A stretch of 64,000 nt of DNA, from NCBI RefSeq assembly GCF_014649795.1, contig NZ_BMTS01000021.1:1-64000 (forward strand), in the 5' to 3' direction. Of the stretch, positions 1-64,000 are shown piece after piece; position 1 is the stretch's first letter; every line of letters starts with the position of its first letter. A program made the translations under genes and the position numbers. Under the pieces are notes generated by a model. It did not search any database and was not told the DNA's origin. It worked only from the letters and a program-made list of their open reading frames with translations. The stretch comes from Streptomyces melanogenes (lineage in GTDB: Bacteria; Actinomycetota; Actinomycetes; Streptomycetales; Streptomycetaceae).

Positions 1-180
1 GGTACCCCGGGCTACGCCCGGGGATTATCGGCACTCCGTGCCGATGCCATAAACCGTGCTCCGCACGGTTATCCGGGACTTCGTCCCGGGAATCCGGTCC
101 ACTCCGTGGCCCGAACGAGCCGCCTGACGGCGACTCAAACCCCAGGCACGCGCTCTGCGCGTGCCCAAAGCCGCTGGCTA
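1..180. repeat. Telomere-like array of tandem palindromes
   Basis: At least seven short inverted repeats follow one another, most with a three-base loop. The stems are at 5-12/16-23, 27-34/38-45, 52-59/63-70, 73-79/83-89, 95-102/106-113 (one mismatch), 145-153/157-165 and 169-172/176-179. Read on the bottom strand, the loops of the first five are GTA, GGA, GGA, GAA and GGA closed by C-G. That gives GCGTAGC and GCGGAGC, the GNA-loop motif known from the 3' overhangs of Streptomyces telomeres. The neighbouring gene is a terminal helicase type. Inference: this is the end, or within a few bases of the end, of a linear replicon of non-archetypal sequence. Confidence 0.75.
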
Positions 181-522
181 CAAGGGGGTGGCCGGGTGGT
201 GACGTGGCGTCAAGCCGAAGAGTGGGGCCGGAAGAAACCGATCACAACTGGTCTCATGTGGTCAGCGTGCCACACCATCATAGCGCAGACAACCACTTCA
301 GGACACTTCCACCAACCGGTGTGCGTCACAACTTCAGACCAGATAGCTTATGGGCTGAAGGACAACCACCAGGACCGCCGGACCGTCGCCCCATCAGAAC
401 CTGCACAACACCGACCACCCACCGTGCGTCAATTCAATACCCAGATGAATTTAGACCTCACCCGGCACCGCCGGTAAACACCGAACAAGACCGTACCGAA
501 CTCGCAGGAAGGGAAGAGTCTA
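181..522. other. Spacer between terminal palindromes and helicase gene
   Basis: There is no convincing coding region here: the open frames have poor codon bias and no homologue I recognise. The A+T content rises at about 230-480. The stretch presumably carries the promoter of the helicase gene. A purine-rich ribosome binding site (GGAAGGGAAGAG) ends just before the start codon at 523. Confidence 0.5.
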
Positions 523-3108
523 ATGCCGGAAATGACACTGTGGCCGCATCAGATGGAGGCGGTCGACGGGGTTCTGAGGGCCTTTCAAATTCCGCCCGGC
601 GGCATTCCGGTGCAGGGACTTCGGTGTCAGGTCATCGCGGCGACCGGGTCGGGTAAAACCCTGATCGGGGTCGCGGCCGCGCAGAAGCTCGCGGCGCGGC
701 GGGTGTTGGTACTGGTGCCGACTCGGGATCTCCTGCTGCAGATGGCCGGCGCGTGGCGGGCCGGGGGCCGGGGCGGGGCGATGGTCGGGGTGTGCCGATT
801 GAGGGCCGAGGAGTCCCGGGGAGTGCCGTGCACTACCGACCCGGGAGAACTGGTGTCCTGGCTGCGGGATCTGGACGGGCCGGTGACGGTGTTCGCCACG
901 TACTCCTCTCTGGGGCAGGGGAAGCTGGAGGCTGCCCACGCGGCGGGGCTTGCGCCGTGGGACCTGGTGGTGATCGACGAAGCGCACCGCACCAGCGGGG
1001 ATGCGGGTAAGCCCTGGGCGTCCATCCACGACCAGGGCCGTATCCCCGCTGCCCGGCGGTTGTATATGACGGCGACGCCGCGGATCTGGGAGTCCTCGGA
1101 CGCGGGCCGTCAGGCGGGGCGGCTGGTGGCGAGCATGGATGCCGAGGGATCGGAGATCTTCGGGCCGGTCGCCTACAAGATCAGCCTGTCCGAGTGCATC
1201 CGGCGTGGGCTGGTCGCGCCGTACCGGGTGATCTGCCTGGACATCCGCGACCCCGGCCTCCAACAGGCTTTGGTGACCGACTCCGCCGGCTCCGACCTGG
1301 TGCGCGGGGCCAGGCTCGCGGCGCTGCAGACCGGGGTGATGACCGCGGCGGCCGAGAAGCGGCTGCGGAAGGTGCTCACCTTCCACTCCCGCGTCGAGGA
1401 AGCCGAAGCCATGGCGCACGGCGCCCTGGAGGTGGCGGCGCAGCTGCACGAGGAAGACCCAGACCGGTTCCCGCCGGTGCGGCGGGTGTGGGCGGACTGG
1501 CTGTACGGCGAGCACGCTCCCGGTCGGCGGCGTGCGGTGTTGGAGGAGTTCGGTTCGGACGTTCTCGAATTCGATGACAAAAGCCAGCCGGAACCGGCTG
1601 TTTTGCGGTTGTTGAGTTCCGTTCGTGTGTTGGGTGAGGGGGTTGATTGTCCGGCGTGTGATTCCGTTGCTTTTTGTGATGCGCGGGGGTCGATGGTCGA
1701 TATCGTGCAGATGGTCGGCCGGGCCTTGCGCATGAATCCCGGCGATCCGAAAGTTGCTTCTCTTATCGTGCCGGTTTTCCTGAAAGAGGGCGAGGAGCCG
1801 GGCGACATGCTGGCCTCGGACTCGTTCGGGATCCTCGCCAAGATCCTCAGCGCGTTGCGTGCGCACGACACGGAGGTCATCGAAGCACTCGCCGATCCCC
1901 GTGTGCGCAGCGGGAATTGGCACGAGGACGACGAGGACCTGGACATCGACGAGGAGCTCCTCGCTGACGGTTCGGGGGACGCGGCGGGTGACGGGGCGGG
2001 GCCGCGGGTGAGTGAGCGGGCAGCGAACCTGCTGGAGTTCTCCACGCCCCGGGATCCGGCCGTGCTGGCCCGGTTCGTGTCGCTGCGGGTGCTGGAGCCG
2101 GAGAAGGAGTACTGGCTGCGCGGATTCGAAGCAGCGGCCCGGTGGGCCAAGGAGAACCCGGGAAGGGCGCTGAAGGTGCCCTACGACTTCGTGGCGCCGG
2201 ACCACTGGCCGCATGCCGGCTTCCCGCTGGGGGTGTGGCTGGCGGACCAGCGCAAGTACTACAACGCCGGGGAGCTGTCGAAACACCGGACCGAGCAGTT
2301 GGACGCGCTGGGGATGGTGTGGAACCACCAGGACCTCGCCTTTGAGGAAGGCCTCACCGTGGCGCGCGCCTGGGCCGCCGAGCACGGGCACTTCCTGCCA
2401 CCCGCCACCGCCGTATGGCAGGGGTACCCCATCGGCGTGTGGGCGAAGAACATGCGGGCGGTGGGCCGTCAGTGCCTGGAGAACTTCGCGCGCGGGGCGG
2501 AGGGGCAGAGCGTGTGGCTGGCCGGGTCCATGACCGCGGAGCGCTGGAAGGCGCTGGAGGAGATCGACCCCGGCTGGTGCCCCGTGTGGTCGGTCGGGTG
2601 GCAGCGGGCCTTCCGCCTCACCCAGCTCCACCTCCAGACCGGCGGCACCCTGCCCACGACGGCGGGGCAGGTCATGGTCCAGGGCGAAGACCTCGGACGC
2701 TGGGTCACCGCGCAACGCACCGGGTGGGACAGCCTCCAGCCCGCCCAGCAGTACCTGCTCCAGAGTGCTCTGGGCCTTGAGGCCGCCACCGAGGACGAGC
2801 CCGACGGACAGCCCGTCAAGGCGGCCACCCGCGACGACAAATGGGCACTCAACCTACGGGCAGCACGGGCGTTCCACGCCCGCGAAGGACACCTGAACGT
2901 GCCCAGGAAGCACGTCGAGCGACTGGAGCGACCGGGCGCCGACAATGCCCGGACGGGCACTGCGGAGCCCGAGGAGGTCAAGCTCGGGATGTTCCTGGAC
3001 AACACCCGAAAGCGCGCCGCCAAACTCACCACGCAGCGTCGCGCCGACCTCGACGCACTCGGCATGCGATGGACCACAGCGGCACAGACAGCGAGGAAGG
3101 CGACGTGA
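523..3108 (+). CDS. Terminal DEAH helicase, TtrA-like
   Basis: Predicted superfamily 2 ATP-dependent DNA helicase of 861 residues. Visible motifs are Walker A (ATGSGKT, about residues 40-46), DEAH (152-155), MTATPR (182-187) and a motif VI-like QMVGRALRMNPG. The C-terminal third, from about residue 525, has several helicase-associated repeats with the pattern W..FA..., G.PLGVW...R, L..LGM.W. This architecture matches the TtrA group found next to telomeres of Streptomyces chromosomes and linear plasmids, where it has been tied to conjugal transfer of linear DNA. The ATG at 523 has a purine-rich ribosome binding site. The stop overlaps the next start by one base (TGATG), so the two genes are probably co-translated. 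Confidence 0.85.
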   Translation: MPEMTLWPHQMEAVDGVLRAFQIPPGGIPVQGLRCQVIAATGSGKTLIGVAAAQKLAARRVLVLVPTRDLLLQMAGAWRAGGRGGAMVGVCRLRAEESRGVPCTTDPGELVSWLRDLDGPVTVFATYSSLGQGKLEAAHAAGLAPWDLVVIDEAHRTSGDAGKPWASIHDQGRIPAARRLYMTATPRIWESSDAGRQAGRLVASMDAEGSEIFGPVAYKISLSECIRRGLVAPYRVICLDIRDPGLQQALVTDSAGSDLVRGARLAALQTGVMTAAAEKRLRKVLTFHSRVEEAEAMAHGALEVAAQLHEEDPDRFPPVRRVWADWLYGEHAPGRRRAVLEEFGSDVLEFDDKSQPEPAVLRLLSSVRVLGEGVDCPACDSVAFCDARGSMVDIVQMVGRALRMNPGDPKVASLIVPVFLKEGEEPGDMLASDSFGILAKILSALRAHDTEVIEALADPRVRSGNWHEDDEDLDIDEELLADGSGDAAGDGAGPRVSERAANLLEFSTPRDPAVLARFVSLRVLEPEKEYWLRGFEAAARWAKENPGRALKVPYDFVAPDHWPHAGFPLGVWLADQRKYYNAGELSKHRTEQLDALGMVWNHQDLAFEEGLTVARAWAAEHGHFLPPATAVWQGYPIGVWAKNMRAVGRQCLENFARGAEGQSVWLAGSMTAERWKALEEIDPGWCPVWSVGWQRAFRLTQLHLQTGGTLPTTAGQVMVQGEDLGRWVTAQRTGWDSLQPAQQYLLQSALGLEAATEDEPDGQPVKAATRDDKWALNLRAARAFHAREGHLNVPRKHVERLERPGADNARTGTAEPEEVKLGMFLDNTRKRAAKLTTQRRADLDALGMRWTTAAQTARKAT

Positions 3109-3563
3109 TGAGCGCGGATGCGTACACCAGCACTCCCGTGGACCGGGCAGCGCAGGACATACGGGAGGGTGGCGCGGATGCGGCCCTGGCGGTCGCGGTG
3201 CAGTCCTACACGGCGCTCGCCGGGCACGTGCCCCCGGGCGATGCGATCACCGCAGAGGTCCTGCCCGTCCTGTGGTCAGTGATCACAGCCGAAGAACGGG
3301 AAACCTACCCGCACCGGCTGCAGGAGTTCATCAACCGCTACCAAGAACGCCTGGCACGGCTCTATACGGAGTACGGGCCCCACTCGGCGATCGCCCAACA
3401 CGGACGGCACCAGCTGTTCGCGCACCCGGTATCGCTGATCGCCCTGGAACGACTCTCCACCGTCCGTTCCCGCTTCGCCCTGGCCGCCCGGTGGAACGGC
3501 GAACTGCCCGACACATGGCTCAACGACATCTGCGGCCCCTGGGGCATCGCCACAATCCTGTGA
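3108..3563 (+). CDS. Hypothetical protein coupled to the terminal helicase
   Basis: A 151-residue soluble protein that I do not recognise. The ATG overlaps the helicase stop codon, and GAGGAAGGCG lies in front as a ribosome binding site, so it is read as part of the helicase operon. It is alanine- and leucine-rich with predicted helices and has no membrane segment or metal motif. A GTG three bases upstream is an alternative start. The position suggests a role linked to the helicase or the replicon end, but nothing in the sequence proves this. Confidence 0.7.
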   Translation: MSADAYTSTPVDRAAQDIREGGADAALAVAVQSYTALAGHVPPGDAITAEVLPVLWSVITAEERETYPHRLQEFINRYQERLARLYTEYGPHSAIAQHGRHQLFAHPVSLIALERLSTVRSRFALAARWNGELPDTWLNDICGPWGIATIL

Positions 3564-4012
3564 CCAGCAAGAACCCTACGGAACACGCGGCGGGCTCCCG
3601 CAGCAGGCCCACGGCACGGCGGCCTCCCCGGCAGGGGTCACAGGGGATAGGTCCCCAGCGACGGCAGCATCGGCATACTCAGGCGCCGCCGGGGACCGCA
3701 CCAGTCTCTCCCACAAGCCGGCCCCCGGGGCACTGGGCCCCGCAGAAGGTGGCCGCACCCGGCACAGGCCAGGGCACTGCCCCGCGGCGTCGAACAGGTG
3801 CACAGCACGTTGTCCAGGCGGGGATTGGGGTGTGCCGGGGCCCGGCGTTCCGTCACGACCACGGCCCGCACGGGTGCGCAGACACATGTCCACCAAGGCC
3901 CCGGCCACGCCAGGGTCGCACGAACACACCGGGGAAAGCAGACCCGGGGGGGCCTCGGCCCCCGATCCGAGGTCCTTCGGCCCGCGAGGAGGCCAAGCAC
4001 TAGACGACGCAC
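3564..4012. other. No convincing gene
   Basis: This 449-base stretch between convergent genes has open frames on both strands that are rich in Pro, Arg and Cys without a familiar pattern. A left-reading frame ending at 3638 contains a CxC...CxxC cluster and could be a small zinc-binding relic. It has no good ribosome binding site, so I do not call it. Confidence 0.4.
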
Positions 4013-4399
4013 TCACAGTCCCGGCTCCCTGGGGTAGGCGGGAACACCGTAGCCCTGGTCGCGGAGCCACTCACGTGTCACAGCGGCTCGCTGCCGGAGG
4101 GTGAGGTACGTGTCGGCGTCTCCTCCCCCGCCGGTGCGCATACCCAGTGTGTAGCCGTCCTCCATCGCCTGCAGAAACGCGTCGGACACCTCCACCACGG
4201 TGTCTTCGTCCATCTGCTGCTCCTGGAGCCACCGGGTCAATCGCTCACTGGCCAGTCGCCACTCCGCCTGGCGCTGGTCGGCATCCGGCGTGCCAACCGC
4301 CAGCTCGGCGTTGCGCTTCGCCGCCGTCAGCCGGTCACCGAGGTGGCTGGTGATCGCGAACTGGGCAAGGGAGGCACGGCGCTGTTCGTCCGGTGTCAT
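4013..4399 (-). CDS. Hypothetical helical protein
   Basis: A 128-residue acidic, mostly helical protein (starts MTPDEQRRAS) that I do not recognise. It has no membrane segment, cysteine cluster or nucleotide-binding motif. The codon bias is typical of the host. It lies 54 bases downstream of the larger left-reading gene ending at 4453 and may share its transcript. Confidence 0.65.
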   Translation of the reverse strand: MTPDEQRRASLAQFAITSHLGDRLTAAKRNAELAVGTPDADQRQAEWRLASERLTRWLQEQQMDEDTVVEVSDAFLQAMEDGYTLGMRTGGGGDADTYLTLRQRAAVTREWLRDQGYGVPAYPREPGL

Positions 4400-4452
4400 G
4401 CCACCATCCTGCTGCCTTCACAGGTGCCCCGCGAAGTGGCCAGCCTCTGGCG

Positions 4453-5289
4453 CTACGGCAGGTCTTCCAGCCGGGCGAGCAGGCCAGCGGCGGCGGTGAC
4501 GGCCGCGACGGCGTCGGCTCGGGTCCAGGTGAAGTTCTCGGTGGTGCCCGCGTCATCGTGCGGAGCGCCGCTGAAGAGATTGAAGGCGCTCTGGATGAAC
4601 ACCGCCCAGCGCTCCTCCTGATCCCGTTCCGCCGGCTTCTTCTTCAACGCCTCCATGTTGACCCTGTGGGTGTCGCAGGCCTCGCGTACGGGATCGAGGG
4701 CTGCCCGGGCGAGGGCGACGGCGTGCTCGTACCGTCCGTCGCGGATCGCGGTCTCCGCCTCGCGGATCCGTCGTGCGCCGGTGGCCCGGGACTCCACGGT
4801 GGTGATCGGGATGAGGACGTCGACGAAAGCGCCAGCGTCGAGCTGGGTGAGGGCGTTGCTCCACGTCGCGTGCGGAACACGGATGATCTCCTGGTCGCGG
4901 GCGACGGGCCAGTGCTTCGTCTCCGTCAGAGCGGTCAGGGTGAGTTGGGCGCGAAGGGCCAGGTCGGCGCCCGCGCGCAGCTTCTCCAGGCCGCGCAGCT
5001 GCCGGTCCGTCACGGTCGTCTCCAGCACGAACTGTGTCTTGAAGGACTTCAGCGCGACAGGGCCCGTCGGAGCGTGAAGGGCGCCGATGTAGCTGGCGGG
5101 GCTGGGCATGTCGTGTACCCAGAGATCGCCGGAGGCGAGAAAGGGTGCGTCCACGGTGTAGTTGCCGCGGGCGGTCACCTCGAAGGTCAGGGCGAGACGG
5201 TGTACGTCCCAGCCCTGGGTGAAGGCCACGGTCTGCTGCGCCTGGACGCCGACACCGTAGTCGTTCATGCCGAACTGGAAGTCAGCCAT
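4453..5289 (-). CDS. Hypothetical protein, 278 residues
   Basis: Unrecognised protein. The ATG at 5289 (MADFQFGMNDYGVG) was chosen over longer in-frame starts because GAGG lies at the right distance. The N-terminal half looks beta-rich (VHRLALTFEVTARGNYTV, with several threonine/valine strands). The C-terminal half looks helical and ends in WAVFIQSAFNLFSG and alanine/leucine helices. There is no signal peptide or transmembrane segment, and nothing nearby indicates a function. Confidence 0.7.
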   Translation of the reverse strand: MADFQFGMNDYGVGVQAQQTVAFTQGWDVHRLALTFEVTARGNYTVDAPFLASGDLWVHDMPSPASYIGALHAPTGPVALKSFKTQFVLETTVTDRQLRGLEKLRAGADLALRAQLTLTALTETKHWPVARDQEIIRVPHATWSNALTQLDAGAFVDVLIPITTVESRATGARRIREAETAIRDGRYEHAVALARAALDPVREACDTHRVNMEALKKKPAERDQEERWAVFIQSAFNLFSGAPHDDAGTTENFTWTRADAVAAVTAAAGLLARLEDLP

Positions 5290-5553
5290 CGTTCCTCGCC
5301 TAGTTGAGCCCTTGCCCGATGTTCGCAGGCCCGACCACCGCAACGGCAGTGGATTTCGAGGGGTCGTGACTTTGGGCTTGCCCGCGCCAGCCGACGGCCT
5401 GCCCGGCTCAACCGGATAACCGACGCACCGGAGTGGCGCCCATCATCGGATGTCACTCAATGTGTGGGGCCGGTTGGGGACGTCGCGTTTCCCCTTGCCC
5501 CGGGCTGTGGTCAAGGGGAAGCACACAAGTGCGTACCGGGAGTGGATGCGGGG

Positions 5554-5868
5554 TCAGGGCAGCATCAGGTCGTCGTCCAGCTCGGGCGTCTCGTCCCACT
5601 CCGGTCCGTTCGCGGGAGTCAGCTGCCCGCACGCCATGCACAGCTCTGTGCCGTGCCGGACCCCGACCCGGCCGCCGCACCGCGCGCACTCGCCCCGCTC
5701 CAGCACCGGGCCACGCCCGCTCTGGCAAGCCGGACACGTGTGACCTCCAGGTCCGACCGTCCAGCCGTACGCCGTGACCGCTTCCTCGAACGCACCGGAA
5801 TAGTGGTCGGGTTCGAGCAGGACGGCCAGACAGTCGGGCCGGTCGCAGGTCGCAGCGTCCCGGATCAT
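5554..5868 (-). CDS. Small multi-zinc-ribbon protein
   Basis: A 104-residue protein with four cysteine pairs or near-pairs: CDRPDC near the start, then CPAC, CARC and CMAC. This suggests two zinc ribbons or a rubredoxin-like fold. The acidic tail is DETPELDDDLMLP. The ATG overlaps the stop of the dapF-like gene by one base and GGAGG lies in front, so it is the last gene of that operon. Its function is unknown; protein or nucleic-acid binding is the usual role of such small zinc ribbons. Confidence 0.7.
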   Translation of the reverse strand: MIRDAATCDRPDCLAVLLEPDHYSGAFEEAVTAYGWTVGPGGHTCPACQSGRGPVLERGECARCGGRVGVRHGTELCMACGQLTPANGPEWDETPELDDDLMLP

Positions 5869-6893
5869 CACGCCTCCAGCGACTGGGGGAAACGGAAGAC
5901 GCAGTCCAGGCAGTGGGGCGCGGCCCGGTCTGGTGAATCCGGCAACGAATGTAGGGGTGCCCCGACACGAGGAACAAGGGCAGCTTGCGGCCGCCCGGGC
6001 CGATCATCCTTGAGGTCGGAGGCGGGCCGGGGGGTGGGCAGGCCGTTGAGGGTGCCGTGGGCGGTGATGTGAGCGGGGCCGGTGAGGGTGATGCGGCCGC
6101 TCGCGTGGACGGTGACGCCAAGCTGTCCTCCGGGGAGGTCGACGCGGTAGTCGGCGGGCCGCATCTGGCGGGTGCGCAGGCGGTACGCGGCGACGGCCGC
6201 GCAGGCTCCGGTACCGCAGGCCCGGGTCTCCCCCACGCCGCGTTCGTGGACGCGCAGGGCGAGGTGGTGCGGGCCGAGGACGGTGACGAACTCCGTGGTG
6301 AAGCCCTCGGGGAAGGCGTTCGCGGGGTGGGCAGTGGGGGCAGCGTGCAGGGCGCCGGCGTCGGTGGGGTGCTGGACGAAGGTCACGGCGTGGGGGTTGC
6401 CGATGTCGACGTGGGTGGCGGCCCAGCGGTGTCCGTCGGCGTAGATGGTCAGGCGGTCCGGGCCGGGGAAGCGGGGGCGGCCCATGTCGACGCTGATCGG
6501 TCCGCCGGTGCGGTCGGTGTGTACGCGGCGTAGGCCCGCGCGGGTCGCCACGGTGAAGACGCCGGTGGTGGTCAGGCCGGCTTCGATGAGGTAGCGGGCG
6601 AAGACGCGGATGCCGTTGCCGCACATCGCCCCGAGGCTGCCGTCGGCGTTGCGGTAGTCCATGAACCACTCCGCCTCCCCGGCCATGCCTGCGGCTTCGG
6701 GGTCGGCGGCGGTGCGCACCGCGCGCAGGATGCCGTCGGCCCCGGCACCGGTGTGCAGGTCGGTCAGGCGGCGCACGTCGGCGGGGCGCAGGACGAGGTG
6801 GTTGTCGGGGTCGGGCAGCAGCAGGAACGAGTTCTCACAGCCGTGACCTTTGGCGAACGGCCAGGATGCGGGCGACGGCGGGAAGGCGTTCAT
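5868..6893 (-). CDS. dapF: Diaminopimelate epimerase homologue
   Basis: Cofactor-independent epimerase family that interconverts LL- and meso-diaminopimelate for lysine and peptidoglycan synthesis. Both catalytic cysteines are present: Cys91 in MCGNGIR and Cys226 in ETRACGTGAC. The core is of normal length. A C-terminal extension of about 40 residues contains a CxxC (HCLDCVF) that typical DapF lacks. The start at 6893 overlaps the upstream gene by ATGA. A core-metabolism enzyme in an accessory operon with two unknown small proteins suggests a dedicated substrate, perhaps in secondary metabolism, but this is inference. Confidence 0.88.
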   Translation of the reverse strand: MNAFPPSPASWPFAKGHGCENSFLLLPDPDNHLVLRPADVRRLTDLHTGAGADGILRAVRTAADPEAAGMAGEAEWFMDYRNADGSLGAMCGNGIRVFARYLIEAGLTTTGVFTVATRAGLRRVHTDRTGGPISVDMGRPRFPGPDRLTIYADGHRWAATHVDIGNPHAVTFVQHPTDAGALHAAPTAHPANAFPEGFTTEFVTVLGPHHLALRVHERGVGETRACGTGACAAVAAYRLRTRQMRPADYRVDLPGGQLGVTVHASGRITLTGPAHITAHGTLNGLPTPRPASDLKDDRPGRPQAALVPRVGAPLHSLPDSPDRAAPHCLDCVFRFPQSLEA

Positions 6894-7171
6894 GGGCGGG
6901 GTCTCCGGATCGTCGAATCTTCGATGCGCAGCCACGCGGTCTGTTCGCGGGAGGTGTAGTGCACGCCGTATTCGGTGCCGAGAGCGAGGACGGCCAGCAG
7001 GCGGGTCCACTGGGATAACGCCTGGTCGGTGACGGTGACCTCGATACGGATGGCGCCCGGCTCCTCGGTGATGACGGGCGGGGCGCCGGTGAGTTCGGCG
7101 AGCTGCTGGGCGATGGCGCTGGCCGCGGCGCGGACGGCGTAACGGCGGCGGTCGGGGCCCACTGCACCCAC
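6890..7171 (-). CDS. Hypothetical protein upstream of dapF
   Basis: A 93-residue alpha/beta protein that starts at GTG 7171. The central segment alternates strands and helices (IRIEVTVTDQALSQWTRLLAVLALG). I do not recognise it. It is the first gene of the dapF operon, and its stop overlaps the dapF start. It reads away from the inverted repeat at 7200-7230 and the GntR gene. Confidence 0.6.
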   Translation of the reverse strand: MGAVGPDRRRYAVRAAASAIAQQLAELTGAPPVITEEPGAIRIEVTVTDQALSQWTRLLAVLALGTEYGVHYTSREQTAWLRIEDSTIRRPRP

Positions 7172-7199
7172 ATTCCATACGTGTGACTGTGCGCATGTA

Positions 7200-7230
7200 T
7201 TGGTCCACCATTTTTTTATTGGTGGACTAA
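7200..7230. promoter_or_regulatory. Inverted-repeat operator between dapF operon and GntR gene
   Basis: TTGGTCCACCA (7200-7210) and TGGTGGACTAA (7220-7230) form 11-base arms with one mismatch around a 9-base A/T spacer. The site lies in the divergent promoter region, where the A+T content rises sharply. GntR/HutC proteins commonly bind such sites and regulate themselves and the divergent operon. A related motif occurs at 16223-16236. Confidence 0.6.
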
Positions 7231-7290
7231 ATTGTCAATCCGTTTCAGAAACACCGCTCACAGCGGTAACTCCGGGAGGACACGGGCTGC

Positions 7291-8064
7291 ATGGCCGACC
7301 GTCAGCAGGAGCCCCATTACCTGCGGGTGGCTCATGCCCTGCGCTCCCGCATCACCGACGGGACCTGGCCGGTGGGCCACAAGCTCCCCAACCGCCCTGC
7401 CCTCGTCGAAGAGTTCGACGTCGGGGAGAACACCGTCCGCCAGGCGGTGGAACTGCTGACCGGCGAGGGCCTGCTGGAGGCGCGGCGCGGACGCGGCGGG
7501 GGCACCTACGTCCGCGCGCCGCAGACCCAGCGCCCGCTGCCGCGCACCGCCTCGCTGGCCGGGGCGCCCGGGCGGCTCGGTCTGACCCCCCAGGGCATGG
7601 ACGCCGACATCGAGGCGGACTCGACCGCGAAAGTCCCGGCGCCGCCTCAGATCGCCGCCCGCCTCGGGATCGAGGAGGGCGCGCTGTGCGTGCGCACGGA
7701 GTACGACGTGCTGGTCAAGCGGCGCCCGGTGCTGACCGCGACCAGCTGGGAGCCGTACGCGCTCACCTCCGGCACCCCGGTGGTGCTGCCCGAGGGCGGC
7801 CCGCTCGCCGGGCGCGGCGTGGTGGCGCGCATGGCCGAGATCGGCATCACCGTCACCCGCGTCACCGAGGTGCCCCGCCCGGTCCAGCTCACCCGCGAGC
7901 AGGCCCAGATCCTCGGCGCCGTCCAGAGCACGCAAGGCCTGCTGATCGAGCGGACCCACTACGACAGCAGCGGGCGGGCGGTGGAGACCGCGGACATCCT
8001 GGTCCCCGCCGAGCGCTGGAACGTCACGTACGACCTTCCGTCGGCTCCCGCACCACGCCCGTGA
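7291..8064 (+). CDS. GntR-family (HutC/UTRA) transcriptional regulator
   Basis: A 257-residue regulator. The N-terminal winged helix (about residues 8-75) contains ALRSRITDGTWPVGHKLPNRPALVEEF and VRQAVELLTGEGLLEARRG, the usual GntR signature. The remainder is a UTRA ligand-binding domain (VRTEYDVLVKRRPVLTATSW, ADILVPAERW). GGGAGG precedes ATG 7291. Its probable operator is the inverted repeat at 7200-7230, so it likely controls itself and the dapF operon in response to a small ligand. Confidence 0.85.
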   Translation: MADRQQEPHYLRVAHALRSRITDGTWPVGHKLPNRPALVEEFDVGENTVRQAVELLTGEGLLEARRGRGGGTYVRAPQTQRPLPRTASLAGAPGRLGLTPQGMDADIEADSTAKVPAPPQIAARLGIEEGALCVRTEYDVLVKRRPVLTATSWEPYALTSGTPVVLPEGGPLAGRGVVARMAEIGITVTRVTEVPRPVQLTREQAQILGAVQSTQGLLIERTHYDSSGRAVETADILVPAERWNVTYDLPSAPAPRP

Positions 8065-8154
8065 GCACACAAGGAGCGCCCGGACGCGCCGTCGTCCGGC
8101 GGACAGGTCATCACTAGGTACAGCCCCGCGGGGCTGTAGGGAGGGGACACGAGC

Positions 8155-9057
8155 ATGGCCGCACCGCGCGCCAGCAGGGCCGCCGACGCGTTAGCGTCGC
8201 CCGCACTGGCCAACTTGATCGGCTTGGCGGGCATCATCATCCCCATCGCCGCCTGGCTGAGCGGGCGCACCAGTTCCAGCGCGCGCACCATCCTGCTGGT
8301 CGCCGAGACGCTGATCGTGATGCTGCTGGTCGCCTCCCATCTGTGGCTGCGCAAGCGGTACATCCATCTGCGCAGGGCCACTAACCTGCAGGCCATGGAT
8401 GACGCGAACTATTACGAGCTCGTCCGCGCGCAACTCGAAGCCGAGCTGATCTCCGACTACAACGCGGTGGCCGACGGCCACGTGCAGGTCTATGCCGGGG
8501 AGGTGCCCCGGATCTCGGTGATGCTGGTGAAGACCCTCGTCGACTCCCAGACCCAGCCCCAGCGGATCCTCGCCGCCGACCTCACCACCGACCCCCAGCT
8601 GCTCACCAGCCGCCGTGACTACCTCGCCGCCAACCGGGCCCTCCTCCAGCAGGGCGGCACCATCCAGCGCCTGTTCATCGCCTACGCCCGCGACCTGGCC
8701 AGCGAGACCTACGCCCGCGACCTGCTCCAACTCATCGACCACCACCGCGCCATGGGCGTCACCTGCGGCCTCGCCGTCCGCGACCGGCTCCGCGCCGACC
8801 AGGCCGTCGACGTCATCATCATCTCCTCCGCCGCCGCCCTCGTCGAAGACGAACAAGGCGACGCCGACTACACCAAGGGCCGCTCCACCGTCCACTTCAA
8901 AGACGTCGGGCGATGGATCACCCGCTTCGACGGCGCCTGGGGCACCGGCGCCGACGCCGCCCCCACACGCCTGGGCACCTACGAGAACGCCGCCCGCACC
9001 CTCCTCGCGGGCACCTGGGACGAGACCAGCATCAGGCAGACCGTCCAGGCCCTGTAA
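8155..9057 (+). CDS. Membrane-anchored protein of unknown function
   Basis: A 300-residue protein with two transmembrane helices at about residues 16-35 and 43-62, followed by a basic stretch (WLRKRYIHLRR) and a large soluble domain. The soluble part includes a predicted alpha/beta domain (QLIDHHRAMGVTCGLAVRDRL, VDVIIISSAAALVEDEQ) whose pattern recalls phospholipase D-like or receiver-like folds without the HKD motif. A ribosome binding site (GGGAGGGGACACGAGC) precedes ATG 8155, and a strong terminator follows. The topology suggests the C-terminal domain is cytoplasmic. Confidence 0.7.
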   Translation: MAAPRASRAADALASPALANLIGLAGIIIPIAAWLSGRTSSSARTILLVAETLIVMLLVASHLWLRKRYIHLRRATNLQAMDDANYYELVRAQLEAELISDYNAVADGHVQVYAGEVPRISVMLVKTLVDSQTQPQRILAADLTTDPQLLTSRRDYLAANRALLQQGGTIQRLFIAYARDLASETYARDLLQLIDHHRAMGVTCGLAVRDRLRADQAVDVIIISSAAALVEDEQGDADYTKGRSTVHFKDVGRWITRFDGAWGTGADAAPTRLGTYENAARTLLAGTWDETSIRQTVQAL

Positions 9058-9076
9058 TCCCACTCCGCTCCCCCAA

Positions 9077-9109
9077 GAAGGCCCGGCCGTCCTCCCCGGC
9101 CGGGCCTTC
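9077..9109 (+). terminator. Rho-independent-type hairpin
   Basis: Perfect 13-base stem (GAAGGCCCGGCCG with its complement) around a 7-base loop, 20 bases after the stop of the membrane-protein gene. It has no T tract, as is usual in Streptomyces. Confidence 0.75.
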
Positions 9110-9194
9110 GCCATATCCGAGGCGATAAACCGAACATGAGGAACCGTCAGCTCCGGTTGCTGGGGTGACCGGAAAGTGTCGAGCAGCTCGCCAT

Positions 9195-9255
9195 ATGTCG
9201 AGTGGTTCGACATGATGAGGTCACGTCGCCATGTGTCGACTCACTCGACACATGG
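9195..9255. promoter_or_regulatory. Double palindromic operator
   Basis: Two related palindromes lie in front of the TTG start at 9275. Site 1 (9195-9213) is ATGTCGA-N5-TCGACAT. Site 2 (9229-9255) is CCATGTGTCGA-N5-TCGACACATGG, with perfect 11-base arms. A third partial copy (GTGTCGA-N5-TCG) lies at 9177-9191. The repeated TGTCGA half-site with constant 5-base spacing indicates a dimeric repressor bound at several adjacent sites. The downstream gene encodes a helix-turn-helix protein, so autoregulation is the simplest reading. Confidence 0.65.
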
Positions 9256-9274
9256 CCGGACGAAGGAGAAGGCG

Positions 9275-10285
9275 TTGCCCAAGCACGACGAAGACGTCCC
9301 GCGCGAGGAGCCGACCGGTTCGCCGGGCCCGCTGATCGACCCGGGGATGCTCACGGCCGGCGGCCCAGCCAAGTCGAGCGCGGCTGCGCCCGAGGAGTTC
9401 ATGGAGCAGCTGCGCGCCCGGGTCGAGGCCGAGGGCGGCATGCTGCTGCCGGGCCGCACCTACGAGGAGGCGGACATGGCGCGGGCCGCCCTGGCGGCGC
9501 TGCGAGGTTGGGCCGACCGCCGGGAGCGGCTGCCCGGCGACCGGGCCAACCTGATGGCCGCCGCCTGGTGGTCGGGGCACCGCAACGTCGCCGAACTCGC
9601 CCGCAGCGCCGACGTGTCGAGGGACACCGTCTACGAGGACCTGCGCTCCCGGGGCATCGAGCCCACCGACAAGGCGGCCGCCGCCGACCCGCGCCCCCGG
9701 TACGCCCCGCTGACGGCGGAAGGGGTCGGCGGGCTCGCCGCGCTGAGCCAGAGCGTCACCCTCCCCGCGAGGCTCGCCCAGGAGCCCGACGAGCTCGCCC
9801 TGACGGCGTGGGCCGTCTCCAACACCCTGGAGCGGATCGCCAACCTGCTCGACCCGGACTGCGACAACATGCAGCAGTGGGGGCGCGACGAGGTGGCCCA
9901 TGACATGGTCGCCCGGCTGCAAACGGCCCTGCGCCACGCGCAGCGCGTGGCCGCCGACGGAGTCAGCGAACGGCAGTTGGCCGGACGCGCCATGAGCCGG
10001 ATCGAGGCCCAGCTGGAGGATGAGCAGTACCTCGTGGAGAGCGCCACCGTGCATCTGTCCCACGTGGACGGCGACCGGATCAGCGTCCGCATCGGGCAGG
10101 CCCAGTTCAGCGACTTCATGCCCGCCGGATGGACCCTGCTCGACACCAACCGGCCGCTGCGCGAGGTGACCGGCGCCGAGCACCTCGCCATCCGGACCGC
10201 GCTCGACACGATCGCCGAGACCCTCAACGGCCCCCTCTCGGAGGAGAGCCCGCAGGGAGCGGCCACCAAGAGCGAGGGCGCGTGA
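9275..10285 (+). CDS. Helix-turn-helix regulatory protein
   Basis: A 336-residue protein starting at TTG 9275, chosen for GAAGGAGAAGG directly in front; longer frames would read through the operator palindromes. A helix-turn-helix is visible at about residues 105-130 (NVAELARSADVSRDTVYEDLRSRGIE). The C-terminal half is helical with a beta-rich piece (ISVRIGQAQFSDFMPAGWTLLD). It heads a run of closely spaced or overlapping small genes to 11258. It is a plausible repressor of its own operon through the palindromes at 9195-9255. Confidence 0.7.
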   Translation: MPKHDEDVPREEPTGSPGPLIDPGMLTAGGPAKSSAAAPEEFMEQLRARVEAEGGMLLPGRTYEEADMARAALAALRGWADRRERLPGDRANLMAAAWWSGHRNVAELARSADVSRDTVYEDLRSRGIEPTDKAAAADPRPRYAPLTAEGVGGLAALSQSVTLPARLAQEPDELALTAWAVSNTLERIANLLDPDCDNMQQWGRDEVAHDMVARLQTALRHAQRVAADGVSERQLAGRAMSRIEAQLEDEQYLVESATVHLSHVDGDRISVRIGQAQFSDFMPAGWTLLDTNRPLREVTGAEHLAIRTALDTIAETLNGPLSEESPQGAATKSEGA

Positions 10286-10461
10286 TGCCGACCTTCCTGA
10301 TCGTCACCGCAGTGCTGGCCGCCGCGTTCATGGCCTGGTTCTACGTGGGCCTCATGCGGATGCACTCCGGACGGGCGAAGAACGTGGTCGAGGGGATGAC
10401 GCCCCGGCGGATCCACTACCGCCGCCTCAGCCGCCAGATCCGACGGGCACACGGCCGATGA
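10285..10461 (+). CDS. Small membrane protein
   Basis: A 58-residue protein with one N-terminal transmembrane helix (MPTFLIVTAVLAAAFMAWFY) and a strongly basic tail (RRIHYRRLSRQIRRAHGR), so the C-terminus should face the cytoplasm. The ATG overlaps the stop of the regulator gene (TGATG) and its own stop overlaps the next start (ATGA). Its function is unknown. Confidence 0.65.
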   Translation: MPTFLIVTAVLAAAFMAWFYVGLMRMHSGRAKNVVEGMTPRRIHYRRLSRQIRRAHGR

Positions 10462-10592
10462 GCGACCTCGCCGCGACGTCGGTGTCGCAGGCAACTCCCG
10501 CCCGTCCGGGGCGGCTTGAGCTGCTCACCCACACCGACTTCGGGCACCTCGCCCGGATCGCCCGGGGCGCCACCACACGAAAGGGTGACTGA
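10458..10592 (+). CDS. Tiny hypothetical protein in coupled operon
   Basis: A 44-residue peptide (MSDLAATSVSQ to ATTRKGD) whose ATG overlaps the preceding stop by ATGA. It has no recognisable motif. It is called because of the perfect overlap geometry and the absence of any other gene in the gap before 10599. Confidence 0.45.
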   Translation: MSDLAATSVSQATPARPGRLELLTHTDFGHLARIARGATTRKGD

Positions 10593-10598
10593 GCGCAT

Positions 10599-11258
10599 AT
10601 GCCGCTGAACGTGCCCGTGACCCTCACCGTGCCGCCGATAGACCGGTCGTTCACGGTGCACACCGACCGCCAGCGCTGGAGCGCCGAGCAGCTCGCCGCC
10701 GAGCCCGACGGCCGTGCCGCGCTGGAGGCAGCGGTCCGCGAGGGCGTCCGCAAGGCCGCATCCACCTGCGCCTACGCCCAGCTCACCGAGCCGGACGTCA
10801 CCGTTGCCACACACCCGGACGGGTCGGTGACGATGACCGGCCGCGTGCTGTGCGACGAGGCTGACTGCCACACCGCCGCCCAGCGCCACCACTTCGATGC
10901 CGCCGAGTCGATCGAGGCCAAGGCCGCCGCCGACTGGGTCGCGCAGAAGGAACTGGCCCTCGCCCCCGGCGAACTCGCGGTCGTGCAGGAGCGCGTCCGC
11001 ACCGGTGACGATCGGCGGCAACGTCGCGCGTCGTTCGGCTTCGTGCTGGCCGGGGTGCTCTGCGCGGCCGCCGGCGGGGCCATGGGCCAGTACGACTACC
11101 ACAAGCCCCAGGGCGCCTCCCCCGGCACCAACATCAGGGTGTGGCTCGGGCAGAACGTCGATTCCCTGTGCGACCACCTGGCGTTCCCCGCGGTCATCGC
11201 CGGAACGCTCCTCGTCCTGTTCGGCTTCGCCCGTCTCGCCGTCGCCAAAGGCAAGTAG
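10599..11258 (+). CDS. Membrane protein with two C-terminal helices
   Basis: A 219-residue protein. Residues 1-140 form a soluble N-terminal domain with strands and charged helices and a C.....C pair (LCDEADC). Two hydrophobic helices follow at about residues 146-162 and 194-212. I do not recognise it. It starts six bases after the 44-residue gene and is the last of the overlapping series that begins with the helix-turn-helix gene. Confidence 0.65.
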   Translation: MPLNVPVTLTVPPIDRSFTVHTDRQRWSAEQLAAEPDGRAALEAAVREGVRKAASTCAYAQLTEPDVTVATHPDGSVTMTGRVLCDEADCHTAAQRHHFDAAESIEAKAAADWVAQKELALAPGELAVVQERVRTGDDRRQRRASFGFVLAGVLCAAAGGAMGQYDYHKPQGASPGTNIRVWLGQNVDSLCDHLAFPAVIAGTLLVLFGFARLAVAKGK

Positions 11259-11346
11259 ACCGGTGACGCTCGGGAACGCAGCGGCGTCAACGGTCGTGGC
11301 TTCACCCCAGAGGGATGCGCGAGAGGCGTCGTGCGAGCCTGCTGGG

Positions 11347-11583
11347 GTGGAAGAGCACACCTACATCGTCCGTCTCCGCTTCCGCCCGAACGGCCCGGCA
11401 GTCACCGGCTGGTGGGCCAACCGGGAGGTCGCCGAGGCGAAGTACACCGGGCAGATCGGTATCCACGGATCCCGCCCAGGCGTCGTCATCACCCTGTCGG
11501 TGCAGGTTGGCGGCGGGCCAGAAAAGGTGCTGCGGACCTGGCCCGGTGACCAGCACCAGGTCCCGCCGGCGGCCGCGGACTGA
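11347..11583 (+). CDS. Small beta-rich hypothetical protein
   Basis: A 78-residue protein (starts VEEHTYIVRLRF) with alternating strands and a conserved-looking GWWANREVAEAKYTG segment. GTG 11347 is chosen because the preceding residues lack coding character; GTG 11263 in the same frame is an alternative. A palindromic terminator follows. Its function is unknown. Confidence 0.5.
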   Translation: MEEHTYIVRLRFRPNGPAVTGWWANREVAEAKYTGQIGIHGSRPGVVITLSVQVGGGPEKVLRTWPGDQHQVPPAAAD

Positions 11584-11594
11584 GGGATGTCGGG

Positions 11595-11618
11595 GTACAA
11601 GGTCATCTGACCTTGTAC
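11595..11618. terminator. Bidirectional hairpin between convergent genes
   Basis: Perfect 11-base inverted repeat GTACAAGGTCA / TGACCTTGTAC with a 2-base spacer, between the right-reading gene ending at 11583 and the left-reading imuB-like gene ending at 11671. The convergent placement favours a terminator over an operator. Confidence 0.55.
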
Positions 11619-11670
11619 GCGGACAAGGGAGTGATCACTGCCCCCGAAAGCAATGCTCATGCCACCTCCA

Positions 11671-12654
11671 CTACCGTGCTCCGGCCGGGGGCGTAGTGGC
11701 GAGGGCGGCGGGCGCGAGCGCGCCCGGTCCGTAGCGGATCTCGGTGCGGCCGATGACGGCCTCGATCCGGCGACGCTGCTCATCGCCCGGATCCAGGGTC
11801 AGCTGGTGAGCCGTACAGCGGTCGTCGGCCAGGTCGGCGGCCACGGTCAGCGCCCGTACCCGGGCCCGCTGCAGGCCGAGCCCGTCGTGGAGCTGATAGG
11901 CCAGGTCACGCAACACGGGGGGGTGAGCGGTCGGTTCGCCCAGGGTCCGGCTGCGGGTGCTGTGCGAGGCGTCGGCGTACTGCACGCTCAGCGTGAGCCG
12001 GATGGCCACCGCCCGGCGGGTGCGCAGCACGGTGCCCAGCTCGCAGGCGAGGGCGAGCAGGGCGCGTCGGCGCTGGACGGGATCGAGTTCATCGCGGGGG
12101 AAGCGGCGGGTGGCGCTGGTGGAGGCCGCGAGCGCGGCGGGTGCGATTGGCCGGGGATCGAAGCCGCGGGCGGCGCGCTCGTGGAGCTGGCGGCCGAGCG
12201 TGGCACCGGCGATGCGCTGCACGGTACCCATCGGCAGGGCGGCGAGGTCGCCGACGGTGGCGATGCCGTACTGGCCCAGGGTGCGCTCCAGGACGGGGCC
12301 CACCCCCGGCAGCGCGCGCACCGCTTGGCGGTGCAGGAAGCCGAGCGCCTCGTCGGCAGCGATGAGGCGGGCCTGCCCGGGGGCGCAGGTGTTCACCGCC
12401 ATCGTGGCGATCATGCGGGTGGGGCCGCCGCCCACCGCGGTGGTGAGGCCGGCCTGGGCGAGGACCCTCGTCTGCACCAGGTCGGTGAGCTGCTCGGGGG
12501 TGCGCTTCCAGTACCGCAGCGCACCGCCGACACTCAGCAGCGCCCCATCACGGGGAAGCAGCTGCACGGTGGGGGTGATCTCGGTGAGCACGGCGAGCAG
12601 CCGCGGCTCCATCTCGATCGGCGCCGGGTGGCAGCGGACATAGATCACGGTCAT
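11671..12654 (-). CDS. imuB: ImuB-like inactive Y-family polymerase
   Basis: A 327-residue protein of the DinB/UmuC superfamily. The helix-hairpin-helix segment is clear (VRALPGVGPVLERTLGQYGIATVGDLAALP), as is the little-finger-type C-terminal half (FPRDELDP...RRALLALACELGTVLR). The catalytic acids are missing: the N-terminus reads MTVIYVRCHP instead of an hxxDhDxFF strand, and the SxDE motif is replaced by LLSVGGALRY. It therefore resembles ImuB, the accessory factor that links DnaE2 to the sliding clamp in mutagenic repair. The start overlaps the dnaE2 stop by ATGA. No imuA is present. Confidence 0.8.
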   Translation of the reverse strand: MTVIYVRCHPAPIEMEPRLLAVLTEITPTVQLLPRDGALLSVGGALRYWKRTPEQLTDLVQTRVLAQAGLTTAVGGGPTRMIATMAVNTCAPGQARLIAADEALGFLHRQAVRALPGVGPVLERTLGQYGIATVGDLAALPMGTVQRIAGATLGRQLHERAARGFDPRPIAPAALAASTSATRRFPRDELDPVQRRRALLALACELGTVLRTRRAVAIRLTLSVQYADASHSTRSRTLGEPTAHPPVLRDLAYQLHDGLGLQRARVRALTVAADLADDRCTAHQLTLDPGDEQRRRIEAVIGRTEIRYGPGALAPAALATTPPAGAR

Positions 12655-15600
12655 CCGGCGCTCCCAGCAGACGCGTGCCACAAACGCCCGCCGGGCGTCC
12701 GGTCGCCGTCGGACACGGCAGGGGCGGCCGGGGACGGCGCGGTGTCGCTGAGGGCGGCGCGCAGCGCGGCGGGCCCGCCGCGCTGGTGGGCCTGGACGAG
12801 GTCGACCAGGCTCCAGGCTTGTTCGCCGACGACGCTGATGCTCGTCCCGCGCCGCTGCACCTGGCCGCGGACGACGAGGAGCCAGCGGTGGAACAGGACG
12901 TGGGCGGCGTGCTCGTGGGTGTCGTCGAAGAACACCAGGTCGACCACGCCGCCGGGCGAGCCGTCGTCGAGCGAGGTGAAGATGGTGCGCCGCTTGGAGC
13001 GGGTCGGCGGGGTCTGGATGGCGACCTTGGCACCGGCCACCAGCACGGTCTGCCCGGTGGGCACCTCGCGCAGTTGGTGGGCCCAGGTGACGCCGAGCTC
13101 GGTGAGCAGCTCGTGGTGGGAGGCCATCAGATGGCGGGAGGTATCCATGCCGAGGACCTCCAGCTCCGCGTCCAACTGCTCCTGCTCGCTCATCGCGGGC
13201 AGCCCCGTCCCGGCGGCAGTCACCACCTCCGCGTCGGTGGCCAGAGTGAGCTGGGCGGGCATCGCCACCTGGCGCCGGGTGCGGTGGAGTTCGTCGAGCT
13301 GGAGCAGGAGCTCACGGCGGTGCGCGCCGTGAGCGAGAGAGTCCAGAGCGCCGATCCGTGCAAGGCCGTGGGCCAGGGGCAGGGAGGGACGGGCCCGGGT
13401 GTGGAAGTCGCCCAGGTCGGCGTACGGCTGGCCGGCGGCGATGCGTTCGGCCTCGTCGGCGGTGATGCCGTGCACGTCCGCGAGCGCGATCCGCAGACCC
13501 AGCTGGCCGTCGGCCAAGGCTTCGACACGGTAGTGGGGGGTGGAGTGCTGCACGTCGACGGGCAGGATCGGCACCCCGCGGCGCCGGGCCTCCCCGAGCA
13601 CCAGCCGCTTGGGGTACATGCCCGGGTCGTGCTCCAGGACCCCGGCGTAGAACGGCGCCGGGAAGTGGGCCTTGAGGTAGGCGGACTGGGCGGTGGCCAG
13701 GGCGAACGCTGTGGCGTGACTACGCGCAAAGCCGTATGAACCCATATTTTCCAGTAGTTGCCACACCTCGTCGATCACCGCCGGGGTGTAGCCGGCCTGC
13801 CGGGAGCGCTCGCGGTACCAGGCCTCCAGCGCCGGAAGGCGGGCCGGGTCGGACAGGGCGCGGCGAGCCTCCTCGCCCATCGCGAGGTCGGTGCGGGTCA
13901 TCACCGCGAACACCTCGATCACCTGCTCGTTGAAGACGACCACCCCGTACGTGACCTTCAGGGCGGGCTCCAGATCGGGATGGGGGTAGCGGGGGCGGAG
14001 CTTGCCGTGCCGGGCCTCCAGGAACGGGCGGATCATGTCCGCCTGGACCGGGCCGGGGCGGAACAGTGAGATCTCGGTGACCAGGTCCTGGAAGGTCTCC
14101 GGGCGGAGCCGGCCCGCCAGCTCCCGCGCGCCGGGCGACTCCAGCTGGAAGACCGACAGGCTCTGGCCCTCGCGCAGCATCTGCAGGGCTTCCGGGTCCT
14201 CCAGCGGCACCTGGGCACGGTCGTCGATATCCAGGACGCGGCCGGTGGCACGGCGGATCTCGGCAACCGCGTACGCCATGCTGGACTGCATCCGCACCCC
14301 CAAAATGTCCAGCTTCAGCAGGCCCATCCGCTCCACGTCGTCCTTGTCGAACACGCTCATGGGCAGGTGCTCGGTGGCGGTGGGCAGCACCGGGGTCCGC
14401 TGAAGCAGCGAGTCGTCGGACAGCAGCACGCCGCACGGATGCATGGCGACCCCACGATGGAGGCCGTCGAGACCCTCCACGAGTTCCCACAGCCGCCCGT
14501 ACCGTTCCGCGTGCTGGGCCAGGGTGCGCAGCTCGGGCAACTCCCGCAGCGCGGTGCGGGCGTCACGGGCCCGCAGGTGCGGAAAGGACTTGGCGATCTT
14601 TCCGACTTCGTCCGGGGCGATCCCCAGGGCCAGGCCAGCCGCCCGGATCGCGTGGCGGACCCGGTACGTCTCGGGCATGGAGACCGTGGCGACTCGCTCC
14701 GGGCCGAACCGCTCCAGCACCGCGCGGTAGACCTCGATCCGCCGCGCACTCTCGACGTCGATGTCGATGTCCGGCAACGACTTTCTGCGCAGGTTCAGGA
14801 AGCGTTCCATGATGAGGCCGTTCGAGACCGGCTCGGCGACGCTGATCCCGAGCAGGTGCACCACCAGGCTCCCGGCCGCGGAGCCGCGGGCTTGCACCCG
14901 GATCCCGAGCGCCCGGGTGTCATCCACCACCTGGGCGACCGTGAGGAAGTACGTCGGCCAGCCCAGCGTCGAAATCACCTGGAGCTCCGAGGACAAACGT
15001 TCCCGCATCGCCGGGGTGCGGTCGTATCCGCGCTCGCGCAGCGCACTCTCGCAGCGCTCGCGCAGCACCCGCGCGGCGGTGCCCGGTGCGGCGCCGACCA
15101 GGCGCTCCTCGGGGAAGTGCACGCGGCCGAGCCCGAGGTCGGCCGCCGGATCCAGGCGGCACTCCTCGGCCGTGCGGGCCGTGGTGGCGAGCAGGTGTGC
15201 GGCGCCGCCGCGCTCCAGCCCGGCGGCCCGGGCGATCTCCTCGGCCAGCACCGCCATGTCCGCGCCGGGCTTGAGCCAGCGCTCGCCGCCGTCGGTACGG
15301 CCCGGACGGACCGGCATCAGCAGCCGGTCGGCGTCCAGCACGTCCGCGATCGGCCCCTGGCCGGGGTCGGCGTAGCGCACCGCGTTGGACAGCACGCACA
15401 GCAGATCCGCCTCGCGGGCAAGGCCCACGGTGCGGGCGGCCAGCCGCAGCGAGCCGGGCCCGGTCCCGGTGCGGCGGTGGTGGACGGCCTCCAGCCGCAG
15501 ATGCGGTCCGAACGCCTCCCGCCACGGGGCAAGGAGCCGGGCGGCCACGTCCGGGCGGCCGGCGGCGAGCGCCCGCACCGGCTCGGAGGCCGGGCCTAGC

Positions 15601-16046
15601 AGCACGGTCAGCCCCTCGGCATGGCCCTGGAGCAGGTCGAAGGAAGCGATGAGCTGCCCGCCGCCGGCTGCCGCCCGCGCGGAGTGCGCCGCGCTGATGA
15701 TCCGGCACAGGTTCATCCAACCCGTCCGGTCGCGGGCCAGCAGCACTATCCGCGGCGCGGACTCGTCGACGAACGCGCCGCCGCGCACCGGCGTGCGGGC
15801 CCGAACGACCGGGGCGGACACGGCCGCGCCCACGGCGGACACGGCAAGGTCCGCCCCGAACAGGGGGCGCAGCCCCTCCCTGGCGCAGGCGTCGGCGTGC
15901 CGCACCGCACCGCCCAGCGTGTCCCGGTCCGTCAGCGCCAGCGCCTCAAAGCCCCGCTCGGCAGCACGTTGCGCCAGGTCAGAGGAGAGGGATCCCCCGT
16001 AGCGGGCACTGTGACCTGAGGCGACATGCAAGTGCACGTAAGGCAT
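12651..16046 (-). CDS. dnaE2: Error-prone DNA polymerase III alpha subunit, DnaE2
   Basis: A 1131-residue C-family polymerase. It has an N-terminal PHP domain (YVHLHVASGHSARYGG, ALTDRDTLGG), the palm with the catalytic pair in LPDIDIDVES (Asp426, Asp428), helix-hairpin-helix and OB-fold regions, and no long tau-binding tail. Length and layout fit DnaE2 rather than the replicative DnaE1 (about 1180). DnaE2 performs translesion synthesis in SOS-induced mutagenesis together with ImuB, encoded immediately downstream and coupled. A LexA-type box lies 76 bases upstream of the start. Confidence 0.9.
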   Translation of the reverse strand: MPYVHLHVASGHSARYGGSLSSDLAQRAAERGFEALALTDRDTLGGAVRHADACAREGLRPLFGADLAVSAVGAAVSAPVVRARTPVRGGAFVDESAPRIVLLARDRTGWMNLCRIISAAHSARAAAGGGQLIASFDLLQGHAEGLTVLLGPASEPVRALAAGRPDVAARLLAPWREAFGPHLRLEAVHHRRTGTGPGSLRLAARTVGLAREADLLCVLSNAVRYADPGQGPIADVLDADRLLMPVRPGRTDGGERWLKPGADMAVLAEEIARAAGLERGGAAHLLATTARTAEECRLDPAADLGLGRVHFPEERLVGAAPGTAARVLRERCESALRERGYDRTPAMRERLSSELQVISTLGWPTYFLTVAQVVDDTRALGIRVQARGSAAGSLVVHLLGISVAEPVSNGLIMERFLNLRRKSLPDIDIDVESARRIEVYRAVLERFGPERVATVSMPETYRVRHAIRAAGLALGIAPDEVGKIAKSFPHLRARDARTALRELPELRTLAQHAERYGRLWELVEGLDGLHRGVAMHPCGVLLSDDSLLQRTPVLPTATEHLPMSVFDKDDVERMGLLKLDILGVRMQSSMAYAVAEIRRATGRVLDIDDRAQVPLEDPEALQMLREGQSLSVFQLESPGARELAGRLRPETFQDLVTEISLFRPGPVQADMIRPFLEARHGKLRPRYPHPDLEPALKVTYGVVVFNEQVIEVFAVMTRTDLAMGEEARRALSDPARLPALEAWYRERSRQAGYTPAVIDEVWQLLENMGSYGFARSHATAFALATAQSAYLKAHFPAPFYAGVLEHDPGMYPKRLVLGEARRRGVPILPVDVQHSTPHYRVEALADGQLGLRIALADVHGITADEAERIAAGQPYADLGDFHTRARPSLPLAHGLARIGALDSLAHGAHRRELLLQLDELHRTRRQVAMPAQLTLATDAEVVTAAGTGLPAMSEQEQLDAELEVLGMDTSRHLMASHHELLTELGVTWAHQLREVPTGQTVLVAGAKVAIQTPPTRSKRRTIFTSLDDGSPGGVVDLVFFDDTHEHAAHVLFHRWLLVVRGQVQRRGTSISVVGEQAWSLVDLVQAHQRGGPAALRAALSDTAPSPAAPAVSDGDRTPGGRLWHASAGSAG

Positions 16047-16121
16047 GCACGACCACCCACCTCCTCCTGAACCTGTCCACCCCCAGACCTGTCACTGATG
16101 TACGTCAACGATAAAGCAGAG

Positions 16122-16137
16122 TCGAACTAATATTCGA
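16122..16137 (-). promoter_or_regulatory. LexA (SOS) box
   Basis: TCGAACTAATATTCGA matches the actinobacterial LexA consensus TCGAAC-N4-GTTCGA at all but one position. It sits in an A+T-rich pocket upstream of dnaE2, where a DNA-damage-controlled promoter is expected. Both the location and the target genes agree with known SOS regulation of dnaE2/imuB cassettes. Confidence 0.75.
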
Positions 16138-16222
16138 CTTGTGGGGTTCGGCAGCGTCTTGACCGGGTGGCGGCGAGGAGGTGACTCCCGCGTTCCATCC
16201 GGGCTCCCGAAAAACCAATTTA

Positions 16223-16236
16223 ATTAGTGGACTAAT
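16223..16236. promoter_or_regulatory. GntR-type palindrome upstream of desaturase
   Basis: ATTAGTGGACTAAT-type near-palindrome (AATTAGTGGACTAATA on the top strand) in the promoter region of the desaturase gene. It shares GTGGACTAA with the operator arm at 7223-7230 in front of the GntR gene, so the same regulator may bind both. The shared core is short, so this is tentative. Confidence 0.45.
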
Positions 16237-16293
16237 AAGTACTCTAGGTGATGACTGGCGGGAGGTGCCCGCCCCTGTCACCCCGGGACACCC

Positions 16294-17325
16294 ATGGACC
16301 TCTGCTTAGCCCTGCTCGCCTGCGGCCTCCTGCTGCGCCAGGCGGACCGCCTCCACCACGCCCACAACCGCCCGCACGCCGCCCCGGCCCGCGAGCTGCT
16401 CGCCCTCCAGCGCCGCCGCGCCAGCACGCTCACCCCCGTCCTGCTGCTCGCCGGGCAGTGGATACAGATCGCCGGGTGGTGGCTGCTCGCCGGGCACGGC
16501 CCCCTTGCCGCCGCCGTCGCGGCCCTCGCCGTCGCGGTGCACTTCCGCCACCTCCAGGAGGTCAGCCACTTCGCGGTCCACGGCGTCCTCGCCCGCACCC
16601 CGCGCGCCAACCTGCTCCTCGGCGAGGCCGGCGCGCACCTCCCCCTGGCCCTGGCCCCCCTGCCCCTCCGCCGCCGCAGCCACGTCCGCGACCACCACCC
16701 CAACGCCACCATGGCGACCGACCCCAACCTCGACGACCTGCACCGGGCCGGGCTACGACCGGGCGCCACGCGCACCACTGTCGCCTGGGCGCTGATCCAC
16801 CCGCTCACCCCGCGCGGCCTCTACGCCACCGCCACCGCGATCGCCGCCGTGCTGCGCCGCTCCCCCGCCCGCGCCGCCGCCCTGGCCGCCACCGCGACCC
16901 TGGCCGTCCTCATCGGCGGCATCCCCGCCCTGATCTGGGGCCTGCTCCTGCCCCGCCTGCTGCTCTACCCGCAACTCGCCTGGATGTCGCTGATCAACGA
17001 GCACACCTGGTTCGACCCCGAGACCCGCACCGGATCAGCCGCTGACATCGAGGCCGGGCGCTGCCTGCGCCTCTACCCCCGCAACCGCGCCCTCGCCGCG
17101 ATCGCCGCCACCACCTGGCTCCCCTACGGCGACCTCCACCACTACGCCCACTCCGCCCACCCCGGCCTGCGCTGGAACTACCTGCGCGCCGCGGAACGCC
17201 ACCTCCCCCCGCCCCATTTCACGCCTGCCGGCCTCCTGCTCGGCTCCCCGTCCGTGATCCGCCGCCACCACCAGGCCCTCACCGCCAGCCCGGCCCGCAT
17301 CGGCCAACCGGCCCCCACCGCCTAG
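16294..17325 (+). CDS. Membrane fatty acid desaturase-like protein
   Basis: A 343-residue integral membrane protein of the di-iron fatty acid desaturase/hydroxylase superfamily. Three histidine boxes are visible: HFRHLQEVSHFAVHG, SHVRDHHPN and LHHYAHSAHP, plus NEHTWF. Hydrophobic helices lie at about residues 48-65, 70-85, 188-225 and 265-280. The substrate could be an acyl chain or another lipid or peptide aliphatic group. The start codon has no clear ribosome binding site, so the exact N-terminus is uncertain. A strong terminator follows. Confidence 0.8.
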   Translation: MDLCLALLACGLLLRQADRLHHAHNRPHAAPARELLALQRRRASTLTPVLLLAGQWIQIAGWWLLAGHGPLAAAVAALAVAVHFRHLQEVSHFAVHGVLARTPRANLLLGEAGAHLPLALAPLPLRRRSHVRDHHPNATMATDPNLDDLHRAGLRPGATRTTVAWALIHPLTPRGLYATATAIAAVLRRSPARAAALAATATLAVLIGGIPALIWGLLLPRLLLYPQLAWMSLINEHTWFDPETRTGSAADIEAGRCLRLYPRNRALAAIAATTWLPYGDLHHYAHSAHPGLRWNYLRAAERHLPPPHFTPAGLLLGSPSVIRRHHQALTASPARIGQPAPTA

Positions 17326-17347
17326 CACCCACCGCACGGCCACACGA

Positions 17348-17384
17348 AAGGGCCCGGACTCCCCCGTGGGGAGTCCGGGCCCTT
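17348..17384. terminator. Strong bidirectional terminator
   Basis: Perfect 17-base stem with a 3-base loop between the convergent desaturase and coiled-coil genes. It should end transcription from both sides. Confidence 0.85.
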
Positions 17385-17425
17385 CGTCATGCAGCGGCGC
17401 CGTACCGGCAGCCGCGACGATCTGA

Positions 17426-17740
17426 TCAGGTCGCGTCCGGGTCCTTGCCGACCAGCGACGACAGCAGCTGGATGATCTGCGCCTGGTTGCGGTCGATCTT
17501 CTCGTTCAGGCCGCGCAGATCACCGGCGAGCTGGTCCACCTTCTCGTCCAGGCCGCCCACCTTCTGGTCCAGGTTGCCCACCTGCAGACGCACCGCGGTC
17601 AGATCCGACTTGACGATCCCGAACTCGCGGACCGTCGTCTCGTGCGCCTGCTCGAAACGACGCGTGAGAGCGGCGATCTCGCTCTGGGCGATGGGGTCCT
17701 CGGCCACGCGGGGCCCTCCCGGATCATGAAAAGCGGTCAT
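17426..17740 (-). CDS. Small coiled-coil protein
   Basis: A 104-residue protein (starts MTAFHDPGGP). From about residue 20 to 95 it is one long coiled coil with heptads such as VGNLDQKVGGLDEKVDQLAGDL. Similar short proteins occur widely in actinobacteria and their phages without an assigned role. It is divergent from the WG-repeat gene at 17948. Confidence 0.65.
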   Translation of the reverse strand: MTAFHDPGGPRVAEDPIAQSEIAALTRRFEQAHETTVREFGIVKSDLTAVRLQVGNLDQKVGGLDEKVDQLAGDLRGLNEKIDRNQAQIIQLLSSLVGKDPDAT

Positions 17741-17850
17741 CAGACCCACCACGATATCGCGCCCGCCCCGTGCCCGAGGAGCCCGCATCCGCAAGACCAC
17801 CACCAGAACCGCAGGTCCCACAGCGGCGGCACCGGTGTCGTTTCGGTCAG

Positions 17851-17937
17851 CTGATTGGCCGGGCCGTACCGCCCGCCGAGCGCCATGATCACGTACGGTC
17901 GCACTCCAGGGCACCATCCAGGTGCACCAGCAGGGAG
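17851..17937 (+). promoter_or_regulatory. Upstream module of WG-repeat gene (copy A)
   Basis: About 87 bases that recur at roughly 80 per cent identity at 26985-27072. The shared blocks are GTAC-GCCCGCCG, CATGATC-CGTACGGTCGC and AGGTGCACCAGCAGGGAG. Here the module ends in the ribosome binding site of the WG-repeat gene. A -10-like TACGGT lies inside the shared block, so the repeat probably is a promoter plus leader. Confidence 0.55.
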
Positions 17938-17947
17938 GGGACACCGC

Positions 17948-18124
17948 ATGGCCACGTACGACACCCGCCGCGACAGCGTCTGGGGCGCACGCCCCGCCGA
18001 CCCGAACTGGGGCATCCAGCAGGCCGACCCGACCTGGGGTCTCACCGACGGCGACCCCGGCTGGGGCCGCACCCGCCGGGACGTCGGCTGGGGCACCACC
18101 GGCCGCGACACCACCTGGGACTGA
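17948..18124 (+). CDS. WG nonapeptide-repeat protein
   Basis: A 58-residue protein built almost wholly from a nine-residue repeat. Asp recurs at 9, 18, 27, 36, 45 and 54, Trp at 12, 21, 30, 39, 48 and 57, and Gly at 13, 22, 31, 40 and 49, giving the unit D-x-x-W-G-x4. The first eight residues (MATYDTRR) lie outside the pattern. AGGGAGGGG is in front of ATG 17948 and a hairpin follows. I know no described family with this exact periodicity. It could be a structural repeat, a ligand-binding Trp ladder, or a multi-core precursor peptide. No modifying enzyme is adjacent. Confidence 0.7.
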   Translation: MATYDTRRDSVWGARPADPNWGIQQADPTWGLTDGDPGWGRTRRDVGWGTTGRDTTWD

Positions 18125-18146
18125 CCCCGCACCGCACCGCTCCTCT

Positions 18147-18175
18147 TGACCCGGCCCCGTACAGGAGCCGGGTCA
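18147..18175. terminator. Hairpin between convergent genes
   Basis: Nine-base perfect arms (TGACCCGGC / GCCGGGTCA) with an 11-base loop, after the WG-repeat gene and overlapping the stop of the convergent Toprim gene. Confidence 0.6.
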
Positions 18176-19020
18176 GGAACGGCGCTCCGCCCAGGCCCGG
18201 CGGAAGGCTTCGAGTTCGCGGCGCTGGCGCAGCTCCTCGGCGAGCACGGCGGTGAGGGTGTCGCGGTCGAGGTAGCGGTCGACGACATCGAGGACCAGGC
18301 CGTGCAGCTCGGCGGGGTCGAGGGCCTCCGCCTCCCACTGAACAGCATGGCCGGGGTCGAGATCATGGCGGCGGGCGAAGGCCGGCCAGCGCGGATCCGC
18401 CACCTTGCCCACCGCCGCCAGCAGACCCCGCGTACGGGCCTGGCCGACGGTGAGCGCCAGGTGCTCGATGTGGTCCCAGCACCGGGTGCGCTCGATGAAG
18501 TCCCGCATGCAGTCCTCACCGCTGGCGTCGGCGTCGCCGACGTACGCAAGGATCCGGGGGCGCTGCTCGGCCAGAGCCCGCTCGCGCACGGTGCGCAGGT
18601 AGCTCTCGCTGCCGTAGCCGCGCGAGACCAGCACCGGGATACCCAGCTCCCCCACCCACTCTTCGAAAAGCACCCGCAGGGTGTCCTTCTCCGAACACAG
18701 GTAGAGGGCCACCGGCTGCTCCCGGGTACGGTCCAGGCGGAAGGTGTCGGCCAGGTCGGCGAGCGCTCTGCCTGCGTCCGGCCAGCTGGGCGCCACGTGG
18801 ATGTGCCGGGTCAGATCCACCAGCTCCGGGCCGTCCCCGGCCCGGACGGACTCGGCGAGCTTCGCCGAGAGTTTGCGGTACGCCGCAGGCCGGTTCGGGA
18901 TCACCCCGGCCGCGCACAACCGGTAGAAAAGCCGCGTCTCTGGCGCAGCGTCACCCGCGAGTCGTACCCCGCAGCGATCCTCCGCGCCTGCTCCACCACC
19001 CCCGCCCACACCAGTGCCAT
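18173..19020 (-). pseudogene. Frameshifted Toprim-domain protein
   Basis: The left-reading frame ending at 18173 begins in mid-domain at LFYRLCAAGVIPNRPAAYRKLS and contains a clear Toprim domain (LCSEKDTLRVLFEEW, YVGDADASGEDCM). The preceding part of the same family (MALVWAGVVEQARRIAAGYDSRVTLRQ) is encoded in another frame from 19020. In related Streptomyces proteins VTLRQ runs straight into LFYRL; here eight extra bases near 18939-18946 separate the two frames. The ancestral protein probably handled nucleic acid ends or primers. The N-terminal start is uncertain. Confidence 0.65.
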
Positions 19021-19220
19021 GCGGGTACTTGTACCCGCACGGGCGGCCAGCGGCACGAACAGGCCCGACAGCGGCACGCGGCAGCACGACATCCACGCCC
19101 GTCCCGCCGCAGAACCCTTCAAGCCCCGGCTCGTTGAACCAACGTCTTCCGTTCGCGGAACACGCCCAGGGCCTCGCACACCACCACCCCGTGCGGGGCC
19201 CTACCCCTGCCCGGACAAGG

Positions 19221-19260
19221 GATGCCCCTGGCGCCGCGGGAGGCGGGCGCCAGGGGCATC
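19221..19260. terminator. Hairpin in intergenic stretch 19021-19328
   Basis: Fifteen-base inverted repeat around a 10-base loop, downstream of the left-reading toxin-like gene that ends at 19329. Nothing else is recognisable between 19021 and 19328. Confidence 0.6.
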
Positions 19261-19328
19261 CTGGCGTGATGGCCAGGGGTAGAGCGCTCAGAGAGGCCCT
19301 GCGGTCTCCGCCGCAGATGGACCGAGGA

Positions 19329-19586
19329 TCAGACGATCACCCGGGTCACGGTCACGGTCGGCGGTGTGATGCCCGGCGCGTCCGAGACGCTGTAGCGCAC
19401 CGCGGCCGTGCCGACCAGGGCCACCCGGTCCCAGTGCCCGCCGCCCATCGGCCGCTCCAGCGACATGCCGCCGTACGGATCGGCCAGGGCCGCCTCGATG
19501 GCCTCCCGCAGGGCCTCACCCTTGCCCAGCGCGGCCAGGTCCTCCACGGCCTCCGGCGCGTAGACGATGCGGTACGGACGGCTCAC
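19329..19586 (-). CDS. ParE/RelE-like toxin candidate
   Basis: An 85-residue protein (starts VSRPYRIVYAPEAVEDL) with the layout of the ParE/RelE toxin fold: an N-terminal strand, a helical pair (AVEDLAALGKGEALREAIEAALADPYGG), then strands with the WDRVALVGTAAVRYSVSD core. GTG 19586 overlaps the upstream stop by GTGA, typical of toxin-antitoxin pairs. The usual C-terminal catalytic residues cannot be assigned with certainty, so activity is uncertain. Confidence 0.7.
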   Translation of the reverse strand: MSRPYRIVYAPEAVEDLAALGKGEALREAIEAALADPYGGMSLERPMGGGHWDRVALVGTAAVRYSVSDAPGITPPTVTVTRVIV

Positions 19587-19867
19587 AGAGCGCCTTCTGC
19601 GCGCCACTCGTCCCACGTCTTGGCCTGGGATGTCCCGTCGATGACCGCCTGGGTGGCCTGGTCGCCCCGGGGATCGGCCATGTCGGCCGCGATCCCCCGC
19701 CACAGGAGCAGCACGTGGGCGCGCTCCGTCAGCGTGGCCGTGCCCAGGGCCTCGTCGAACTGGGCGCGCACCTCCTCGGGCAGCGCCCCGCGGATCTCGG
19801 CCGCCGTCTGGGGCCGGCCCGGTCCCGGCTCCGCCCGGGGCGGTGTCTCGTTGGGGAGCGCGCTCAT
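19583..19867 (-). CDS. Antitoxin-like protein (DUF6247 type)
   Basis: A 94-residue protein with the pattern PQTAAEIRGALPEEVRAQFDEALG...ERAHVLLLWRGIAADM. This resembles the small actinobacterial family (DUF6247) often found in front of RelE-like genes. GGAGG precedes ATG 19867. It is translationally coupled to the downstream toxin-like gene, so it probably neutralises that toxin and may repress the pair. Confidence 0.65.
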   Translation of the reverse strand: MSALPNETPPRAEPGPGRPQTAAEIRGALPEEVRAQFDEALGTATLTERAHVLLLWRGIAADMADPRGDQATQAVIDGTSQAKTWDEWRAEGAL

Positions 19868-19946
19868 CGTGGTGACCTCCGGTCGATGCCTGCATCCCCA
19901 CCGTACGCGGCCGCCGCACCGGCCGGGAGAGCCCCGCGGAATGCGG

Positions 19947-19987
19947 CAGAGCCACCGTCCCGGTTTCGGCTCGGGGCGGTGGCTCTG
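19947..19987 (-). terminator. Terminator after the methyltransferase gene
   Basis: Perfect 11-base arms (CAGAGCCACCG and complement) with a 19-base loop, 58 bases beyond the stop at 20045. It separates the tailoring cluster from the toxin-antitoxin pair. Confidence 0.65.
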
Positions 19988-20044
19988 AGGGGCTGGCCCG
20001 AGACGGACCCGCTCCTGGGAGGCGGGCGCCGCGTTCTGTGTGCG

Positions 20045-21196
20045 TCAGGCTGGGATGGTTGCCGACCAGCCGCTCCGGTTGAGGTGGATGGCGCCGTCCG
20101 GGTCGACCCGGACGCGTGCCCCGCTGACGGGGAGGTAGCCGTCGATGACGAGCCAGGTACGGATGCGGTCCAGCTCGTCCCACAGCCGCCTGGGGCCGCC
20201 CTGGTGCACGGTCGGTGAGTCCCTTCGACCGGCAGCCGTGGCGCGGGCCCACGAGCCGTCCGCGTGGAGCATGTAGATGGTGCGCCGCCCCTCTTCGTCT
20301 TCGGTCTGGCGGTGGTCGATGCCGGGTGCGAGGAGTTCGAGGGTGGAGCGCAGGTCCCAGGTGTCCGGAACGTACGTCAGCGGGTAACGGCCGGTGGTGA
20401 CGCTCTCGCCCTCGGCGTACTGGGCGGTCTCCCATACTTCCGCCGGGGCCAAGACCGCGTCGTCGTGGTCCTCGCCGTGGCGGGCGCTCATGAACGAGGC
20501 CCCGGTGGCGGCGATACAGCCGGTGGCGGTGCCATCCCCCTTCTTGTCGGCAACGAGGATCAGCCCGGTGCCGCTGATGGTGGTGACCAGCCTCCCGCCA
20601 GGGCGCAGCGCCTCCAGCCAGGAGGGCGGGACGGGCCGCACCGACACGGTGGACACGATGCGGTCGTAGGTGCCGGGCAGTTGCTTCGTGATGTCGCAGA
20701 CGGCGGTGTGCGGGTGCAGTCCGGCCGCGGCGAGCCGGTCGGTTGCGGCCGCGACGAGATAGCCGTCGATGTCGACGCTGGTCACCTGCTCGGCGCCCAG
20801 GCGGTGGCAGGCCAGAGCGGTGCCGTAGCCGCTGCCGCACGTCACCAGAACAGTGCTGTCGTCCGTGATCATCGCGTGGCGGTACATCGTGACGACGAGC
20901 GTGGGCAGCGTGGAGGACGACGTCGGCCACGTCCCGGACGGGACGAAGGCGCCGGGCTCGGCGTGGTCGGCGTGCACGGTCCCCATACGGGTCACGAGCG
21001 TCTCGTCGCTGTAAGCGGTGCGCAGCCACCTGTCGGCATCGGCCGCACCGTCCCGCACGATCCGCCCCCCTTCGGCCCGCTCCCACCAGCGCGGTACGAA
21101 CAGGTGCCGGGGTGTGGTGGCGACCGGCTCGTACCAGCGGGAGGAGGGATGGATGGTGTCGGCGGCGAGGCGGCGTGCGTGAGGTTCCCAGTCCAT
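20045..21196 (-). CDS. PCMT-like SAM-dependent methyltransferase
   Basis: A 383-residue protein. The N-terminal two thirds resemble protein-L-isoaspartate O-methyltransferase: MITDDSTVLVTCGSGYGTALACHRLG is motif I, VTSVDID the acidic loop, and YDRIVSTVSVRPVPPSWLEALRPGGRLVTTI the later motifs. A C-terminal domain of about 100 residues carries the WARA, LWDELD and GYLPVSGARVRVDPDG segments. PCMT relatives with such extensions occur in actinobacterial peptide-maturation loci (for example methyltransferases of the FxLD and ATP-grasp systems). AGGAG precedes ATG 21196. It follows the radical SAM gene by 17 bases and is surely co-transcribed. Confidence 0.8.
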   Translation of the reverse strand: MDWEPHARRLAADTIHPSSRWYEPVATTPRHLFVPRWWERAEGGRIVRDGAADADRWLRTAYSDETLVTRMGTVHADHAEPGAFVPSGTWPTSSSTLPTLVVTMYRHAMITDDSTVLVTCGSGYGTALACHRLGAEQVTSVDIDGYLVAAATDRLAAAGLHPHTAVCDITKQLPGTYDRIVSTVSVRPVPPSWLEALRPGGRLVTTISGTGLILVADKKGDGTATGCIAATGASFMSARHGEDHDDAVLAPAEVWETAQYAEGESVTTGRYPLTYVPDTWDLRSTLELLAPGIDHRQTEDEEGRRTIYMLHADGSWARATAAGRRDSPTVHQGGPRRLWDELDRIRTWLVIDGYLPVSGARVRVDPDGAIHLNRSGWSATIPA

Positions 21197-21213
21197 GCGC
21201 GTGGCTCCTGTTC

Positions 21214-22125
21214 TCAGTCTTCCGCCGGGCCGCAGGGACCGCCGCCGGTGGCCGGGTCGCACTTCGTGTCGTTGTTGGGTGAGCAGTCCGGAGGGCACAC
21301 GCCCGTCACGCCAGGAGACGGCATGCACGAGTCCTCGTCGGGGGTGCAGCCGCGCCCGTGCCGCGTGGGGATCAGCTCCTTCACCCGGGCCCACCTTTCG
21401 CCCGCGAAAATCGCGGCCAGGCCCTCATCCTGCACCCGCCCGGCGGGCAGGAAACGCCCCAGAACACACGGTGTTACCGAGCCGTCCGGCATGACCGCCG
21501 CCGTACGGTGGGCGCAGTTCCCGCACAGCGCGGACGCGGACGGCAGGGTGCCGCCTGCGGCGTTGCCGACACGGCGGACCCTGTCAATGTGCACGTTCGT
21601 GATGCCGAGCGAAGCGAGATCCTCGCGGGCCTGCACGGTTCGCTGACCGTCCAGCACGTCAACGATGCCCACCCGCACGGGGATGCCCCGGCGGCGGGCC
21701 TCGATCAGGTTCGCCCGGGTCGCGGCGTGCGAGCCGTCTCGATCGGTGACGGCGTCGTGCCCGTCGTCCGTGTCCGCGTAATACGACGTCGCCAGACTCA
21801 CCCCGGCCCGCGAGAACAGCGCCCAGTGCGCGAGACGAACCTTGTACAGGTTGGAGTACACCTCCACCCGCAGGCCCAGGCTCAGGGCGTGCTCGACCAG
21901 CTCGGCGAAGCCGGGGTGCAGGGTCGGCTCACCGCCGATCAACTGAACGTCTGTGACGCCGAGCGCGGCGGCCTCGCTCATCACCCGGCGCCAGTCGTCG
22001 ACGGTCATCGTGCCGTGGCCCCCGGTCGGACCAGCCTCGGCGTAGCAGTGAGAGCCGCAGGTGAGTTGGCAGCGCTGGGTGATCTCCAGCTCAAGGAACG
22101 CGGGTGCTTCCGGTGCGATGGTCAC
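21214..22125 (-). CDS. Radical SAM enzyme with SPASM-like C-terminus
   Basis: About 303 residues from GTG 22125, chosen for AAGGGAAA in front. The cluster motif near the start is CQLTCGSHC (Cys19, Cys23, Cys27), a CX3CX3C spacing rather than the usual CX3CX2C. LIGGEPTLHP is the GGE SAM-binding motif. The C-terminal 110 residues carry at least eight cysteines (CGNC, PCVLG, GCTPDEDSC, CPPDC, KC, PC), as expected for SPASM/Twitch auxiliary iron-sulfur clusters. Such enzymes usually modify peptides. No precursor peptide is evident nearby, so the substrate is unknown. Confidence 0.82.
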   Translation of the reverse strand: MTIAPEAPAFLELEITQRCQLTCGSHCYAEAGPTGGHGTMTVDDWRRVMSEAAALGVTDVQLIGGEPTLHPGFAELVEHALSLGLRVEVYSNLYKVRLAHWALFSRAGVSLATSYYADTDDGHDAVTDRDGSHAATRANLIEARRRGIPVRVGIVDVLDGQRTVQAREDLASLGITNVHIDRVRRVGNAAGGTLPSASALCGNCAHRTAAVMPDGSVTPCVLGRFLPAGRVQDEGLAAIFAGERWARVKELIPTRHGRGCTPDEDSCMPSPGVTGVCPPDCSPNNDTKCDPATGGGPCGPAED

Positions 22126-22180
22126 GATCGTTTCCCTTCGCTTTGGTGGTGCCACGGTGCCCGGCCCGAACCCTGCCCGG

Positions 22181-22209
22181 CGGGTTCTCTCCAAATTGGA
22201 GAGAACCCG
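22181..22209 (-). terminator. Palindromic hairpin ahead of radical SAM gene
   Basis: A 29-base perfect palindrome of 14-base arms with a single central base, between the HPr-kinase-like gene and the radical SAM gene. It may attenuate or terminate transcription from the upstream three genes, so the last two genes could be expressed separately. Confidence 0.6.
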
Positions 22210-22263
22210 GGGCGGGGCGTGCCTGGAAGGCCGGGGATACCAGGCCCACCCCGTCCCTTGGGG

Positions 22264-23376
22264 TCAGGCCGTCACAGTGGCGAGGAGCGCCGTGTTCGCG
22301 GCGGCGTCGTGCCCGAGCTGGAGGGTGTGGCGGGGAAGCCGGTGGAGAACGTCGGCGACGTGCTCGTGCGCGGCGGTGCCGGTGGAGGGGGCGAGGCCGA
22401 ACACGTCGGGGTACCGGTCCTCGGTCTCGGCGGTGAAGAAGTCGTCGTCGCCGAGCCGCTGGTCGACGTCGAGGACGGCCGGTGCGGTGTCGGCCCCCAC
22501 TGTGGGGAACAGCAACCGCGCGGCCCGGCCCTCGGTGGCCAGGCTCAGCCCAAGCCAGTCGGCGAGCTGGTCCGGGAAGAACTGCGGCTTCAACTCCTTC
22601 CCCGCCTTGTTACGGATCGGGGTGCGGGAGCTGGTGCGGAGCGCGTCGGTGACCAGCGGGTCCTGCGTGGGGTGCAGTTCCTCGCCGTCCTTCACGCGGG
22701 CGGCGACCGGCTCGTACAGGTCGAGCGCGTCGAGGAGGCCGAGCCCGATCGCGGCCGCCGACGGCCACGGCAGAACGCGCACCCCGTCGCCGTCGGGGCG
22801 GACGAACACCCGGTCGTTCGCCAGGAGCTTCCACCCCTTCCTGGCGAGGAGCAGTGCGCAGGTGGTCTTGCCCGCACCCTTCGGCCCGAACGTCAGCACC
22901 GCCTGGCCGGTCGAGTCGGTGACGGCCGAGGCGTGCAGGATCGTCCACCCCGCCGCGAGTAGCTGCCCGCGCACCATCTCGCGGGCAAGGCGGGCAGCGG
23001 CGAGGGCCACCATGGTCTCCTCCGCGCCCGAGATCCGCAGCCCTCCCCCGGGCACATACCGGTAGGCAAGCTGGTCAGCGGGCTGCGCCGCCAGCACCAC
23101 CCGGCCCGGGGTGCGGCGGTAGACCATCAAGCTGTTCGCGTACACGGTGTCCTGGTGCTGGTACTCGACGATGTCCTGCGCCACCGAAGCCGTGTCCGGG
23201 CCGTCGACGTCGGCCTCCACCAGCGACCCTGTGTACGGGGGCTTGGGGGTGGTGGCGTTCCACCACGGGCCGAAGTACCGGCGCGACCAGGCGGTCACCG
23301 ACTCGCTGTAGGAGGTGACGGTCACGTCGTGGATGTCGGTCTGGATACGGGTGGCGTACTGCTCCGGTGTGGTCAT
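22264..23376 (-). CDS. HPr kinase-like P-loop protein
   Basis: A 370-residue protein whose second half has an HPr-kinase/PEPCK-type nucleotide site: ILHASAVTD followed by the P-loop FGPKGAGKTT (about 164-172), then LLANDRVFV and a distal acidic region. Homologues in peptide and antibiotic loci act as kinases or NTPases of unknown substrate. The N-terminal 130 residues are unassigned. The start overlaps the dehydrogenase stop by ATGA. Confidence 0.78.
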   Translation of the reverse strand: MTTPEQYATRIQTDIHDVTVTSYSESVTAWSRRYFGPWWNATTPKPPYTGSLVEADVDGPDTASVAQDIVEYQHQDTVYANSLMVYRRTPGRVVLAAQPADQLAYRYVPGGGLRISGAEETMVALAAARLAREMVRGQLLAAGWTILHASAVTDSTGQAVLTFGPKGAGKTTCALLLARKGWKLLANDRVFVRPDGDGVRVLPWPSAAAIGLGLLDALDLYEPVAARVKDGEELHPTQDPLVTDALRTSSRTPIRNKAGKELKPQFFPDQLADWLGLSLATEGRAARLLFPTVGADTAPAVLDVDQRLGDDDFFTAETEDRYPDVFGLAPSTGTAAHEHVADVLHRLPRHTLQLGHDAAANTALLATVTA

Positions 23377-24269
23377 ACGACGGTTTCCTTTCGGATACTC
23401 GGGATGGCCTCGTAGGCGGTGGTGAGCTTGGTACGGGCGGCCGTGAGAGCGGCTTGTTCATCGGGGCTGAGGCGGGGCAGGGCGATGGTGGGGTGCCCGG
23501 CGGTGAGCCGGACCGGCACTCCCAGCCACGCCCCCTCGTGGTGGGCGGACAGTTCGAGGACGCCGTCGACCAGGCCGAGGGTGTGGCGCAGCGCCGCGAG
23601 GACCGCGCCGGCCGGACCGCACCGGGTGCGCCCGATCCCGGCGTTGATGACCGTCGGGCGCCTCGCGGCCTCGCGCCGGATGCCAGGCGGTACGGCGGTC
23701 AGGGGGCGGCCGTTGACGGTCGTGCCGGTGATGACCGCGTCTTCGCCGTGCTCGCCGATCACCCGGGCCTGCACCGACCCGAGCGGCAGGCCGAGCCGGT
23801 TGGCGAGGGCGATGCGGTAGCGGGCGGTGTCGGTGTGCGAGCCGATCCCGAACACCCGGACAGCCCCCGAGGCTTCGGCGAACAGGCGGGTCATGATGTC
23901 CACGGGGTTGGTCACCACGATCACCACTCCGGTATAGCCCTCCAGCTCCCTACCCAAGGCGGTGATGACGGGGGCGTTCGCGGCCAGGCCCGCCATGCGC
24001 ACGTCGTTGGTGGCGGTGTTCGTGAACCTGGCCCTGGGGCACACCACCAGCGCCTCACAAGCGGCGAGGTCCGCCGCGTCGGCCGTCGGCTGCACTCGTA
24101 CGTGGGAGCCGGTGACGGCCGCCATGTCCTCCAGATCGCACGCCAAGCCCACCGCAGACTCCTCGGTGCGCGAGGTGACGGTGATCTGGGTGCACCAGCC
24201 GGTGGTGACCAGGAGCGCCCCGATCGTCTGGCCGACTGCCCCGGCCCCCACGATCCCAACGCCAGTCAT
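23373..24269 (-). CDS. Lactate/malate dehydrogenase-like oxidoreductase
   Basis: A 298-residue protein of the LDH/MDH fold: Rossmann motif VGIVGAGAVGQTIG at the N-terminus, the VTNPVDIMT segment, and the catalytic histidine loop VIGEHGEDAV. It should reduce or oxidise a 2-hydroxy/2-oxo acid with NAD(H). It overlaps both neighbours by ATGA and is therefore tightly bound to the kinase-like genes. A role in making or tailoring a small molecule is more likely than central metabolism. Confidence 0.8.
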   Translation of the reverse strand: MTGVGIVGAGAVGQTIGALLVTTGWCTQITVTSRTEESAVGLACDLEDMAAVTGSHVRVQPTADAADLAACEALVVCPRARFTNTATNDVRMAGLAANAPVITALGRELEGYTGVVIVVTNPVDIMTRLFAEASGAVRVFGIGSHTDTARYRIALANRLGLPLGSVQARVIGEHGEDAVITGTTVNGRPLTAVPPGIRREAARRPTVINAGIGRTRCGPAGAVLAALRHTLGLVDGVLELSAHHEGAWLGVPVRLTAGHPTIALPRLSPDEQAALTAARTKLTTAYEAIPSIRKETVV

Positions 24270-25426
24270 ACGGCCACTGCCTTCGACAGGCGGGCGAGTG
24301 TCGTGGTCCACACGGTGCGCGGATCTTGCCGGGCGACCAGGTCCGCGCTGACCGTGTCCAGCAGCGCCAGCACCATCGGCGCCTTCTGCGTCAGCGTCAC
24401 GGCCTGGACGGGCATGGGCAGCACCACCGGGCACGTCAGGTAGGTGGACAGGATGTTGACCGTGTCCATCGCCCACAGCATCAGCAACTCGCGTAACCAA
24501 GCCGTCCGCTCCAGCTTCGTCAGGGCGGCCGTGGTGTGGCCCACCAAGGAGGCGAGCCCGGCCGTGATGGCGTGCACGGTCGCCGCCGACAGGGGCGCCG
24601 TGAACAGGCCGAGGATCAGGCGGGAGACGAGTTTGGCGTGGTCGGCCTGGCTGCGGCCGCGCGCCATCCCCGGATCGAGGAACGCCGCCTGACCGTCCGG
24701 CCCGTCTGGGAAAACGATGTGCTCCGGTTTCAGGTCGCCGAACACCACCGGCCGTGACGCGGCCGCAGGCGCCAGGCGCAGGCCCTGGAGGCGGGCGACG
24801 ATCGCGCCCAGCACGCCCGTGTGCGCCCCGGCCTGCTCCAGATAGGCCCTGCCCGACAACCCGTTGAACTTCCGCACGAAGGTCGCCGGAATCGACCGCT
24901 CACCGATCGCCACCGCATCGGTGACGCGGGGCGCGATCCGGGCCAGGCCCTCGCCGACCTCCCGCAGCACCCGCGCGCACAGCGCATCGGTGCGGTCCGG
25001 CTCCTTCACCAGCACCTCGGCCAGCGTCGGCCCGACCACGGGCTGGGTGAACAGCACCCCGCCCGTGTACCCGGCCACCAGCGGCGCCCGCAGACCCGCC
25101 ACCGGCAGCAGCCGAAGCTGCTCGGCCTCGCGCGCCAATAAGGTCTGCGGACTGGCGGTGTAGGCGTCCTGGGCGGCCCGCACTGCCGACCACGACCCGC
25201 ACGAGCCGCGCACCACCGACACCAGCGACATCCCCAGCAGCGACACCTTCGCGTACAGCACGGTGCCGTTGACTTCCACCGTGCGCACGTAGCCGGTGAC
25301 CGACGCCGTATGGGGCCCGAGCGCCAGCCCGGCCCCGGGCCACAAGGATTCGGCGGCGTGGCGGATCTGGCCATCGGCGTACGCGAACAGCTCCCTCACC
25401 GGTATCGGGCTCAACATCTGCGGCAC
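24266..25426 (-). CDS. APH-like phosphotransferase/kinase
   Basis: A 386-residue protein of the protein kinase/aminoglycoside phosphotransferase superfamily, recognised by VVFGDLKPEHIVF (catalytic loop; Asp present, the usual His replaced) and AAFLDPG (metal-binding Asp). The N-lobe contains VLYAKVSLLG. GTG 25426 is preceded by GGGAGAGGAG. It is the first gene of the left-reading cluster and overlaps the dehydrogenase start. The substrate could be a sugar, a lipid or a small molecule. Confidence 0.7.
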   Translation of the reverse strand: MPQMLSPIPVRELFAYADGQIRHAAESLWPGAGLALGPHTASVTGYVRTVEVNGTVLYAKVSLLGMSLVSVVRGSCGSWSAVRAAQDAYTASPQTLLAREAEQLRLLPVAGLRAPLVAGYTGGVLFTQPVVGPTLAEVLVKEPDRTDALCARVLREVGEGLARIAPRVTDAVAIGERSIPATFVRKFNGLSGRAYLEQAGAHTGVLGAIVARLQGLRLAPAAASRPVVFGDLKPEHIVFPDGPDGQAAFLDPGMARGRSQADHAKLVSRLILGLFTAPLSAATVHAITAGLASLVGHTTAALTKLERTAWLRELLMLWAMDTVNILSTYLTCPVVLPMPVQAVTLTQKAPMVLALLDTVSADLVARQDPRTVWTTTLARLSKAVAV

Positions 25427-25563
25427 GACTCGCTCCTCTCCCGCGCGTCGGCCCGGCTGGCGCGCGGCTCACGATGCGGCCGCCCTTCAAGATCACATGC
25501 CGTGATCATTAACTCGCTGTGCGTAGCGGCCTGTTGGCAGTGTGGCACTGGACTTCCCACCAT

Positions 25564-25586
25564 GGGAATCCCAAGGCGGGATTCCC
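25564..25586. promoter_or_regulatory. Inverted repeat between tailoring cluster and regulator
   Basis: GGGAATCCC (25564-25572) and GGGATTCCC (25578-25586), nine-base perfect arms with a 5-base spacer; TTCCCACCATGGGAA overlaps on the left. It lies in the divergent promoter region of the kinase-led cluster and the DUF5753 regulator, making it a candidate operator. Confidence 0.5.
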
Positions 25587-25702
25587 TCAGATGAGTTGGT
25601 GTGGCGGCGGGAGGGCATATGCATGAGGTGGGCTCCGAGACCGGCCTTGCTGTGATCGCAGCGGGTGGCCAGACTGACGGCTACTCGGAAGAAGGGCCGC
25701 AG

Positions 25703-26542
25703 ATGACCTCAACTGGACCACGACGACTCCAGCTCGCAGCCGGTCTCCAGAAGCTCCGCGAGCGTTCCGGGCGAACACTCGAAGAGGTCGCCAAGCTCTC
25801 CGGGTACGGCAAGTCAACCGTCGGACGGTACGAGGACTGGCGCAGCCGTGCCAAGCCGGTACCCCGCGCCGTCCGGGCCATCGCGGAAGCCGCCGGCGGC
25901 AGACCGGCCGAGGTCGCCGCTCTGGTGCGGCTCGCCGAGGACATGCCCGAGGGCTGGTGGGTGGGCGCCGCGGTCCCGGAGTGGCTGCACCCGCTGGTGA
26001 GCCTGGAGCATGAAGCCCAGTACGAAAGCGCGTTCGCGCCGTCCGTCGTCCCCGGCCTGCTCCAGACCCGCGACTACGCACTGGCCATCCACCTGGCCGA
26101 GCAGGTCCGCCAACCGCTCGACAAGGTAACCGAACTGGTCGAGGGGCGGATGCGCCGCCAGGAAGTCCTCACCCGCCACTCCCCACTACACCTCTGGGTC
26201 GTCCTCGACCAGGCTGTACTCCGGCGGGAGGTCGGCGACCGCACCGTCATGGCCGCTCAGCTCGACCACCTCATCGAGCAGTCGCAACAGCCGAATATCG
26301 ACATCCAGATCCTGCCGTGGGCAGCGGGCGCCCACGCCGCCGGGCTGGGCCATTTCGTCACCATCGGATCGGATGACGTACTGGGAGCCGTGTACGTGGA
26401 GATGCTCGGCGGCGGGTTCTACATGGACTCGGCCACCGACGTCCGCCGGTACACCGTGGCCATGGACTACCTTCGCAGCCAGGCAGTTGATACCACTGGC
26501 TCCCTGAAGATCTTGGCTGCCGAGCGCAAGGAGTACAGATGA
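25703..26542 (+). CDS. XRE-type regulator with DUF5753 domain
   Basis: A 279-residue protein with an N-terminal Xre helix-turn-helix (LQKLRERSGRTLEEVAKLSGYGKSTVGRYE, about residues 14-43) and the DUF5753 ligand/partner domain (PSVVPGLLQTRDYALAI, HLWVVLDQAVLRREVG, IDIQILPWAAGAH). This is the very common Streptomyces family that pairs with a DUF397 protein. ATG 25703 was preferred to the longer frame because of GAAGGG in front. The stop overlaps the DUF397 start. Confidence 0.88.
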   Translation: MTSTGPRRLQLAAGLQKLRERSGRTLEEVAKLSGYGKSTVGRYEDWRSRAKPVPRAVRAIAEAAGGRPAEVAALVRLAEDMPEGWWVGAAVPEWLHPLVSLEHEAQYESAFAPSVVPGLLQTRDYALAIHLAEQVRQPLDKVTELVEGRMRRQEVLTRHSPLHLWVVLDQAVLRREVGDRTVMAAQLDHLIEQSQQPNIDIQILPWAAGAHAAGLGHFVTIGSDDVLGAVYVEMLGGGFYMDSATDVRRYTVAMDYLRSQAVDTTGSLKILAAERKEYR

Positions 26543-26754
26543 TCACGCACAAGCCGACTGCCGAGGAGCTGGCAGGGGCTGCCTTCTGGAAGTCGTCGTA
26601 CAGCGGCGGCAGCGGCAACGAATGCGTCGAGGTCGCACAAGTACGGTCCTGGGCCTGCGTCCGGGACTCCAAGAATGGGACCGGGCCCGTGGTCCCTGTG
26701 GCGGCGCACGCGTTCGCCGCCCTGGTCACCGCGGTCAGCACAGGCGCCCTGTAG
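26539..26754 (+). CDS. DUF397 protein
   Basis: A 71-residue protein with the family hallmarks AFWKSSYSGGSGNECVEVAQ and VRDSKN. In known systems such proteins antagonise the partner DUF5753 regulator. It overlaps the regulator gene by ATGA and is followed by a terminator. Confidence 0.9.
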   Translation: MITHKPTAEELAGAAFWKSSYSGGSGNECVEVAQVRSWACVRDSKNGTGPVVPVAAHAFAALVTAVSTGAL

Positions 26755-26773
26755 TTCTCTGAGACCGCACGCC

Positions 26774-26805
26774 CGAAGGGCCGTCCTGCCTTGGACGGCC
26801 CTTCG
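26774..26805 (+). terminator. Terminator after DUF397 gene
   Basis: Perfect 13-base stem (CGAAGGGCCGTCC and complement) with a 6-base loop, ending in a short pyrimidine run. Confidence 0.75.
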
Positions 26806-26984
26806 TCGTACGCCGTACGTGCCACCTGCCCCGGCCCCCGCCGTACCCCACCACGGCCAAGCCGCTGGCGCGGTGCCCTGCGACGCTTCCTGGGCGGCCG
26901 GAGCAGGCAGGCGCCGCCGGAGCAGCCCAGGGCGAACGGGCCGACGGCCCGTCACGCCGTGGCCCGGGCTGCGCAGTTGTCGGC

Positions 26985-27136
26985 TCGAATTGACCGGTTC
27001 GTACGGCCCGCCGCGCAGCATGATCGCGTACGGTCGCAGCGCAGGGCACACCCAAGGTGCACCAGCAGGGAGCGGAGCGGTCGGCCTGGAGCCAGTCCGT
27101 ACTTGGGGTGCTCCCCGGTGCGGGGGTGTTGCCAAG
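26985..27136 (+). pseudogene. Second copy of the WG-gene upstream module with a decayed reading frame
   Basis: Bases 26985-27072 repeat the module at 17851-17937. Just downstream, in the register where the WG protein has DSVWGARPADP, this copy reads QSVLGVLPGAG and then loses the pattern; there is no start codon. It looks like a relic of a second WG-repeat gene truncated next to cas3. The rest of 26806-26984 shows no gene. Confidence 0.45.
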
Positions 27137-29902
27137 TCAGCGTGTATGCCGCTCGCGTACCAGGCCCAGACGCTCGTCCAGGCGCAGGGTGTGGGTAGCG
27201 GTTCGGTAGGCGCTGGCGGCGCCGTTGCTGTCGAGGGGGTGGGGCAGGATGCGCAGCTCGCTGGCGGCGGGGGTCGTGCGCCATTCGGGCGGGGTGCGGG
27301 TGTCGGTGTCGTCGGCGGGGAGGTAGGTGCTCGGGGCCTGGATGGTGAGGCGGATGAGGGCTGCCACGGTCTCGCGGTCGAGGCGCTCCTGGCCCGGGGC
27401 GGGGATCGGGAGTGGGGTGGTGCGGTGGCGGTCGAGGTAGCGGCTTCCGTCGGGCGTGGTGTAGACGGGCAGGATGCGCGCGGCATCGGCGCCCAGGCGT
27501 GTGGTCACGGCGGCGGGGTCGATCTCGCGGTCGGTGAGCGGGTACAGGTCGGTGACATCGCCCGGGGCAGGGATCGCGACGGCGTCGGCCGCGGCGGACT
27601 GGGCCGCCTCGCGGCGGGCGCGCTCGTAGTCGTCGGGCAGTGCCTGGTCGGCGCGCTCGTTGAGATCGGCGTAGACCGTTTCGATCATGTGGGCGACGTC
27701 GCCGGGGACGTCGATGGGCCGGCCCGCGAGGTTGGCGAGAACACCGTGGGTGCGGCGCAGGAGCGACGCATCGTACACAGTGCCCCAGGCGCGTGGCGGC
27801 AGGGTGCCCGCCGGGGCCAGGACGACGAGTCGAGGCTGAGCCGCCCAGGAGGGGCGGGAGCCTCGGGTGCCGAGAATGTGCCGGTGGCCGCGCCCGGCGC
27901 GCTGGAGGAGCTGAGCGAGGGGGGCGAGGTCGCTGATGACGAGGTCGAAGTCCAGGTCGAGGGACTGCTCGGCGATCTGTGTCGTGACGACGATCAGGGG
28001 TTGCTTCGGGCGCATCGCCTTGGGTCCGAGCAGGTTCAGCAGGGTGCAGGTGATCTCCTCGCGCTGCCACACCGGCATGCGGGCATGCAGCAGCAGGACG
28101 CGGGGACGGCGTGTGCCTGCGCGCTGTTCGAGGGTCAGGAACGTCGTCTGGGCGTCGGGCACGGTGTTGCACACCACCAGCACGGCTCCGGGGTCTTCCG
28201 CCGCCTCGTACAGCGGAGCAAGTTGCGCCGACAACCGCCGGAGCCGGCCGTGGGGGTCTGCGGGGTCGTGTCCGTGGCGTGCGGAGATCATATCGACAGT
28301 GAGCTTGCGGGCGCGGGTGCTTTCGATGGTGCGCGAGGCGGTGACCTCGCCGCTGTCCGCATCGGCGAACAGCCACCCGGGGTAGGCGGGGGCGCGGTCA
28401 CTGGGCTCCGTGTGTCCGGCACCGGCGCGGTAGGCGTTCACCAGGCGCTTGGCGAGCGCACCGGACAGGGTTGCCGAGAGCAGGACGACGGGCACCTTCA
28501 AGTGGCCCAGCCACTCCAGCAGCCGGATCGTCAGGGCATGACCGTACGCGTCGTAGGCGTGCGCCTCATCGATGATCAGCGTCTTTCCGGAAAGTCCCAG
28601 CCACCGCAAGGCATTGAACCGCACCGGGAGGGCGGCCATCGCGGCCTGGTCCCAGGTTCCGACGGCCGCCGCGGACATCAGGCCCAGATGCCTCTGCCGC
28701 AGGAAGACATCCGTCGTCGTCGCCACGCAGCCGTCCTCGACGGGCAGATCGCCTCCGTCCCCGCCATAGGCATCGTTGAGCCACGCGAGCCCGTGCAGCA
28801 GTGTCACCGGAGTGTCCTCAAGGGCGTTACGGGCAACGTACGCGCGGACCCGTTCCCACATGGCGTCCGTGGTGGCCATCGTCGGCAGGAGCACGGCCAG
28901 CCCCGGACATCCGGCAGCAACCCCCAGAACACGCGCTGCGAACAGCCCACACTCCGTCTTGCCGTCACCGGTGGGCGCGGTCACCAGCACCATTCCGGCA
29001 CCACCCACCAGCCCAGGAAGCCGCTGAGCGACATCCCGCTGGAGCGGGTACGGATCCGCGATCTGCGGAAACACGTCATCGAAAGCAGCGGCCGACCGCC
29101 AGGCCGGCACCGCCAACTGGGCAGCGGAGACGGCCTTCGGAGCAGCCTGCACGGCCCGGTCGAAGTGCCCCAACCAGTCCGCCTCACCAGCGGCGCGCCA
29201 CTCCCCCTGCCGCGCAAGCACCCACCGGGTCCTGGAGGCCAGCCAGTCCGCCAGCACCACCAAACCGGTCACCATGACGGCAACCCCCGCGGGAGCAACC
29301 CGGCTTGGTGCCGCAGGCCGGCCGCACGCCATGAACAACAGATCCGCCAGAGCATCACGCTGCTCCAACCACCCCGCGGCGGTACCGACACGCGGCTCGG
29401 CCACACACGGATCGGACATGGTCCTACGCTCCAGCATCGGGCCATAGACACCGTGATGTCCCCCGAGGATCTGCCCTACCTGATGCGCCACCACCCGGCC
29501 CGGCCGACCCGACAGCCCGTACCCGAAACGGGCCAGCAGAGACGGGACCGTCAGATGCGAAACCCTCTCATGCCGAATCGCTCCCTCATGCATCCACCCT
29601 GCCGGAGCCGCGAAAGCAGAACTCTCAAGAAACTCAGGACACGGCCCTGAAACCTGGCCCTGGAACGACGGGCAGCACTTGCCGATATCGTGCAACCCCG
29701 CCCACAACGCCACCATCCCGCGCGCAGCCGAAACCTCAACGCCGAAGGCATCAGCAATCCGATGGCGCTGCCGCCCCGTCAGAAGGGCGTCCCACAACTC
29801 CCCTGCAAAAGCAGCAGTGTCCAAGAGGTGACACGCCAACGGATACGGAAATCGAAGACCACCGGCTTTCCCCCAGACGAGCGAAATAACCTTGCCGCGC
29901 AT
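27137..29902 (-). CDS. cas3: Type I-E CRISPR helicase-nuclease Cas3
   Basis: A 921-residue protein. The N-terminal HD nuclease has LACHLLDT (His25), GLHDIGKC (His71-Asp72) and GGHHG (149-150). The helicase has a P-loop TAPTGDGKTE (308-317), IIDEAH (443-448), LLSATLS and the TQIAEQSLDLDFD...LLQRAGRGHRH region. ATG 29902 sits behind an excellent AAAGGAGGT. Cas3 unwinds and degrades DNA bound by Cascade. Here it is separated from the Cascade genes by the CRISPR array, whereas cas3 normally lies upstream of cse1. Confidence 0.93.
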   Translation of the reverse strand: MRGKVISLVWGKAGGLRFPYPLACHLLDTAAFAGELWDALLTGRQRHRIADAFGVEVSAARGMVALWAGLHDIGKCCPSFQGQVSGPCPEFLESSAFAAPAGWMHEGAIRHERVSHLTVPSLLARFGYGLSGRPGRVVAHQVGQILGGHHGVYGPMLERRTMSDPCVAEPRVGTAAGWLEQRDALADLLFMACGRPAAPSRVAPAGVAVMVTGLVVLADWLASRTRWVLARQGEWRAAGEADWLGHFDRAVQAAPKAVSAAQLAVPAWRSAAAFDDVFPQIADPYPLQRDVAQRLPGLVGGAGMVLVTAPTGDGKTECGLFAARVLGVAAGCPGLAVLLPTMATTDAMWERVRAYVARNALEDTPVTLLHGLAWLNDAYGGDGGDLPVEDGCVATTTDVFLRQRHLGLMSAAAVGTWDQAAMAALPVRFNALRWLGLSGKTLIIDEAHAYDAYGHALTIRLLEWLGHLKVPVVLLSATLSGALAKRLVNAYRAGAGHTEPSDRAPAYPGWLFADADSGEVTASRTIESTRARKLTVDMISARHGHDPADPHGRLRRLSAQLAPLYEAAEDPGAVLVVCNTVPDAQTTFLTLEQRAGTRRPRVLLLHARMPVWQREEITCTLLNLLGPKAMRPKQPLIVVTTQIAEQSLDLDFDLVISDLAPLAQLLQRAGRGHRHILGTRGSRPSWAAQPRLVVLAPAGTLPPRAWGTVYDASLLRRTHGVLANLAGRPIDVPGDVAHMIETVYADLNERADQALPDDYERARREAAQSAAADAVAIPAPGDVTDLYPLTDREIDPAAVTTRLGADAARILPVYTTPDGSRYLDRHRTTPLPIPAPGQERLDRETVAALIRLTIQAPSTYLPADDTDTRTPPEWRTTPAASELRILPHPLDSNGAASAYRTATHTLRLDERLGLVRERHTR

Positions 29903-30009
29903 CGAACCTCCTTTGGCGAAACAGAAATAGAGAACAGACAGACTTGCCGCACCGCCCGCGACAACCTGCACAGGAACGAAGCAGAGGATCGACGAGCAGG
30001 TCACGAAAC

Positions 30010-32167
30010 ACCGGACACCCGCGGGCGCGGGCTGGACAAGTACCACTACCGGTTCGTGTCCCCCCGCGTCGTCGGACACCCGCAGGCGCAGGCTGGACGG
30101 CTACAGCACCGGGGCCCCGACGAAGGAGACCGTCGGACACCCGCGGGCGCGGGCTAGACGTTATGGCTTCCCAGACCCGGAGCCCCTGGTCCGTCGGACA
30201 CCCGCGGGAGCGGGCTGGACAGGCGTTCGGCTGCGTGGATCTCTTCAAGGATCGTCGGACACCCGCAGGCGCAGGCTGGACAGCACCCCGGCCACCACCG
30301 ACCACTGGGTCCGCGTCGGACACCTGCGGGCGCAGGCTGGACTCCGGCGAGGGATCTGCCCGCCCCGTCCGCATCGTCGGACACCCGCAGGCGCGGGCTG
30401 GATCACGTCTCCCTTTGAGCCGATCACGCTGGAGGCGTCGGACACCCGCAGGCGCGGGCTGGATTCCAACGCGATCACCGCCACCGGCGACGTCGACGTC
30501 GGACACCCGCAGGCGCGGGCTGGATGTGTCCGGGACCCGGCCGGACAGCGCCCACATCGTCGGACACCCGCAGGCGCGGGCTGGACTCGCCTTCCTCGCC
30601 GTAGGCGTAGGTCAAGATCGTCGGACACCCGCAGGCGCGGGCTGGATATCTGGAAGTCCACGGTGAAGGTCTGCGATCACGTCGGACACCCGCAGGCGCG
30701 GGCTGGATGCCGTCCCCGAGTCGGGCCGGTTCCTGGGGATCGTCGGACACTCGCAGGCGCGGGCTGGATGGACCGAAGGATGGCGTTCTGATGGCGTTCC
30801 CCGTCGGACACCCGCAGGCGCGGGCTGGAGGGGTTGTCGCCGATCGGCCCCTGTGCGGAGGCGGTCGGACACCCGCAGGCGCGGGCTGGACGCCGGGGCC
30901 GGGCCGCCGGTGAGTACGACCCGTCGGACACCCGCAGGCGGGCTGGACATTGACAAAGGGTGGCGCTCCGCCGGGGGGGGTCGGACACCCGCGGGCGCGG
31001 GCTGGACCGCTGGCGGCGGCCGCCGGTCCCGAAGCTGCTAGTCGGACACCCGCGGGTGCGGGCTGGACGCCGTGCACCACCGGAATGAGCAGCACGGTGG
31101 TCGTCGGACACCTGCGGGTGCGGGCTGGACCGTTGATGTCGGTCATGGTGAACCTCCTCGGCCGTCGGACACCCGCAGGTGCAGGCTGGACTCGCTGTGG
31201 GCCGTGGCGGCCGCTGCCCGGACCGTCGGACACCCGTAGGCGCGGGCTGGACGGACAACTTCTGGCCGTCGTCGCGCGCGTGAGCGTCGGACACCCGCAG
31301 GCGCAGGCTGAACACCGAGGTTTCGCCGCCCCGGGTGGTCGTGGTCGTCGGACACCCGCAGGCGCGGGCTGGACTGGTTGGCCAGCGCGATGGTGTGCTC
31401 GGTCTGCGTCGGACACCCGCGGGCGCAGGCTAAACGGCCAGTCCTCGCTCGCCAAGGCGCTGCAGGTCGTCGGACACCCGCAGGCGCAGGCTGGACGCAC
31501 ACTGCGCCACTGGCGCCGCGCACGACCACGTCGGACACCCGCAGGCGCAGGCTGGACGGACCGCGTCCTTGGCTCGAACGCGGGCGAGCCGTCGGACACC
31601 CGCAGGCGCAGGCTGGACTGTCCCTGAGTGAGCCGAAGCCCCTGGGCGAGCGTCGGACACCCGCAGGCGCAGGCTGGACGGATGGCAGACGGATCATCAG
31701 AGCACGGCTCCCGTCGGACACCCGCAGGCGCAGGCTGGACTCCGGCGAGGGATCTGCCCGCCCCGTCCGCATCGTCGGACACCCGCAGGCGCGGGCTGGA
31801 CTTGACGGCCCGTTGCTCCTGGTCGGCGTAGGCAGTCGAACACCCGCGGGCACGGGCTGGACTCGCAGGTGAAGGTGTGGGCGCCGACCACGATCGTCGG
31901 ACACCCGCAGGCGCGGGCTGGACGCATACAGGGTGGGGAACGCGGACTTCTGCACCGTCGGACACCCGCAGGCGCGGGCTGGATAAGTACGGGCTGAGTT
32001 CTCCCTGGCACAGGAACGTCGGACACCCGCAGGCGCGGGCTGGATGTGGTGAGAGCGATCGTCTGCATCCCGGCCGCCGTCGGACACCCGCAGGCGCGGG
32101 CTGGATGGGATGCTGCGGGCCAAGAGCGGCCGGGTCATCGTCGGACACCCGCAGGCGCGGGCTGGAT
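30010..32167 (-). CRISPR. CRISPR array, 36 repeats and 35 spacers
   Basis: Repeats of 28 bases start every 61 bases from 30010 to 32140. On the top strand they begin GTCGGACACCCGC and end GGGCTGGA plus C or T. Read on the bottom strand they contain CCCGC-GCCT-GCGGG, the stem expected for type I-E crRNA, so the array is transcribed leftward like the cas genes. Spacers are about 33 bases; two near 30892 and 30949 are shorter, and the repeat at 30923 lacks two bases. The repeat at 30010 is degenerate, marking the trailer end next to cas3. Repeat variants are frequent throughout. Confidence 0.97.
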
Positions 32168-32239
32168 GCTTCGTGACCTGGCAGTTCTGGGTGGCTTTAC
32201 TGTTTTGTTATCAAGGTGCGGTCGTCTGGGCGAGGGAAG
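32168..32239 (-). promoter_or_regulatory. CRISPR leader
   Basis: The 72 bases between the cas6e stop and the last repeat are A+T-richer than their surroundings. Read leftward they contain TTGATAACAAAACAGTAAAG. They adjoin the end with the most uniform repeats (31896-32140), as expected for the leader side. The leader is short, so the array may depend partly on the cas operon promoter. Confidence 0.6.
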
Positions 32240-32923
32240 TCAGGCGCGGGTGAGGGGGGCGATGGACAGGAGTCCTGCGCCGTATGCCTTGCTGCGGCCG
32301 ATGCCGTTGGTGATGGCGTCGGTGAGGGCTTGGGGGTTGTGGATGGTGGCGGTGCCTTCGAAGCGGGTCAGCTTCCTGCCGAAGCGGATCGTCTTGTCGG
32401 GTTCTTGTGGGTCGTCCTTTCTGACGGTGATGGCGAGTTGGGGGGCGAGGCGGGTGGTGTCGGGGTTGGGTGTGAGTCCGGCGTCTTCGGCTTGGCGGTG
32501 CCACCAGGCGACGGCTTCTTCGCCGTTGATGTGGACGCGGCGGCCGCGTTGGGGTTGTCCGTTGCTGTCGCACTGCGAGATGGTGCGGGTGGCTACGGCG
32601 TCGATGCGGTAGCGGATGGCGCCGCCTTCCTTGCACCAGGTGAGCAGGGGGGTCAGGTCGCGTTCGTCGGTGGCGTGGGCGTAGCCGATGGGTAGTTGGT
32701 CGAGGTCGAGGGGGGCGGTGGACTGGATCAGCAGGGTGTGGGCGTGCTGTTCGCGTTCGAGGCGGAACAGGACGCCGGCTGCGGTGCGGGTGTCGTGGCC
32801 GAGTTGGTCGGGGATGAGGGCGAGGACGCGGCGGTGCAGGGATTGGGCGTTGCGCAGGTCGCGGCCGGCCTCGGGCGACCACGGGTCGATCTTGATGCGG
32901 GTGAGGTGAGCGGTGGCGGCCAC
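32240..32923 (-). CDS. cas6e: Cas6e, crRNA-processing endoribonuclease
   Basis: A 227-residue RAMP protein that cuts pre-crRNA within the repeats and stays bound to the 3' hairpin. Visible features are an N-terminal LTRIKIDP strand, the LHRRVLALIPD region carrying the likely catalytic histidine, and the glycine-rich loop GIGRSKAYGAGLL near the C-terminus. GTG 32923 follows CAGGAG. It is the last gene of the Cascade operon and lies 72 bases from the array. Confidence 0.92.
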   Translation of the reverse strand: MAATAHLTRIKIDPWSPEAGRDLRNAQSLHRRVLALIPDQLGHDTRTAAGVLFRLEREQHAHTLLIQSTAPLDLDQLPIGYAHATDERDLTPLLTWCKEGGAIRYRIDAVATRTISQCDSNGQPQRGRRVHINGEEAVAWWHRQAEDAGLTPNPDTTRLAPQLAITVRKDDPQEPDKTIRFGRKLTRFEGTATIHNPQALTDAITNGIGRSKAYGAGLLSIAPLTRA

Positions 32924-32950
32924 GGTCGGCGGCTCCTGTCGGGGGGGCGG

Positions 32951-33685
32951 TCAGGCCGCGGTGCGGAAGTGGGTGAGGGCGCGGAGGTAGGAGGTGCCGG
33001 TTCCGGCGCACTGGTCGGCGGGCAGGCGGTGGCGGGTTTCCCAGACCTTGCGGGTGGTCCAGGTGCGGCCGGGCAGGGGTGCGTCCTGGATGCGGCGGGT
33101 GGGCGGCAGGTGTGGCTGGTCGGCGGGCGGCTGTTCGGTGAGGAAGGTGACGTCGACGTGTGTGGCGCGCGCGGGTGGCTGGCGGTGCAGGGGGAGGTCG
33201 GTCAGGGCTTTGTCGGCGTCGCTGGTGTGGGTGATGAGGACGGGTGTGTCGGGTGGGCAGGCGCGGCGTCCCAGGTAGAGGGGGAAGACCGGGTGGGTGA
33301 GGGCGGCGGCGAGTTGGGCGAGGAGGTGGTCGGGTCCGGTGAGGGCGGCGGTGAAGGCCGCGTCGTGGAGGTACCAGTCCTCGAAGATGATGGCGTCGGC
33401 GCGGCGTCCGCCGTTGGCGTTGAGGATGTTGCGGGCCTTGGGGTGACCGCCGCCGATGGTGTGGAAGTCCATCAGGCGCCGTCCTGGGCGGTCGACGCGG
33501 ATGGTGTGCTGGAGCTGGTCCAGGTCGGTCAGGTCGCTGCCGCGTTCCCGGCCGAGGGCTGCGGCGAGCAGGCCGGTCAAGGCGCTGCGGGTGGGGTGGG
33601 GGCGGGTGTCGCGGACCTTGCCGCCCTGGGGGCCGCCCCAGGACATCTGGGGGGCGGACAGGTGGAGAAGGAGCCCGGGGGTCAC
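32951..33685 (-). CDS. cas5e: Cas5e, Cascade subunit
   Basis: A 244-residue RAMP protein that binds the 5' handle of the crRNA. The N-terminus LLLHLSAPQMSWGG...TRPHPTRSALTGLLAAALG is typical, as is DFHTIGGG. GTG 33685 overlaps the cas7e stop by GTGA, and 27 bases separate it from cas6e. Confidence 0.92.
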   Translation of the reverse strand: MTPGLLLHLSAPQMSWGGPQGGKVRDTRPHPTRSALTGLLAAALGRERGSDLTDLDQLQHTIRVDRPGRRLMDFHTIGGGHPKARNILNANGGRRADAIIFEDWYLHDAAFTAALTGPDHLLAQLAAALTHPVFPLYLGRRACPPDTPVLITHTSDADKALTDLPLHRQPPARATHVDVTFLTEQPPADQPHLPPTRRIQDAPLPGRTWTTRKVWETRHRLPADQCAGTGTSYLRALTHFRTAA

Positions 33686-34875
33686 GCGTCGGTGTCCTTG
33701 CCGAGGGCGGCGGTGGTGGCGGCCTCCACGAGGTCGTCCAACTGGCGGATGTACTGGCCGAGGTGGGTGAGGGTGTCCAGGTGTGCGGCCGTGCCGTTGT
33801 GGGCGGCGAAGATGCGGGGCTTGGTGCCGAAGAAGCCGTTGACGGCGGCGGCGTGCTCGTCGAGGCGGGTGATGCTGGGGGTGGTCCAGCCGGAGGTGGC
33901 ATCGGCGACGACGGGTGCTTCGAAGGCGCCGGCGAGGCTGACGGGCTGGTCGGTGCGGAGGGTGACGTGCACCAGGGCGGGGGGTGTGAAGGGGGCGGTG
34001 CTGTTCTTCTTGGCGTGGGGGACGTGGGTGGCGAACGCGGTGAGGAAGACGCGGATCAGCTCGCGGGCGGTGTCGGTGTCGCCGTCGAGGTTGCGCAGCT
34101 GTTCGGTGACGTTGATGGAGGCGTACCGGTAGAAGGTGCCGGAGGTGTGGGCGCTGTGGCCCATGTGGGCGGAGCCGTTGTCGGCGCCGGGGATGTCATC
34201 GACGGCGGTGAAGAAGTCGCCCTGTTCCTCGGTGGCGTGGGTGGTGATGGCGTGGGCAACGGCTATGGCGCCGTCCACGGTGACCTCGGGGGTGTTGGCG
34301 AGCATGCGGCCGAAGGCGGCGATGGAGGCATTGCGGCTGGCGAGGATCGCGCGGACCTGCTCCTGGACCTCCTTGACCTGCTGCTTGGCGGCCTTGTCGA
34401 GAGCGGGAGCCTTGGTCTTCTTGCCCTTGGGGGTGTCAGCGTCCGCCTCGGCCTGGGCGTGCTGGGCGGCGACGGCGATGGTGTCGCGGTGGGCCTCGAC
34501 GAGGTCGGCGAGTGCGGTGATCCCGGCGGCGGGCAGGTAGAGCATGATGCTGGTGGTGCCGGCCTCGGCGATGGACAGGCCCTTGACGCCAGCGGCGACG
34601 GTGACGGCCTGGCCCGCGGCCACCGCCTCCTCCTGCGTCCAGCCGCGCCGTACGAGTTCGGCGGCGACCTGGACGGGCACGCGGCGGGTGCGCAGGGCCT
34701 TGTCGCCGACGATGTCCTCGGTGGTGAGGCGGCAGCCGCGCTTGAGGCACTGGGAGGAGATCCGCGAGCGTTCCGCCCCGCCGTAGACGGCGATCTTCGG
34801 GGAGCCAAACTCATCGCGGTTGAGGTTGGACAGCGGGTAGTTGTGGACGATGTGGGCGTCGATGAACAGGCTCAT
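33682..34875 (-). CDS. cas7e: Cas7e (CasC/Cse4), Cascade backbone
   Basis: A 397-residue protein that forms the hexameric crRNA-binding backbone. The family start is clear (MSLFIDAHIVHNYPLSNLNRDEFGSPK, ERSRISSQCLKRGCR), as are AHMGHSAHTSGTFYRYASINV and FTPPALVHVTLRTDQPVSLAGAFE. The ATG overlaps the cse2 stop by ATGA. Confidence 0.94.
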   Translation of the reverse strand: MSLFIDAHIVHNYPLSNLNRDEFGSPKIAVYGGAERSRISSQCLKRGCRLTTEDIVGDKALRTRRVPVQVAAELVRRGWTQEEAVAAGQAVTVAAGVKGLSIAEAGTTSIMLYLPAAGITALADLVEAHRDTIAVAAQHAQAEADADTPKGKKTKAPALDKAAKQQVKEVQEQVRAILASRNASIAAFGRMLANTPEVTVDGAIAVAHAITTHATEEQGDFFTAVDDIPGADNGSAHMGHSAHTSGTFYRYASINVTEQLRNLDGDTDTARELIRVFLTAFATHVPHAKKNSTAPFTPPALVHVTLRTDQPVSLAGAFEAPVVADATSGWTTPSITRLDEHAAAVNGFFGTKPRIFAAHNGTAAHLDTLTHLGQYIRQLDDLVEAATTAALGKDTDA

Positions 34876-35480
34876 GCGGCGGCTGCTCCGGTTTCTTCCG
34901 CGTCGGCGGGCTGGGGGATGGGGGCGTAGTGGCTGTACATCCACTGGTCGGCCACTTCGGTGCGGTGGCTCGGCCAGCGGGTGAGGTCGTTCAGGAGCCG
35001 GGGCCAGGACAGCGGCACCTGTTTGTCGGCCAGTTGCCGGATCACCGGCTGGAGGTGCCGGATCAGCGAGGGCAGTTGGCGCTGGCGGGCCAGGCGCTGC
35101 AGCAGCGCAGTGGCCGTCTCGTCGCGCAGAACGCCGTGGCGCACGGCTCGGGCGAGGGTCCAGCCGAAGTTGCCGTGGCCGGGGTCGTAGCTGGAGACGG
35201 GTGCGTAGCGGTGGAGGGCGGGGTTGGGGGCGTAGGCGGCGTACATGGCCGCGACGGCCAGGTAGGCGATCTTCGTCTCGCCTGCGTACCGGGGAATCCG
35301 GGCGCGGATGTGCGGGAGCATGCGCCAGGGTTCGGCCAGGGCGCGCAGGCTGTGCCCGGAGGCGAGATCGGCGCGCCCGCCGGGCGTGGTGCACACCTCG
35401 GCGACATGGTCGAGGTAGCGGACAGGCCCGGCCAGCCAGGCGGGCGGCGCGGCGGGTTCGGGCACGGGGGACGTGGTCAC
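34872..35480 (-). CDS. cse2: Cse2/CasB, Cascade small subunit
   Basis: A 202-residue helical protein, slightly longer than the E. coli protein (160). It contains the family segment LRALAEPWRMLPHIRARIPRY, then YPH-like GHGNFGWTLARAV and PLSWPRLLNDLTRW. GTG 35480 was chosen for AAAGGACG. It contacts the displaced DNA strand in the complex. Confidence 0.85.
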   Translation of the reverse strand: MTTSPVPEPAAPPAWLAGPVRYLDHVAEVCTTPGGRADLASGHSLRALAEPWRMLPHIRARIPRYAGETKIAYLAVAAMYAAYAPNPALHRYAPVSSYDPGHGNFGWTLARAVRHGVLRDETATALLQRLARQRQLPSLIRHLQPVIRQLADKQVPLSWPRLLNDLTRWPSHRTEVADQWMYSHYAPIPQPADAEETGAAAA

Positions 35481-35518
35481 GGCGTCCTTTCCACAAGAAG
35501 CAAGAAGGGTGAGCAAGG

Positions 35519-37075
35519 TCAGGCAGCGGCCGTGGCCCGGGACGTGGGCACCGGCGGATGGGCCAGGCGCACGCGGGCTTTGGCCGCTGCTTCCTGGCCG
35601 TGCACGGTGTGCTTGAGGCGGCGGGCCGCGGTATCGAAGCAGGCCAGGGCCAGAGGGCGAAAGGCGGGGGTGCGCGTGGTGTCGGCCACCACGTCCCAGA
35701 ACTCCTCCTCCGCCTCCTGCCAGAACTGGACCAGCGCGGCTCCCACGAACCCTTCGCGTTCCTGGGAGCGGCGGCCGGTGTTGACGGCGTGCCAGGCCGA
35801 CGACAGCGCACGCCCCAGCTCCGCGCCCGTCGCCTCGGCCTGGGCGCGCAGCGCAGCGATCGCGGCCGCGCCGTTCGGGTCGCGCTCTTCGACGTGGGCC
35901 AGCAGGGGCGGCGTCGTGGCCGCGTACCAGTGGTTGTTGCGGTCCTGACGGTCCTGGTCCCAGGCCAGCACCCGCACCCCGAGCCGGGCGGTGATCTCCG
36001 CAGGGAGCTCGGCGACGGTGTCGAAGACGGTCGGACGGCGCAGCGTGGTCTTGGAACCGGGCCGCTGCTTGAGGAGCAGGGCATCCAGGTCCCGCCACAC
36101 CGACCGGTCCCACGCCGCGCGCAGCGGACCCCCCGCATCCCGTTCGATGACGTACGGGTCCACGGCGGCAGGCAGATCGGCCGCCGCACCCCAGGTGATG
36201 CGGCAGCCCACCGTCTCCTCCCGTTCGCCGGCGGTCAGCAGCACGGCGTGGGTGGTGCGGGCGGTGAGCAGCGACACCGGGCCGCACGGCGCAGCGGGCG
36301 AGCGTGGGTCGGGCAGCGCGTCGCACTCCCAGGGCGCCCGGTCGGCTCCGGGGTTGGTCGGCCACGCAGCCGGGGCGGGCACCGACAGCACGAGTGTGGT
36401 GAACAACCGCTCAGCCGCGTGGGGGAAGTAGGAGATGAGAGCGCGGTAGGGGCCGGCCTTGCAGGACTTGCTGCTCGACGTGCCGTGGGAGCGCACCGCG
36501 GCCATCCCCGCGGGGCCGAAGCCGCGCCAGGCCAGCAGCCACTGGACCGCGGCCGCATCGGCCACCGGCGCGTACTGGCCCACCGTGGACGACCACACCG
36601 GGTTGTTACCCGAGGGCCGGTCCATCGCCAGCCGCGCCGGGGGCGCGTCCTGCGAGCACTCGGTGGCCAGGCGCGGGTCCTGCAGGAACGGGTGCACGCT
36701 GCCGTACACATTCCAGCGGCCCGCGTACCGCTCCACGTACGCGTCCACCACCGCCGCGTCGAACCGCCCGGCGACCAGGAGCTCTTCGCGGACATCGAGC
36801 CAGTCATCGGTGCGGCCCGAATCCAGCCCGCCGACACGGGCGGTGAACGCCGCGAGCAGGCGCCGCACCACAGACTCCACAGGCGGATGGGCCACGTCGA
36901 GATCGGCCAGCAGATGCGCGCAGTGGAACAACGTCCGCAGCCCCACCGCGACCCGCCCGCCCGGGAGCGCACCGGGCAACAGGCCCTGCAGCTCCTCCCG
37001 TTCGGACGGGCTGAGATCGTCCCGGACCCGCGTGTCGATCCATGGGTCCTCGGCCACCGAGTGCACGCGTTGCAT
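35519..37075 (-). CDS. cse1: Cse1/CasA (Cas8e), Cascade large subunit
   Basis: A 518-residue protein that recognises the PAM and recruits Cas3. It has DPWIDTRVRDD near the start, FLQDPRLAT, WSSTVGQYAPVADAAAVQWLLAWRGFGPAG and the C-terminal four-helix region. ATG 37075 has AGAGG 7 bases upstream. It is the first gene of the operon. Confidence 0.92.
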   Translation of the reverse strand: MQRVHSVAEDPWIDTRVRDDLSPSEREELQGLLPGALPGGRVAVGLRTLFHCAHLLADLDVAHPPVESVVRRLLAAFTARVGGLDSGRTDDWLDVREELLVAGRFDAAVVDAYVERYAGRWNVYGSVHPFLQDPRLATECSQDAPPARLAMDRPSGNNPVWSSTVGQYAPVADAAAVQWLLAWRGFGPAGMAAVRSHGTSSSKSCKAGPYRALISYFPHAAERLFTTLVLSVPAPAAWPTNPGADRAPWECDALPDPRSPAAPCGPVSLLTARTTHAVLLTAGEREETVGCRITWGAAADLPAAVDPYVIERDAGGPLRAAWDRSVWRDLDALLLKQRPGSKTTLRRPTVFDTVAELPAEITARLGVRVLAWDQDRQDRNNHWYAATTPPLLAHVEERDPNGAAAIAALRAQAEATGAELGRALSSAWHAVNTGRRSQEREGFVGAALVQFWQEAEEEFWDVVADTTRTPAFRPLALACFDTAARRLKHTVHGQEAAAKARVRLAHPPVPTSRATAAA

Positions 37076-37593
37076 CCCGCCCACCTCTCCCTCCCCTACG
37101 TCTGTGATCTGCCCCCGGCCGTCTGAAGGTGCTGGTCAGCGTGGCGGGGCAGCGATATGGAAGCAGGCTCACGAGAGTGACGCAAAAGTGCCGTTGTGGC
37201 GAGATCTGTCCGTTGTCGTAGGTGCTGACTAGGATGCCCGCCACCTCCCAGAACAGCGGGTTTGGGAGCCGGCGCGCTGGCCTGGCGCAGGCGATCCGGC
37301 AGCGCGAAGAGAGAGTCCCGCGCCGACCAGTCCCGAGTGGCAACGAGCTGGGAGCAACTCCTTCAACTAGCGGGAAATATGCACCATTTGCGTGGCCTGT
37401 GGGAATTCAGGCGGGCGCACGAGCGCGGCCGGCCCGTTCGCCAGCGCATCGTGACGGCAGCTCAACCACACGCCTCATCCGGCCTGGGTGCTGGCTCGTG
37501 CGCGGTATGCGGCAGGAGGGCTTCCTGTGAGATGACCCACGCACCACCTTGTCCGAGGCAGTGCGCGGTTATGCCGTCTGACACCTCGAACAC
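37076..37593. other. Cas operon promoter region, no clear gene
   Basis: A 518-base gap in front of cse1. A right-reading frame at about 37320-37500 contains SWEQLLQLAGNMHHLRGLWEFRRAHERG, which reads like a fragment of a small protein. It has no ribosome binding site and no clean ends, so I treat it as a possible relic. The promoter of the leftward Cascade operon must lie in the A+T-richer stretch 37130-37230. Confidence 0.4.
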
Positions 37594-38013
37594 CTACTGC
37601 CCGCGGGCGAAGGGGTCCTTGAGGTCGTCCTCGCCGACATCCGGATCTTCTTCGGGCCGGTAGCGGCGGGCGCCGATCCCCCGCATCACCAGCTCGATGC
37701 GCTGCCACTCCCCCAACTTGACGTCCAGAATGGGCAGGTAGCTCTCGGCGTCGTAGTCGTCCAGCGCACGGCCCGCCACCTCGCGCTGCTTCTCCAGCAG
37801 CTCCCGCGCCTCGTGCGCGATGAGCTCCAGCTCCAGGCCGGTGGCCTCCTTGCGGACCCACCAGCGGTAGAAAGCGACCGAGTCGGCGCCAAGGACCGTG
37901 GGCGTACCCTGCGGGTCCAGCCACCGGATCGGCAGCCCGGTGTAGGCGAGCGTGGTGGGCAGCTCCACGAGCTCATTGTCCTCCCCGTAGACCAGGCCCT
38001 CGATGCGGCACAC
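37594..38013 (-). CDS. C-terminal half of a probably frameshifted hypothetical
   Basis: A 139-residue frame starting at GTG 38013 (VCRIEGLVYGEDNELVELP). It has no well-spaced ribosome binding site, and its first residues look like a direct continuation of the gene at 37973-38284, which ends LGLPEGV in another frame over the same bases. A one-base shift would fuse them into a protein of about 230 residues. The rest (FYRWWVRKEATGLELELIAHEARELLEKQ) is helical. Its function is unknown. Confidence 0.5.
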   Translation of the reverse strand: MCRIEGLVYGEDNELVELPTTLAYTGLPIRWLDPQGTPTVLGADSVAFYRWWVRKEATGLELELIAHEARELLEKQREVAGRALDDYDAESYLPILDVKLGEWQRIELVMRGIGARRYRPEEDPDVGEDDLKDPFARGQ

Positions 38014-38284
38014 CCTCCGGCAGCCCGAGCGCCCGCACCTGGCCCTCGGACAGCGGAAGTCCGACCTTGCTCGTGGTCACCGGCTCGATCCCGTCGACCG
38101 TCCGCTCGGCACGATGAACGTCGGTGACGGTGAGGTCGAACCGCCGGCCCCGGTTGAGGTGCAGTTGCATGTGCGCGGCGAACGCCTCAGCGGTGCTCGG
38201 GACGCTGTCGCGTATCGCGGCCGGGATCCTCTGCGGAACGTTGACGACGTACGTGCCGCCCACCCGTACATCCTTGGTCCGCAT
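37973..38284 (-). CDS. N-terminal half of a probably frameshifted hypothetical
   Basis: A 103-residue frame from ATG 38284, with GGAGG in front. It reads MRTKDVRVGGTYVVNVP and FDLTVTDV, suggesting an SH3-like or other small beta barrel, then SKVGLPLSEGQVRALGLPEGV before leaving the coding pattern at about 38010. See 37594-38013 for the continuation. If the two really are separate genes, they overlap by about 40 bases. Confidence 0.5.
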   Translation of the reverse strand: MRTKDVRVGGTYVVNVPQRIPAAIRDSVPSTAEAFAAHMQLHLNRGRRFDLTVTDVHRAERTVDGIEPVTTSKVGLPLSEGQVRALGLPEGVPHRGPGLRGGQ

Positions 38285-38602
38285 CCGGCACCCCCTCCGC
38301 AGGCCGCGGAAGACCACTCCTCAGCGGCCTCCAGCATCCCGCTCCTGCGACGGGTGCCGCCAGGGCGCACAACAGCGCACACAGCTGGAACAACGCCAGG
38401 AGCACGTGTCGCCCTCCAGCAGATCCTGGTGCCACTGATACCTCTCGGCGTCGGCCCCGGCCACGCTGAAACCAGCCATGGCCGGGGCTGCGTTCGGTGA
38501 GAGAGCCGCCTGGCTGCCCAATTCCACGAAATCCCCTGCCCGAGGTGCACGGATCCGGTCTGCTGGGTAGCGGCACACGGATACTTCTTGTGGGGAGCGA
38601 TG

Positions 38603-39349
38603 ATGACCGACATCCGAATGAGCTTGGACGTGCGGACCGCGCTCGGGCCGGACGGCGTCGCCAAGGCCGGGGCCGTCACGCTGAACAACGCGATCTGCCT
38701 CGGCTGCGAGAAGAAGATCCACCCGGAGGAGCCAGCCAACGTCGTCGTACGGATCGGCGGCCGCGTCGCCCACGTACGGTACGCGCATGACCACTGCCAC
38801 CCCTCGGCCGTGGTCGAGATCCCCGAAACCCGCTCCCCCAGGGCATCTGCCGCGCCGGACGAGGGGATGGCGATGCGGATGACCGCCGCCACCGTCGAAC
38901 ACGGCCGCGCCGCGCTGCCCACCCTCATCGCCGAACCCGAAGCACCCGTCTACCTCAACACCGGCACCGGAGTCGGCTCCGAGCTCCTGGACGTCCTCGC
39001 CTCCCACGTCCTTTCCCGCGGCTTCTCCCCCGTCGGCCGGATGCGCCAGGCACCCGCGCACGCGGGCCTGTGGCTGGCCACCTACACCACCCCCACCGCA
39101 GAAGACCGCATCGCCCAGCTGACCGTCATGGAACCCGACGGGACACTCTTCTACACCGGCACCATCGCTCCCCCGCCGCAGTGGATCGCCGGCGTCGAGC
39201 AGTACGGGTGGAGCGTGCTGTACGTCGGGAAGATCGGACTCGCCGGAATCCCCGCCAGCGACCAGAAAGCCAAGATGCGCCTGATGCGAGAGGCCGCCGC
39301 GAACGGCCAGTTCGTCGGCGCCCGCATCACCATCCACCCCCTCGGCTGA
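38603..39349 (+). CDS. Hypothetical protein with an N-terminal zinc-binding motif
   Basis: About 248 residues (starts MTDIRMSLDV). CLGCEKKIHPEE...HVRYAHDHCH looks like a small zinc-binding module near residues 33-70. The C-terminal half is beta-rich and ends in repeated structural motifs. An ATG immediately upstream (38600) is an alternative; GGGGAG favours the second. I do not recognise the family. Confidence 0.65.
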   Translation: MTDIRMSLDVRTALGPDGVAKAGAVTLNNAICLGCEKKIHPEEPANVVVRIGGRVAHVRYAHDHCHPSAVVEIPETRSPRASAAPDEGMAMRMTAATVEHGRAALPTLIAEPEAPVYLNTGTGVGSELLDVLASHVLSRGFSPVGRMRQAPAHAGLWLATYTTPTAEDRIAQLTVMEPDGTLFYTGTIAPPPQWIAGVEQYGWSVLYVGKIGLAGIPASDQKAKMRLMREAAANGQFVGARITIHPLG

Positions 39350-39404
39350 CAGCACTCAGCACTACAGCGTCGACGAACGGGCTCAGCTCGAAGGAGCCTG
39401 GGGT

Positions 39405-40133
39405 TCAGGGGGCGTGGGAGCCCAGGAGTACGCCGGCCAGCGTCCCGGCGAGCAGGAACGGGCCGAACGGGATCCTGCTCGTGCGTTCTGCCCGGCCTGC
39501 GAGTATCAGGCCGATCCCGTAGACCGCGCCGAACAGGTATCCCGCGAAGGTCCCGGCCAGGACGATCGTCCAGCCGTACCAGCCCAGGACGGCGCCGAGA
39601 ACGAGGGCGAGTTTGACGTCGCCGAACCCGAGGCCCCTGGGGTTGATCAGGAACACCACGAGGTTGCAGGCGCCGAGTGTGAGAGAGCCGAGCAGCGCGG
39701 TGCGCCAGCTGCCGTCGGCCCCGGGCAACAGCGCGGCCGCTCCAAGCCCGGCGATGGCGGACGCCGCGAGCGGCAGGACCACTACGTCGGGAAGACGGTG
39801 CACCGCGACGTCGACCGCGGCGAGCAGCACGGCGATCGGGGCGAGCGGCAGCCACACCAGCAGCTCGGGACGGGCCCCCGTGGACGCCGCCAGTACGGCG
39901 CAGATCACCGTCATCAGCAGGGCAACGGCGGCCGTACTCGGCCCGAACCTATCCCCCTCGGTGCAGCGGGCTCGCCCCAGCCACCCGGTCGCGGTCCCGC
40001 CGAGGGGGTGCCCTGCCGGGCAGGCCGTTCGCCAGGGCTCCTGCGGCGGCACGGAGAGCCGGTAGGCGGCGCGCGGTATGAGCAGGCCCGTGCCGGCACC
40101 CCACAGGATGGCCATCGCGGTGATCCAGAACAT
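39405..40133 (-). CDS. Prepilin peptidase, A24 family
   Basis: A 242-residue polytopic membrane protease that cleaves and may methylate type IV-like prepilins. The two aspartates of the family are visible in LLAAVDVAVHRLPD and in GLGFGDVKLALVLGAVLGW. Hydrophobic helices cover most of the length. The N-terminal CxxC zinc motif of classical PilD is missing, as in many actinobacterial members. No pilin or secretion genes lie nearby, so the partner is elsewhere or the gene is isolated cargo. Confidence 0.82.
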   Translation of the reverse strand: MFWITAMAILWGAGTGLLIPRAAYRLSVPPQEPWRTACPAGHPLGGTATGWLGRARCTEGDRFGPSTAAVALLMTVICAVLAASTGARPELLVWLPLAPIAVLLAAVDVAVHRLPDVVVLPLAASAIAGLGAAALLPGADGSWRTALLGSLTLGACNLVVFLINPRGLGFGDVKLALVLGAVLGWYGWTIVLAGTFAGYLFGAVYGIGLILAGRAERTSRIPFGPFLLAGTLAGVLLGSHAP

Positions 40134-40203
40134 CTCCACCGAACGGAGCCTATGCTCAGCTTCGTTCGGATGTGGCGACCGGTCCACGGTGAGGAGCAGG
40201 TGC

Positions 40204-40646
40204 ATGTTGTTGAGGCCCGGCACCACGTGTGAGCAGGCGATCGAGCTGCTGGAACGCCTGACCAGCCAGGGGCTCAACGATGTCCAGATCAGCGTCCCGC
40301 ACCTTTTCGGGGACGCCACGTCGGGCATGCCCGCGGAGCACTGGGAGCTGGCCGCCAGCCGCGTGGTGCGCGCGCACGACCAGTGGTGTGGACGCTGCGG
40401 GCCGCGGCCGAGCTCCTGGAGGCGTTCGCCGACCGGTCCGTGGCGGCCCGGCTGCGGGGCGAGCGGTACAACGCGATCGTCCACGGCCAGTTCACCCCCC
40501 AGCGGCGGACGCTCCTGATCAACACCGAACTGAACGAAGTGCGCGCCTACTTCCTGGATCTGGCCAACGGACTCCGTCGCACCATCGGCCGGTTCAGCGG
40601 CCACCGGGGCCGAACCCGCCCTCATATCCGGCGAATACGCAGGTGA
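40204..40646 (+). pseudogene. Frameshifted hypothetical protein
   Basis: From ATG 40204 (GAGGAG in front) the frame reads MLLRPGTTCEQAIELLERLTSQGLNDVQISVPHLFG...ASRVVRAHDQ, then loses coding character. At the same point another frame continues with VWTLRAAAELLEAFADRSVAARLRGERYNAIVHGQF to 40646. A one-base change near 40384 joins them into a single protein of about 147 residues. Its function is unknown. GTG 40383 could alternatively start a separate small gene. Confidence 0.5.
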
Positions 40647-40690
40647 GTGACCTCGTTCGGGACACCGTTCGAGGCCAGAAGAAAAGAAGC

Positions 40691-41680
40691 TCAGCCCTGG
40701 AGGGTGGCGAGCCAGTCGGTCAGCAGGCGGTTGACCTCGTCGGGGCGCTCCTGCTGGATCCAGTGGCCGCAGCCGTCCAAGAGGTGGGAGGCCGACAGGC
40801 TGGGGAGGGTGGTGGAGTAGGTGTCGATGGCGTCGGACATCCAGGTGGTGGAGGCGTCCAGGGCGCCGCCGATGAACAGGGAAGGCTGCTTGATCGGGGC
40901 TTCGCGGTGCGGGGCGAGGTCTTCCCAGTCTCGGTCCATGTTGCGGTAGCGGTTGAGTGCGCCGGTGATCCCTGTGCGCTCGAACTCCCCGGCGTAGAAG
41001 TCGAGGTCGTCCTCGCTCAGCCAGGCCGGGAGGACCCCCGTGGGGAAGCGGTCGCGCAGCCGGCCGCCGCCGCGGGCGACGAAGTGCGGGTCGGGCTCAC
41101 CCTGGGCGGGCATGGTGTCGGCGGACAGGGCCGCGTAGAAGCCCGCGAGCCAGCCCCGGACGTCGGGCTCGATCTCCGCCTCGGCACGGCCGGGCTCCTG
41201 GAAGTAGGAGACGTAGAACTCCTGCTCGGGGCCGCCGATCTGGCCGAAGATATCGGTGGGGCGGGGGCCACCGGGCGGCGCGTAGGGAACGCTCAGCAGG
41301 CCGACGGCGTGGAAGACCTCGGGGTGGAGCAGGGCGGAGGCGGCGGCGATGTTGGAGCCCCAGTCGTGGCCGACGACCACCGCGTTCTCCTCACCGAGGG
41401 CGCGCACGACGGCGACGTTGTCCTCTACCAGGTCGAGCATCCGGTAAGCGTCGGTCTCCTTCGGCTTGGAGGAGCGGCCGTAGCCGCGCACGTCGATCGC
41501 CACCGCCCGGTGGCCGGCCGCAGCGAGGGCCGGGAGCTGGCGGCGCCAGGAGTACCAGGACTCGGGGAAGCCGTGCACGAGCAGGACCAGCGGGCCGGTG
41601 CCCTGCTCGACCAGGTGCAGGCGCCCGGCCGGGACCTCGACGATGCGGTGGCGGAGCTCGGCGGTCGGCTCGGGCTGCAT
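40691..41680 (-). CDS. Epoxide hydrolase, alpha/beta-hydrolase fold
   Basis: A 329-residue enzyme. HGFPESWYSWRRQL is the oxyanion-hole region, VVGHDWGS carries the nucleophilic aspartate, and GCGHWIQQERPDEVN carries the catalytic histidine. This combination is typical of soluble epoxide hydrolases, which open epoxides to diols. ATG 41680 has GAGGAG upstream. It diverges from the XRE-cupin regulator at 41821, which probably controls it. Confidence 0.88.
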   Translation of the reverse strand: MQPEPTAELRHRIVEVPAGRLHLVEQGTGPLVLLVHGFPESWYSWRRQLPALAAAGHRAVAIDVRGYGRSSKPKETDAYRMLDLVEDNVAVVRALGEENAVVVGHDWGSNIAAASALLHPEVFHAVGLLSVPYAPPGGPRPTDIFGQIGGPEQEFYVSYFQEPGRAEAEIEPDVRGWLAGFYAALSADTMPAQGEPDPHFVARGGGRLRDRFPTGVLPAWLSEDDLDFYAGEFERTGITGALNRYRNMDRDWEDLAPHREAPIKQPSLFIGGALDASTTWMSDAIDTYSTTLPSLSASHLLDGCGHWIQQERPDEVNRLLTDWLATLQG

Positions 41681-41820
41681 GGGCTTCTCCTCGGATCGCG
41701 GGCGGAGGCGGCTACCCATCGATCATGCGGCGCGGCACCCGCCCAACGCGATCAGTCTTGCCATCCCGGCAAAATTGCAGGACAGGCCGGTGAAGCGGCA
41801 CGGCAAGAAGGAGCGGGAAG

Positions 41821-42450
41821 GTGACAGTCGACGACGTGGACGGCGCGCTGGCCGGGATGGGGCCCCGGTTGCGGGCCGCGCGCGAGCGGCATGGCACGAC
41901 GCTCGCCGGTGTCAGCTGTGCGACCGGCATCTCGACCAGCACGCTGTCGCGAATCGAGACCAGCCGGCGCAGGCCCACCCTGGAGGTGGTGCTGCAGCTG
42001 TCGAAGGAGTACGGCGTCTCCCTGGACGAGCTGGCCGACACCGCACCCGCCCCCGCGGCCGAGCCGCGCACTACGGCGCCGCTGCGAATCGGCGACGACA
42101 AGGCGGTGCTGCCGTTGACCCGGTACGTCGGCGGCCTGCACGCCCACAAGCACGTCCTGCCCGCCCTCGAGGACCCGCCCGCACGGCCCCGTCAGGTCTC
42201 CCACAACGGCCACGAGTGGCTGTGCGTCCTGTACGGACTGCTGTGGCTCGCGCTCGGCGACCAAGACCTCATCCTCACCCCCGGGGACGTCGCCGAGTTC
42301 GACACCCACACCCCACACGGGGTGGCGAACGCCAGCCCCGGCGGTCCCGCCGAGTACCTGATCATGTTCGGCCCACAGAGCGAGCGCCTAAGACCGCGCA
42401 CCCCTCCAGCCGCTGGTCGCGGGGCTGGTGACAGAAAGGCTGCTGAATGA
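41821..42450 (+). CDS. XRE-cupin transcriptional regulator
   Basis: A 209-residue protein with an N-terminal Xre helix-turn-helix (LRAARERHGTTLAGVSCATGISTSTLSRIE) and a C-terminal cupin barrel (VSHNGHEWLCVLYGLLWLALGDQDLILTPGDVAEFDTHTPHGVAN). Members sense small molecules and often control a divergent enzyme gene, here the epoxide hydrolase. GTG 41821 is preceded by AGGAGCGGGAAG. Confidence 0.85.
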   Translation: MTVDDVDGALAGMGPRLRAARERHGTTLAGVSCATGISTSTLSRIETSRRRPTLEVVLQLSKEYGVSLDELADTAPAPAAEPRTTAPLRIGDDKAVLPLTRYVGGLHAHKHVLPALEDPPARPRQVSHNGHEWLCVLYGLLWLALGDQDLILTPGDVAEFDTHTPHGVANASPGGPAEYLIMFGPQSERLRPRTPPAAGRGAGDRKAAE

Positions 42451-43354
42451 GCATTTGTGACAAGCCGCGCGTTTTGTTGGTGACAACCACGCTGCTTCGT
42501 CCGGCCTCATTCGCCGCGTCATCCGACTCTCCCGGTGACAACTCCTGAGCTTCGGCTCACCGGGACGCCGAGTTTCCGCCGTGCGTCGCGCAGAGTGCAC
42601 CGTCGGTTGCGGCAGACCTTGATCCGCAGTCCCAGCGCAGTGGAGAGGTCCGGCGGCAGGAGCCCGAGATTGCCCGGCCACAGAACGGTGCGTACCACTG
42701 AGCGGTAGGCAGAGTCGGGCGTGCGGAGGTACCCAGCGTTGCGGCCCCCAGGGCCGGAACGCGGCACCCGTCACCGGGACCAGCCACGCTTTCGTCTGAT
42801 TGTCCGTCACGGTCCGAGCCACCCGAGACGCAGCGCCGCTGCTGCCGACCACGGTCGTTCGGTGCCCATGGACCCGCACGCGAAGCCTGCTCGGCCACAG
42901 AAAAGCAAGCCGACCCGGAGCCTAACGACGAGGTTCTGCCGGTGCTCTTGTATAAGAGGCGATCCGGCAAAAAGTGGCTCTGACCTGCGACAATACGAGG
43001 ACGGTGTTGCTCTGGAGGACACGTTTCGCCAAGGAAAGGTGAACGTGACGCGCACCTTTGCCCCAAAAGTCAACTGACAGTGGACTTTTAAGAAAGTGCA
43101 GGTCAGGGCGATCCAGCGGGGGCTCCTGGAGGGGGTCCCGCCAGGGGAAATGTGACGGCGGGACAGAGGGAACTCAAGCTGCAGTTGAGTTTGGGTCCGT
43201 GACAGCGTCAAAAGTCAAGCTGGCGTGGAGTTCCGGCGCAGTCTCGCGCCAGGCGTGCGGCCTGCGGCGGCGCGACGCGCGCAGCGGAGCAAAAGACAAG
43301 TGGTGGTTGAGTTTTGAGATAGGGTCAGCTGCGCCTGAGTACAAAGGAGGTCAT
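42451..43354. other. Long intergenic region with repeated motifs, possible origin
   Basis: I see no convincing gene in these 904 bases. CAAAAGTCAA occurs at about 43064 and 43209, with a variant (CAAAAGACAA) near 43281, and TTGAGTTT recurs near 43186 and 43309. AAAAGTC (43065-43071) and GACTTTT (43083-43089) form an inverted repeat. The motifs lie directly upstream of two winged-helix genes resembling plasmid replication proteins. They may be iterons or operators. Confidence 0.4.
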
Positions 43355-44047
43355 GTGACAACTGATCCGCCGGCGCGCCGCGTTCCCGCCGCCCGGCCCC
43401 GCGCCGTACCCGACCACTCTGACGACAGCTTCGCCGACATCCTCTCGGTCCTCGGCCGTCAGCTGGGTGAGGACATCCAGGAGGCGGAGCAGAAGTCCCG
43501 CCGCCCCCGGCGGCTGAAGAACGTCGTCTTCGAGTACGACCACGACCCGCGCACCGTGCACGACATGGCGGGAGACGCTGGTTACTCGCTGGCGAGCAAC
43601 TGGTTCACCCAGCTGCTGGCTCAGCTTGCCGTCGCCAACTCGATCACCAAGTCGCAGATGTGCGTGTTCCTGTATGTTGCGGGCGGACAGGCCAAAGGCA
43701 CTGGGATCGCCCAGTACACGCAGCAGGAGATTACTGACGGCCTGAACAAGCTGGCCGTCCCCAAGGGCGGTAAGTGCATCACCCGTTCCACGGTCAACCG
43801 TGCGATCAGCTCCCTGAAGGCTATGGGGTGGCTCGAGCAGGCCGGCCATGGCCTGGTGCAGCTGAACGTGCGGCTGTGGTTCAACGGCAACAGCACCTCT
43901 CAGCACGAGGTCCTGGCCACCCTCGCCCGTGAGCACGGGACCGGGCCCGAGGCATTCCCCAACCGGGTCGGCCCGGAGCAGCAGGCACTCGATCTCGGGC
44001 TCGACGCCGAGACCGGAACCACTGGGCGTCAGGAGCGGACCGGGTGA
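43355..44047 (+). CDS. Winged-helix protein, RepL-like
   Basis: A 230-residue protein from GTG 43355 behind a near-perfect AAAGGAGG. The central domain is a winged helix: MCVFLYVAGGQ...YTQQEITDGL...ITRSTVNRAISSLKAMGWLEQAGHGLVQLNVRLWFNG. The order (strand, TQ-E helix, recognition helix, wing, then a terminal NP/WFNG-like strand) resembles RepL-type plasmid replication or copy-control proteins. The N-terminal 50 residues are disordered and basic. It probably acts at the repeats just upstream. Confidence 0.6.
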   Translation: MTTDPPARRVPAARPRAVPDHSDDSFADILSVLGRQLGEDIQEAEQKSRRPRRLKNVVFEYDHDPRTVHDMAGDAGYSLASNWFTQLLAQLAVANSITKSQMCVFLYVAGGQAKGTGIAQYTQQEITDGLNKLAVPKGGKCITRSTVNRAISSLKAMGWLEQAGHGLVQLNVRLWFNGNSTSQHEVLATLAREHGTGPEAFPNRVGPEQQALDLGLDAETGTTGRQERTG

Positions 44048-44096
44048 TACCAGTGCGACACTGCCTGACAACGCAGGTGCCCAGGAAGGTGTTGTG

Positions 44097-44507
44097 ATGG
44101 AAGTGCTGTCCCCGCTCGTCTCCGAGCGCATCTGGGCCCTGCCCGTCCCCGCGGCCGCCGTGAAGTTCCTGCAGTACCTGCTCTACCGCAGCGAGTTCGG
44201 CGGACACCTGCCGGTGCGGCAGAAGGACATGGCGGCGGAGTACGGCGTCACCCCCCAGGCCGTCAGCAATCTGATGGGCGCCCTGGGCGACCTGAAGATC
44301 GTGCTGCGGCCGCCGGCTGGCGGGAGGCACGGCAACTCCTACCGCCTGCACCCGTTGGCGGCGAAGTACCAGAGCACGCAGGACATGGAAACCGCCTTCC
44401 GCCAGGCGCTCACCGACATCAAGAACGGTGACCTGCCCAACCTGCGCCTGCCCGCGTACACCACCGCTCCCCCGGCCGCCGGACGACCCAGTCTCCACGT
44501 GGCTTAG
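44097..44507 (+). CDS. Second winged-helix DNA-binding protein
   Basis: A 136-residue protein with a winged helix at about residues 20-85 (LQYLLYRSEFGGHLPVRQKDMAAEYGVTPQAVSNLMGALGDLKIVLRPPAGG). It has the same overall plan as the preceding gene, suggesting ancient duplication. AGGAAGG lies in front of ATG 44097, and a terminator follows. Likely partner of the 43355 gene in replication or copy control. Confidence 0.65.
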   Translation: MEVLSPLVSERIWALPVPAAAVKFLQYLLYRSEFGGHLPVRQKDMAAEYGVTPQAVSNLMGALGDLKIVLRPPAGGRHGNSYRLHPLAAKYQSTQDMETAFRQALTDIKNGDLPNLRLPAYTTAPPAAGRPSLHVA

Positions 44508-44523
44508 CCCGCCGCACACAGAC

Positions 44524-44558
44524 GAGGGCCCCGCCAAGGTATGTCTGGCGGGGCCCTC
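44524..44558 (+). terminator. Terminator after the winged-helix pair
   Basis: Perfect 13-base stem (GAGGGCCCCGCCA and complement) with a 9-base loop. Confidence 0.8.
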
Positions 44559-44793
44559 ATGCCTGAGTAAAGGACGTGCCCCCAATATAGCGGGGAAACG
44601 CTTCTCTGCCAGCCCGACTCCCGTGGCAGTGGCAGCCTGGCTATGTGCGACTGATGTGGACAGTGACCAGACCTACTGGGGTCGGCCGCACGGCCGGGGC
44701 CCGGCAGGCTCGGGGACGCTTCCTGGAGCGCCCCCCTCTCGCATTGGCACCCGTAGGTGACCGCGCGTGGCTTCGCGATGCCCGGAGGGCTGC

Positions 44794-45627
44794 TCAGGCG
44801 ACGTCGTCCGTCCACTGCAGGTCGCAGACCGCCAGGACGTCCTTGGTGCACAGCCTCACCAAGTCAGCGGCGGACATGCCGCGCCGCTGCGCTCCCTCCC
44901 ACACGAGTTGAGGCGAGACGGCACCGACCACGGTCTGCAGGGTGTCCGCGCAGAACAGGGCCATGACCCCGGCGTTGTCCGTACAGCGGGCTCCGGCCTT
45001 CCTGGCGGCCGCGAGGACCGTCTCGTACGGGCAGCCGCTCTTGCTGCCGGCGGCCCTTCCCGCCCTGGCCGCGGGCTCGCGGACGGCGGGAGCGTTCTTG
45101 TCGGCGGGCGCGGCGTCCGGCTCGTACCAGCGGTACATACCGCCGCGCGCCGCGCGGAAGACGGTCTCCGCGGGGACGTCGTGCACCCAGTCGGCGCCGG
45201 CGGACGGCGAGTGCTGCGCCGTGCTGGGAATGCCGTAGACGGCGACCGCACCCCGGTGGGATTCGTACTGGCCGGAGTCGCGGACCGCCTCGAGCTCTGC
45301 CGGCGTCAAGGACGGCTTCTCGCCGCGCGGGCCGCCGTTGACGATGTTTCCTGCCGGGTTGACGAGATGCCAGGCCGATTCCACAGCGGCGAGGCGCGAG
45401 ACGCGGGCGCTGATGTCGAGTGCGCCGTCAGCATCGCGGACAACGGCGACCATGCGGCTGCGGGTGGCCTCGGGGCCATCGCCGAAGAGCATCTCCACGA
45501 CGCTCAGGGCCCACCCTTCCAGGCGTGTGACCAGGCCCAGGCCGCCGTCGTAGACGAAGACGAGGTCTCCGCGGGCGGGGAGTCGTGGCGTGCGGTGCTC
45601 GGTGCTCGTGCTGGTGATTGCGGTCAT
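44794..45627 (-). CDS. Hypothetical protein divergent from small regulator
   Basis: A 277-residue protein (starts MTAITSTSTEHRTPRLPARGDLVFVYDGG). It has an N-terminal beta-rich part (LVFVYDGGLGLVTRLEGWALSVVEMLFG), a charged linker, and a helical C-terminus with CPYETVLAAARKAGARC and CTKDVLAVCDLQW. I do not recognise it. GAGGGGG is the ribosome binding site. The large inverted repeat at 45644-45700 covers its promoter. Confidence 0.65.
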   Translation of the reverse strand: MTAITSTSTEHRTPRLPARGDLVFVYDGGLGLVTRLEGWALSVVEMLFGDGPEATRSRMVAVVRDADGALDISARVSRLAAVESAWHLVNPAGNIVNGGPRGEKPSLTPAELEAVRDSGQYESHRGAVAVYGIPSTAQHSPSAGADWVHDVPAETVFRAARGGMYRWYEPDAAPADKNAPAVREPAARAGRAAGSKSGCPYETVLAAARKAGARCTDNAGVMALFCADTLQTVVGAVSPQLVWEGAQRRGMSAADLVRLCTKDVLAVCDLQWTDDVA

Positions 45628-45643
45628 GGTGGCCCCCTCGAAA

Positions 45644-45700
45644 AAAAGTGGCTTGCCACTTTTCAAGGTAGCCGCCGCCATTGAAAGTGGCAAGCCATTT
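45644..45700. promoter_or_regulatory. Large inverted-repeat operator in divergent promoter
   Basis: AAAAGTGGC-TT-GCCACTTTT (45644-45663) is a perfect palindrome. An inverted near-copy, AAAGTGGC-AA-GCCATTT, lies at 45684-45700. Together GGCTTGCCACTTTTCAA and TTGAAAGTGGCAAGCC form arms differing by one base around 14 bases. The sites sit between the divergent genes at 45627 and 45717, so a regulator probably represses both; the small protein at 45717 is the obvious candidate. Confidence 0.6.
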
Positions 45701-45716
45701 ATGGGAGGGTTCTCGC

Positions 45717-45995
45717 ATGGCCGACAACCACCGCGACCCGCCCCTCACGACCCGCCCGCCCGCTGCCCTGAAGCAGCAGGCCACAGCCGCGCTGCAAGCC
45801 CACGACCGAGAAATGCAGGCGTTCGTCGTCGCCTGCCTGACCGCACTGGTGGCCGACCCGAAGGGGTTCCTGGGCCAACTCGCTGACCACTGGCCCCCGG
45901 AGAAGCCCCGCGGCCGTCCGCGCAAAACCGCCGCCCTCCCGCAGGCCCCGGCAGACGCGTCTGCGGCACCTGGCCAAGGCACCGGAACGCGCTGA
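45717..45995 (+). CDS. Small basic helical protein, possible regulator
   Basis: A 92-residue protein. LTTRPPAALKQQATAALQAHDREMQAFVVACLTALVADP could form a ribbon-helix-helix-like or helical dimer. The tail is basic and proline-rich (KPRGRPRKTAALPQ), with a GRPRK AT-hook-like motif. GGGAGGG precedes ATG 45717. It is a good candidate for the protein bound at 45644-45700. Confidence 0.6.
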   Translation: MADNHRDPPLTTRPPAALKQQATAALQAHDREMQAFVVACLTALVADPKGFLGQLADHWPPEKPRGRPRKTAALPQAPADASAAPGQGTGTR

Positions 45996-46118
45996 AACAG
46001 GCAGCCGCAGGCGCTGAAGACCGGTCTCACAGCCTCTTGTCAGTCCCCACTGTCACACTTCAACGATCCCCATCGTGGGGACAGCTGACCTGATCTCCGA
46101 CGAGAGGCTCTCTGCGCG

Positions 46119-47738
46119 GTGGCCGACTGGGACTGGAACGTACTGGACTGGACATGCCCCCGATGCGCGGCGCCGCGCACGACGAGGTGCACCACGAAGG
46201 ACGGCCGCCCCCGGCCCCCGCACCTGGCCCGCCGCCTCACCTCGATCCTGCTGCACCTCGCCGTACGCCGCGGCCTCGGCCAGCCGCCCGCCGAACGCGC
46301 CCAGATCATACGGGCCCTCACCACGGCCCAGGAGTCGGACACATCCGCCCGCGCGGGCTCCCTGTGGCACGAAGCCACCGAAGAGCTGTACCAGTGGGAC
46401 CAGGTGGTGGCCGCGGCCGGCCGGCACGCGGCGGCCGCCGTCGAAGGCCACCTCGACGGCGGCGAACTGCGCGACGCAGCCCAGCAGGCCGCAGACCGCA
46501 TCACCCAGGCCCGCAAGCTCCTGCACGAATGGCACGGCGAGCGCGCGGAGTATCCGCTCGACGAAGAGCTCCTGGCGCACGTACTGCGCCCCGCGCCAAG
46601 CCTGCTCGCCCTCGCCCGGCGCCGCGGCGACCTTCAGCAGCTGGAAGCCGACCTCGCGCGCCGGCCCGTCCACCTCGACCGGCCGGGCGGCACCTGGGCA
46701 GCAACATGGCACAAGGACGGCACCCTGACCGCGCACCGCGACGACGGTCTGCGTGTGCGCGGCTGGAGCGCCACCCCTGACGCCACGGGACAGGCCCTGC
46801 AGTCGTTCGAGGCGACCACCCGCCACAGCCCGAAGATCACCCTGACCCTGCACGGCGAACGCCCCGACATCCCCGCCACAGGCGATGATTCACCCGGCAT
46901 CGACCAGATGGACGTTCTGCGCGCCTTCGATGCCGACCGCGCCGCGCTCGACGCCACCGTCGCCGCCATCACCCAGCTCCAGCGGACCTGGCCCAAGCAC
47001 GAGATCGACGATCGGGTGCGCGCGTCCACCGCCCGCCTCCAGGCCCATGCACCGCAGTCGCCGCACTTCAACCTCGACAACCGCCAGCAGGAGCACGCCT
47101 GGGCCGCCGCCGAGAGCGCCGCCTGGGTGCCTACCGACGCCATCGTCGCCGCCATCGACGAGGTCTGGGGCGACTTCGACCGGTCCGAGGTATCTCGCGG
47201 CCCCGTCTGGATACCCCGCGCCGCCCGCGAACTGCTCACCACCAAGCCCGAGCGGCTCGCCCCGTTCCTGCGCCACCACCTGGCCGAGAACCCCCCTGTC
47301 TACCTCAGCGTCATCAACGGACCGGCCGGACCGCTCTACAACGTCTCCTCGGGCGGCGCCCACCGCACCCATCTCTTCCGGATCCTGGGCCTGCCCTGGA
47401 TGATCGCGAAGCTCCATGCCCGCATCCCCGCCCGCCGGTTCGACGTCGCGTCCGTCATCGACACCGCCAAGGGCATGGACGAGGCCGAGTACGTCGGGCG
47501 CGGCTGGCGCACCCTGCTCGAGCGCGGCCTCCTCCACGGCCGCCTCCACTACGAAGGCGCCTTCGCCGTGCTCGACCTCGACCACGCCCCCGCACCGTGG
47601 CTGCTCGGCGACGCCGCCCTCGCCAGCGCCTACAACACCGCCTACGAACGCGTGTACCCCGGAGCGCTCACCGAACTGGGCATCCCCGACACCGCCTTGA
47701 CCGGCCGCAAAGCCTGGGAGCAGTGGCTGTACGGCTGA
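46119..47738 (+). CDS. Large hypothetical protein with an N-terminal zinc motif
   Basis: A 539-residue protein. The first 30 residues hold WTCPRCAAPRTTRC, a probable zinc-binding site. A long alanine-rich helical region (to about 190) follows, then a beta-containing middle (GGTWAATWHKDGTLTAHRDDGLRVRGW) and a C-terminal domain with VYLSVINGPAGPLYNVSSGGAHRTHL and a helical end. I do not recognise the family. The GTG start has only a weak ribosome binding site. Inverted repeats around CCCCATCGTGGGG at about 46066-46080 may be regulatory. Confidence 0.65.
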   Translation: MADWDWNVLDWTCPRCAAPRTTRCTTKDGRPRPPHLARRLTSILLHLAVRRGLGQPPAERAQIIRALTTAQESDTSARAGSLWHEATEELYQWDQVVAAAGRHAAAAVEGHLDGGELRDAAQQAADRITQARKLLHEWHGERAEYPLDEELLAHVLRPAPSLLALARRRGDLQQLEADLARRPVHLDRPGGTWAATWHKDGTLTAHRDDGLRVRGWSATPDATGQALQSFEATTRHSPKITLTLHGERPDIPATGDDSPGIDQMDVLRAFDADRAALDATVAAITQLQRTWPKHEIDDRVRASTARLQAHAPQSPHFNLDNRQQEHAWAAAESAAWVPTDAIVAAIDEVWGDFDRSEVSRGPVWIPRAARELLTTKPERLAPFLRHHLAENPPVYLSVINGPAGPLYNVSSGGAHRTHLFRILGLPWMIAKLHARIPARRFDVASVIDTAKGMDEAEYVGRGWRTLLERGLLHGRLHYEGAFAVLDLDHAPAPWLLGDAALASAYNTAYERVYPGALTELGIPDTALTGRKAWEQWLYG

Positions 47739-47815
47739 CGACCACCCACACCACATCAAGTCTCCGCACGTGCTGTGAGCAGGGCATTGTCAGTGCCACA
47801 GGCGATGATGACCGC

Positions 47816-47989
47816 ATGACGAACTACGTTCTCACCTGGACCGAACCCGCTGGCGAAGCCCGCTCTTCCGCCGTCGCCTACGACAAGCCAAGCGCCGCCA
47901 GACGCAAGCAAGATCTCGAAGACGCTGGATGCCGCAACGTGCAGATCATCGAGACCAGGCCGGGTCAGCGGCCCGAAGCGGCAGCCTGA
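47816..47989 (+). CDS. Small hypothetical protein
   Basis: A 57-residue protein (MTNYVLTWTEPAGEARSSAVAYDKPSAARRK) with a beta-alpha-beta pattern. It lies 77 bases downstream of the large hypothetical and is preceded by an A+T-richer promoter-like stretch. Its function is unknown. Confidence 0.5.
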   Translation: MTNYVLTWTEPAGEARSSAVAYDKPSAARRKQDLEDAGCRNVQIIETRPGQRPEAAA

Positions 47990-48116
47990 CTCCGGCGCCC
48001 GGCGCAGACCCCGGGACGGGGTCCGCATCGCCCGACTGCTCACCACTGACCAGCCGACTATGATCCGGGCCACAGGCGACGGCCGCCCCGACAGGCCGGG
48101 CCCTATGGCCAGTCAG

Positions 48117-48710
48117 TCAGGGGCGGCCGGGGTCGGCATCGAAAAGCGGGTCGAGCGGATCACCTTCATACCCGACGACGAGGCAGGCCTCGGCGACCGG
48201 TCCCCGGGAGAGCTCCACGAGCCGGGCCAGGACCGCGGCCTCGGATGGCAGTCCGGCCGGATCGAGACCGAGCACCCGGGCCGCGCGGTCACGTCGCTGG
48301 TCAAGGTCGGGCCAGTCCTCCCAGTACTCGTCGGCGACCGCCCGGAGTTCTTCGGCCGTCCGCCCGGGAGCATCCCGCCACCACGGCGCCACAAGACACA
48401 GCCGCACCAGTTCCGGCAGTCCGAGCGCGAGTGGTCCGGCCTCTCCGTCAAGGCTCACGTATACCACCGGGCGTTCCTCGCCACCCTCTCCGACGAAGCA
48501 GAACGCGTCCCCCGAGCCGGCTCGCGCGAACTGCTCCAGCCGGGCCCCTGATGCGAGCCGAACCCCGTCCTCCAACTCGTGGTCGGCCGGGTCCGTCGCG
48601 TCGAGGTCCGCGACCTCGGCGAAGAACGCGACGACCTCCTCATCGGTGCCCAGGAAGGGCAGCAACTCGCCCGGCGCGTCGGGTCCGACCGGTGCATTCG
48701 ATCCGTTCAT
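48117..48710 (-). CDS. SUKH/SMI1-like hypothetical protein
   Basis: A 197-residue acidic protein (starts MNGSNAPVGPDAPGELLPFLG). The pattern GDAFCFVGEGGEERPVVYVSLDGEAGPLALGLPELVRLCL recalls the SMI1/KNR4 (SUKH) fold used by toxin-immunity proteins. No polymorphic toxin lies next to it, so it may be an orphan immunity gene. The assignment is by pattern only. Confidence 0.55.
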   Translation of the reverse strand: MNGSNAPVGPDAPGELLPFLGTDEEVVAFFAEVADLDATDPADHELEDGVRLASGARLEQFARAGSGDAFCFVGEGGEERPVVYVSLDGEAGPLALGLPELVRLCLVAPWWRDAPGRTAEELRAVADEYWEDWPDLDQRRDRAARVLGLDPAGLPSEAAVLARLVELSRGPVAEACLVVGYEGDPLDPLFDADPGRP

Positions 48711-48886
48711 CCGGCCACCGTAACCGGGGCCCACGACTCTGCCCGGGGCGGGCCGTCAGGGGCCGTCGAAAGACCATGCGCAGCGGGCCGTCGGTGCCAG
48801 TCGGTCGCGGCGACAAGGTGGCGAGCCGTTCTGACCTGCGTACTTAGCCTTCGATAAGGGCGAACTGCAATCCGCCACCCGGGCAT

Positions 48887-49462
48887 GTGGTCTCCGAGCT
48901 CGTACCGGGCGGGTTCGAGGCGTACGTGCGGATCTTTCACCGCTTCCAGGCCACGGACGGGTCGGGCCGTACCCGCACCTGGCAGGCCCGCCTGCAGAAC
49001 CCGACAGCCGCGCTCCATGGCGAGCTGTCCCATCTGTCACTGCCCGCCGACGAACGCGCCCCTGGGGAGCCGCTGTGGCAGTCAGAGGAAGGCGCGCTCG
49101 ACGACCGCAGTCGCCATGCGCTGGCCCGCTGCCTGGCCGACGTGAGCGGCGATGAGGCCGTCTCCTACGCCTATGATCTCGCCGCCCTCCTCTGGGGCGA
49201 GCCCGCACCCCTCGTCTACCGCTCCACCCTGGCCGGCCTGGAGACGGTACGCGAAGAGGTAGCCGACACCGTGGGAACCAGCGGCCCGGAGTTCTGGTGG
49301 CCGCACGATCGCAGCTGGGTGGTCACCAGTGACCACGACCTGCTCTCCACCTACATCGGCTGCTCGGCACAGACCGCCCAGCTGCTCCTGGACGACGCCG
49401 AGCTCGAAACCCTGCCAGTCACCCCGCAGGCACGCGTGGACTGGTACGCCGACCGGCCGTAA
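48887..49462 (+). CDS. Hypothetical protein, conserved actinobacterial family
   Basis: About 191 residues from GTG 48887. The start (VSELVPGGFEAYVRIFHRF) and the end (EFWWPHDRSWVVTSDHDLLSTYIGCSAQTAQLLLDD) match a familiar Streptomyces hypothetical family in which a short extra N-terminal piece precedes the VP-GFEAY motif. This copy may therefore be truncated at its 5' end. No ribosome binding site is obvious. Confidence 0.55.
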   Translation: MVSELVPGGFEAYVRIFHRFQATDGSGRTRTWQARLQNPTAALHGELSHLSLPADERAPGEPLWQSEEGALDDRSRHALARCLADVSGDEAVSYAYDLAALLWGEPAPLVYRSTLAGLETVREEVADTVGTSGPEFWWPHDRSWVVTSDHDLLSTYIGCSAQTAQLLLDDAELETLPVTPQARVDWYADRP

Positions 49463-49614
49463 CGGCAGGCCACCGGAAGGAATGCAGGCAGCAGGACACG
49501 CTCCGGGCAGCGCCGTTCATCTTCGCCAGCTGGGCGACGATCAGTGGACCTGCTGGCGCGGTCGACACTCAGTTCGGTCATGCGGTCACCGCTTCAGCCG
49601 CGTGGGCTTGGACG

Positions 49615-50508
49615 TCACGGGAACAGCTCGCCGAGACGCGCGGCGATAAACCTCGTCATGGTATGCACCGCATCGATGACGAGAACGGTGTGGCTCTCCT
49701 TCAGCCCCTTCGGGGCGTTGGGTTTCCCGTGTCCGGTACCGACTTTGTTCCGCACCTCCGCCACGCCTTGGACGGTCGTGGTCTGGCCGTTGAGCAACCG
49801 CACCACGCCGAAGTCGCTACCGCCGAGCGCGGGGTCGACCGATGGCTCTTGCTGAATGATCATCTTGAGCCGCTTCCAGAGCTGGGACATCTCGTCCCGC
49901 TCAAACCCCATGGCCTCCGGAGTCGCGTAGACAATCGCGCCCTTCATGACCGCCTCAAGAAGCTCCTTCGCAGCCCCGATGGCGGCCCGGCGCTGCGCCA
50001 CGGTCGCCCGGGCTCGCATGGTGCCCAGGTAGCCATCAAGAACGGCGCCATCGACCAGGCCCAGATCCCGAAGGTGCGGCCACCCGCCAGCCGCGTCCCG
50101 GTCAGCACCAGCGGCCGTCCGTACAGCCTTCCCGACCAACTGCCGCAAGGTCTCCTGCCGGGCCCGGATCGCAATCCGAAGGTTCTCAATCAATGTGCCG
50201 CCGTGATCAAGGCCCTTGAAATCATGTGGGTGCCTCGTTACCCGCCTTGCCTGTGGAGCCTCCAGGTAACCCTTGACGTATTCATCGACGCCATCAACCC
50301 ACTTGATCGCCTTGGCCACAGTCTGGTGTTTGACCTCGTCCGCGAATAGCGCCCAGCGCTCCCCCTCGAAGTCGAAGTCCGCAACGTCAAGAGTGTGCAC
50401 TCCGAGCCGCCGGAGGGCTGCATCGATCGCCTCAAGCCGTTCATCACCCTGGCGGATGAACGTGCGGAGCTTGCTGGTGACCGACGCTGACAGTTCCACG
50501 GAAGACAT
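49615..50508 (-). CDS. Abi_C / HEPN-type abortive infection protein
   Basis: A 297-residue protein whose C-terminal half matches the abortive-infection C-terminal pattern: AIGAAKELLEAVMKG, LWKRLKMIIQQEP, LLNGQTTTVQGVAEVRNKVGTGHG. Arg253 and His260 form an R-x6-H motif, the HEPN ribonuclease signature. Such proteins stop phage growth by cleaving RNA. Codon use is less G+C-biased than in neighbouring genes, which hints at recent transfer. It stands alone with its own start (MSSVELSASV). Confidence 0.72.
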   Translation of the reverse strand: MSSVELSASVTSKLRTFIRQGDERLEAIDAALRRLGVHTLDVADFDFEGERWALFADEVKHQTVAKAIKWVDGVDEYVKGYLEAPQARRVTRHPHDFKGLDHGGTLIENLRIAIRARQETLRQLVGKAVRTAAGADRDAAGGWPHLRDLGLVDGAVLDGYLGTMRARATVAQRRAAIGAAKELLEAVMKGAIVYATPEAMGFERDEMSQLWKRLKMIIQQEPSVDPALGGSDFGVVRLLNGQTTTVQGVAEVRNKVGTGHGKPNAPKGLKESHTVLVIDAVHTMTRFIAARLGELFP

Positions 50509-50581
50509 AGCGATCAGTCTGCCCGCACCCTCCTCGCCAAGGGCGCCATCGAACGAACCACATCCGTCACGAAGGCCTTGC

Positions 50582-51751
50582 TCAGACGTAGCCGGTGAGA
50601 GCGTCGTGGCGGGCGGCCTGGCTGACGGCGAACGAGCACAACTGCGCGCCGTACAGGTCGAGGGCATCAGCATGGTCCTCTTCCAGGTGGGTGATCACCT
50701 CGGGCCAGATGTTCCAGTTCAATCGGGCCGCGGCGCGATCCGCGTCGGTCCGGGCCTTGGCAGCACTTGCCTGCCGACGACGCTGGAGCTCAATCCATGC
50801 AGACCACTCAGGATTGCTCATCGGCTCTGTGGAGTGCCGCGGGGCTTCGGTCTCGTCAGTCAGCTGCTGGTCGTATGCCGTGATGCCAGCGAGACGCTGG
50901 CAGATGAACATGTCCGGGCGCTGCGGCCACCATCGTGTGCCGGAACACAGCGCCGTCAGCTCGGCGGCGATCTCGTGGGCGTCCAGGCCCTGGTCGGTGA
51001 GCGGACGCAGGACGTACTCCAGTCGCCGCAGCGGCACCGGCTGTGTCCAGGTGACAAGAGCGCGAACCACACGGACCGTTCGCTCGGCGCGGCGGACGTC
51101 GGCCGCCGTACGGCGACGGCCGTTCACGGGGGTGCTCTGATGGGGGATCCGGGTCTTGGGCTGGCTCGCGCGCTTGCGCGAGGTGTCTCTACAACCACCC
51201 ACCACCGTTTGCTGACCCACTTCCTTAACCCCAGTACGGGAAGGGGTCTCACAGGCCGCAGACCTCAAGTTATCCACAGACGAGTTATCCACAGCCTCAG
51301 CTTCGTGAGCGGAGGCTGGAGTGGTGCCGCGTTGGTCGATGACGACCCGGGCCGTGTAACCGGAGCCGACGAGGGTGTGTCCGTGCGCCTGGTCGTAGAC
51401 GGCCGGGATCACCGCCGCGTACACCGTCGCGGTCCCCGCATACCCGCCCAGACCACGCGACCGACGTACATTGGCCCGGCTGCCGCGCTCCACCCACACC
51501 AGCGCGCCCAACTCCCGTAGATATGCCACGTGTCGGCTGACGGTCGCCCGGGACACGCCGAGCCGCGCCACCATGCCGTCCAGGCAGTAGCGCACCTGGC
51601 CCGAATCGAAATCCATGCGCTCCGCCAAGTCCCGCGCGATGGTCACTGTTGTCTCCGAGGCACGCGGGTGCAGACCGGCGGCCACCAGCCACTCCACCGA
51701 CCGCAACCACCGCCGCGGCCCCGACCGCCGCGACCTGGTCGTCGCGACCAC
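50582..51751 (-). CDS. Helix-turn-helix protein, Streptomyces plasmid Rep-like
   Basis: A 389-residue protein from GTG 51751, chosen because GGGGGAG lies just in front; longer frames would translate the 37-bp inverted repeat. A winged helix lies at about residues 30-75 (DFDSGQVRYCLDGMVARLGVSRATVSRHVAYLRELGALVWVERGS). The protein continues with TATVYAAVIPAVYDQAHGH and a helical C-terminus. Similar proteins are common on actinobacterial plasmids and are often annotated as replication or regulatory proteins. Which role applies here is not proven. Confidence 0.65.
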   Translation of the reverse strand: MVATTRSRRSGPRRWLRSVEWLVAAGLHPRASETTVTIARDLAERMDFDSGQVRYCLDGMVARLGVSRATVSRHVAYLRELGALVWVERGSRANVRRSRGLGGYAGTATVYAAVIPAVYDQAHGHTLVGSGYTARVVIDQRGTTPASAHEAEAVDNSSVDNLRSAACETPSRTGVKEVGQQTVVGGCRDTSRKRASQPKTRIPHQSTPVNGRRRTAADVRRAERTVRVVRALVTWTQPVPLRRLEYVLRPLTDQGLDAHEIAAELTALCSGTRWWPQRPDMFICQRLAGITAYDQQLTDETEAPRHSTEPMSNPEWSAWIELQRRRQASAAKARTDADRAAARLNWNIWPEVITHLEEDHADALDLYGAQLCSFAVSQAARHDALTGYV

Positions 51752-51760
51752 CTGCTCCCC

Positions 51761-51840
51761 CGCTGGTGCTGCGGGCACGACAAGCACCTCGTCCAGACCC
51801 GACTCTGGACGAGGTGCTTGTCGTGCCCGCAGCACCAGCG
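51761..51840. repeat. Perfect 37-bp inverted repeat with 6-base loop
   Basis: Bases 51761-51797 are the exact reverse complement of 51804-51840, with CCCGAC between. The repeat lies immediately upstream of the ribosome binding site of the Rep-like gene. There are no target duplications and no transposase. It could be a replication-origin hairpin, a strong translational or transcriptional attenuator, or the product of a recent inverted duplication. Confidence 0.9.
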
Positions 51841-51864
51841 CCATCACGGCGCCGACACGGCGGT

Positions 51865-51880
51865 TTCACGCACGCGTGAA
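51865..51880. promoter_or_regulatory. Palindrome upstream of the Rep-like gene
   Basis: TTCACG-CACG-CGTGAA, a perfect 6-base-arm palindrome, followed by a weaker variant (TTCCGTGACGCGAA). Further upstream, a leftward -10-like TATATT lies at about 51917-51922. A plausible operator for autoregulation. Confidence 0.45.
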
Positions 51881-52324
51881 CGGTTCCGTGACGCGAAATG
51901 TGACCAGCAAGACGGCGCAATATACGCCAACCGGGCATGGATGGGCTGACAAAAGACAGCACGATGCTGCAACATGGACCCTGCTCTCCAGAAGCTTGTG
52001 GGAGGGCATGAAAAAGGCGCCTTTGGCGCTGGTTCGGGTGAACCAAGATCGAACTGTTCGACCGGCTGCAACCGATCGGACGTCCCTTCAGAGGGGCTGC
52101 AACTCCTCTGGTGGCAGATGGGGCTCGGCGCCGTGGTGGCTGCAATCACCCGGCGGCCCCGGCGGCTACGCCGCCCTCAGACCTACGTCATCTCAACCCC
52201 CTCCACGGAGGGGCGGTTGAGGTGCGTGGAAACGCAGAAACCCCCGGCTGGCCTGGAGCGCGCATGATCGCGACGGCTGCGGGGATCTTGTGTGGCTGTG
52301 AAGGCCCACGGGTACAGTGGTGCC
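51881..52324. other. Intergenic region, no clear gene
   Basis: Contains the probable leftward promoter of the Rep-like gene and small hairpins (for example CAGAGG/CCTCTG around 52087). The open frames lack coding bias. The region is A+T-richer than average. Confidence 0.4.
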
Positions 52325-52405
52325 ATGAACACCGAGGACCTCCCAATAGGTTCTCTCTGCCCCCGGTGCCTGCTCAAGAGCGCTGGGGGCGTTCCATATG
52401 TGTAG
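52325..52405 (+). CDS. Candidate leaderless small CxxC peptide
   Basis: A 26-residue frame (MNTEDLPIGSLCPRCLLKS to VPYV). A -10-like TACAGT ends about 5 bases before the ATG, and no ribosome binding site exists, which is the geometry of leaderless Streptomyces transcripts. A CPRC pair suggests metal binding. Short and unsupported by homology, so tentative. Confidence 0.35.
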   Translation: MNTEDLPIGSLCPRCLLKSAGGVPYV

Positions 52406-52536
52406 TTAGATCTTGATCGAGCCCACCCTACCCCCTCGATCACGACGCGCGCAGGGGGCAACGCAAGCGAGTCGCCGCTCACAGGTAGACGAGGCACCCC
52501 CCTGTGCAGGTAGGCGGCCTGACGGCAGCTCAGGGC

Positions 52537-53190
52537 ATGATGAGCACCATGCCGGACTCCCCCGCCGAGGACATTCCCCTCGCCACCTACGCGACCGCGA
52601 AGCAGCAGCGTGCCTACATCGAGGCGATGCGCAGGATCGGCAAGGCACGGAAGCCCGGCGACCCCGTCCGCGTCTACATCAGCGTGCCCCCCGCCCTGGT
52701 CCAGCGCCCAGGCTGGCAGCAGCGCCGTGGCAAGATTCAACACCGACTTCCCGGCACGCAACTTCTGCAATTCGACGACCTCTTCACCCCGGAGAACTAC
52801 GCAGAGACTTGGCCGCAGATCTCCCCGTCCCTCGACGGCATGGTCGTCGTCGCTCCCACCAAACGCGGAGCGTTGCAGGGATCCGTCTACCGGCTCGGCG
52901 AAGTCGGGCGACTCGAAGTCATCGATTTCGTGAAGACGGGCCGGCCCGTCCTGTTGCACGCGCGCGGCCTCGGGCTGATCCCCTTCGTCGACTGCAAGGT
53001 CCACCGCGTCGGCGACGAGAAGCTCCGCACGAAGGTCACCGTTCCCTCTGGCTGGGACCCGCACGACTACGAGCCCACGCTCCAGGCTGCCCTCCGAGCA
53101 CTCAGACCCCGTCGCACAGACGACAGGCCGACCGCGGAGCCCGCCCGTCCGAGCCACCTGAGCCGTCCGTTCGACGCGCCTCACCAGTAG
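52537..53190 (+). CDS. Hypothetical protein
   Basis: About 217 residues (MMSTMPDSPAEDIPLATYATAKQQRAYIEAMRRIGKA). It has a mixed alpha/beta pattern with VRVYISVPPALVQRPGW and DGMVVVAPTKRGALQGSVYRLGEVGRLEVIDFVKTGRPVLLH, and a disordered C-terminus. I do not recognise it. Several ATGs near 52537-52549 are possible starts. It is convergent with the flavoprotein gene. Confidence 0.6.
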   Translation: MMSTMPDSPAEDIPLATYATAKQQRAYIEAMRRIGKARKPGDPVRVYISVPPALVQRPGWQQRRGKIQHRLPGTQLLQFDDLFTPENYAETWPQISPSLDGMVVVAPTKRGALQGSVYRLGEVGRLEVIDFVKTGRPVLLHARGLGLIPFVDCKVHRVGDEKLRTKVTVPSGWDPHDYEPTLQAALRALRPRRTDDRPTAEPARPSHLSRPFDAPHQ

Positions 53191-53249
53191 CAACCTCGCG
53201 TGTGCCGACGGGAGCGCAACGCAGCGTCGGCCGACGCGGTTGAACTCGG

Positions 53250-54176
53250 TCACTGCACACCGCCTTTCCCCACGGGAGACGCGCTGGCGTAATAGTGGGC
53301 AAGCACGCACTCCGCAGCGGACCCCTGGGCCGTCACAATGCGCTGGAACCGCGACGAGCGCAGGTCTCCGGCAATTCGGATGCGGTGATGCTGATGTTGG
53401 GGCGGGCAGTAGCCGTCCTCCCCCTGAACGACGCCTTCTGGTGCGGCGGGCTTGCTGCCCAGGTTGCCCACCACTGTCGCCGCCGCGTAGGCATGCCGGG
53501 CTCCCTGCCGGTCCGTGACCAGCACCCTCCAGCCGTCTCCGTCAGACAGCCGGGCGAGAGTGACATGGGAGACCGGGAGCAGACGTACGCGCTCGTCCCG
53601 CGAGACTTCCTCGATCTTGTAGTCGTCTGTCGGCGGGTACAGGACGTGTAGTGCCGTTCCTGCGTCGGCATGGGCACGCAGCCAGGTACCCAGCGGCCGG
53701 TCGCCTCCAAGAACGAACGTAGGGCCGGTGCACGCCGCTGGAGGAGTACGCCACAGCGGGGGCGCGGAGAACTGATCGGGAGCGCTCACCCAGTCGACGT
53801 CGCGGGGTGCGAGCGCGGCCACCCCGGTGGCGACCACGATGGTCCTGGCGAGGAACGTGCGGCCGTCCGCAAGGGCGACCTCGGCTCGGTCGGCGTAGCC
53901 GCCGACCTTGGTAGCGCGTTCCTGTACCAGGGTGCACAGACCAGCTTGCTGGAGCCGCGTCAGGTCTGCGATGAGGGCTTCGGCCAGCTGCGGGCCCGTC
54001 GTCCAGCCGCCGGGCACGTTCTCCAGAGACCCGATCGTGTGGAGCCTTCCGCCGACGATGTCGCCTTCTAAGACCATGGTCCGCAAACCGAGGCTGGACG
54101 CCATCAACGCGGCCGCCACCCCAGCCGGCCCGGCACCCACCACAAGCAAGTCCGCGTCGTACGACAGGGCATTCAC
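53250..54176 (-). CDS. Thioredoxin reductase-like FAD protein without CxxC
   Basis: A 308-residue flavoprotein: N-terminal FAD site DLLVVGAGPAGVAAALMASSLGLRTMVLEG, IVVATGV, a second nucleotide-binding region (FVLGGDRPLG) and the C-terminal GDLRSSRFQRIVTAQGSAAECVLA segment. This is the thioredoxin reductase layout, but the CxxC redox pair is absent, as in ferredoxin-NADP reductases and some biosynthetic oxidases. The start overlaps the isochorismatase stop by GTGA. Confidence 0.8.
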   Translation of the reverse strand: MNALSYDADLLVVGAGPAGVAAALMASSLGLRTMVLEGDIVGGRLHTIGSLENVPGGWTTGPQLAEALIADLTRLQQAGLCTLVQERATKVGGYADRAEVALADGRTFLARTIVVATGVAALAPRDVDWVSAPDQFSAPPLWRTPPAACTGPTFVLGGDRPLGTWLRAHADAGTALHVLYPPTDDYKIEEVSRDERVRLLPVSHVTLARLSDGDGWRVLVTDRQGARHAYAAATVVGNLGSKPAAPEGVVQGEDGYCPPQHQHHRIRIAGDLRSSRFQRIVTAQGSAAECVLAHYYASASPVGKGGVQ

Positions 54177-54745
54177 GCGCGCGCCCCCTGAGGTCCGGGA
54201 GACAGGATGCTCTCGATCGTCACCAGTTGGGCGGCCCCGATGTTCCGGGCGGCCAACAGCAGTGCCGCGTCGTGGTACTGGGGTCCGCCGCTGGAGGCAC
54301 ACGCATCGGTGACGATCCAGGGACGATACCCGGCCTGGTACGCGGCGATCGCCGTGTCGTAGACGCAGGCGTCCGTATCGATGCCACACAGCACCAGGTC
54401 GCGCCAGCCTCGGTCACGGATCAGCTGAGTAGCCTCGGGCGTAAAAATTGACGACTGCGTCTTGTCGATGACCATCGCGACATCGGTAAACGGAGCAAGC
54501 TCCTCAACGAGTGCCTGCTCCTCCGCGGTGCGCAGCCGCGTCCAGCCGGTGATTGTCTCGTAGGGTGAGCCTTCCTCGTTGTGGAAGCGGGTGAAGACCA
54601 CAGGTCCGGCGGCCGTCCGCCACCCTTCCACCAAGCGCACGATGGACGGCAGTACACCGCGGCTGTGCCGGTTGATGAAGCCTTGCTGCACGTCGATGAC
54701 GATCAACGCTGTTGAGCGAGGGTCCACCCAGTCCGCCTTCCCCAT
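54173..54745 (-). CDS. Isochorismatase-family hydrolase
   Basis: A 190-residue cysteine hydrolase. The catalytic triad is visible: Asp in LIVIDVQQGF, Lys in VIDKTQSS, Cys in CGIDTDACVYDTA. The family hydrolyses isochorismate, nicotinamide, ureidoacids and related amides. It follows the regulator gene by a few bases and is translationally coupled to the flavoprotein gene, suggesting a joint pathway. Confidence 0.85.
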   Translation of the reverse strand: MGKADWVDPRSTALIVIDVQQGFINRHSRGVLPSIVRLVEGWRTAAGPVVFTRFHNEEGSPYETITGWTRLRTAEEQALVEELAPFTDVAMVIDKTQSSIFTPEATQLIRDRGWRDLVLCGIDTDACVYDTAIAAYQAGYRPWIVTDACASSGGPQYHDAALLLAARNIGAAQLVTIESILSPGPQGARA

Positions 54746-54750
54746 GACCG

Positions 54751-55917
54751 TCACGGATTGCTGTCTCGAAGGGCTTCCTGAGCGGCACGCAGCCGGTCGG
54801 GAAGCTCGCTGGTCGCCAGGATCGCCTCGCGCATCACACGATGCTGCGCGCTCTCTGTGGGGCGGGCGGTGGTGAGGCGGACGTACGCGCCGCGCAGGAA
54901 GCGCCATCCGTACTTCATGGGCATGACGGGATCCTGGCCGTCTTCGATCATGTGCAGAATGTGCGAGGACAACGCCCACAGCGCCTGGACATCCAGCTCC
55001 AGCGCAAGGATCTGGCCCATCGTCAGGGCACGCTCATTCAGTTGCGGATGGTAGGAAATCCCCGACCAGCCGGCCACTCCGTGGGAGGCGCCGCCGTCGA
55101 AGGCGAGCGCTTCGGGATGGGTCCAGCCGTCGCGGAACTTGGCTTCCTCCACCCCCTCTCCGAGAGGCACGACGTTCGCTGGGTCTTGACGGTTGACGAG
55201 CACCGACGGTGTGGTCAGCAGTTGTAAGGCGGTGGCGAGCCCGGGCCCCGACCAGGCGTGTTCACGCAGCTCGTACACCGACAGCACATACTCCGGATCG
55301 GGCAAGATCCCTGCCGGTTCAGCGGGACCGTGCTGCTCTAACAGGCGTGCCAGGCGCTGTCCCGCCCAGTCCCTGGTCGTCAGGTACGAGCGATAGCGCC
55401 ACACGGCCAGCTCGGTCAGAGAGTGCACTTGTTGGTGCTCTTCCAAGTGCAGGACGGCAACGCCGCAGGCATAGACGTGCACGGTGGAGGCGTGGGCTGA
55501 TGGGTGTCTGCCGGGCAGAACCCGCCGCTCAAGGCCAGCCGGGCCGGCCAGTACAGGTGTGCCCGCCTCATACAGTGGGCCGCATCGCGTGCCCAGGTAC
55601 ATCGGCAGAACCTTGTTCGACACCACCGAACACGGCGCGGGGCGCGGGGCCGCTCCGGACGTGGCGCCGACAGGCTCTCCCCGCAATGCCGCTAATCGGA
55701 TGCGGAACGCTTCTTGCTCGTCTGCGGTGCACTGAGCAAGCGCGGCATCCAGGATTTGCGCCGTGGCAGGCCGGCACACCCGGGCTGTGTCCTCCTTCCA
55801 GTGGGAGACGGTGCGGGGACTGATGCCGAGGGTCTGTGCGAAATCGCGGACAGACTGGCGCCGCACCGATCGCAACAACAGCGCCTCCTTACCAGTCCAT
55901 CGATCCACGGCGATCAC
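54751..55917 (-). CDS. XRE-family regulator with large C-terminal domain
   Basis: A 388-residue protein from GTG 55917 (GAGGGGG in front). The N-terminal helix-turn-helix (LLLRSVRRQSVRDFAQTLGISPRTVSHWK) is followed by a long alpha-helical sensor domain of unknown ligand, as in many Streptomyces regulators. It ends 5 bases before the isochorismatase start, so it heads that operon and probably controls it. Confidence 0.75.
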   Translation of the reverse strand: MIAVDRWTGKEALLLRSVRRQSVRDFAQTLGISPRTVSHWKEDTARVCRPATAQILDAALAQCTADEQEAFRIRLAALRGEPVGATSGAAPRPAPCSVVSNKVLPMYLGTRCGPLYEAGTPVLAGPAGLERRVLPGRHPSAHASTVHVYACGVAVLHLEEHQQVHSLTELAVWRYRSYLTTRDWAGQRLARLLEQHGPAEPAGILPDPEYVLSVYELREHAWSGPGLATALQLLTTPSVLVNRQDPANVVPLGEGVEEAKFRDGWTHPEALAFDGGASHGVAGWSGISYHPQLNERALTMGQILALELDVQALWALSSHILHMIEDGQDPVMPMKYGWRFLRGAYVRLTTARPTESAQHRVMREAILATSELPDRLRAAQEALRDSNP

Positions 55918-56130
55918 TACACACCCCCTCGTTGGTCCCTGACCAGGCGGACGAGGCTGTATTGCCACGCTGAGTCCACACCGCTGCGACGCGGGGACAT
56001 CATGCTCAACGCCGCTAAGGCAGAAGCTGGTTCACGATCGTCAAGCCACGCAGCGTCCCGGTTGGAGGAGTCCATGCCGGACCCCACACGAGTGCCTGGC
56101 CGACTCACCGGCGATGTCGCTTCGGACATC

Positions 56131-56763
56131 TCAGCGCCTTCGCCCAAGAGCCGCCAGCACGTGCTCTGGGTGCCCGTCGTACACGACGTGCGCTTCATCA
56201 TCGGTTGGCGGGGAGAATCGGCCCGCATGCCGAAGCAGATCCTCCTCGCTGAACTCGATGCTGTTCGCGTCGACCAGCGAGTGCGCGTTGCGCCTCTGGA
56301 TCCGATCCCAGCGCACCTCGTGCGGTACAGGCAAGTAGATCAGGACGGGCTCTCCGCCGGCTTCCGTCACGGTCGCTGCCCACTGGGTTCGCTCTTCCAG
56401 AGTCCAGAAACCGTGGTCGACCACGGTCTCCTGTCCGGCCTCCAAGAGCGCCTGGAGCTGAAGGGCGATGTCCTTGAGTACGGGTGCCTCCCTGACTTTG
56501 TACTCGCCGCGTGGGAAATCCCGGCCGTAGTGGCCGTACCGGCGGAACATCGCCTCATCAGGGCAGAGACGGTGAAATCCGGCTTCCTCCAGGGCGCGGG
56601 CGAGAGTCGTTTTGCCAGCACCCTGCAGACCGGACATGAGAATCGCGCGAGGCGGCGGTCCCGGTTGGCCGGACACAGCGGCGGAGTTGCCTGCGATCTC
56701 GAATCGTCCTTCCATCATGCGGTTGTAGGTGTGCCCGGCGACGACGGCGCTGTACGTACTCAC
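56131..56763 (-). CDS. P-loop kinase-like ATPase
   Basis: A 210-residue protein with Walker A ILMSGLQGAGKTTLARALE (about residues 41-55), an acidic HRLCPDEAMF, and LIYLPVPHEVRWDRIQRRN (lid). The pattern fits small zeta-toxin/uridine kinase-type kinases that phosphorylate a small molecule or nucleotide sugar. GTG 56763 overlaps the GntR stop by GTGA. Confidence 0.78.
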   Translation of the reverse strand: MSTYSAVVAGHTYNRMMEGRFEIAGNSAAVSGQPGPPPRAILMSGLQGAGKTTLARALEEAGFHRLCPDEAMFRRYGHYGRDFPRGEYKVREAPVLKDIALQLQALLEAGQETVVDHGFWTLEERTQWAATVTEAGGEPVLIYLPVPHEVRWDRIQRRNAHSLVDANSIEFSEEDLLRHAGRFSPPTDDEAHVVYDGHPEHVLAALGRRR

Positions 56764-57518
56764 CGCTGCGTCTCAGACGTCGTGCGACGGGTACGGCCCG
56801 GTGCGCCCAGGTCTACGCCGTACTCGAGCAGCTCGCCATCGGCGTCCAAGAAGCGTGCGGTCAGCACAAGGATCGCCGCGACGGTGTCCGCCTCCAGCTC
56901 CAGAAGCTCGAGGTCGCTCGCCGTAGCGATACGCGCTGTCTCCTCATCCACGCGCTTAGCGACCTGCCGCCCGGTGGCCCGAGCAATCAAGTCCAGCGAC
57001 AGCCCGCCCTTGAGTCGTGCTCTTCGAGCCAGCTCAGGCAGTATCTGGGCGAACTCGGCGGGGATCCAGGACGTGGAGTGGGCGACGATGCCATGAGCGT
57101 CCCTGTACACACGGCTGCGACGAACAACGTCGTCACCAGGCGAGATGCCGAGTGCGTAGGCAACATCCACGGGTGCCTCGACGATGTCTGCGGTGTGGCC
57201 GGAGGATTTCTCCCCAACACCCCACGAGGACTGTGTCCTACCGCTGCGGTCGTGACGCTCGGCCCCGGACGACAGCGAGATGGGGCGGGCCATCACCTCG
57301 GTACCGACGCCGGGAATGCCTTGGACCAGCTTCTCGTCTCTCAGCAACTTCATGGCCCGGTCGGCTGTGGCCGTGCTGACGTCCCAATGATCGGCGATGC
57401 CGCGGATGCTCGGCAGAAGGTCACCCGGCGAGAGCTTCCGGGAGCTGATGAGGTCGCGGTAGTGAGCCGCGATTCGAGCGTACGGCGGTCGGTTGTCCGC
57501 TCGGGGCTGCCCCGGCAT
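56760..57518 (-). CDS. GntR-family (HutC/UTRA) regulator
   Basis: A 252-residue protein with winged helix YRDLISSRKLSPGDLLPSIRGIADHWDVSTATADRAMKLLRDEKLVQ and a UTRA domain (DDVVRRSRVYRDAHGIVAHSTSW, ILVLTARFLDADGELLEYG). AAGGAGG precedes ATG 57518. Similar regulators (KorSA type) control transfer genes in Streptomyces conjugative elements, and a transfer-like module begins just to the right. It may act at the tandem repeats at 57579-57598. Confidence 0.85.
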   Translation of the reverse strand: MPGQPRADNRPPYARIAAHYRDLISSRKLSPGDLLPSIRGIADHWDVSTATADRAMKLLRDEKLVQGIPGVGTEVMARPISLSSGAERHDRSGRTQSSWGVGEKSSGHTADIVEAPVDVAYALGISPGDDVVRRSRVYRDAHGIVAHSTSWIPAEFAQILPELARRARLKGGLSLDLIARATGRQVAKRVDEETARIATASDLELLELEADTVAAILVLTARFLDADGELLEYGVDLGAPGRTRRTTSETQR

Positions 57519-57554
57519 GTCGCCTCGCCTCCTTCTTTTCCTCTAGATGCCTCA

Positions 57555-57598
57555 CTATACCGCTTGACACTTGAGGTTACCTGATGCAACCTGATGTA
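57555..57598 (-). promoter_or_regulatory. Promoter and tandem repeat operator of the GntR operon
   Basis: Read leftward, a -10-like TATAGT lies at about 57553-57558. Upstream of it, ACCTGATGCA and ACCTGATGTA (57579-57598) are two tandem 10-base direct repeats. This is a plausible autoregulatory site for the GntR protein. Confidence 0.5.
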
Positions 57599-57761
57599 TG
57601 TAAGCCGATGGTGATCGTCGGCGAACATCGCGTTACCGCATCAGCAACACCGCAGTAGTCGTCCGCCCTTGGGGCGGCCGGGGTTGAGAGCTCCATCAAA
57701 CTCCCCCGGAGCCTGACGGCACGACGACTGTGTGCACGTCGCAGCGCTGTGCGCTGTCTGT

Positions 57762-57797
57762 CCCGTGGGACGCCCGGCGTGCCGTGTGTCCCACGGG
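57762..57797 (+). terminator. Hairpin in intergenic stretch 57599-57850
   Basis: Ten-base perfect arms (CCCGTGGGAC / GTCCCACGGG) with a 16-base loop upstream of the zinc-protein gene. It could be a leader hairpin or terminator. No gene is visible in 57599-57850. Confidence 0.5.
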
Positions 57798-57850
57798 GCG
57801 GAGAGAGCATCGCGACGCGCCCCCTGCCGCTCCCTTCGTGAGGAGTTCAG

Positions 57851-58447
57851 ATGCCTGCTTCGCCCCCTGAGCGCCCTGCCCGGCCCCGACGGAGCCGGAC
57901 CCGCTCCCGGAACATCAGCGGACGCCCGGCGCTCGTCATCTCCACCCTCAAGCCCCACCAGTACGACCTGCGTCCCGCCTGCGCGTCGCTGATCTGCCCC
58001 GACTGCAAGACGTGGGTGCCGATCACCGGTATCCAGGCCAAGAAGCCCAAGCTGGTCCCACACGACACTGGGCGTGCGGGCACAGACGCTGCCGTCCGCT
58101 GCGGATTGGGCAGCAACCGCCTGATCACGGTCGATGTCTCATTCGACAAATGGCAGCGGCGCCTTGAGGACGGCAGTGCGCAGACCGCCAGCCGCCGCCG
58201 GACCATGGTGAGGCGCAAGCCGAAGGTCCAGCCCGCCCCGGCTGTCAGCCAGATCGCCGCGCGGACGGAGGCGACGCAGGGCGACCGCCGGCCTCAGTGG
58301 CGCCTGCGCCAACGGCAGTGGACATCGACCGAGTCGGCGGTGCGCAATACCGACACCCGCCGCGCGCAGTTGCCCGCCGGTGACGCGCCGCGCGACGCGC
58401 CGCCGGTCCCGCTCCAAACGCTCCACCCCCAGCGCCGCGCGCGCTGA
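57851..58447 (+). CDS. Basic zinc-binding protein of a plasmid module
   Basis: A 198-residue arginine-rich protein (MPASPPERPARPRRSRTRSRN). It has a conserved core PACASLICPDCKTWVPITGIQAKKPKLVPHD with a CxxC pair and a further Cys (VRCGLGSNRLITVDVSFD), probably a zinc ribbon, followed by a long disordered basic tail. GAGGAG precedes the ATG. Related proteins sit beside WhiB and DUF5999 genes on Streptomyces plasmids. Its role is unknown. Confidence 0.7.
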   Translation: MPASPPERPARPRRSRTRSRNISGRPALVISTLKPHQYDLRPACASLICPDCKTWVPITGIQAKKPKLVPHDTGRAGTDAAVRCGLGSNRLITVDVSFDKWQRRLEDGSAQTASRRRTMVRRKPKVQPAPAVSQIAARTEATQGDRRPQWRLRQRQWTSTESAVRNTDTRRAQLPAGDAPRDAPPVPLQTLHPQRRAR

Positions 58448-58465
58448 GCAGCACCGCACGAACGA

Positions 58466-58511
58466 CCACGGCCCTGGCCGTCCTGAGCGATCGGGGCGGC
58501 CGGGGCCGTGG
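58466..58511 (+). terminator. Hairpin after zinc-protein gene
   Basis: CCACGGCCC (58466-58474) pairs with GGGCCGTGG (58503-58511), with secondary pairing inside the loop. Confidence 0.55.
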
Positions 58512-58595
58512 CTGCTCGTACGAGTAGTCAGACATGCGCCAGCCCCGGCGACTTGGAACCCCCCGGGGCTGGCCAGGACCTGACTGGAGGACCTG

Positions 58596-58679
58596 ATGCC
58601 CACCAGCATCGCACAGCACCCGACCGACTCGGACCCGGACATGGACGAGGCCCTGCGCCGCGTCCGGCAGGGGAAGTGA
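58596..58679 (+). CDS. Tiny peptide upstream of WhiB
   Basis: A 27-residue acidic peptide (MPTSIAQHPTDSDPDMDEALRRVR) with an ideal GGAGGACCTG ribosome binding site, ending six bases before the WhiB ATG. It may be a translated leader or a genuine small protein. It is called on start-site quality and operon fit. Confidence 0.5.
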   Translation: MPTSIAQHPTDSDPDMDEALRRVRQGK

Positions 58680-58684
58680 TCGGC

Positions 58685-58945
58685 ATGGACTGGCGCCACA
58701 ACGCGGTCTGCCGCGAAGAGGACCCCGAGCTGTTCTTCCCCATCGGCAACACCGGGCCGGCGCTCCTGCAGATCGAGGAGGCCAAGGCCGTTTGCCGTCG
58801 CTGCCCGGTCATGGAGCAGTGCCTGCAGTGGGCCCTGGAGTCCGGGCAGGACGAGGGTGTGTGGGGCGGGCTGTCCGAGGACGAGCGGCGTGCGATGAGG
58901 CGCCGTGCCGCCCGCAACCGGGCGCGGATGGCGGTGACGGCATGA
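58685..58945 (+). CDS. WhiB-family iron-sulfur regulator
   Basis: An 86-residue protein with the four cysteines of the family: NAVC, then VCRRCPVMEQC, and the GVWGGLSEDERR turn with the basic tail RRRAARNRAR. WhiB-like proteins bind a [4Fe-4S] cluster and work with sigma factors. Plasmid-borne copies are common in transfer regions. GTG 58676 is an alternative start. The stop overlaps the next gene by ATGA. Confidence 0.92.
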   Translation: MDWRHNAVCREEDPELFFPIGNTGPALLQIEEAKAVCRRCPVMEQCLQWALESGQDEGVWGGLSEDERRAMRRRAARNRARMAVTA

Positions 58946-59043
58946 CGGACGCCGACCAGAAGCGCCTGGCAGAGGAGCTTCGCCGGGTCAATGAGCAGTC
59001 GGAGAAGAGCCTGCCGCTCAAGTGCGGTGGCCGTTGTGGCTGA
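58942..59043 (+). CDS. Small hypothetical protein
   Basis: A 33-residue peptide (MTDADQKRLAEELRRVNEQS to CGGRCG), helical with a C-terminal CGGRC. It is translationally coupled to WhiB and overlaps the next start. Its function is unknown. Confidence 0.5.
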   Translation: MTDADQKRLAEELRRVNEQSEKSLPLKCGGRCG

Positions 59044-59212
59044 CGACCTGTACGCCCGCTACATGACGGCCGCGGCGACCAGCCGTGTGCACGAGGCGAG
59101 CTGCACCAGGTGCTCGCTGTACGCGCGATGTGACACCGGCCAGCGCCTGCACGGGGCCCTCGCCACGCTCCAGGACACCTATCTCGCCAGGCAGAAGGAA
59201 CGGCGAGGCTGA
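59036..59212 (+). CDS. Small cysteine-containing protein
   Basis: A 58-residue protein (VADDLYARYMTAAATSRVHEASCTRCSLYARCD) with CTRCSLYARC, a probable metal site. The GTG at 59036 overlaps the preceding stop; another in-frame GTG at 59027 is possible. It is the last gene of the WhiB mini-operon. Confidence 0.55.
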   Translation: MADDLYARYMTAAATSRVHEASCTRCSLYARCDTGQRLHGALATLQDTYLARQKERRG

Positions 59213-59354
59213 CCCCGTGCCGGGCGGAAACCCCAACTCTGCTCCCCCTCGCGCTGTTCGCCCAGGCCGGTCGCCCGCACGAAGGGCGGTCGGCCTTTCG
59301 CACGCCCCCAGGCCCGGGAACCCCTCGGGCTCGTCTCCCCCGCTAGGAGAGCTC

Positions 59355-59732
59355 ATGCGCACCCGTACTCCGCTCGACACCGTAGCGACGGCTGGCTCTA
59401 AGCGGCTGCCGGACTCGTTGTGCACGCACACGCCGACGTGCCCGTCGGCTGACAGTTCGGACCGGGAGGCCGCCGCCGTGGTGGCCAGCCGTCCGGAGCA
59501 GGGCTGGAGCGTGTTGTGTAACGACGTCGTGGTCTTCGAGGACACCGGCGAGCTGCTTCCCGACGGCCGGATCGTCGCCCCGCACCGGCCCACCGGCACC
59601 CCGCTGCCTCTCCGGCTTGCGGACACCCAGGTGCTCATCGGAGGCACGGCCCGCAGCGGGAAGACCGACGCCGCCGCGCTTCTCCAGGCGGCGTCCCTGG
59701 CCAGTTCCTCCAGCACCTCGAGGTCGGCCTGA
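59355..59732 (+). CDS. DUF5999 protein fused to a truncated P-loop segment
   Basis: A 125-residue protein. Residues 22-85 (LCTHTPTCPSA...EQGWSVLCNDVVVFEDTGELLPDGRIVAPHRP) are a DUF5999 domain, normally a stand-alone protein of 60-80 residues. The frame then continues into LADTQVLIGGTARSGKTDAAALLQAASL, a Walker A-like strand-loop-helix, and ends soon after in serines. The P-loop piece looks like the remnant of an FtsK/TraB-type or other ATPase joined by deletion. GGAGAG precedes the ATG. Confidence 0.7.
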   Translation: MRTRTPLDTVATAGSKRLPDSLCTHTPTCPSADSSDREAAAVVASRPEQGWSVLCNDVVVFEDTGELLPDGRIVAPHRPTGTPLPLRLADTQVLIGGTARSGKTDAAALLQAASLASSSSTSRSA

Positions 59733-59838
59733 CGGCTGCCTGATCCGCCCGCACCGACCGCCCACCCAGGCGGCCGGGTCGGGCGGTGACAGGGAGCCGG
59801 ACAGCCCCGGACCCGACGACCCCTGAGACGAGGCTTGC

Positions 59839-60402
59839 ATGCCCGAGACGACAACCACTCCCGCTGCTGCGGTGTTCTCCGATGTGACGCTGAGCACGGC
59901 CGCCGAACTCGCCGCCGACTCCTCCCAGCCGCTGTGGATCGGCCCGTCCGGCGAGGAGTCTTCCGGCGAGGCCGTGGCCCGCCACCTGGAGGCCACTATC
60001 GCCCTGCTCGACAAGGACGGCTGGATCCGCGCCTACGACTACAGCAAGGACTGGTCGGCCAGCGCGGACCTCGCCGACGACGACTCCATGACGGTCAAGG
60101 CGATGCTCCGGGCGCTGATCCGCTTCGTCCGCGACGAGAGCGGCACAGACCCGCAGCGGCCCCTGGGCACCGCCCTGCGTCACGTCGGTGAGGCCGGCGT
60201 CCACGGCGACACGGATACCGCCTATGTGGCGGGCTTCGTCCTGGACCGGGTGATCCAGGCCCACACCGGGTCCGACTCCGCCCGCGCTACGCCCTGGTCG
60301 GAGCGGCAGCACCGCACCCACGCGGACATCACCGCCTTGCTGACCGTCGGCGCCCAGTTCGCCCGCACCTACGGGCCCGGCCAGGAAACGGCGGCCGCCT
60401 GA
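59839..60402 (+). CDS. Hypothetical protein of Streptomyces plasmids
   Basis: A 187-residue acidic soluble protein. The core ARHLEATIALLDKDGWIRAYDYSKDW...MLRALIRFVRDE...GTALRHVGEAG is helical. Homologues of this type occur in Streptomyces mobile elements next to SpdB-like genes. No catalytic motif is visible. A terminator follows. Confidence 0.7.
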   Translation: MPETTTTPAAAVFSDVTLSTAAELAADSSQPLWIGPSGEESSGEAVARHLEATIALLDKDGWIRAYDYSKDWSASADLADDDSMTVKAMLRALIRFVRDESGTDPQRPLGTALRHVGEAGVHGDTDTAYVAGFVLDRVIQAHTGSDSARATPWSERQHRTHADITALLTVGAQFARTYGPGQETAAA

Positions 60403-60429
60403 CCCCGGCACTGACTGCACCAGCACAAC

Positions 60430-60476
60430 GACCCTCCGAGTCCTCGGCATTAGAGCTGCCGGGGCCTCGGAGGGTC
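60430..60476 (+). terminator. Terminator before the SpdB-like gene
   Basis: Perfect 11-base arms (GACCCTCCGAG and complement) with a 25-base partly paired loop. Confidence 0.7.
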
Positions 60477-60555
60477 TGGTCACGACCCTACAGACCGACG
60501 CCGACCTGCGGTGACCTCTTGCACGAGGTGCCGGAAGTAAGAGAGGACATCCCCC

Positions 60556-62784
60556 GTGGCGAACACCACCACTCGGCGCAGGCGGAAGCCCGCACCGGCC
60601 GCGAAGCCTCGCAGCACCGGGCGCGCCAAGGCGCCTGCCGCGACGGCCTCGATCCCCGACCAGGCCGTCGCACCCGAGGAGACGGTGCCGCTGGTGTACC
60701 CGGAGGCCGACTCGGTCCTGGCTGACGCCGCCGACCGCGCCGCCGACCTCCGGGACCGGGCCGCCGACGTCATCGACACCGCGCGCCAGGAGGCTGCAGC
60801 CCTCCAGGCGGAAGCCGAGACCGCTGCCGCGCGCACCGTGGCTGCCGCGCACGAGCAGGTCACCGTGTTGATGAACCAGGCGCAGAGCCGTGCCGCGGGA
60901 ATCACCGCCGATGCCGACCAGGAGGCCACCGCCTACCGCGCGGCGGCGAAGAAGGACCTGGAGGCGGCGCGCGGTGAGGCCGACTGGCTTCTGACGGAGG
61001 CTCGTGACCGTGCCAAGACCCTGGTGGGAGAGGCCCGCGCACAGGTCGTCGATCTCACCGAGCAGGCCGCCACCGACCGCGCGGCCACGGGCAAGGCGGT
61101 TGCCGAGCTGCGCCGCCTGGCGGAGGCAGACCTCACGGAGATCAGCGCCCTGGTTGATCAGCGCCGCATCGAGGCCGGCCAGATCCTCGCCCGCGCCCAG
61201 GAGCAGGCCGACGACCTGGTGGCCACAGCGCAGCGGGAGGTTGACCAGGCCCGCGAGCGGTTCGCCCAGCTCGCGGCGACGGCGGCTGAGCAGTACGACG
61301 GCCGCCGCGCGGAGGCGGAGGTGTTGTACGCGGACGCGGTCAAGGCTGCGGACGATCGGCGCCGTGAGGCGGACGAGCGGGTCGCGGCTGCGCACACCGA
61401 GGCGGAGGCGGCCCGCACGGAGCTGCGGACGAAGTTGCGCTCGCTCACTGACCAGTTCGACGCGGCGGCCGCCACCAAGCGCAAGGCCCTCGCGGATGAG
61501 CTCGCCGGGCTCCAGGCGGCGTGCGACAAGCAGCGCGAGCGGCTGCGGGAGGAAGCCAAGACCGTCGCGGTGCAGCTGCGCGAGGCCGCCCGGAAGGAAG
61601 CGAGCCGCATCACCACCGAGGCGGAGCGCAAAGCGAAGGCCGTCACCGAGCGGGCCAAGGCGGATGAGTCCCGCGCCCGCCGGCTGCTCGATGAAGCCCG
61701 TGAGGCGAAGAAGGCCGCCTCTCGCTGGAACGGCTGGCAGCAGAACATCAGCCGCCAGGCGTGGAAGGCCGCGCCGTGGGTCGCGCTCGCCTCCGGCGTC
61801 GGGCTCGCCGCCTCCGGCGAGTACGAGCTGGCCCGCATGGTCGGCATCAACACCTACGTCGCCCCGCTGCTGCCGGTCAGCATCGACGTCTACTGCGTCA
61901 CCGCGTTCCGGGCCAAGAAGGACATCCCGTACGCGCTGCTGCTGATGGCTTCGGCGAACGTGACGTACCACCTGTCCGAGCAGGCGGAGATCGTCACGCC
62001 CGGCCACTCGGCACCGTGGCCGCTGACGACCTTCGTGGTGTTGATCTTCGTGGCGGTCATCTGGCGCGTCCACACCCTCATGCACGACGACGGTACGGAC
62101 GGCCACGGCAGCAAGGCAGCGGAGGGCGGCCGTACCGGTACGGACAGCGGAAAAGGAATGCCCGTCCGTACAGGTACGCACCGGCGTACCGACGGAACGA
62201 ACACCGCGTCGTCCGGCCGTACAGAGGGCGCGAGCCACGACCTGTACGCCGCGCACAACGCGGTTCGGCCGGACGGCTCGGGCGCGGGATGGGACGGTAC
62301 GGACCCTGTACGCCCCGCCTCGCACCCGCCGCACGAAGGTGAGGCCGAAGCGTCGGTGACCAGGGCGTACAGCGACCGTACAGACGGCGTACACACCACC
62401 CCCGAGGGAGCGGCGCGTACAGGCACCGCGGCTGTGGGGCGTACCGGGACGGCCAGCGCGGCCGTACAGGGACGCACCGGCGCCATCAGTGCCCGTACAC
62501 AGTCCGGCGGAGACGGTGTTCCGGGGGCCCGTACAGGTACGGCTGCCGCGTCTTCTCCCGTAACCGGAACGGGCAGTACGGCGGGCGCGGACCGTCCCGG
62601 TACGCCTGTACGGACGGACGAAGAGCTCCTGCCGCTCGTACAGAACCTCCCCCGCACCGAGGACGGGTTCGTGACCCTCTACCAGGTCCGCAACCAGCTC
62701 TCCGTCAACCACACCCGCGCGGTGCGCCTGCTCTCCAAGGCTGGCCTGCTGCGCCCCGAGGACGCGGACAAGCACCTGGCCTGA
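60556..62784 (+). CDS. Long coiled-coil membrane protein, SpdB/DUF2637-like
   Basis: A 742-residue protein. A basic N-terminus (TRRRRKPAPAAKPR) is followed by a continuous alanine/glutamate/arginine coiled coil from about 50 to 390. Three or four transmembrane helices (about 403-420, 433-447, 456-472, 492-508) resemble the DUF2637/SpdB module of Streptomyces conjugation genes. A low-complexity linker then carries repeated RTGT motifs, and a C-terminal winged-helix-like domain follows (FVTLYQVRNQLSVNHTRAVRLLSKAGLL). Known SpdB proteins help spread plasmids between mycelial compartments. The coiled coil and C-terminal DNA-binding-like domain are additions to that theme. Confidence 0.75.
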   Translation: MANTTTRRRRKPAPAAKPRSTGRAKAPAATASIPDQAVAPEETVPLVYPEADSVLADAADRAADLRDRAADVIDTARQEAAALQAEAETAAARTVAAAHEQVTVLMNQAQSRAAGITADADQEATAYRAAAKKDLEAARGEADWLLTEARDRAKTLVGEARAQVVDLTEQAATDRAATGKAVAELRRLAEADLTEISALVDQRRIEAGQILARAQEQADDLVATAQREVDQARERFAQLAATAAEQYDGRRAEAEVLYADAVKAADDRRREADERVAAAHTEAEAARTELRTKLRSLTDQFDAAAATKRKALADELAGLQAACDKQRERLREEAKTVAVQLREAARKEASRITTEAERKAKAVTERAKADESRARRLLDEAREAKKAASRWNGWQQNISRQAWKAAPWVALASGVGLAASGEYELARMVGINTYVAPLLPVSIDVYCVTAFRAKKDIPYALLLMASANVTYHLSEQAEIVTPGHSAPWPLTTFVVLIFVAVIWRVHTLMHDDGTDGHGSKAAEGGRTGTDSGKGMPVRTGTHRRTDGTNTASSGRTEGASHDLYAAHNAVRPDGSGAGWDGTDPVRPASHPPHEGEAEASVTRAYSDRTDGVHTTPEGAARTGTAAVGRTGTASAAVQGRTGAISARTQSGGDGVPGARTGTAAASSPVTGTGSTAGADRPGTPVRTDEELLPLVQNLPRTEDGFVTLYQVRNQLSVNHTRAVRLLSKAGLLRPEDADKHLA
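62093..62641 (+). repeat. Dense GTAC motif cluster inside the SpdB-like gene
   Basis: Twenty-three GTAC tetramers occur in 549 bases, mostly as CGTACAGG, CGTACCGG or GGTACGG. About two are expected by chance. They coincide with the RTGT-rich linker of the protein, though Arg, Thr and Gly codons do not require GTAC. Confidence 0.7.
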
Positions 62785-63008
62785 TCCGCCGTCGGCTCCT
62801 GCCGTTCATGGTCGTCCCCGGCCCGTGTCCACGCTCCCGAGCGTGAGCGCGGACCGGAGACGGCCACGGCCGGCAGGCCGCTCGCCCGCACCACGCCCGC
62901 GCCCTGGGAGAGCGGAGTGTGGGCCCGCTCGTACCCACCACCCCGCGCGTCAGCCTCGGGGGACACGGCTTACCCCTCCCCAGCCCCGAGACCTGGAGGT
63001 CTTCTTAC

Positions 63009-63482
63009 ATGAACAGCAAGGACCCGAATCCCGTTCCACTGCGCGATGTGGCGCAGAGTCCCCAGGCGACCGCCCGGTACCTGGCCGACGTTCAGCGGGT
63101 CCTGCTGGACATCGGCAAGAACCTGGAGACCCTCGCGATCGAGACCCGCGTGCACCTGCGCGAGACGCACGTGGAGGGCGACCGCTGGTACCACGCCAGG
63201 CTGCGCGCCATGCCTGTCGAAAAGGCCCTCGGGAACGTGCTCAAGAGCTTGAACAACCTCACCAAGGGCCTGGAAAAGAGCGCCTATAAGCGCCACGCCC
63301 ACGACGAGGCCGTCGTGAATACGGTCAAGGACAGGAAGGAAAAGGAGCTGGAAAGGAAGCGGAGGAAAAACCCGCAGCCACTCCAGGCCGCACCCAACCC
63401 GCCGCAGCGGGATGCACAGGGCCACAATTCCGGCTATAGCGCCCCCACGTCGATTTACGACCTCGGCCGGGAGTCGGCGTGA
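63009..63482 (+). CDS. Helical hypothetical protein of transfer-like module
   Basis: A 157-residue protein (MNSKDPNPVPLRDVAQSPQATARYLADVQRVLLDIGKNLETLAIETRVHLRE). It is helical throughout, with a basic charged stretch (KDRKEKELERKRRKN) and a disordered C-terminus. GGAGG precedes the ATG. The stop overlaps the next start. Its function is unknown. Confidence 0.65.
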   Translation: MNSKDPNPVPLRDVAQSPQATARYLADVQRVLLDIGKNLETLAIETRVHLRETHVEGDRWYHARLRAMPVEKALGNVLKSLNNLTKGLEKSAYKRHAHDEAVVNTVKDRKEKELERKRRKNPQPLQAAPNPPQRDAQGHNSGYSAPTSIYDLGRESA

Positions 63483-63787
63483 ACCGCCCCCTCAGCAGCG
63501 CCGAACGTTCCGCCGAACGGCGCCAGAAATGGCTGAAGGAAGAGGCGACCAAAGCCCGCGAATCTCGCGGCGAGGCAGGGCAGATGGAATTCTGGCTCCG
63601 CCTGGCACGATCCCGGATGGCCAAAGATGTCAAAGCCGGTCGCGCGGACATCTACTCCGGATTCGCGCTGGTCTGCCGCCTGTTCATCACGGCGCTGGAC
63701 CAGCGCGTGGAGGGCAACGGACGGATCTGGAACGACCTGCTGCAGTACGCGGAGCAGGTCGTGGCGAAGCACCCCCCGCGTCACTGA
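63479..63787 (+). CDS. Helical hypothetical protein
   Basis: A 102-residue protein starting at GTG 63479, overlapping the preceding stop (GTGA). The charged N-terminal helix (SAERSAERRQKWLKEEATKARES) is followed by LVCRLFITALDQRVEG. It is co-expressed with the upstream gene. Its function is unknown. Confidence 0.6.
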   Translation: MNRPLSSAERSAERRQKWLKEEATKARESRGEAGQMEFWLRLARSRMAKDVKAGRADIYSGFALVCRLFITALDQRVEGNGRIWNDLLQYAEQVVAKHPPRH

Positions 63788-63841
63788 ACGTCACCAGCGA
63801 AGGCCCTGCCGGGCTCCGGCGGGGCCTCGCGCGCGTAAAGC

Positions 63842-63871
63842 GTGCACCCGTGCACGTGCACACGCGTGCAC
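63842..63871. promoter_or_regulatory. Four clustered GTGCAC palindromes
   Basis: GTGCAC at 63842, 63850, 63856 and 63866, directly upstream of the gene starting at 63915. A cluster of identical 6-base palindromes suggests a multimeric binding site. An imperfect hairpin (about 63803-63827) lies between this cluster and the preceding gene. Confidence 0.45.
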
Positions 63872-63914
63872 ACAAGGCCCCACGCTCTGTCAAGTCCCAG
63901 GAGGGAGGTGCATC

Positions 63915-64000
63915 GTGTCCGACGTGGACGATCCGAACGGGATCCTGGTCCGCGGCCCCTGGCGCGATGACTCCACGTACGTGCCACCGCCGATCCCGGA
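63915..64000 (+). CDS. Start of a gene that runs off the window
   Basis: From GTG 63915 (GGGAGGTG ribosome binding site) the frame reads VSDVDDPNGILVRGPWRDDS to the window end. This is too short to assign. Its position after the SpdB-like and helical genes would fit a transfer gene. Confidence 0.55.
   Translation, partial: MSDVDDPNGILVRGPWRDDSTYVPPPIP

Follow-up and report, generated by a model that had tools for sequence, protein, structure and literature searches.

The window analysed here, a stretch of 64,000 nucleotides (positions 1 to 64,000 of contig NZ_BMTS01000021.1 of Streptomyces melanogenes), contains five open reading frames on the minus strand at the place where a preliminary description had reported them (Table 1). 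Direct reading confirmed both of the ATGA overlaps claimed among three of these genes, which encode an APH-like kinase, a dehydrogenase and an HPrK-like kinase (the triad, or module 1), while the remaining two encode a radical SAM (rSAM) enzyme and a PCMT-like methyltransferase (module 2). The divergent regulator proposed earlier was recognised by Pfam as an XRE/DUF5753 regulator accompanied by a DUF397 protein. By contrast, only one of the two terminator-like hairpins described as flanking the set does so: it is located past the methyltransferase gene. The second lies inside the set, in the gap between the HPrK-like and rSAM genes (RNA fold z of −3.98). Scans of the sequence for a hairpin plus T-run terminator and for promoters found none. 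The hairpin-bearing gap divides the five genes into three plus two, a division with which comparative genomics concurs. In other loci where both modules stand side by side, this gap holds a 15-nt hairpin (L042), a 10-nt palindrome only (L035) or no hairpin (L050).

Table 1. Features of the five-gene locus and its flanks, in window coordinates.
Feature	Position	Strand	Basis
16-nt hairpin past the methyltransferase gene	19947..19987		
PCMT/PAMT-like O-methyltransferase, 383 aa, 17 bp past the rSAM gene	20045..21196	-	PCMT above cut-off
Radical SAM/SPASM-Twitch enzyme, 303 aa, GTG start	21214..22125	-	Pfam; SkfB nearest by sequence and fold
Candidate fused precursor: rSAM C-terminal tail, residues 258-303, six Cys-x-Pro units	21217..21354	-	
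14-bp perfect hairpin between triad and rSAM-methyltransferase pair	22181..22209		Between HPrK-like and rSAM genes
HPrK/PEPCK-superfamily P-loop kinase, 370 aa	22264..23376	-	Walker A GPKGAGKTT
LDH/MDH-like 2-oxoacid dehydrogenase, 298 aa	23373..24269	-	22-sequence alignment; MDH/LDH structures
APH-like kinase, 386 aa, GTG start	24266..25426	-	Lys60, Asp231, Asp251 invariant (25-sequence alignment)
Divergent XRE/DUF5753 regulator	25601..26542	+	Pfam DUF5753 5.1e-50
DUF397 partner of the regulator	26539..26754	+	Pfam DUF397 1.9e-16

By its sequence, the dehydrogenase is a member of the LDH/MDH family, exceeding the Pfam cut-offs of both Ldh_1_N (54.3 bits; cut-off 27) and Ldh_1_C (23.1; 22.6), and NCBIfam returned no LDH or MDH equivalog for it. 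Arg91, Asn121, Asp147, Arg150 and His174 are invariant in 22 sequences and, matched by eye, are taken by us to be the LDH catalytic residues; Ser33-Arg34 after strand 2, likewise judged by eye, presumably indicates NADPH. The two kinases are designated "like" rather than as Pfam members because their scores for APH (16.3 bits, E 0.0088; cut-off 23.2) and Hpr_kinase_C (18.8; cut-off 33.3) fall below the cut-offs. With TIGR00679 also reaching only 18.3 of the required 240 bits, membership of the HPr kinase family was rejected for the HPrK-like protein. Its model (pLDDT 93.7) retrieved in Foldseek PEPCK 1j3b as best match (E 1.9e-8, TM 0.43) and HprK/P 2qmh (E 5.7e-5), and a PDB profile search matched HPrK 1jb1 (E 5.9e-5). 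It thus shares P-loop superfamily, Walker A and fold with HPr kinase/phosphorylase and PEP carboxykinase, but among the motifs conserved in a 27-sequence alignment (GPKGAGKTT, LLANDR, HPTQ and EDRYPD), HPTQ and EDRYPD are its own and set it apart from HPr kinase. A literature search on the triad retrieved no paper describing it.

The rSAM protein exceeds both the Radical_SAM (55.2 bits; cut-off 29.5) and SPASM (24.7; 21.5) Pfam models. Its twelve cysteines comprise three in a CX3CX3C motif (Cys 19/23/27) that stands in place of the canonical CX3CX2C, three of Twitch type forming a likely auxiliary-cluster motif (Cys 201/204/220), and six in the C-terminal tail. The variant motif is found in 27 rSAMs paired with a methyltransferase (MT), including that of the window, versus CX3CX2C in 54, with 7 unclassed. 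In the AlphaFold2 model 146 of the 303 residues reach pLDDT 90, and residues 22-35, in the region containing the CX3CX3C motif, were modelled poorly. The suggested link of the rSAM to peptide maturation was supported, with the peptide maturase SkfB as nearest relative, although none of the NCBIfam sactipeptide maturase equivalogs (SkfB, AlbA, StsB) scored above cut-off (SkfB 69.4 versus 300 bits). The alignment pairs residue 8 of the window protein with residue 108 of SkfB, so that the first ~100 residues of SkfB have no counterpart, and no domain was found ahead of the rSAM domain. The methyltransferase exceeds the Pfam PCMT cut-off (39.4 bits; 20.3), and its best NCBIfam match, the model TIGR04188 for methyltransferases of ATP-grasp peptide maturase systems (254.6 bits over residues 7-368), agrees with the proposed peptide-maturation type, though it is under the cut-off of 380. 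It combines the PCMT domain, extra C-terminal domain and length above 300 aa by which PAMTs are recognised in PMC10787088.

A genome-neighbourhood comparison, as the preliminary description had advised, recovered two conserved sets (the triad and the rSAM-MT pair) that are mostly found apart, and the idea of one five-gene pathway was rejected as far as a conserved unit is meant. The triad gene order was kept in 26 of 30 neighbourhoods, mostly without module 2, which followed the triad in three of the 30 fetched neighbourhoods besides the window (3/26 with a full triad). Reciprocally, among 144 loci with rSAM matches, 131 were retained as distinct (with flanks of some 3 to 8 kb per side, shorter where a contig ends), and six of them hold the triad, equal to 6/91 of those having an MT. 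That all five genes nevertheless serve one pathway and one product, with kinases and dehydrogenase tailoring the modified tail by phosphorylation or a hydroxyacyl cap, appears quite unlikely. In its favour, the six side-by-side loci all belong to one rSAM clade (6/29 rows versus 0/101 others, a post hoc count of related rows). The four changes on the HPRK tree and five on the rSAM tree point to repeated joining of the modules or to a number of losses; moreover, sister rSAM groups have an APH-like kinase as partner, and the L038 triad stands ahead of a lanthipeptide cluster that includes a PCMT-type MT. On the HPRK tree a methyltransferase gene lies downstream in 7/15 members of one clade versus 0/17 of the other, a count of downstream genes only; upstream, L059 of the second clade carries a PCMT-like gene. 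Both modules also co-occur in 11 genomes versus 4.6 expected (p 0.002). However, when the four side-by-side genomes are removed the co-occurrence drops to 7 versus 3.7 expected, which is not significant (p 0.06), so a link beyond the side-by-side loci is possible only. Further evidence against a single pathway comes from the absence of the other module in 27/30 triad neighbourhoods and 125/131 rSAM loci, from the hairpin between the modules in the window, and from the lack, by eye, of any distinguishing tail feature in triad-linked loci. The earlier statement that no such combination is known stands, in that the five-gene combination is uncharacterised as far as our literature searches reach.

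For the triad itself, a reading given slightly less than an even chance, and compatible with the explanation we prefer below, is that its product is a small phosphorylated 2-hydroxyacid serving as metabolite or signal, its adjacency to the rSAM-MT pair being coincidental within regulator-controlled cassettes. The invariant LDH/MDH catalytic residues, the similarity of HPRK to PEPCK and HPrK, the LDH-HPRK fusions in L033, L036 and L037, and the unrelated genes adjoining many triads are consistent with it, but six loci with the modules adjacent, together with the lanthipeptide cluster beside the L038 triad, are probably more than unlinked genes would give.

The rSAM of module 2 is present in 62 of 394 Streptomycetaceae genomes, whereas a phylum-wide search at E 1e-40 retrieved 4 of 396 genomes, all in the genus of the window, indicating a family common in Streptomycetaceae and sporadic elsewhere. 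At E 1e-3, 380 stretches of a species collection encode a relative, and the named records include other families. The statement that no precursor peptide is visible may hold for free reading frames; the C-terminus of the rSAM itself, however, bears a strong candidate. All six tail cysteines of the window protein (Cys 260, 267, 277, 281, 289 and 298) lie in Cys-x-Pro (CxP) units, and the tail is predicted to be disordered (pLDDT below 50, block means about 30-38). At least three CxP units occur in the C-terminal part of 123/131 distinct rSAM homologues versus 0/902 other proteins of the named loci (only some of the eight exceptions are visibly broken), and CxP accounts for 555 of 568 cysteines in tails versus 147 of 2335 in controls. 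A 16-residue stretch is tandemly duplicated (14-16 identical) in 5/130 tails versus 0/655 shuffled tails, four of the five falling in one 7-row clade.

Searching for a free CxP precursor in six frames gave two matches outside the rSAM frame in the window, both shadow frames, and 22 in the rSAM loci: three lie at broken or shifted rSAM genes (L133, L262, L264) and the rest appear by eye to be shadow frames. A free CxP precursor was rejected within this search, where ORFs below 50 aa near the rSAM were covered by the CxP motif. For proteins of at least 50 aa, the 14 largest neighbour families of 73 loci contained no conserved neighbour of the MT but the rSAM. We propose, from these sequence comparisons, that the C-terminal tail may be the precursor missing from rSAM-MT pairs. 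Decay of module 2 to a remnant without function is very improbable: although a transposase gene splits rSAM from tail in L264, L133 is apparently frameshifted and L035 has lost the first motif cysteine, the many relatives argue against it, and dN/dS is 0.297 for aligned tail codons and 0.292 for the domain (341 overlapping pairs), indicating that the tail is under selection.

In 69 of 73 loci (80 named rSAM loci less 7 without a called rSAM gene), the next gene after that of the rSAM encodes an MT. Across the 131 loci the partner was MT only in 88 (downstream in 86 and near in two, both broken), APH-like in 26 (three also holding a distant MT-like gene), a 115-aa family in 11 and none in six. 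The APH-like and 115-aa labels are given for a tblastn match at any point of the locus; when only clustered same-strand genes immediately downstream are counted, there are 12 + 2 APH-like genes and 7 of the 115-aa family. An Asp before a small residue (D[SGTN]), represented in the window tail by the candidate aspartimide sites Asp265-Ser and Asp286-Thr, was found in 82/84 tails with an MT downstream versus 11/37 others, 10 tails being left out of this test; the two MT-paired tails without it, those of L253 and L255, belong to loci with an APH-like partner as well. With motifs picked after the tails had been seen, D[SG]..CxP occurs in 74/82 MT-only, 3/17 APH-2, 0/7 APH-3 and 0/11 115-aa tails, CxPG[YTF]P in 0/82 MT-only and 16/17 APH-2 tails, and PPQFLP in 11/11 115-aa tails, while CGP-x-C is common to 8/82 MT-only and 6/7 APH-3 tails. 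All Fisher tests were chosen post hoc, and they count related rows as if independent. On the rSAM tree (130 rows, one dropped) the partner changes five times, so the covariation of tail and partner rests on few events, and phylogenetically independent pairs for MT versus D[SGTN], three on starred branches only, were not significant. The tail type, as read from these motifs, largely differs where the partner enzyme differs.

A different role for the tail, as a structural or redox element with cysteines that serve as ligands of a metal or of an auxiliary Fe-S cluster, the true substrate being encoded elsewhere, seems unlikely. The CxP units at 277 and 298 are invariant in a 21-sequence alignment, and with three Twitch-type cysteines only, the fourth cluster ligand could be a tail cysteine; however, three-Cys MoaA-type clusters exist. 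The predicted disorder, the variation from 3 to 10 cysteines among MT-paired tails with tandem copies in some, and the large extent to which the tail type goes with the partner enzyme all argue against a ligand role.

We therefore lean, at slightly better than even, toward module 2 as a self-contained peptide unit whose substrate would be the rSAM tail, with module 1 as an independent triad. The rSAM would carry its own substrate as a disordered, CxP-rich tail of one to three units, on which the rSAM domain would act in cis or within a dimer; by likeness to SkfB, the nearest solved relative, thioether formation from tail cysteines is the likeliest guess. The PAMT-type methyltransferase would next act on the tail so modified, methylating Asp where Ser, Gly or Thr follows it, which may lead to an aspartimide or isoaspartate. 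With the tail tethered to the enzyme, neither a leader nor a recognition domain would be needed. Module 1, comprising a putative NADPH-type 2-oxoacid reductase with HPrK/PEPCK-like and APH-like kinases, would be an independent triad that has become linked to module 2 at a minority of loci and may make or attach a phosphorylated 2-hydroxyacid. The sequences show gene content, conservation, tail composition and duplication, and tail types that for the most part match the partner enzyme; that the tail is the substrate, what reactions take place and in which order, and what the triad does are what we infer from them. The broader view of an actinobacterial peptide class without precursor genes, in which the maturase bears the CxP core and partners are swapped together with tail type among lineages, has about an even chance; the core would sometimes be multi-copy, and PAMT methyltransferases, APH-like kinases and the 115-aa protein would be the partners. 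If the tail is the substrate, it would supply the one missing from published rSAM-PAMT pairs, an assay requires just the rSAM and MT proteins, and many peptide-modifying systems overlooked by precursor-finding tools become readable from the rSAM sequence.

Several known systems resemble module 2 in part. Graspetide group 13 was considered and rejected: a scan of the eight genes between 19.5 and 26.8 kb, and of further genes, showed neither an ATP-grasp enzyme nor a precursor beside the MT, and no ATP-grasp, lanthionine or lasso enzyme was found among the scanned neighbours of module 2. Pamtides/imiditides and PAMT-bearing graspetides, lanthipeptides and lasso peptides have a methyltransferase of the same type and share with the putative substrate a conserved Asp that a small residue follows, whereas module 2 differs in having an rSAM and in the lack of any free precursor found. 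SkfB/sactipeptide-type SPASM maturases are nearest to the window rSAM by sequence and fold, with a Cys-containing (here putative) substrate in both. The N-terminal ~100 residues of SkfB are its recognition domain; the window enzyme lacks a counterpart of them and has CxP repeats and the proposed substrate at its own C-terminus. The borosin enzyme is an N-methyltransferase whose fold is unrelated to rSAM. In the accessible text of PMC10787088, 249 rSAM-PAMT pairs were reported with the precursor not found; they show the same gene pairing as module 2, which probably belongs to the same family. That text names no substrate for the pairs, whereas here a fused tail is proposed and sister groups with other partners are described. 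As far as the accessible part of PMC11285071 goes, most PAMTs need a cyclised substrate, and borosins are fused precursor-enzymes. In the open literature, searched mostly through records without full text, no radical-SAM maturase bearing its core in the same chain turned up. The CxP tail is in the same chain as the rSAM in 123/131 homologues, and if its role as core is correct, module 2 would follow the same logic as borosins of the OphMA type, in which the core peptide is fused to its modifying enzyme (PMC11285071, accessible part).

A preliminary description had treated five consecutive genes as a single pathway. All five are present, encoding an APH-like kinase (APH), an LDH/MDH-like dehydrogenase (LDH), an HPrK-like kinase (HPRK), a radical SAM/SPASM enzyme (rSAM) and a PCMT-like methyltransferase (MT) in this order, and two ATGA overlaps link the first three as described, while spacers of 139 bp and 17 bp precede the rSAM and MT genes, respectively. 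The divergent regulator upstream is an XRE/DUF5753 and DUF397 pair, in a source genome of 9.58 Mb. Both hairpins thought to border the set exist, but one lies inside it and only the other past its end. The single-pathway reading is not supported as a conserved unit because the APH-LDH-HPRK triad mostly occurs without rSAM and MT. The dehydrogenase is present in 29/394 genomes of the family and HPRK in 27/293 genomes of the order; among 30 fetched neighbourhoods, 26 keep the triad in the same order on one strand, the remaining four (L039, L058, L059 and L061) have one triad gene not found, and a few further ones have a triad gene in pieces. Only three of the 30 (L035, L042 and L050), besides the window, carry rSAM and MT behind the triad, and L121 and L126 from the named collection bring the side-by-side loci to six.

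A link between the triad and peptide maturation is nevertheless possible, since PCMT-type MT genes lie downstream of the triad in 7/15 members of one HPRK clade versus 0/17 of the other, a count of downstream methyltransferase genes only, the seven being the six side-by-side loci with rSAM-MT plus L038, a lanthipeptide locus. Against it, genome co-occurrence of the two modules was not significant once side-by-side genomes were set aside (7 versus 3.7 expected, p 0.06). The L038 cluster comprises a PCMT-type MT, a 61-aa cysteine-containing ORF with FNLD, LanB and LanC.

That dehydrogenase and HPRK form a single ORF of 659-669 aa in L033, L036 and L037 speaks for their joint function. LDH/MDH catalytic residues are kept in 22/22 aligned dehydrogenases. 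NAD enzymes have an Asp where the triad dehydrogenase has Ser-Arg, which suggests NADPH as the cofactor. The HPRK model is confident (pLDDT 93.7), with PEP carboxykinase (TM 0.43) and HPrK as nearest folds, and in the APH-like protein the alignment shows the kinase residues to be conserved. Our best guess is that the reductase and kinases together produce a phosphorylated 2-hydroxyacid.

The rSAM was found in 62/394 genomes of the family (E 1e-40) and in only 4/396 sampled across the phylum. Relatives are encoded by 380 stretches of the species collection (E 1e-3); among the best 80 of these, some from other actinomycete families, an rSAM gene was called in 73, with an MT gene directly behind it in 69/73. 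The window protein has twelve cysteines: 19/23/27 in the rSAM motif, 201/204/220 in the Twitch region, and six in the C-terminal tail (residues 258-303), all six preceding x-Pro (CxP). At least three CxP occur in the C-terminal part of 123/131 distinct homologues versus 0/902 other proteins of named loci, and CxP accounts for 555/568 tail cysteines versus 147/2335 in controls. Eight homologues depart from this pattern: L116 is a fragment, the genes of L133, L262 and L264 are shifted or interrupted, and L115, L138, L182 and L270 have a short or diverged tail. L264 is a natural interruption of the rSAM-tail fusion, by a transposase gene that looks IS30-like by eye.

In the AlphaFold2 model, 146/303 residues reach pLDDT 90, while the tail stays below 50, as do residues 22-35 (rSAM motif) and 185-192. 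A 16-residue stretch of the tail is duplicated almost perfectly in 5/130 proteins (four in one clade, one elsewhere) versus 0/655 shuffled tails, and dN/dS was 0.297 for aligned tail codons and 0.292 for the domain (341 overlapping pairs). The motif spacing CX3CX3C, though unusual, is shared by 27 MT-paired proteins, the window rSAM included, and so reflects lineage and not a chance defect.

Tail type largely follows the partner enzyme encoded near rSAM. MT is the sole partner in 88/131 loci (86 downstream; two near, both broken), an APH-like kinase in 26 (three also with a distant MT-like gene) and a 115-aa family in 11, while six have none. Pfam APH was matched by 3/11 kinase-like partners scanned (best E 2.9e-8); a second kind (L107) matches it above the cut-off. 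With motifs picked after the tails had been seen, D[SG]..CxP occurs in 74/82 MT-only tails, 3/17 of the larger and 0/7 of the smaller kinase group and 0/11 of the 115-aa group; CxPG[YTF]P in 0/82 MT-only tails versus 16/17 of the larger kinase group; PPQFLP in 11/11 of the 115-aa group; and CGPxC in 6/7 of the smaller kinase group, although 8/82 MT-only tails share it. D[SGTN] is found in 82/84 tails with MT downstream versus 11/37 others (Fisher 1.3e-15), the two lacking it also having a kinase partner. This association is consistent with, but no proof of, MT acting on the tail; on the tree, few independent changes underlie it (five partner changes; three independent pairs, not significant).

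In a sister rSAM group (L236, L240-L242, L245-L247, L249, L254, L257 and L258) the tail is near-constant, C(T/A)PPQFLP(M/S)CGPCGPC, and seven loci have a 115-aa-type protein with no Pfam match directly behind rSAM. L253 and L255, with an APH-like kinase and a distant MT-like gene (about 30% identical), have kinase-type tails.

Coordinates of features in the window and in related loci
Sequence	Position	Strand	Feature	Basis
Window	12651-16046		Large gene adjoining desaturase gene; looks like error-prone DNA polymerase	By eye
Window	16294-17325		Fatty acid desaturase	Pfam
Window	19329-19867		Overlapping small genes: DUF6247-like and 85-aa proteins	
Window	19947-19987		Second hairpin, beyond MT gene	
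Window	25426-20045	minus	Five genes	
Window	22181-22209		Perfect 14-bp hairpin, between HPRK and rSAM genes	
Window	27137-35977	minus	cas3, CRISPR_assoc, Cas5, CT1975, Cse2, piece of Cse1	Pfam
Window	about 30.0-32.2 kb		Repeat array, 61-nt period, in CRISPR-Cas region	
L035	11212-12108		rSAM with Tyr for first motif Cys; tail and MT kept	
L038	11145-16876		Triad directly upstream of class I lanthipeptide cluster	
L105	5061-6256		33-aa Pro/Asp/Gly-rich ORF overlapping second PCMT-like gene, behind rSAM-MT pair	
L264	3410-6885		Transposase gene between rSAM domain and tail; downstream MT gene open	

Elsewhere in the window, the Pfam hits point to a putative Type I-E CRISPR-Cas system. The small DUF6247-like protein scored 22.1 bits (cut-off 26.9), the 85-aa protein had no Pfam match and looks RelE-like by eye, and the two are a possible toxin-antitoxin pair.

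All function here is predicted. The rSAM would target its own tail, possibly with thioether chemistry by analogy to SkfB, and MT would next convert the Asp of an Asp-Ser/Thr step (window Asp265 and Asp286) to aspartimide or isoaspartate. This order fits the cyclised substrate that most PAMTs require, according to PMC11285071. The tether would stand in place of leader and recognition domain. Inspection by eye of the 14 largest neighbour families of the 73 loci, besides MT, showed regulators and short proteins of no recognisable kind, but no protease or exporter; release and export might depend on enzymes of general function, or else the product might be the modified protein as such.

PMC10787088 describes 249 rSAM-PAMT pairs in whose vicinity its authors could locate no precursor or substrate gene, and a term search found neither 'radical' nor 'rSAM' in the main text of a 2026 review (PMC13001092). 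No rSAM-fused precursor was found in the open-access literature searched, where subscription papers are mostly absent. The peptide maturase SkfB is the top match of the window rSAM by both Foldseek and phmmer, but the match begins at SkfB residue 108, its N-terminal ~100 residues having no counterpart. The L105 pair of 33-aa ORF and second PCMT-like gene resembles a type I pamtide/imiditide pair, and DUF397-DUF5753 regulators like that of the window locus adjoin graspetide clusters according to PMC13097080. Finally, borosins likewise fuse the core to its modifying enzyme, as covered in PMC11285071, but that enzyme is a methyltransferase, whereas here the fusion is proposed for rSAM.
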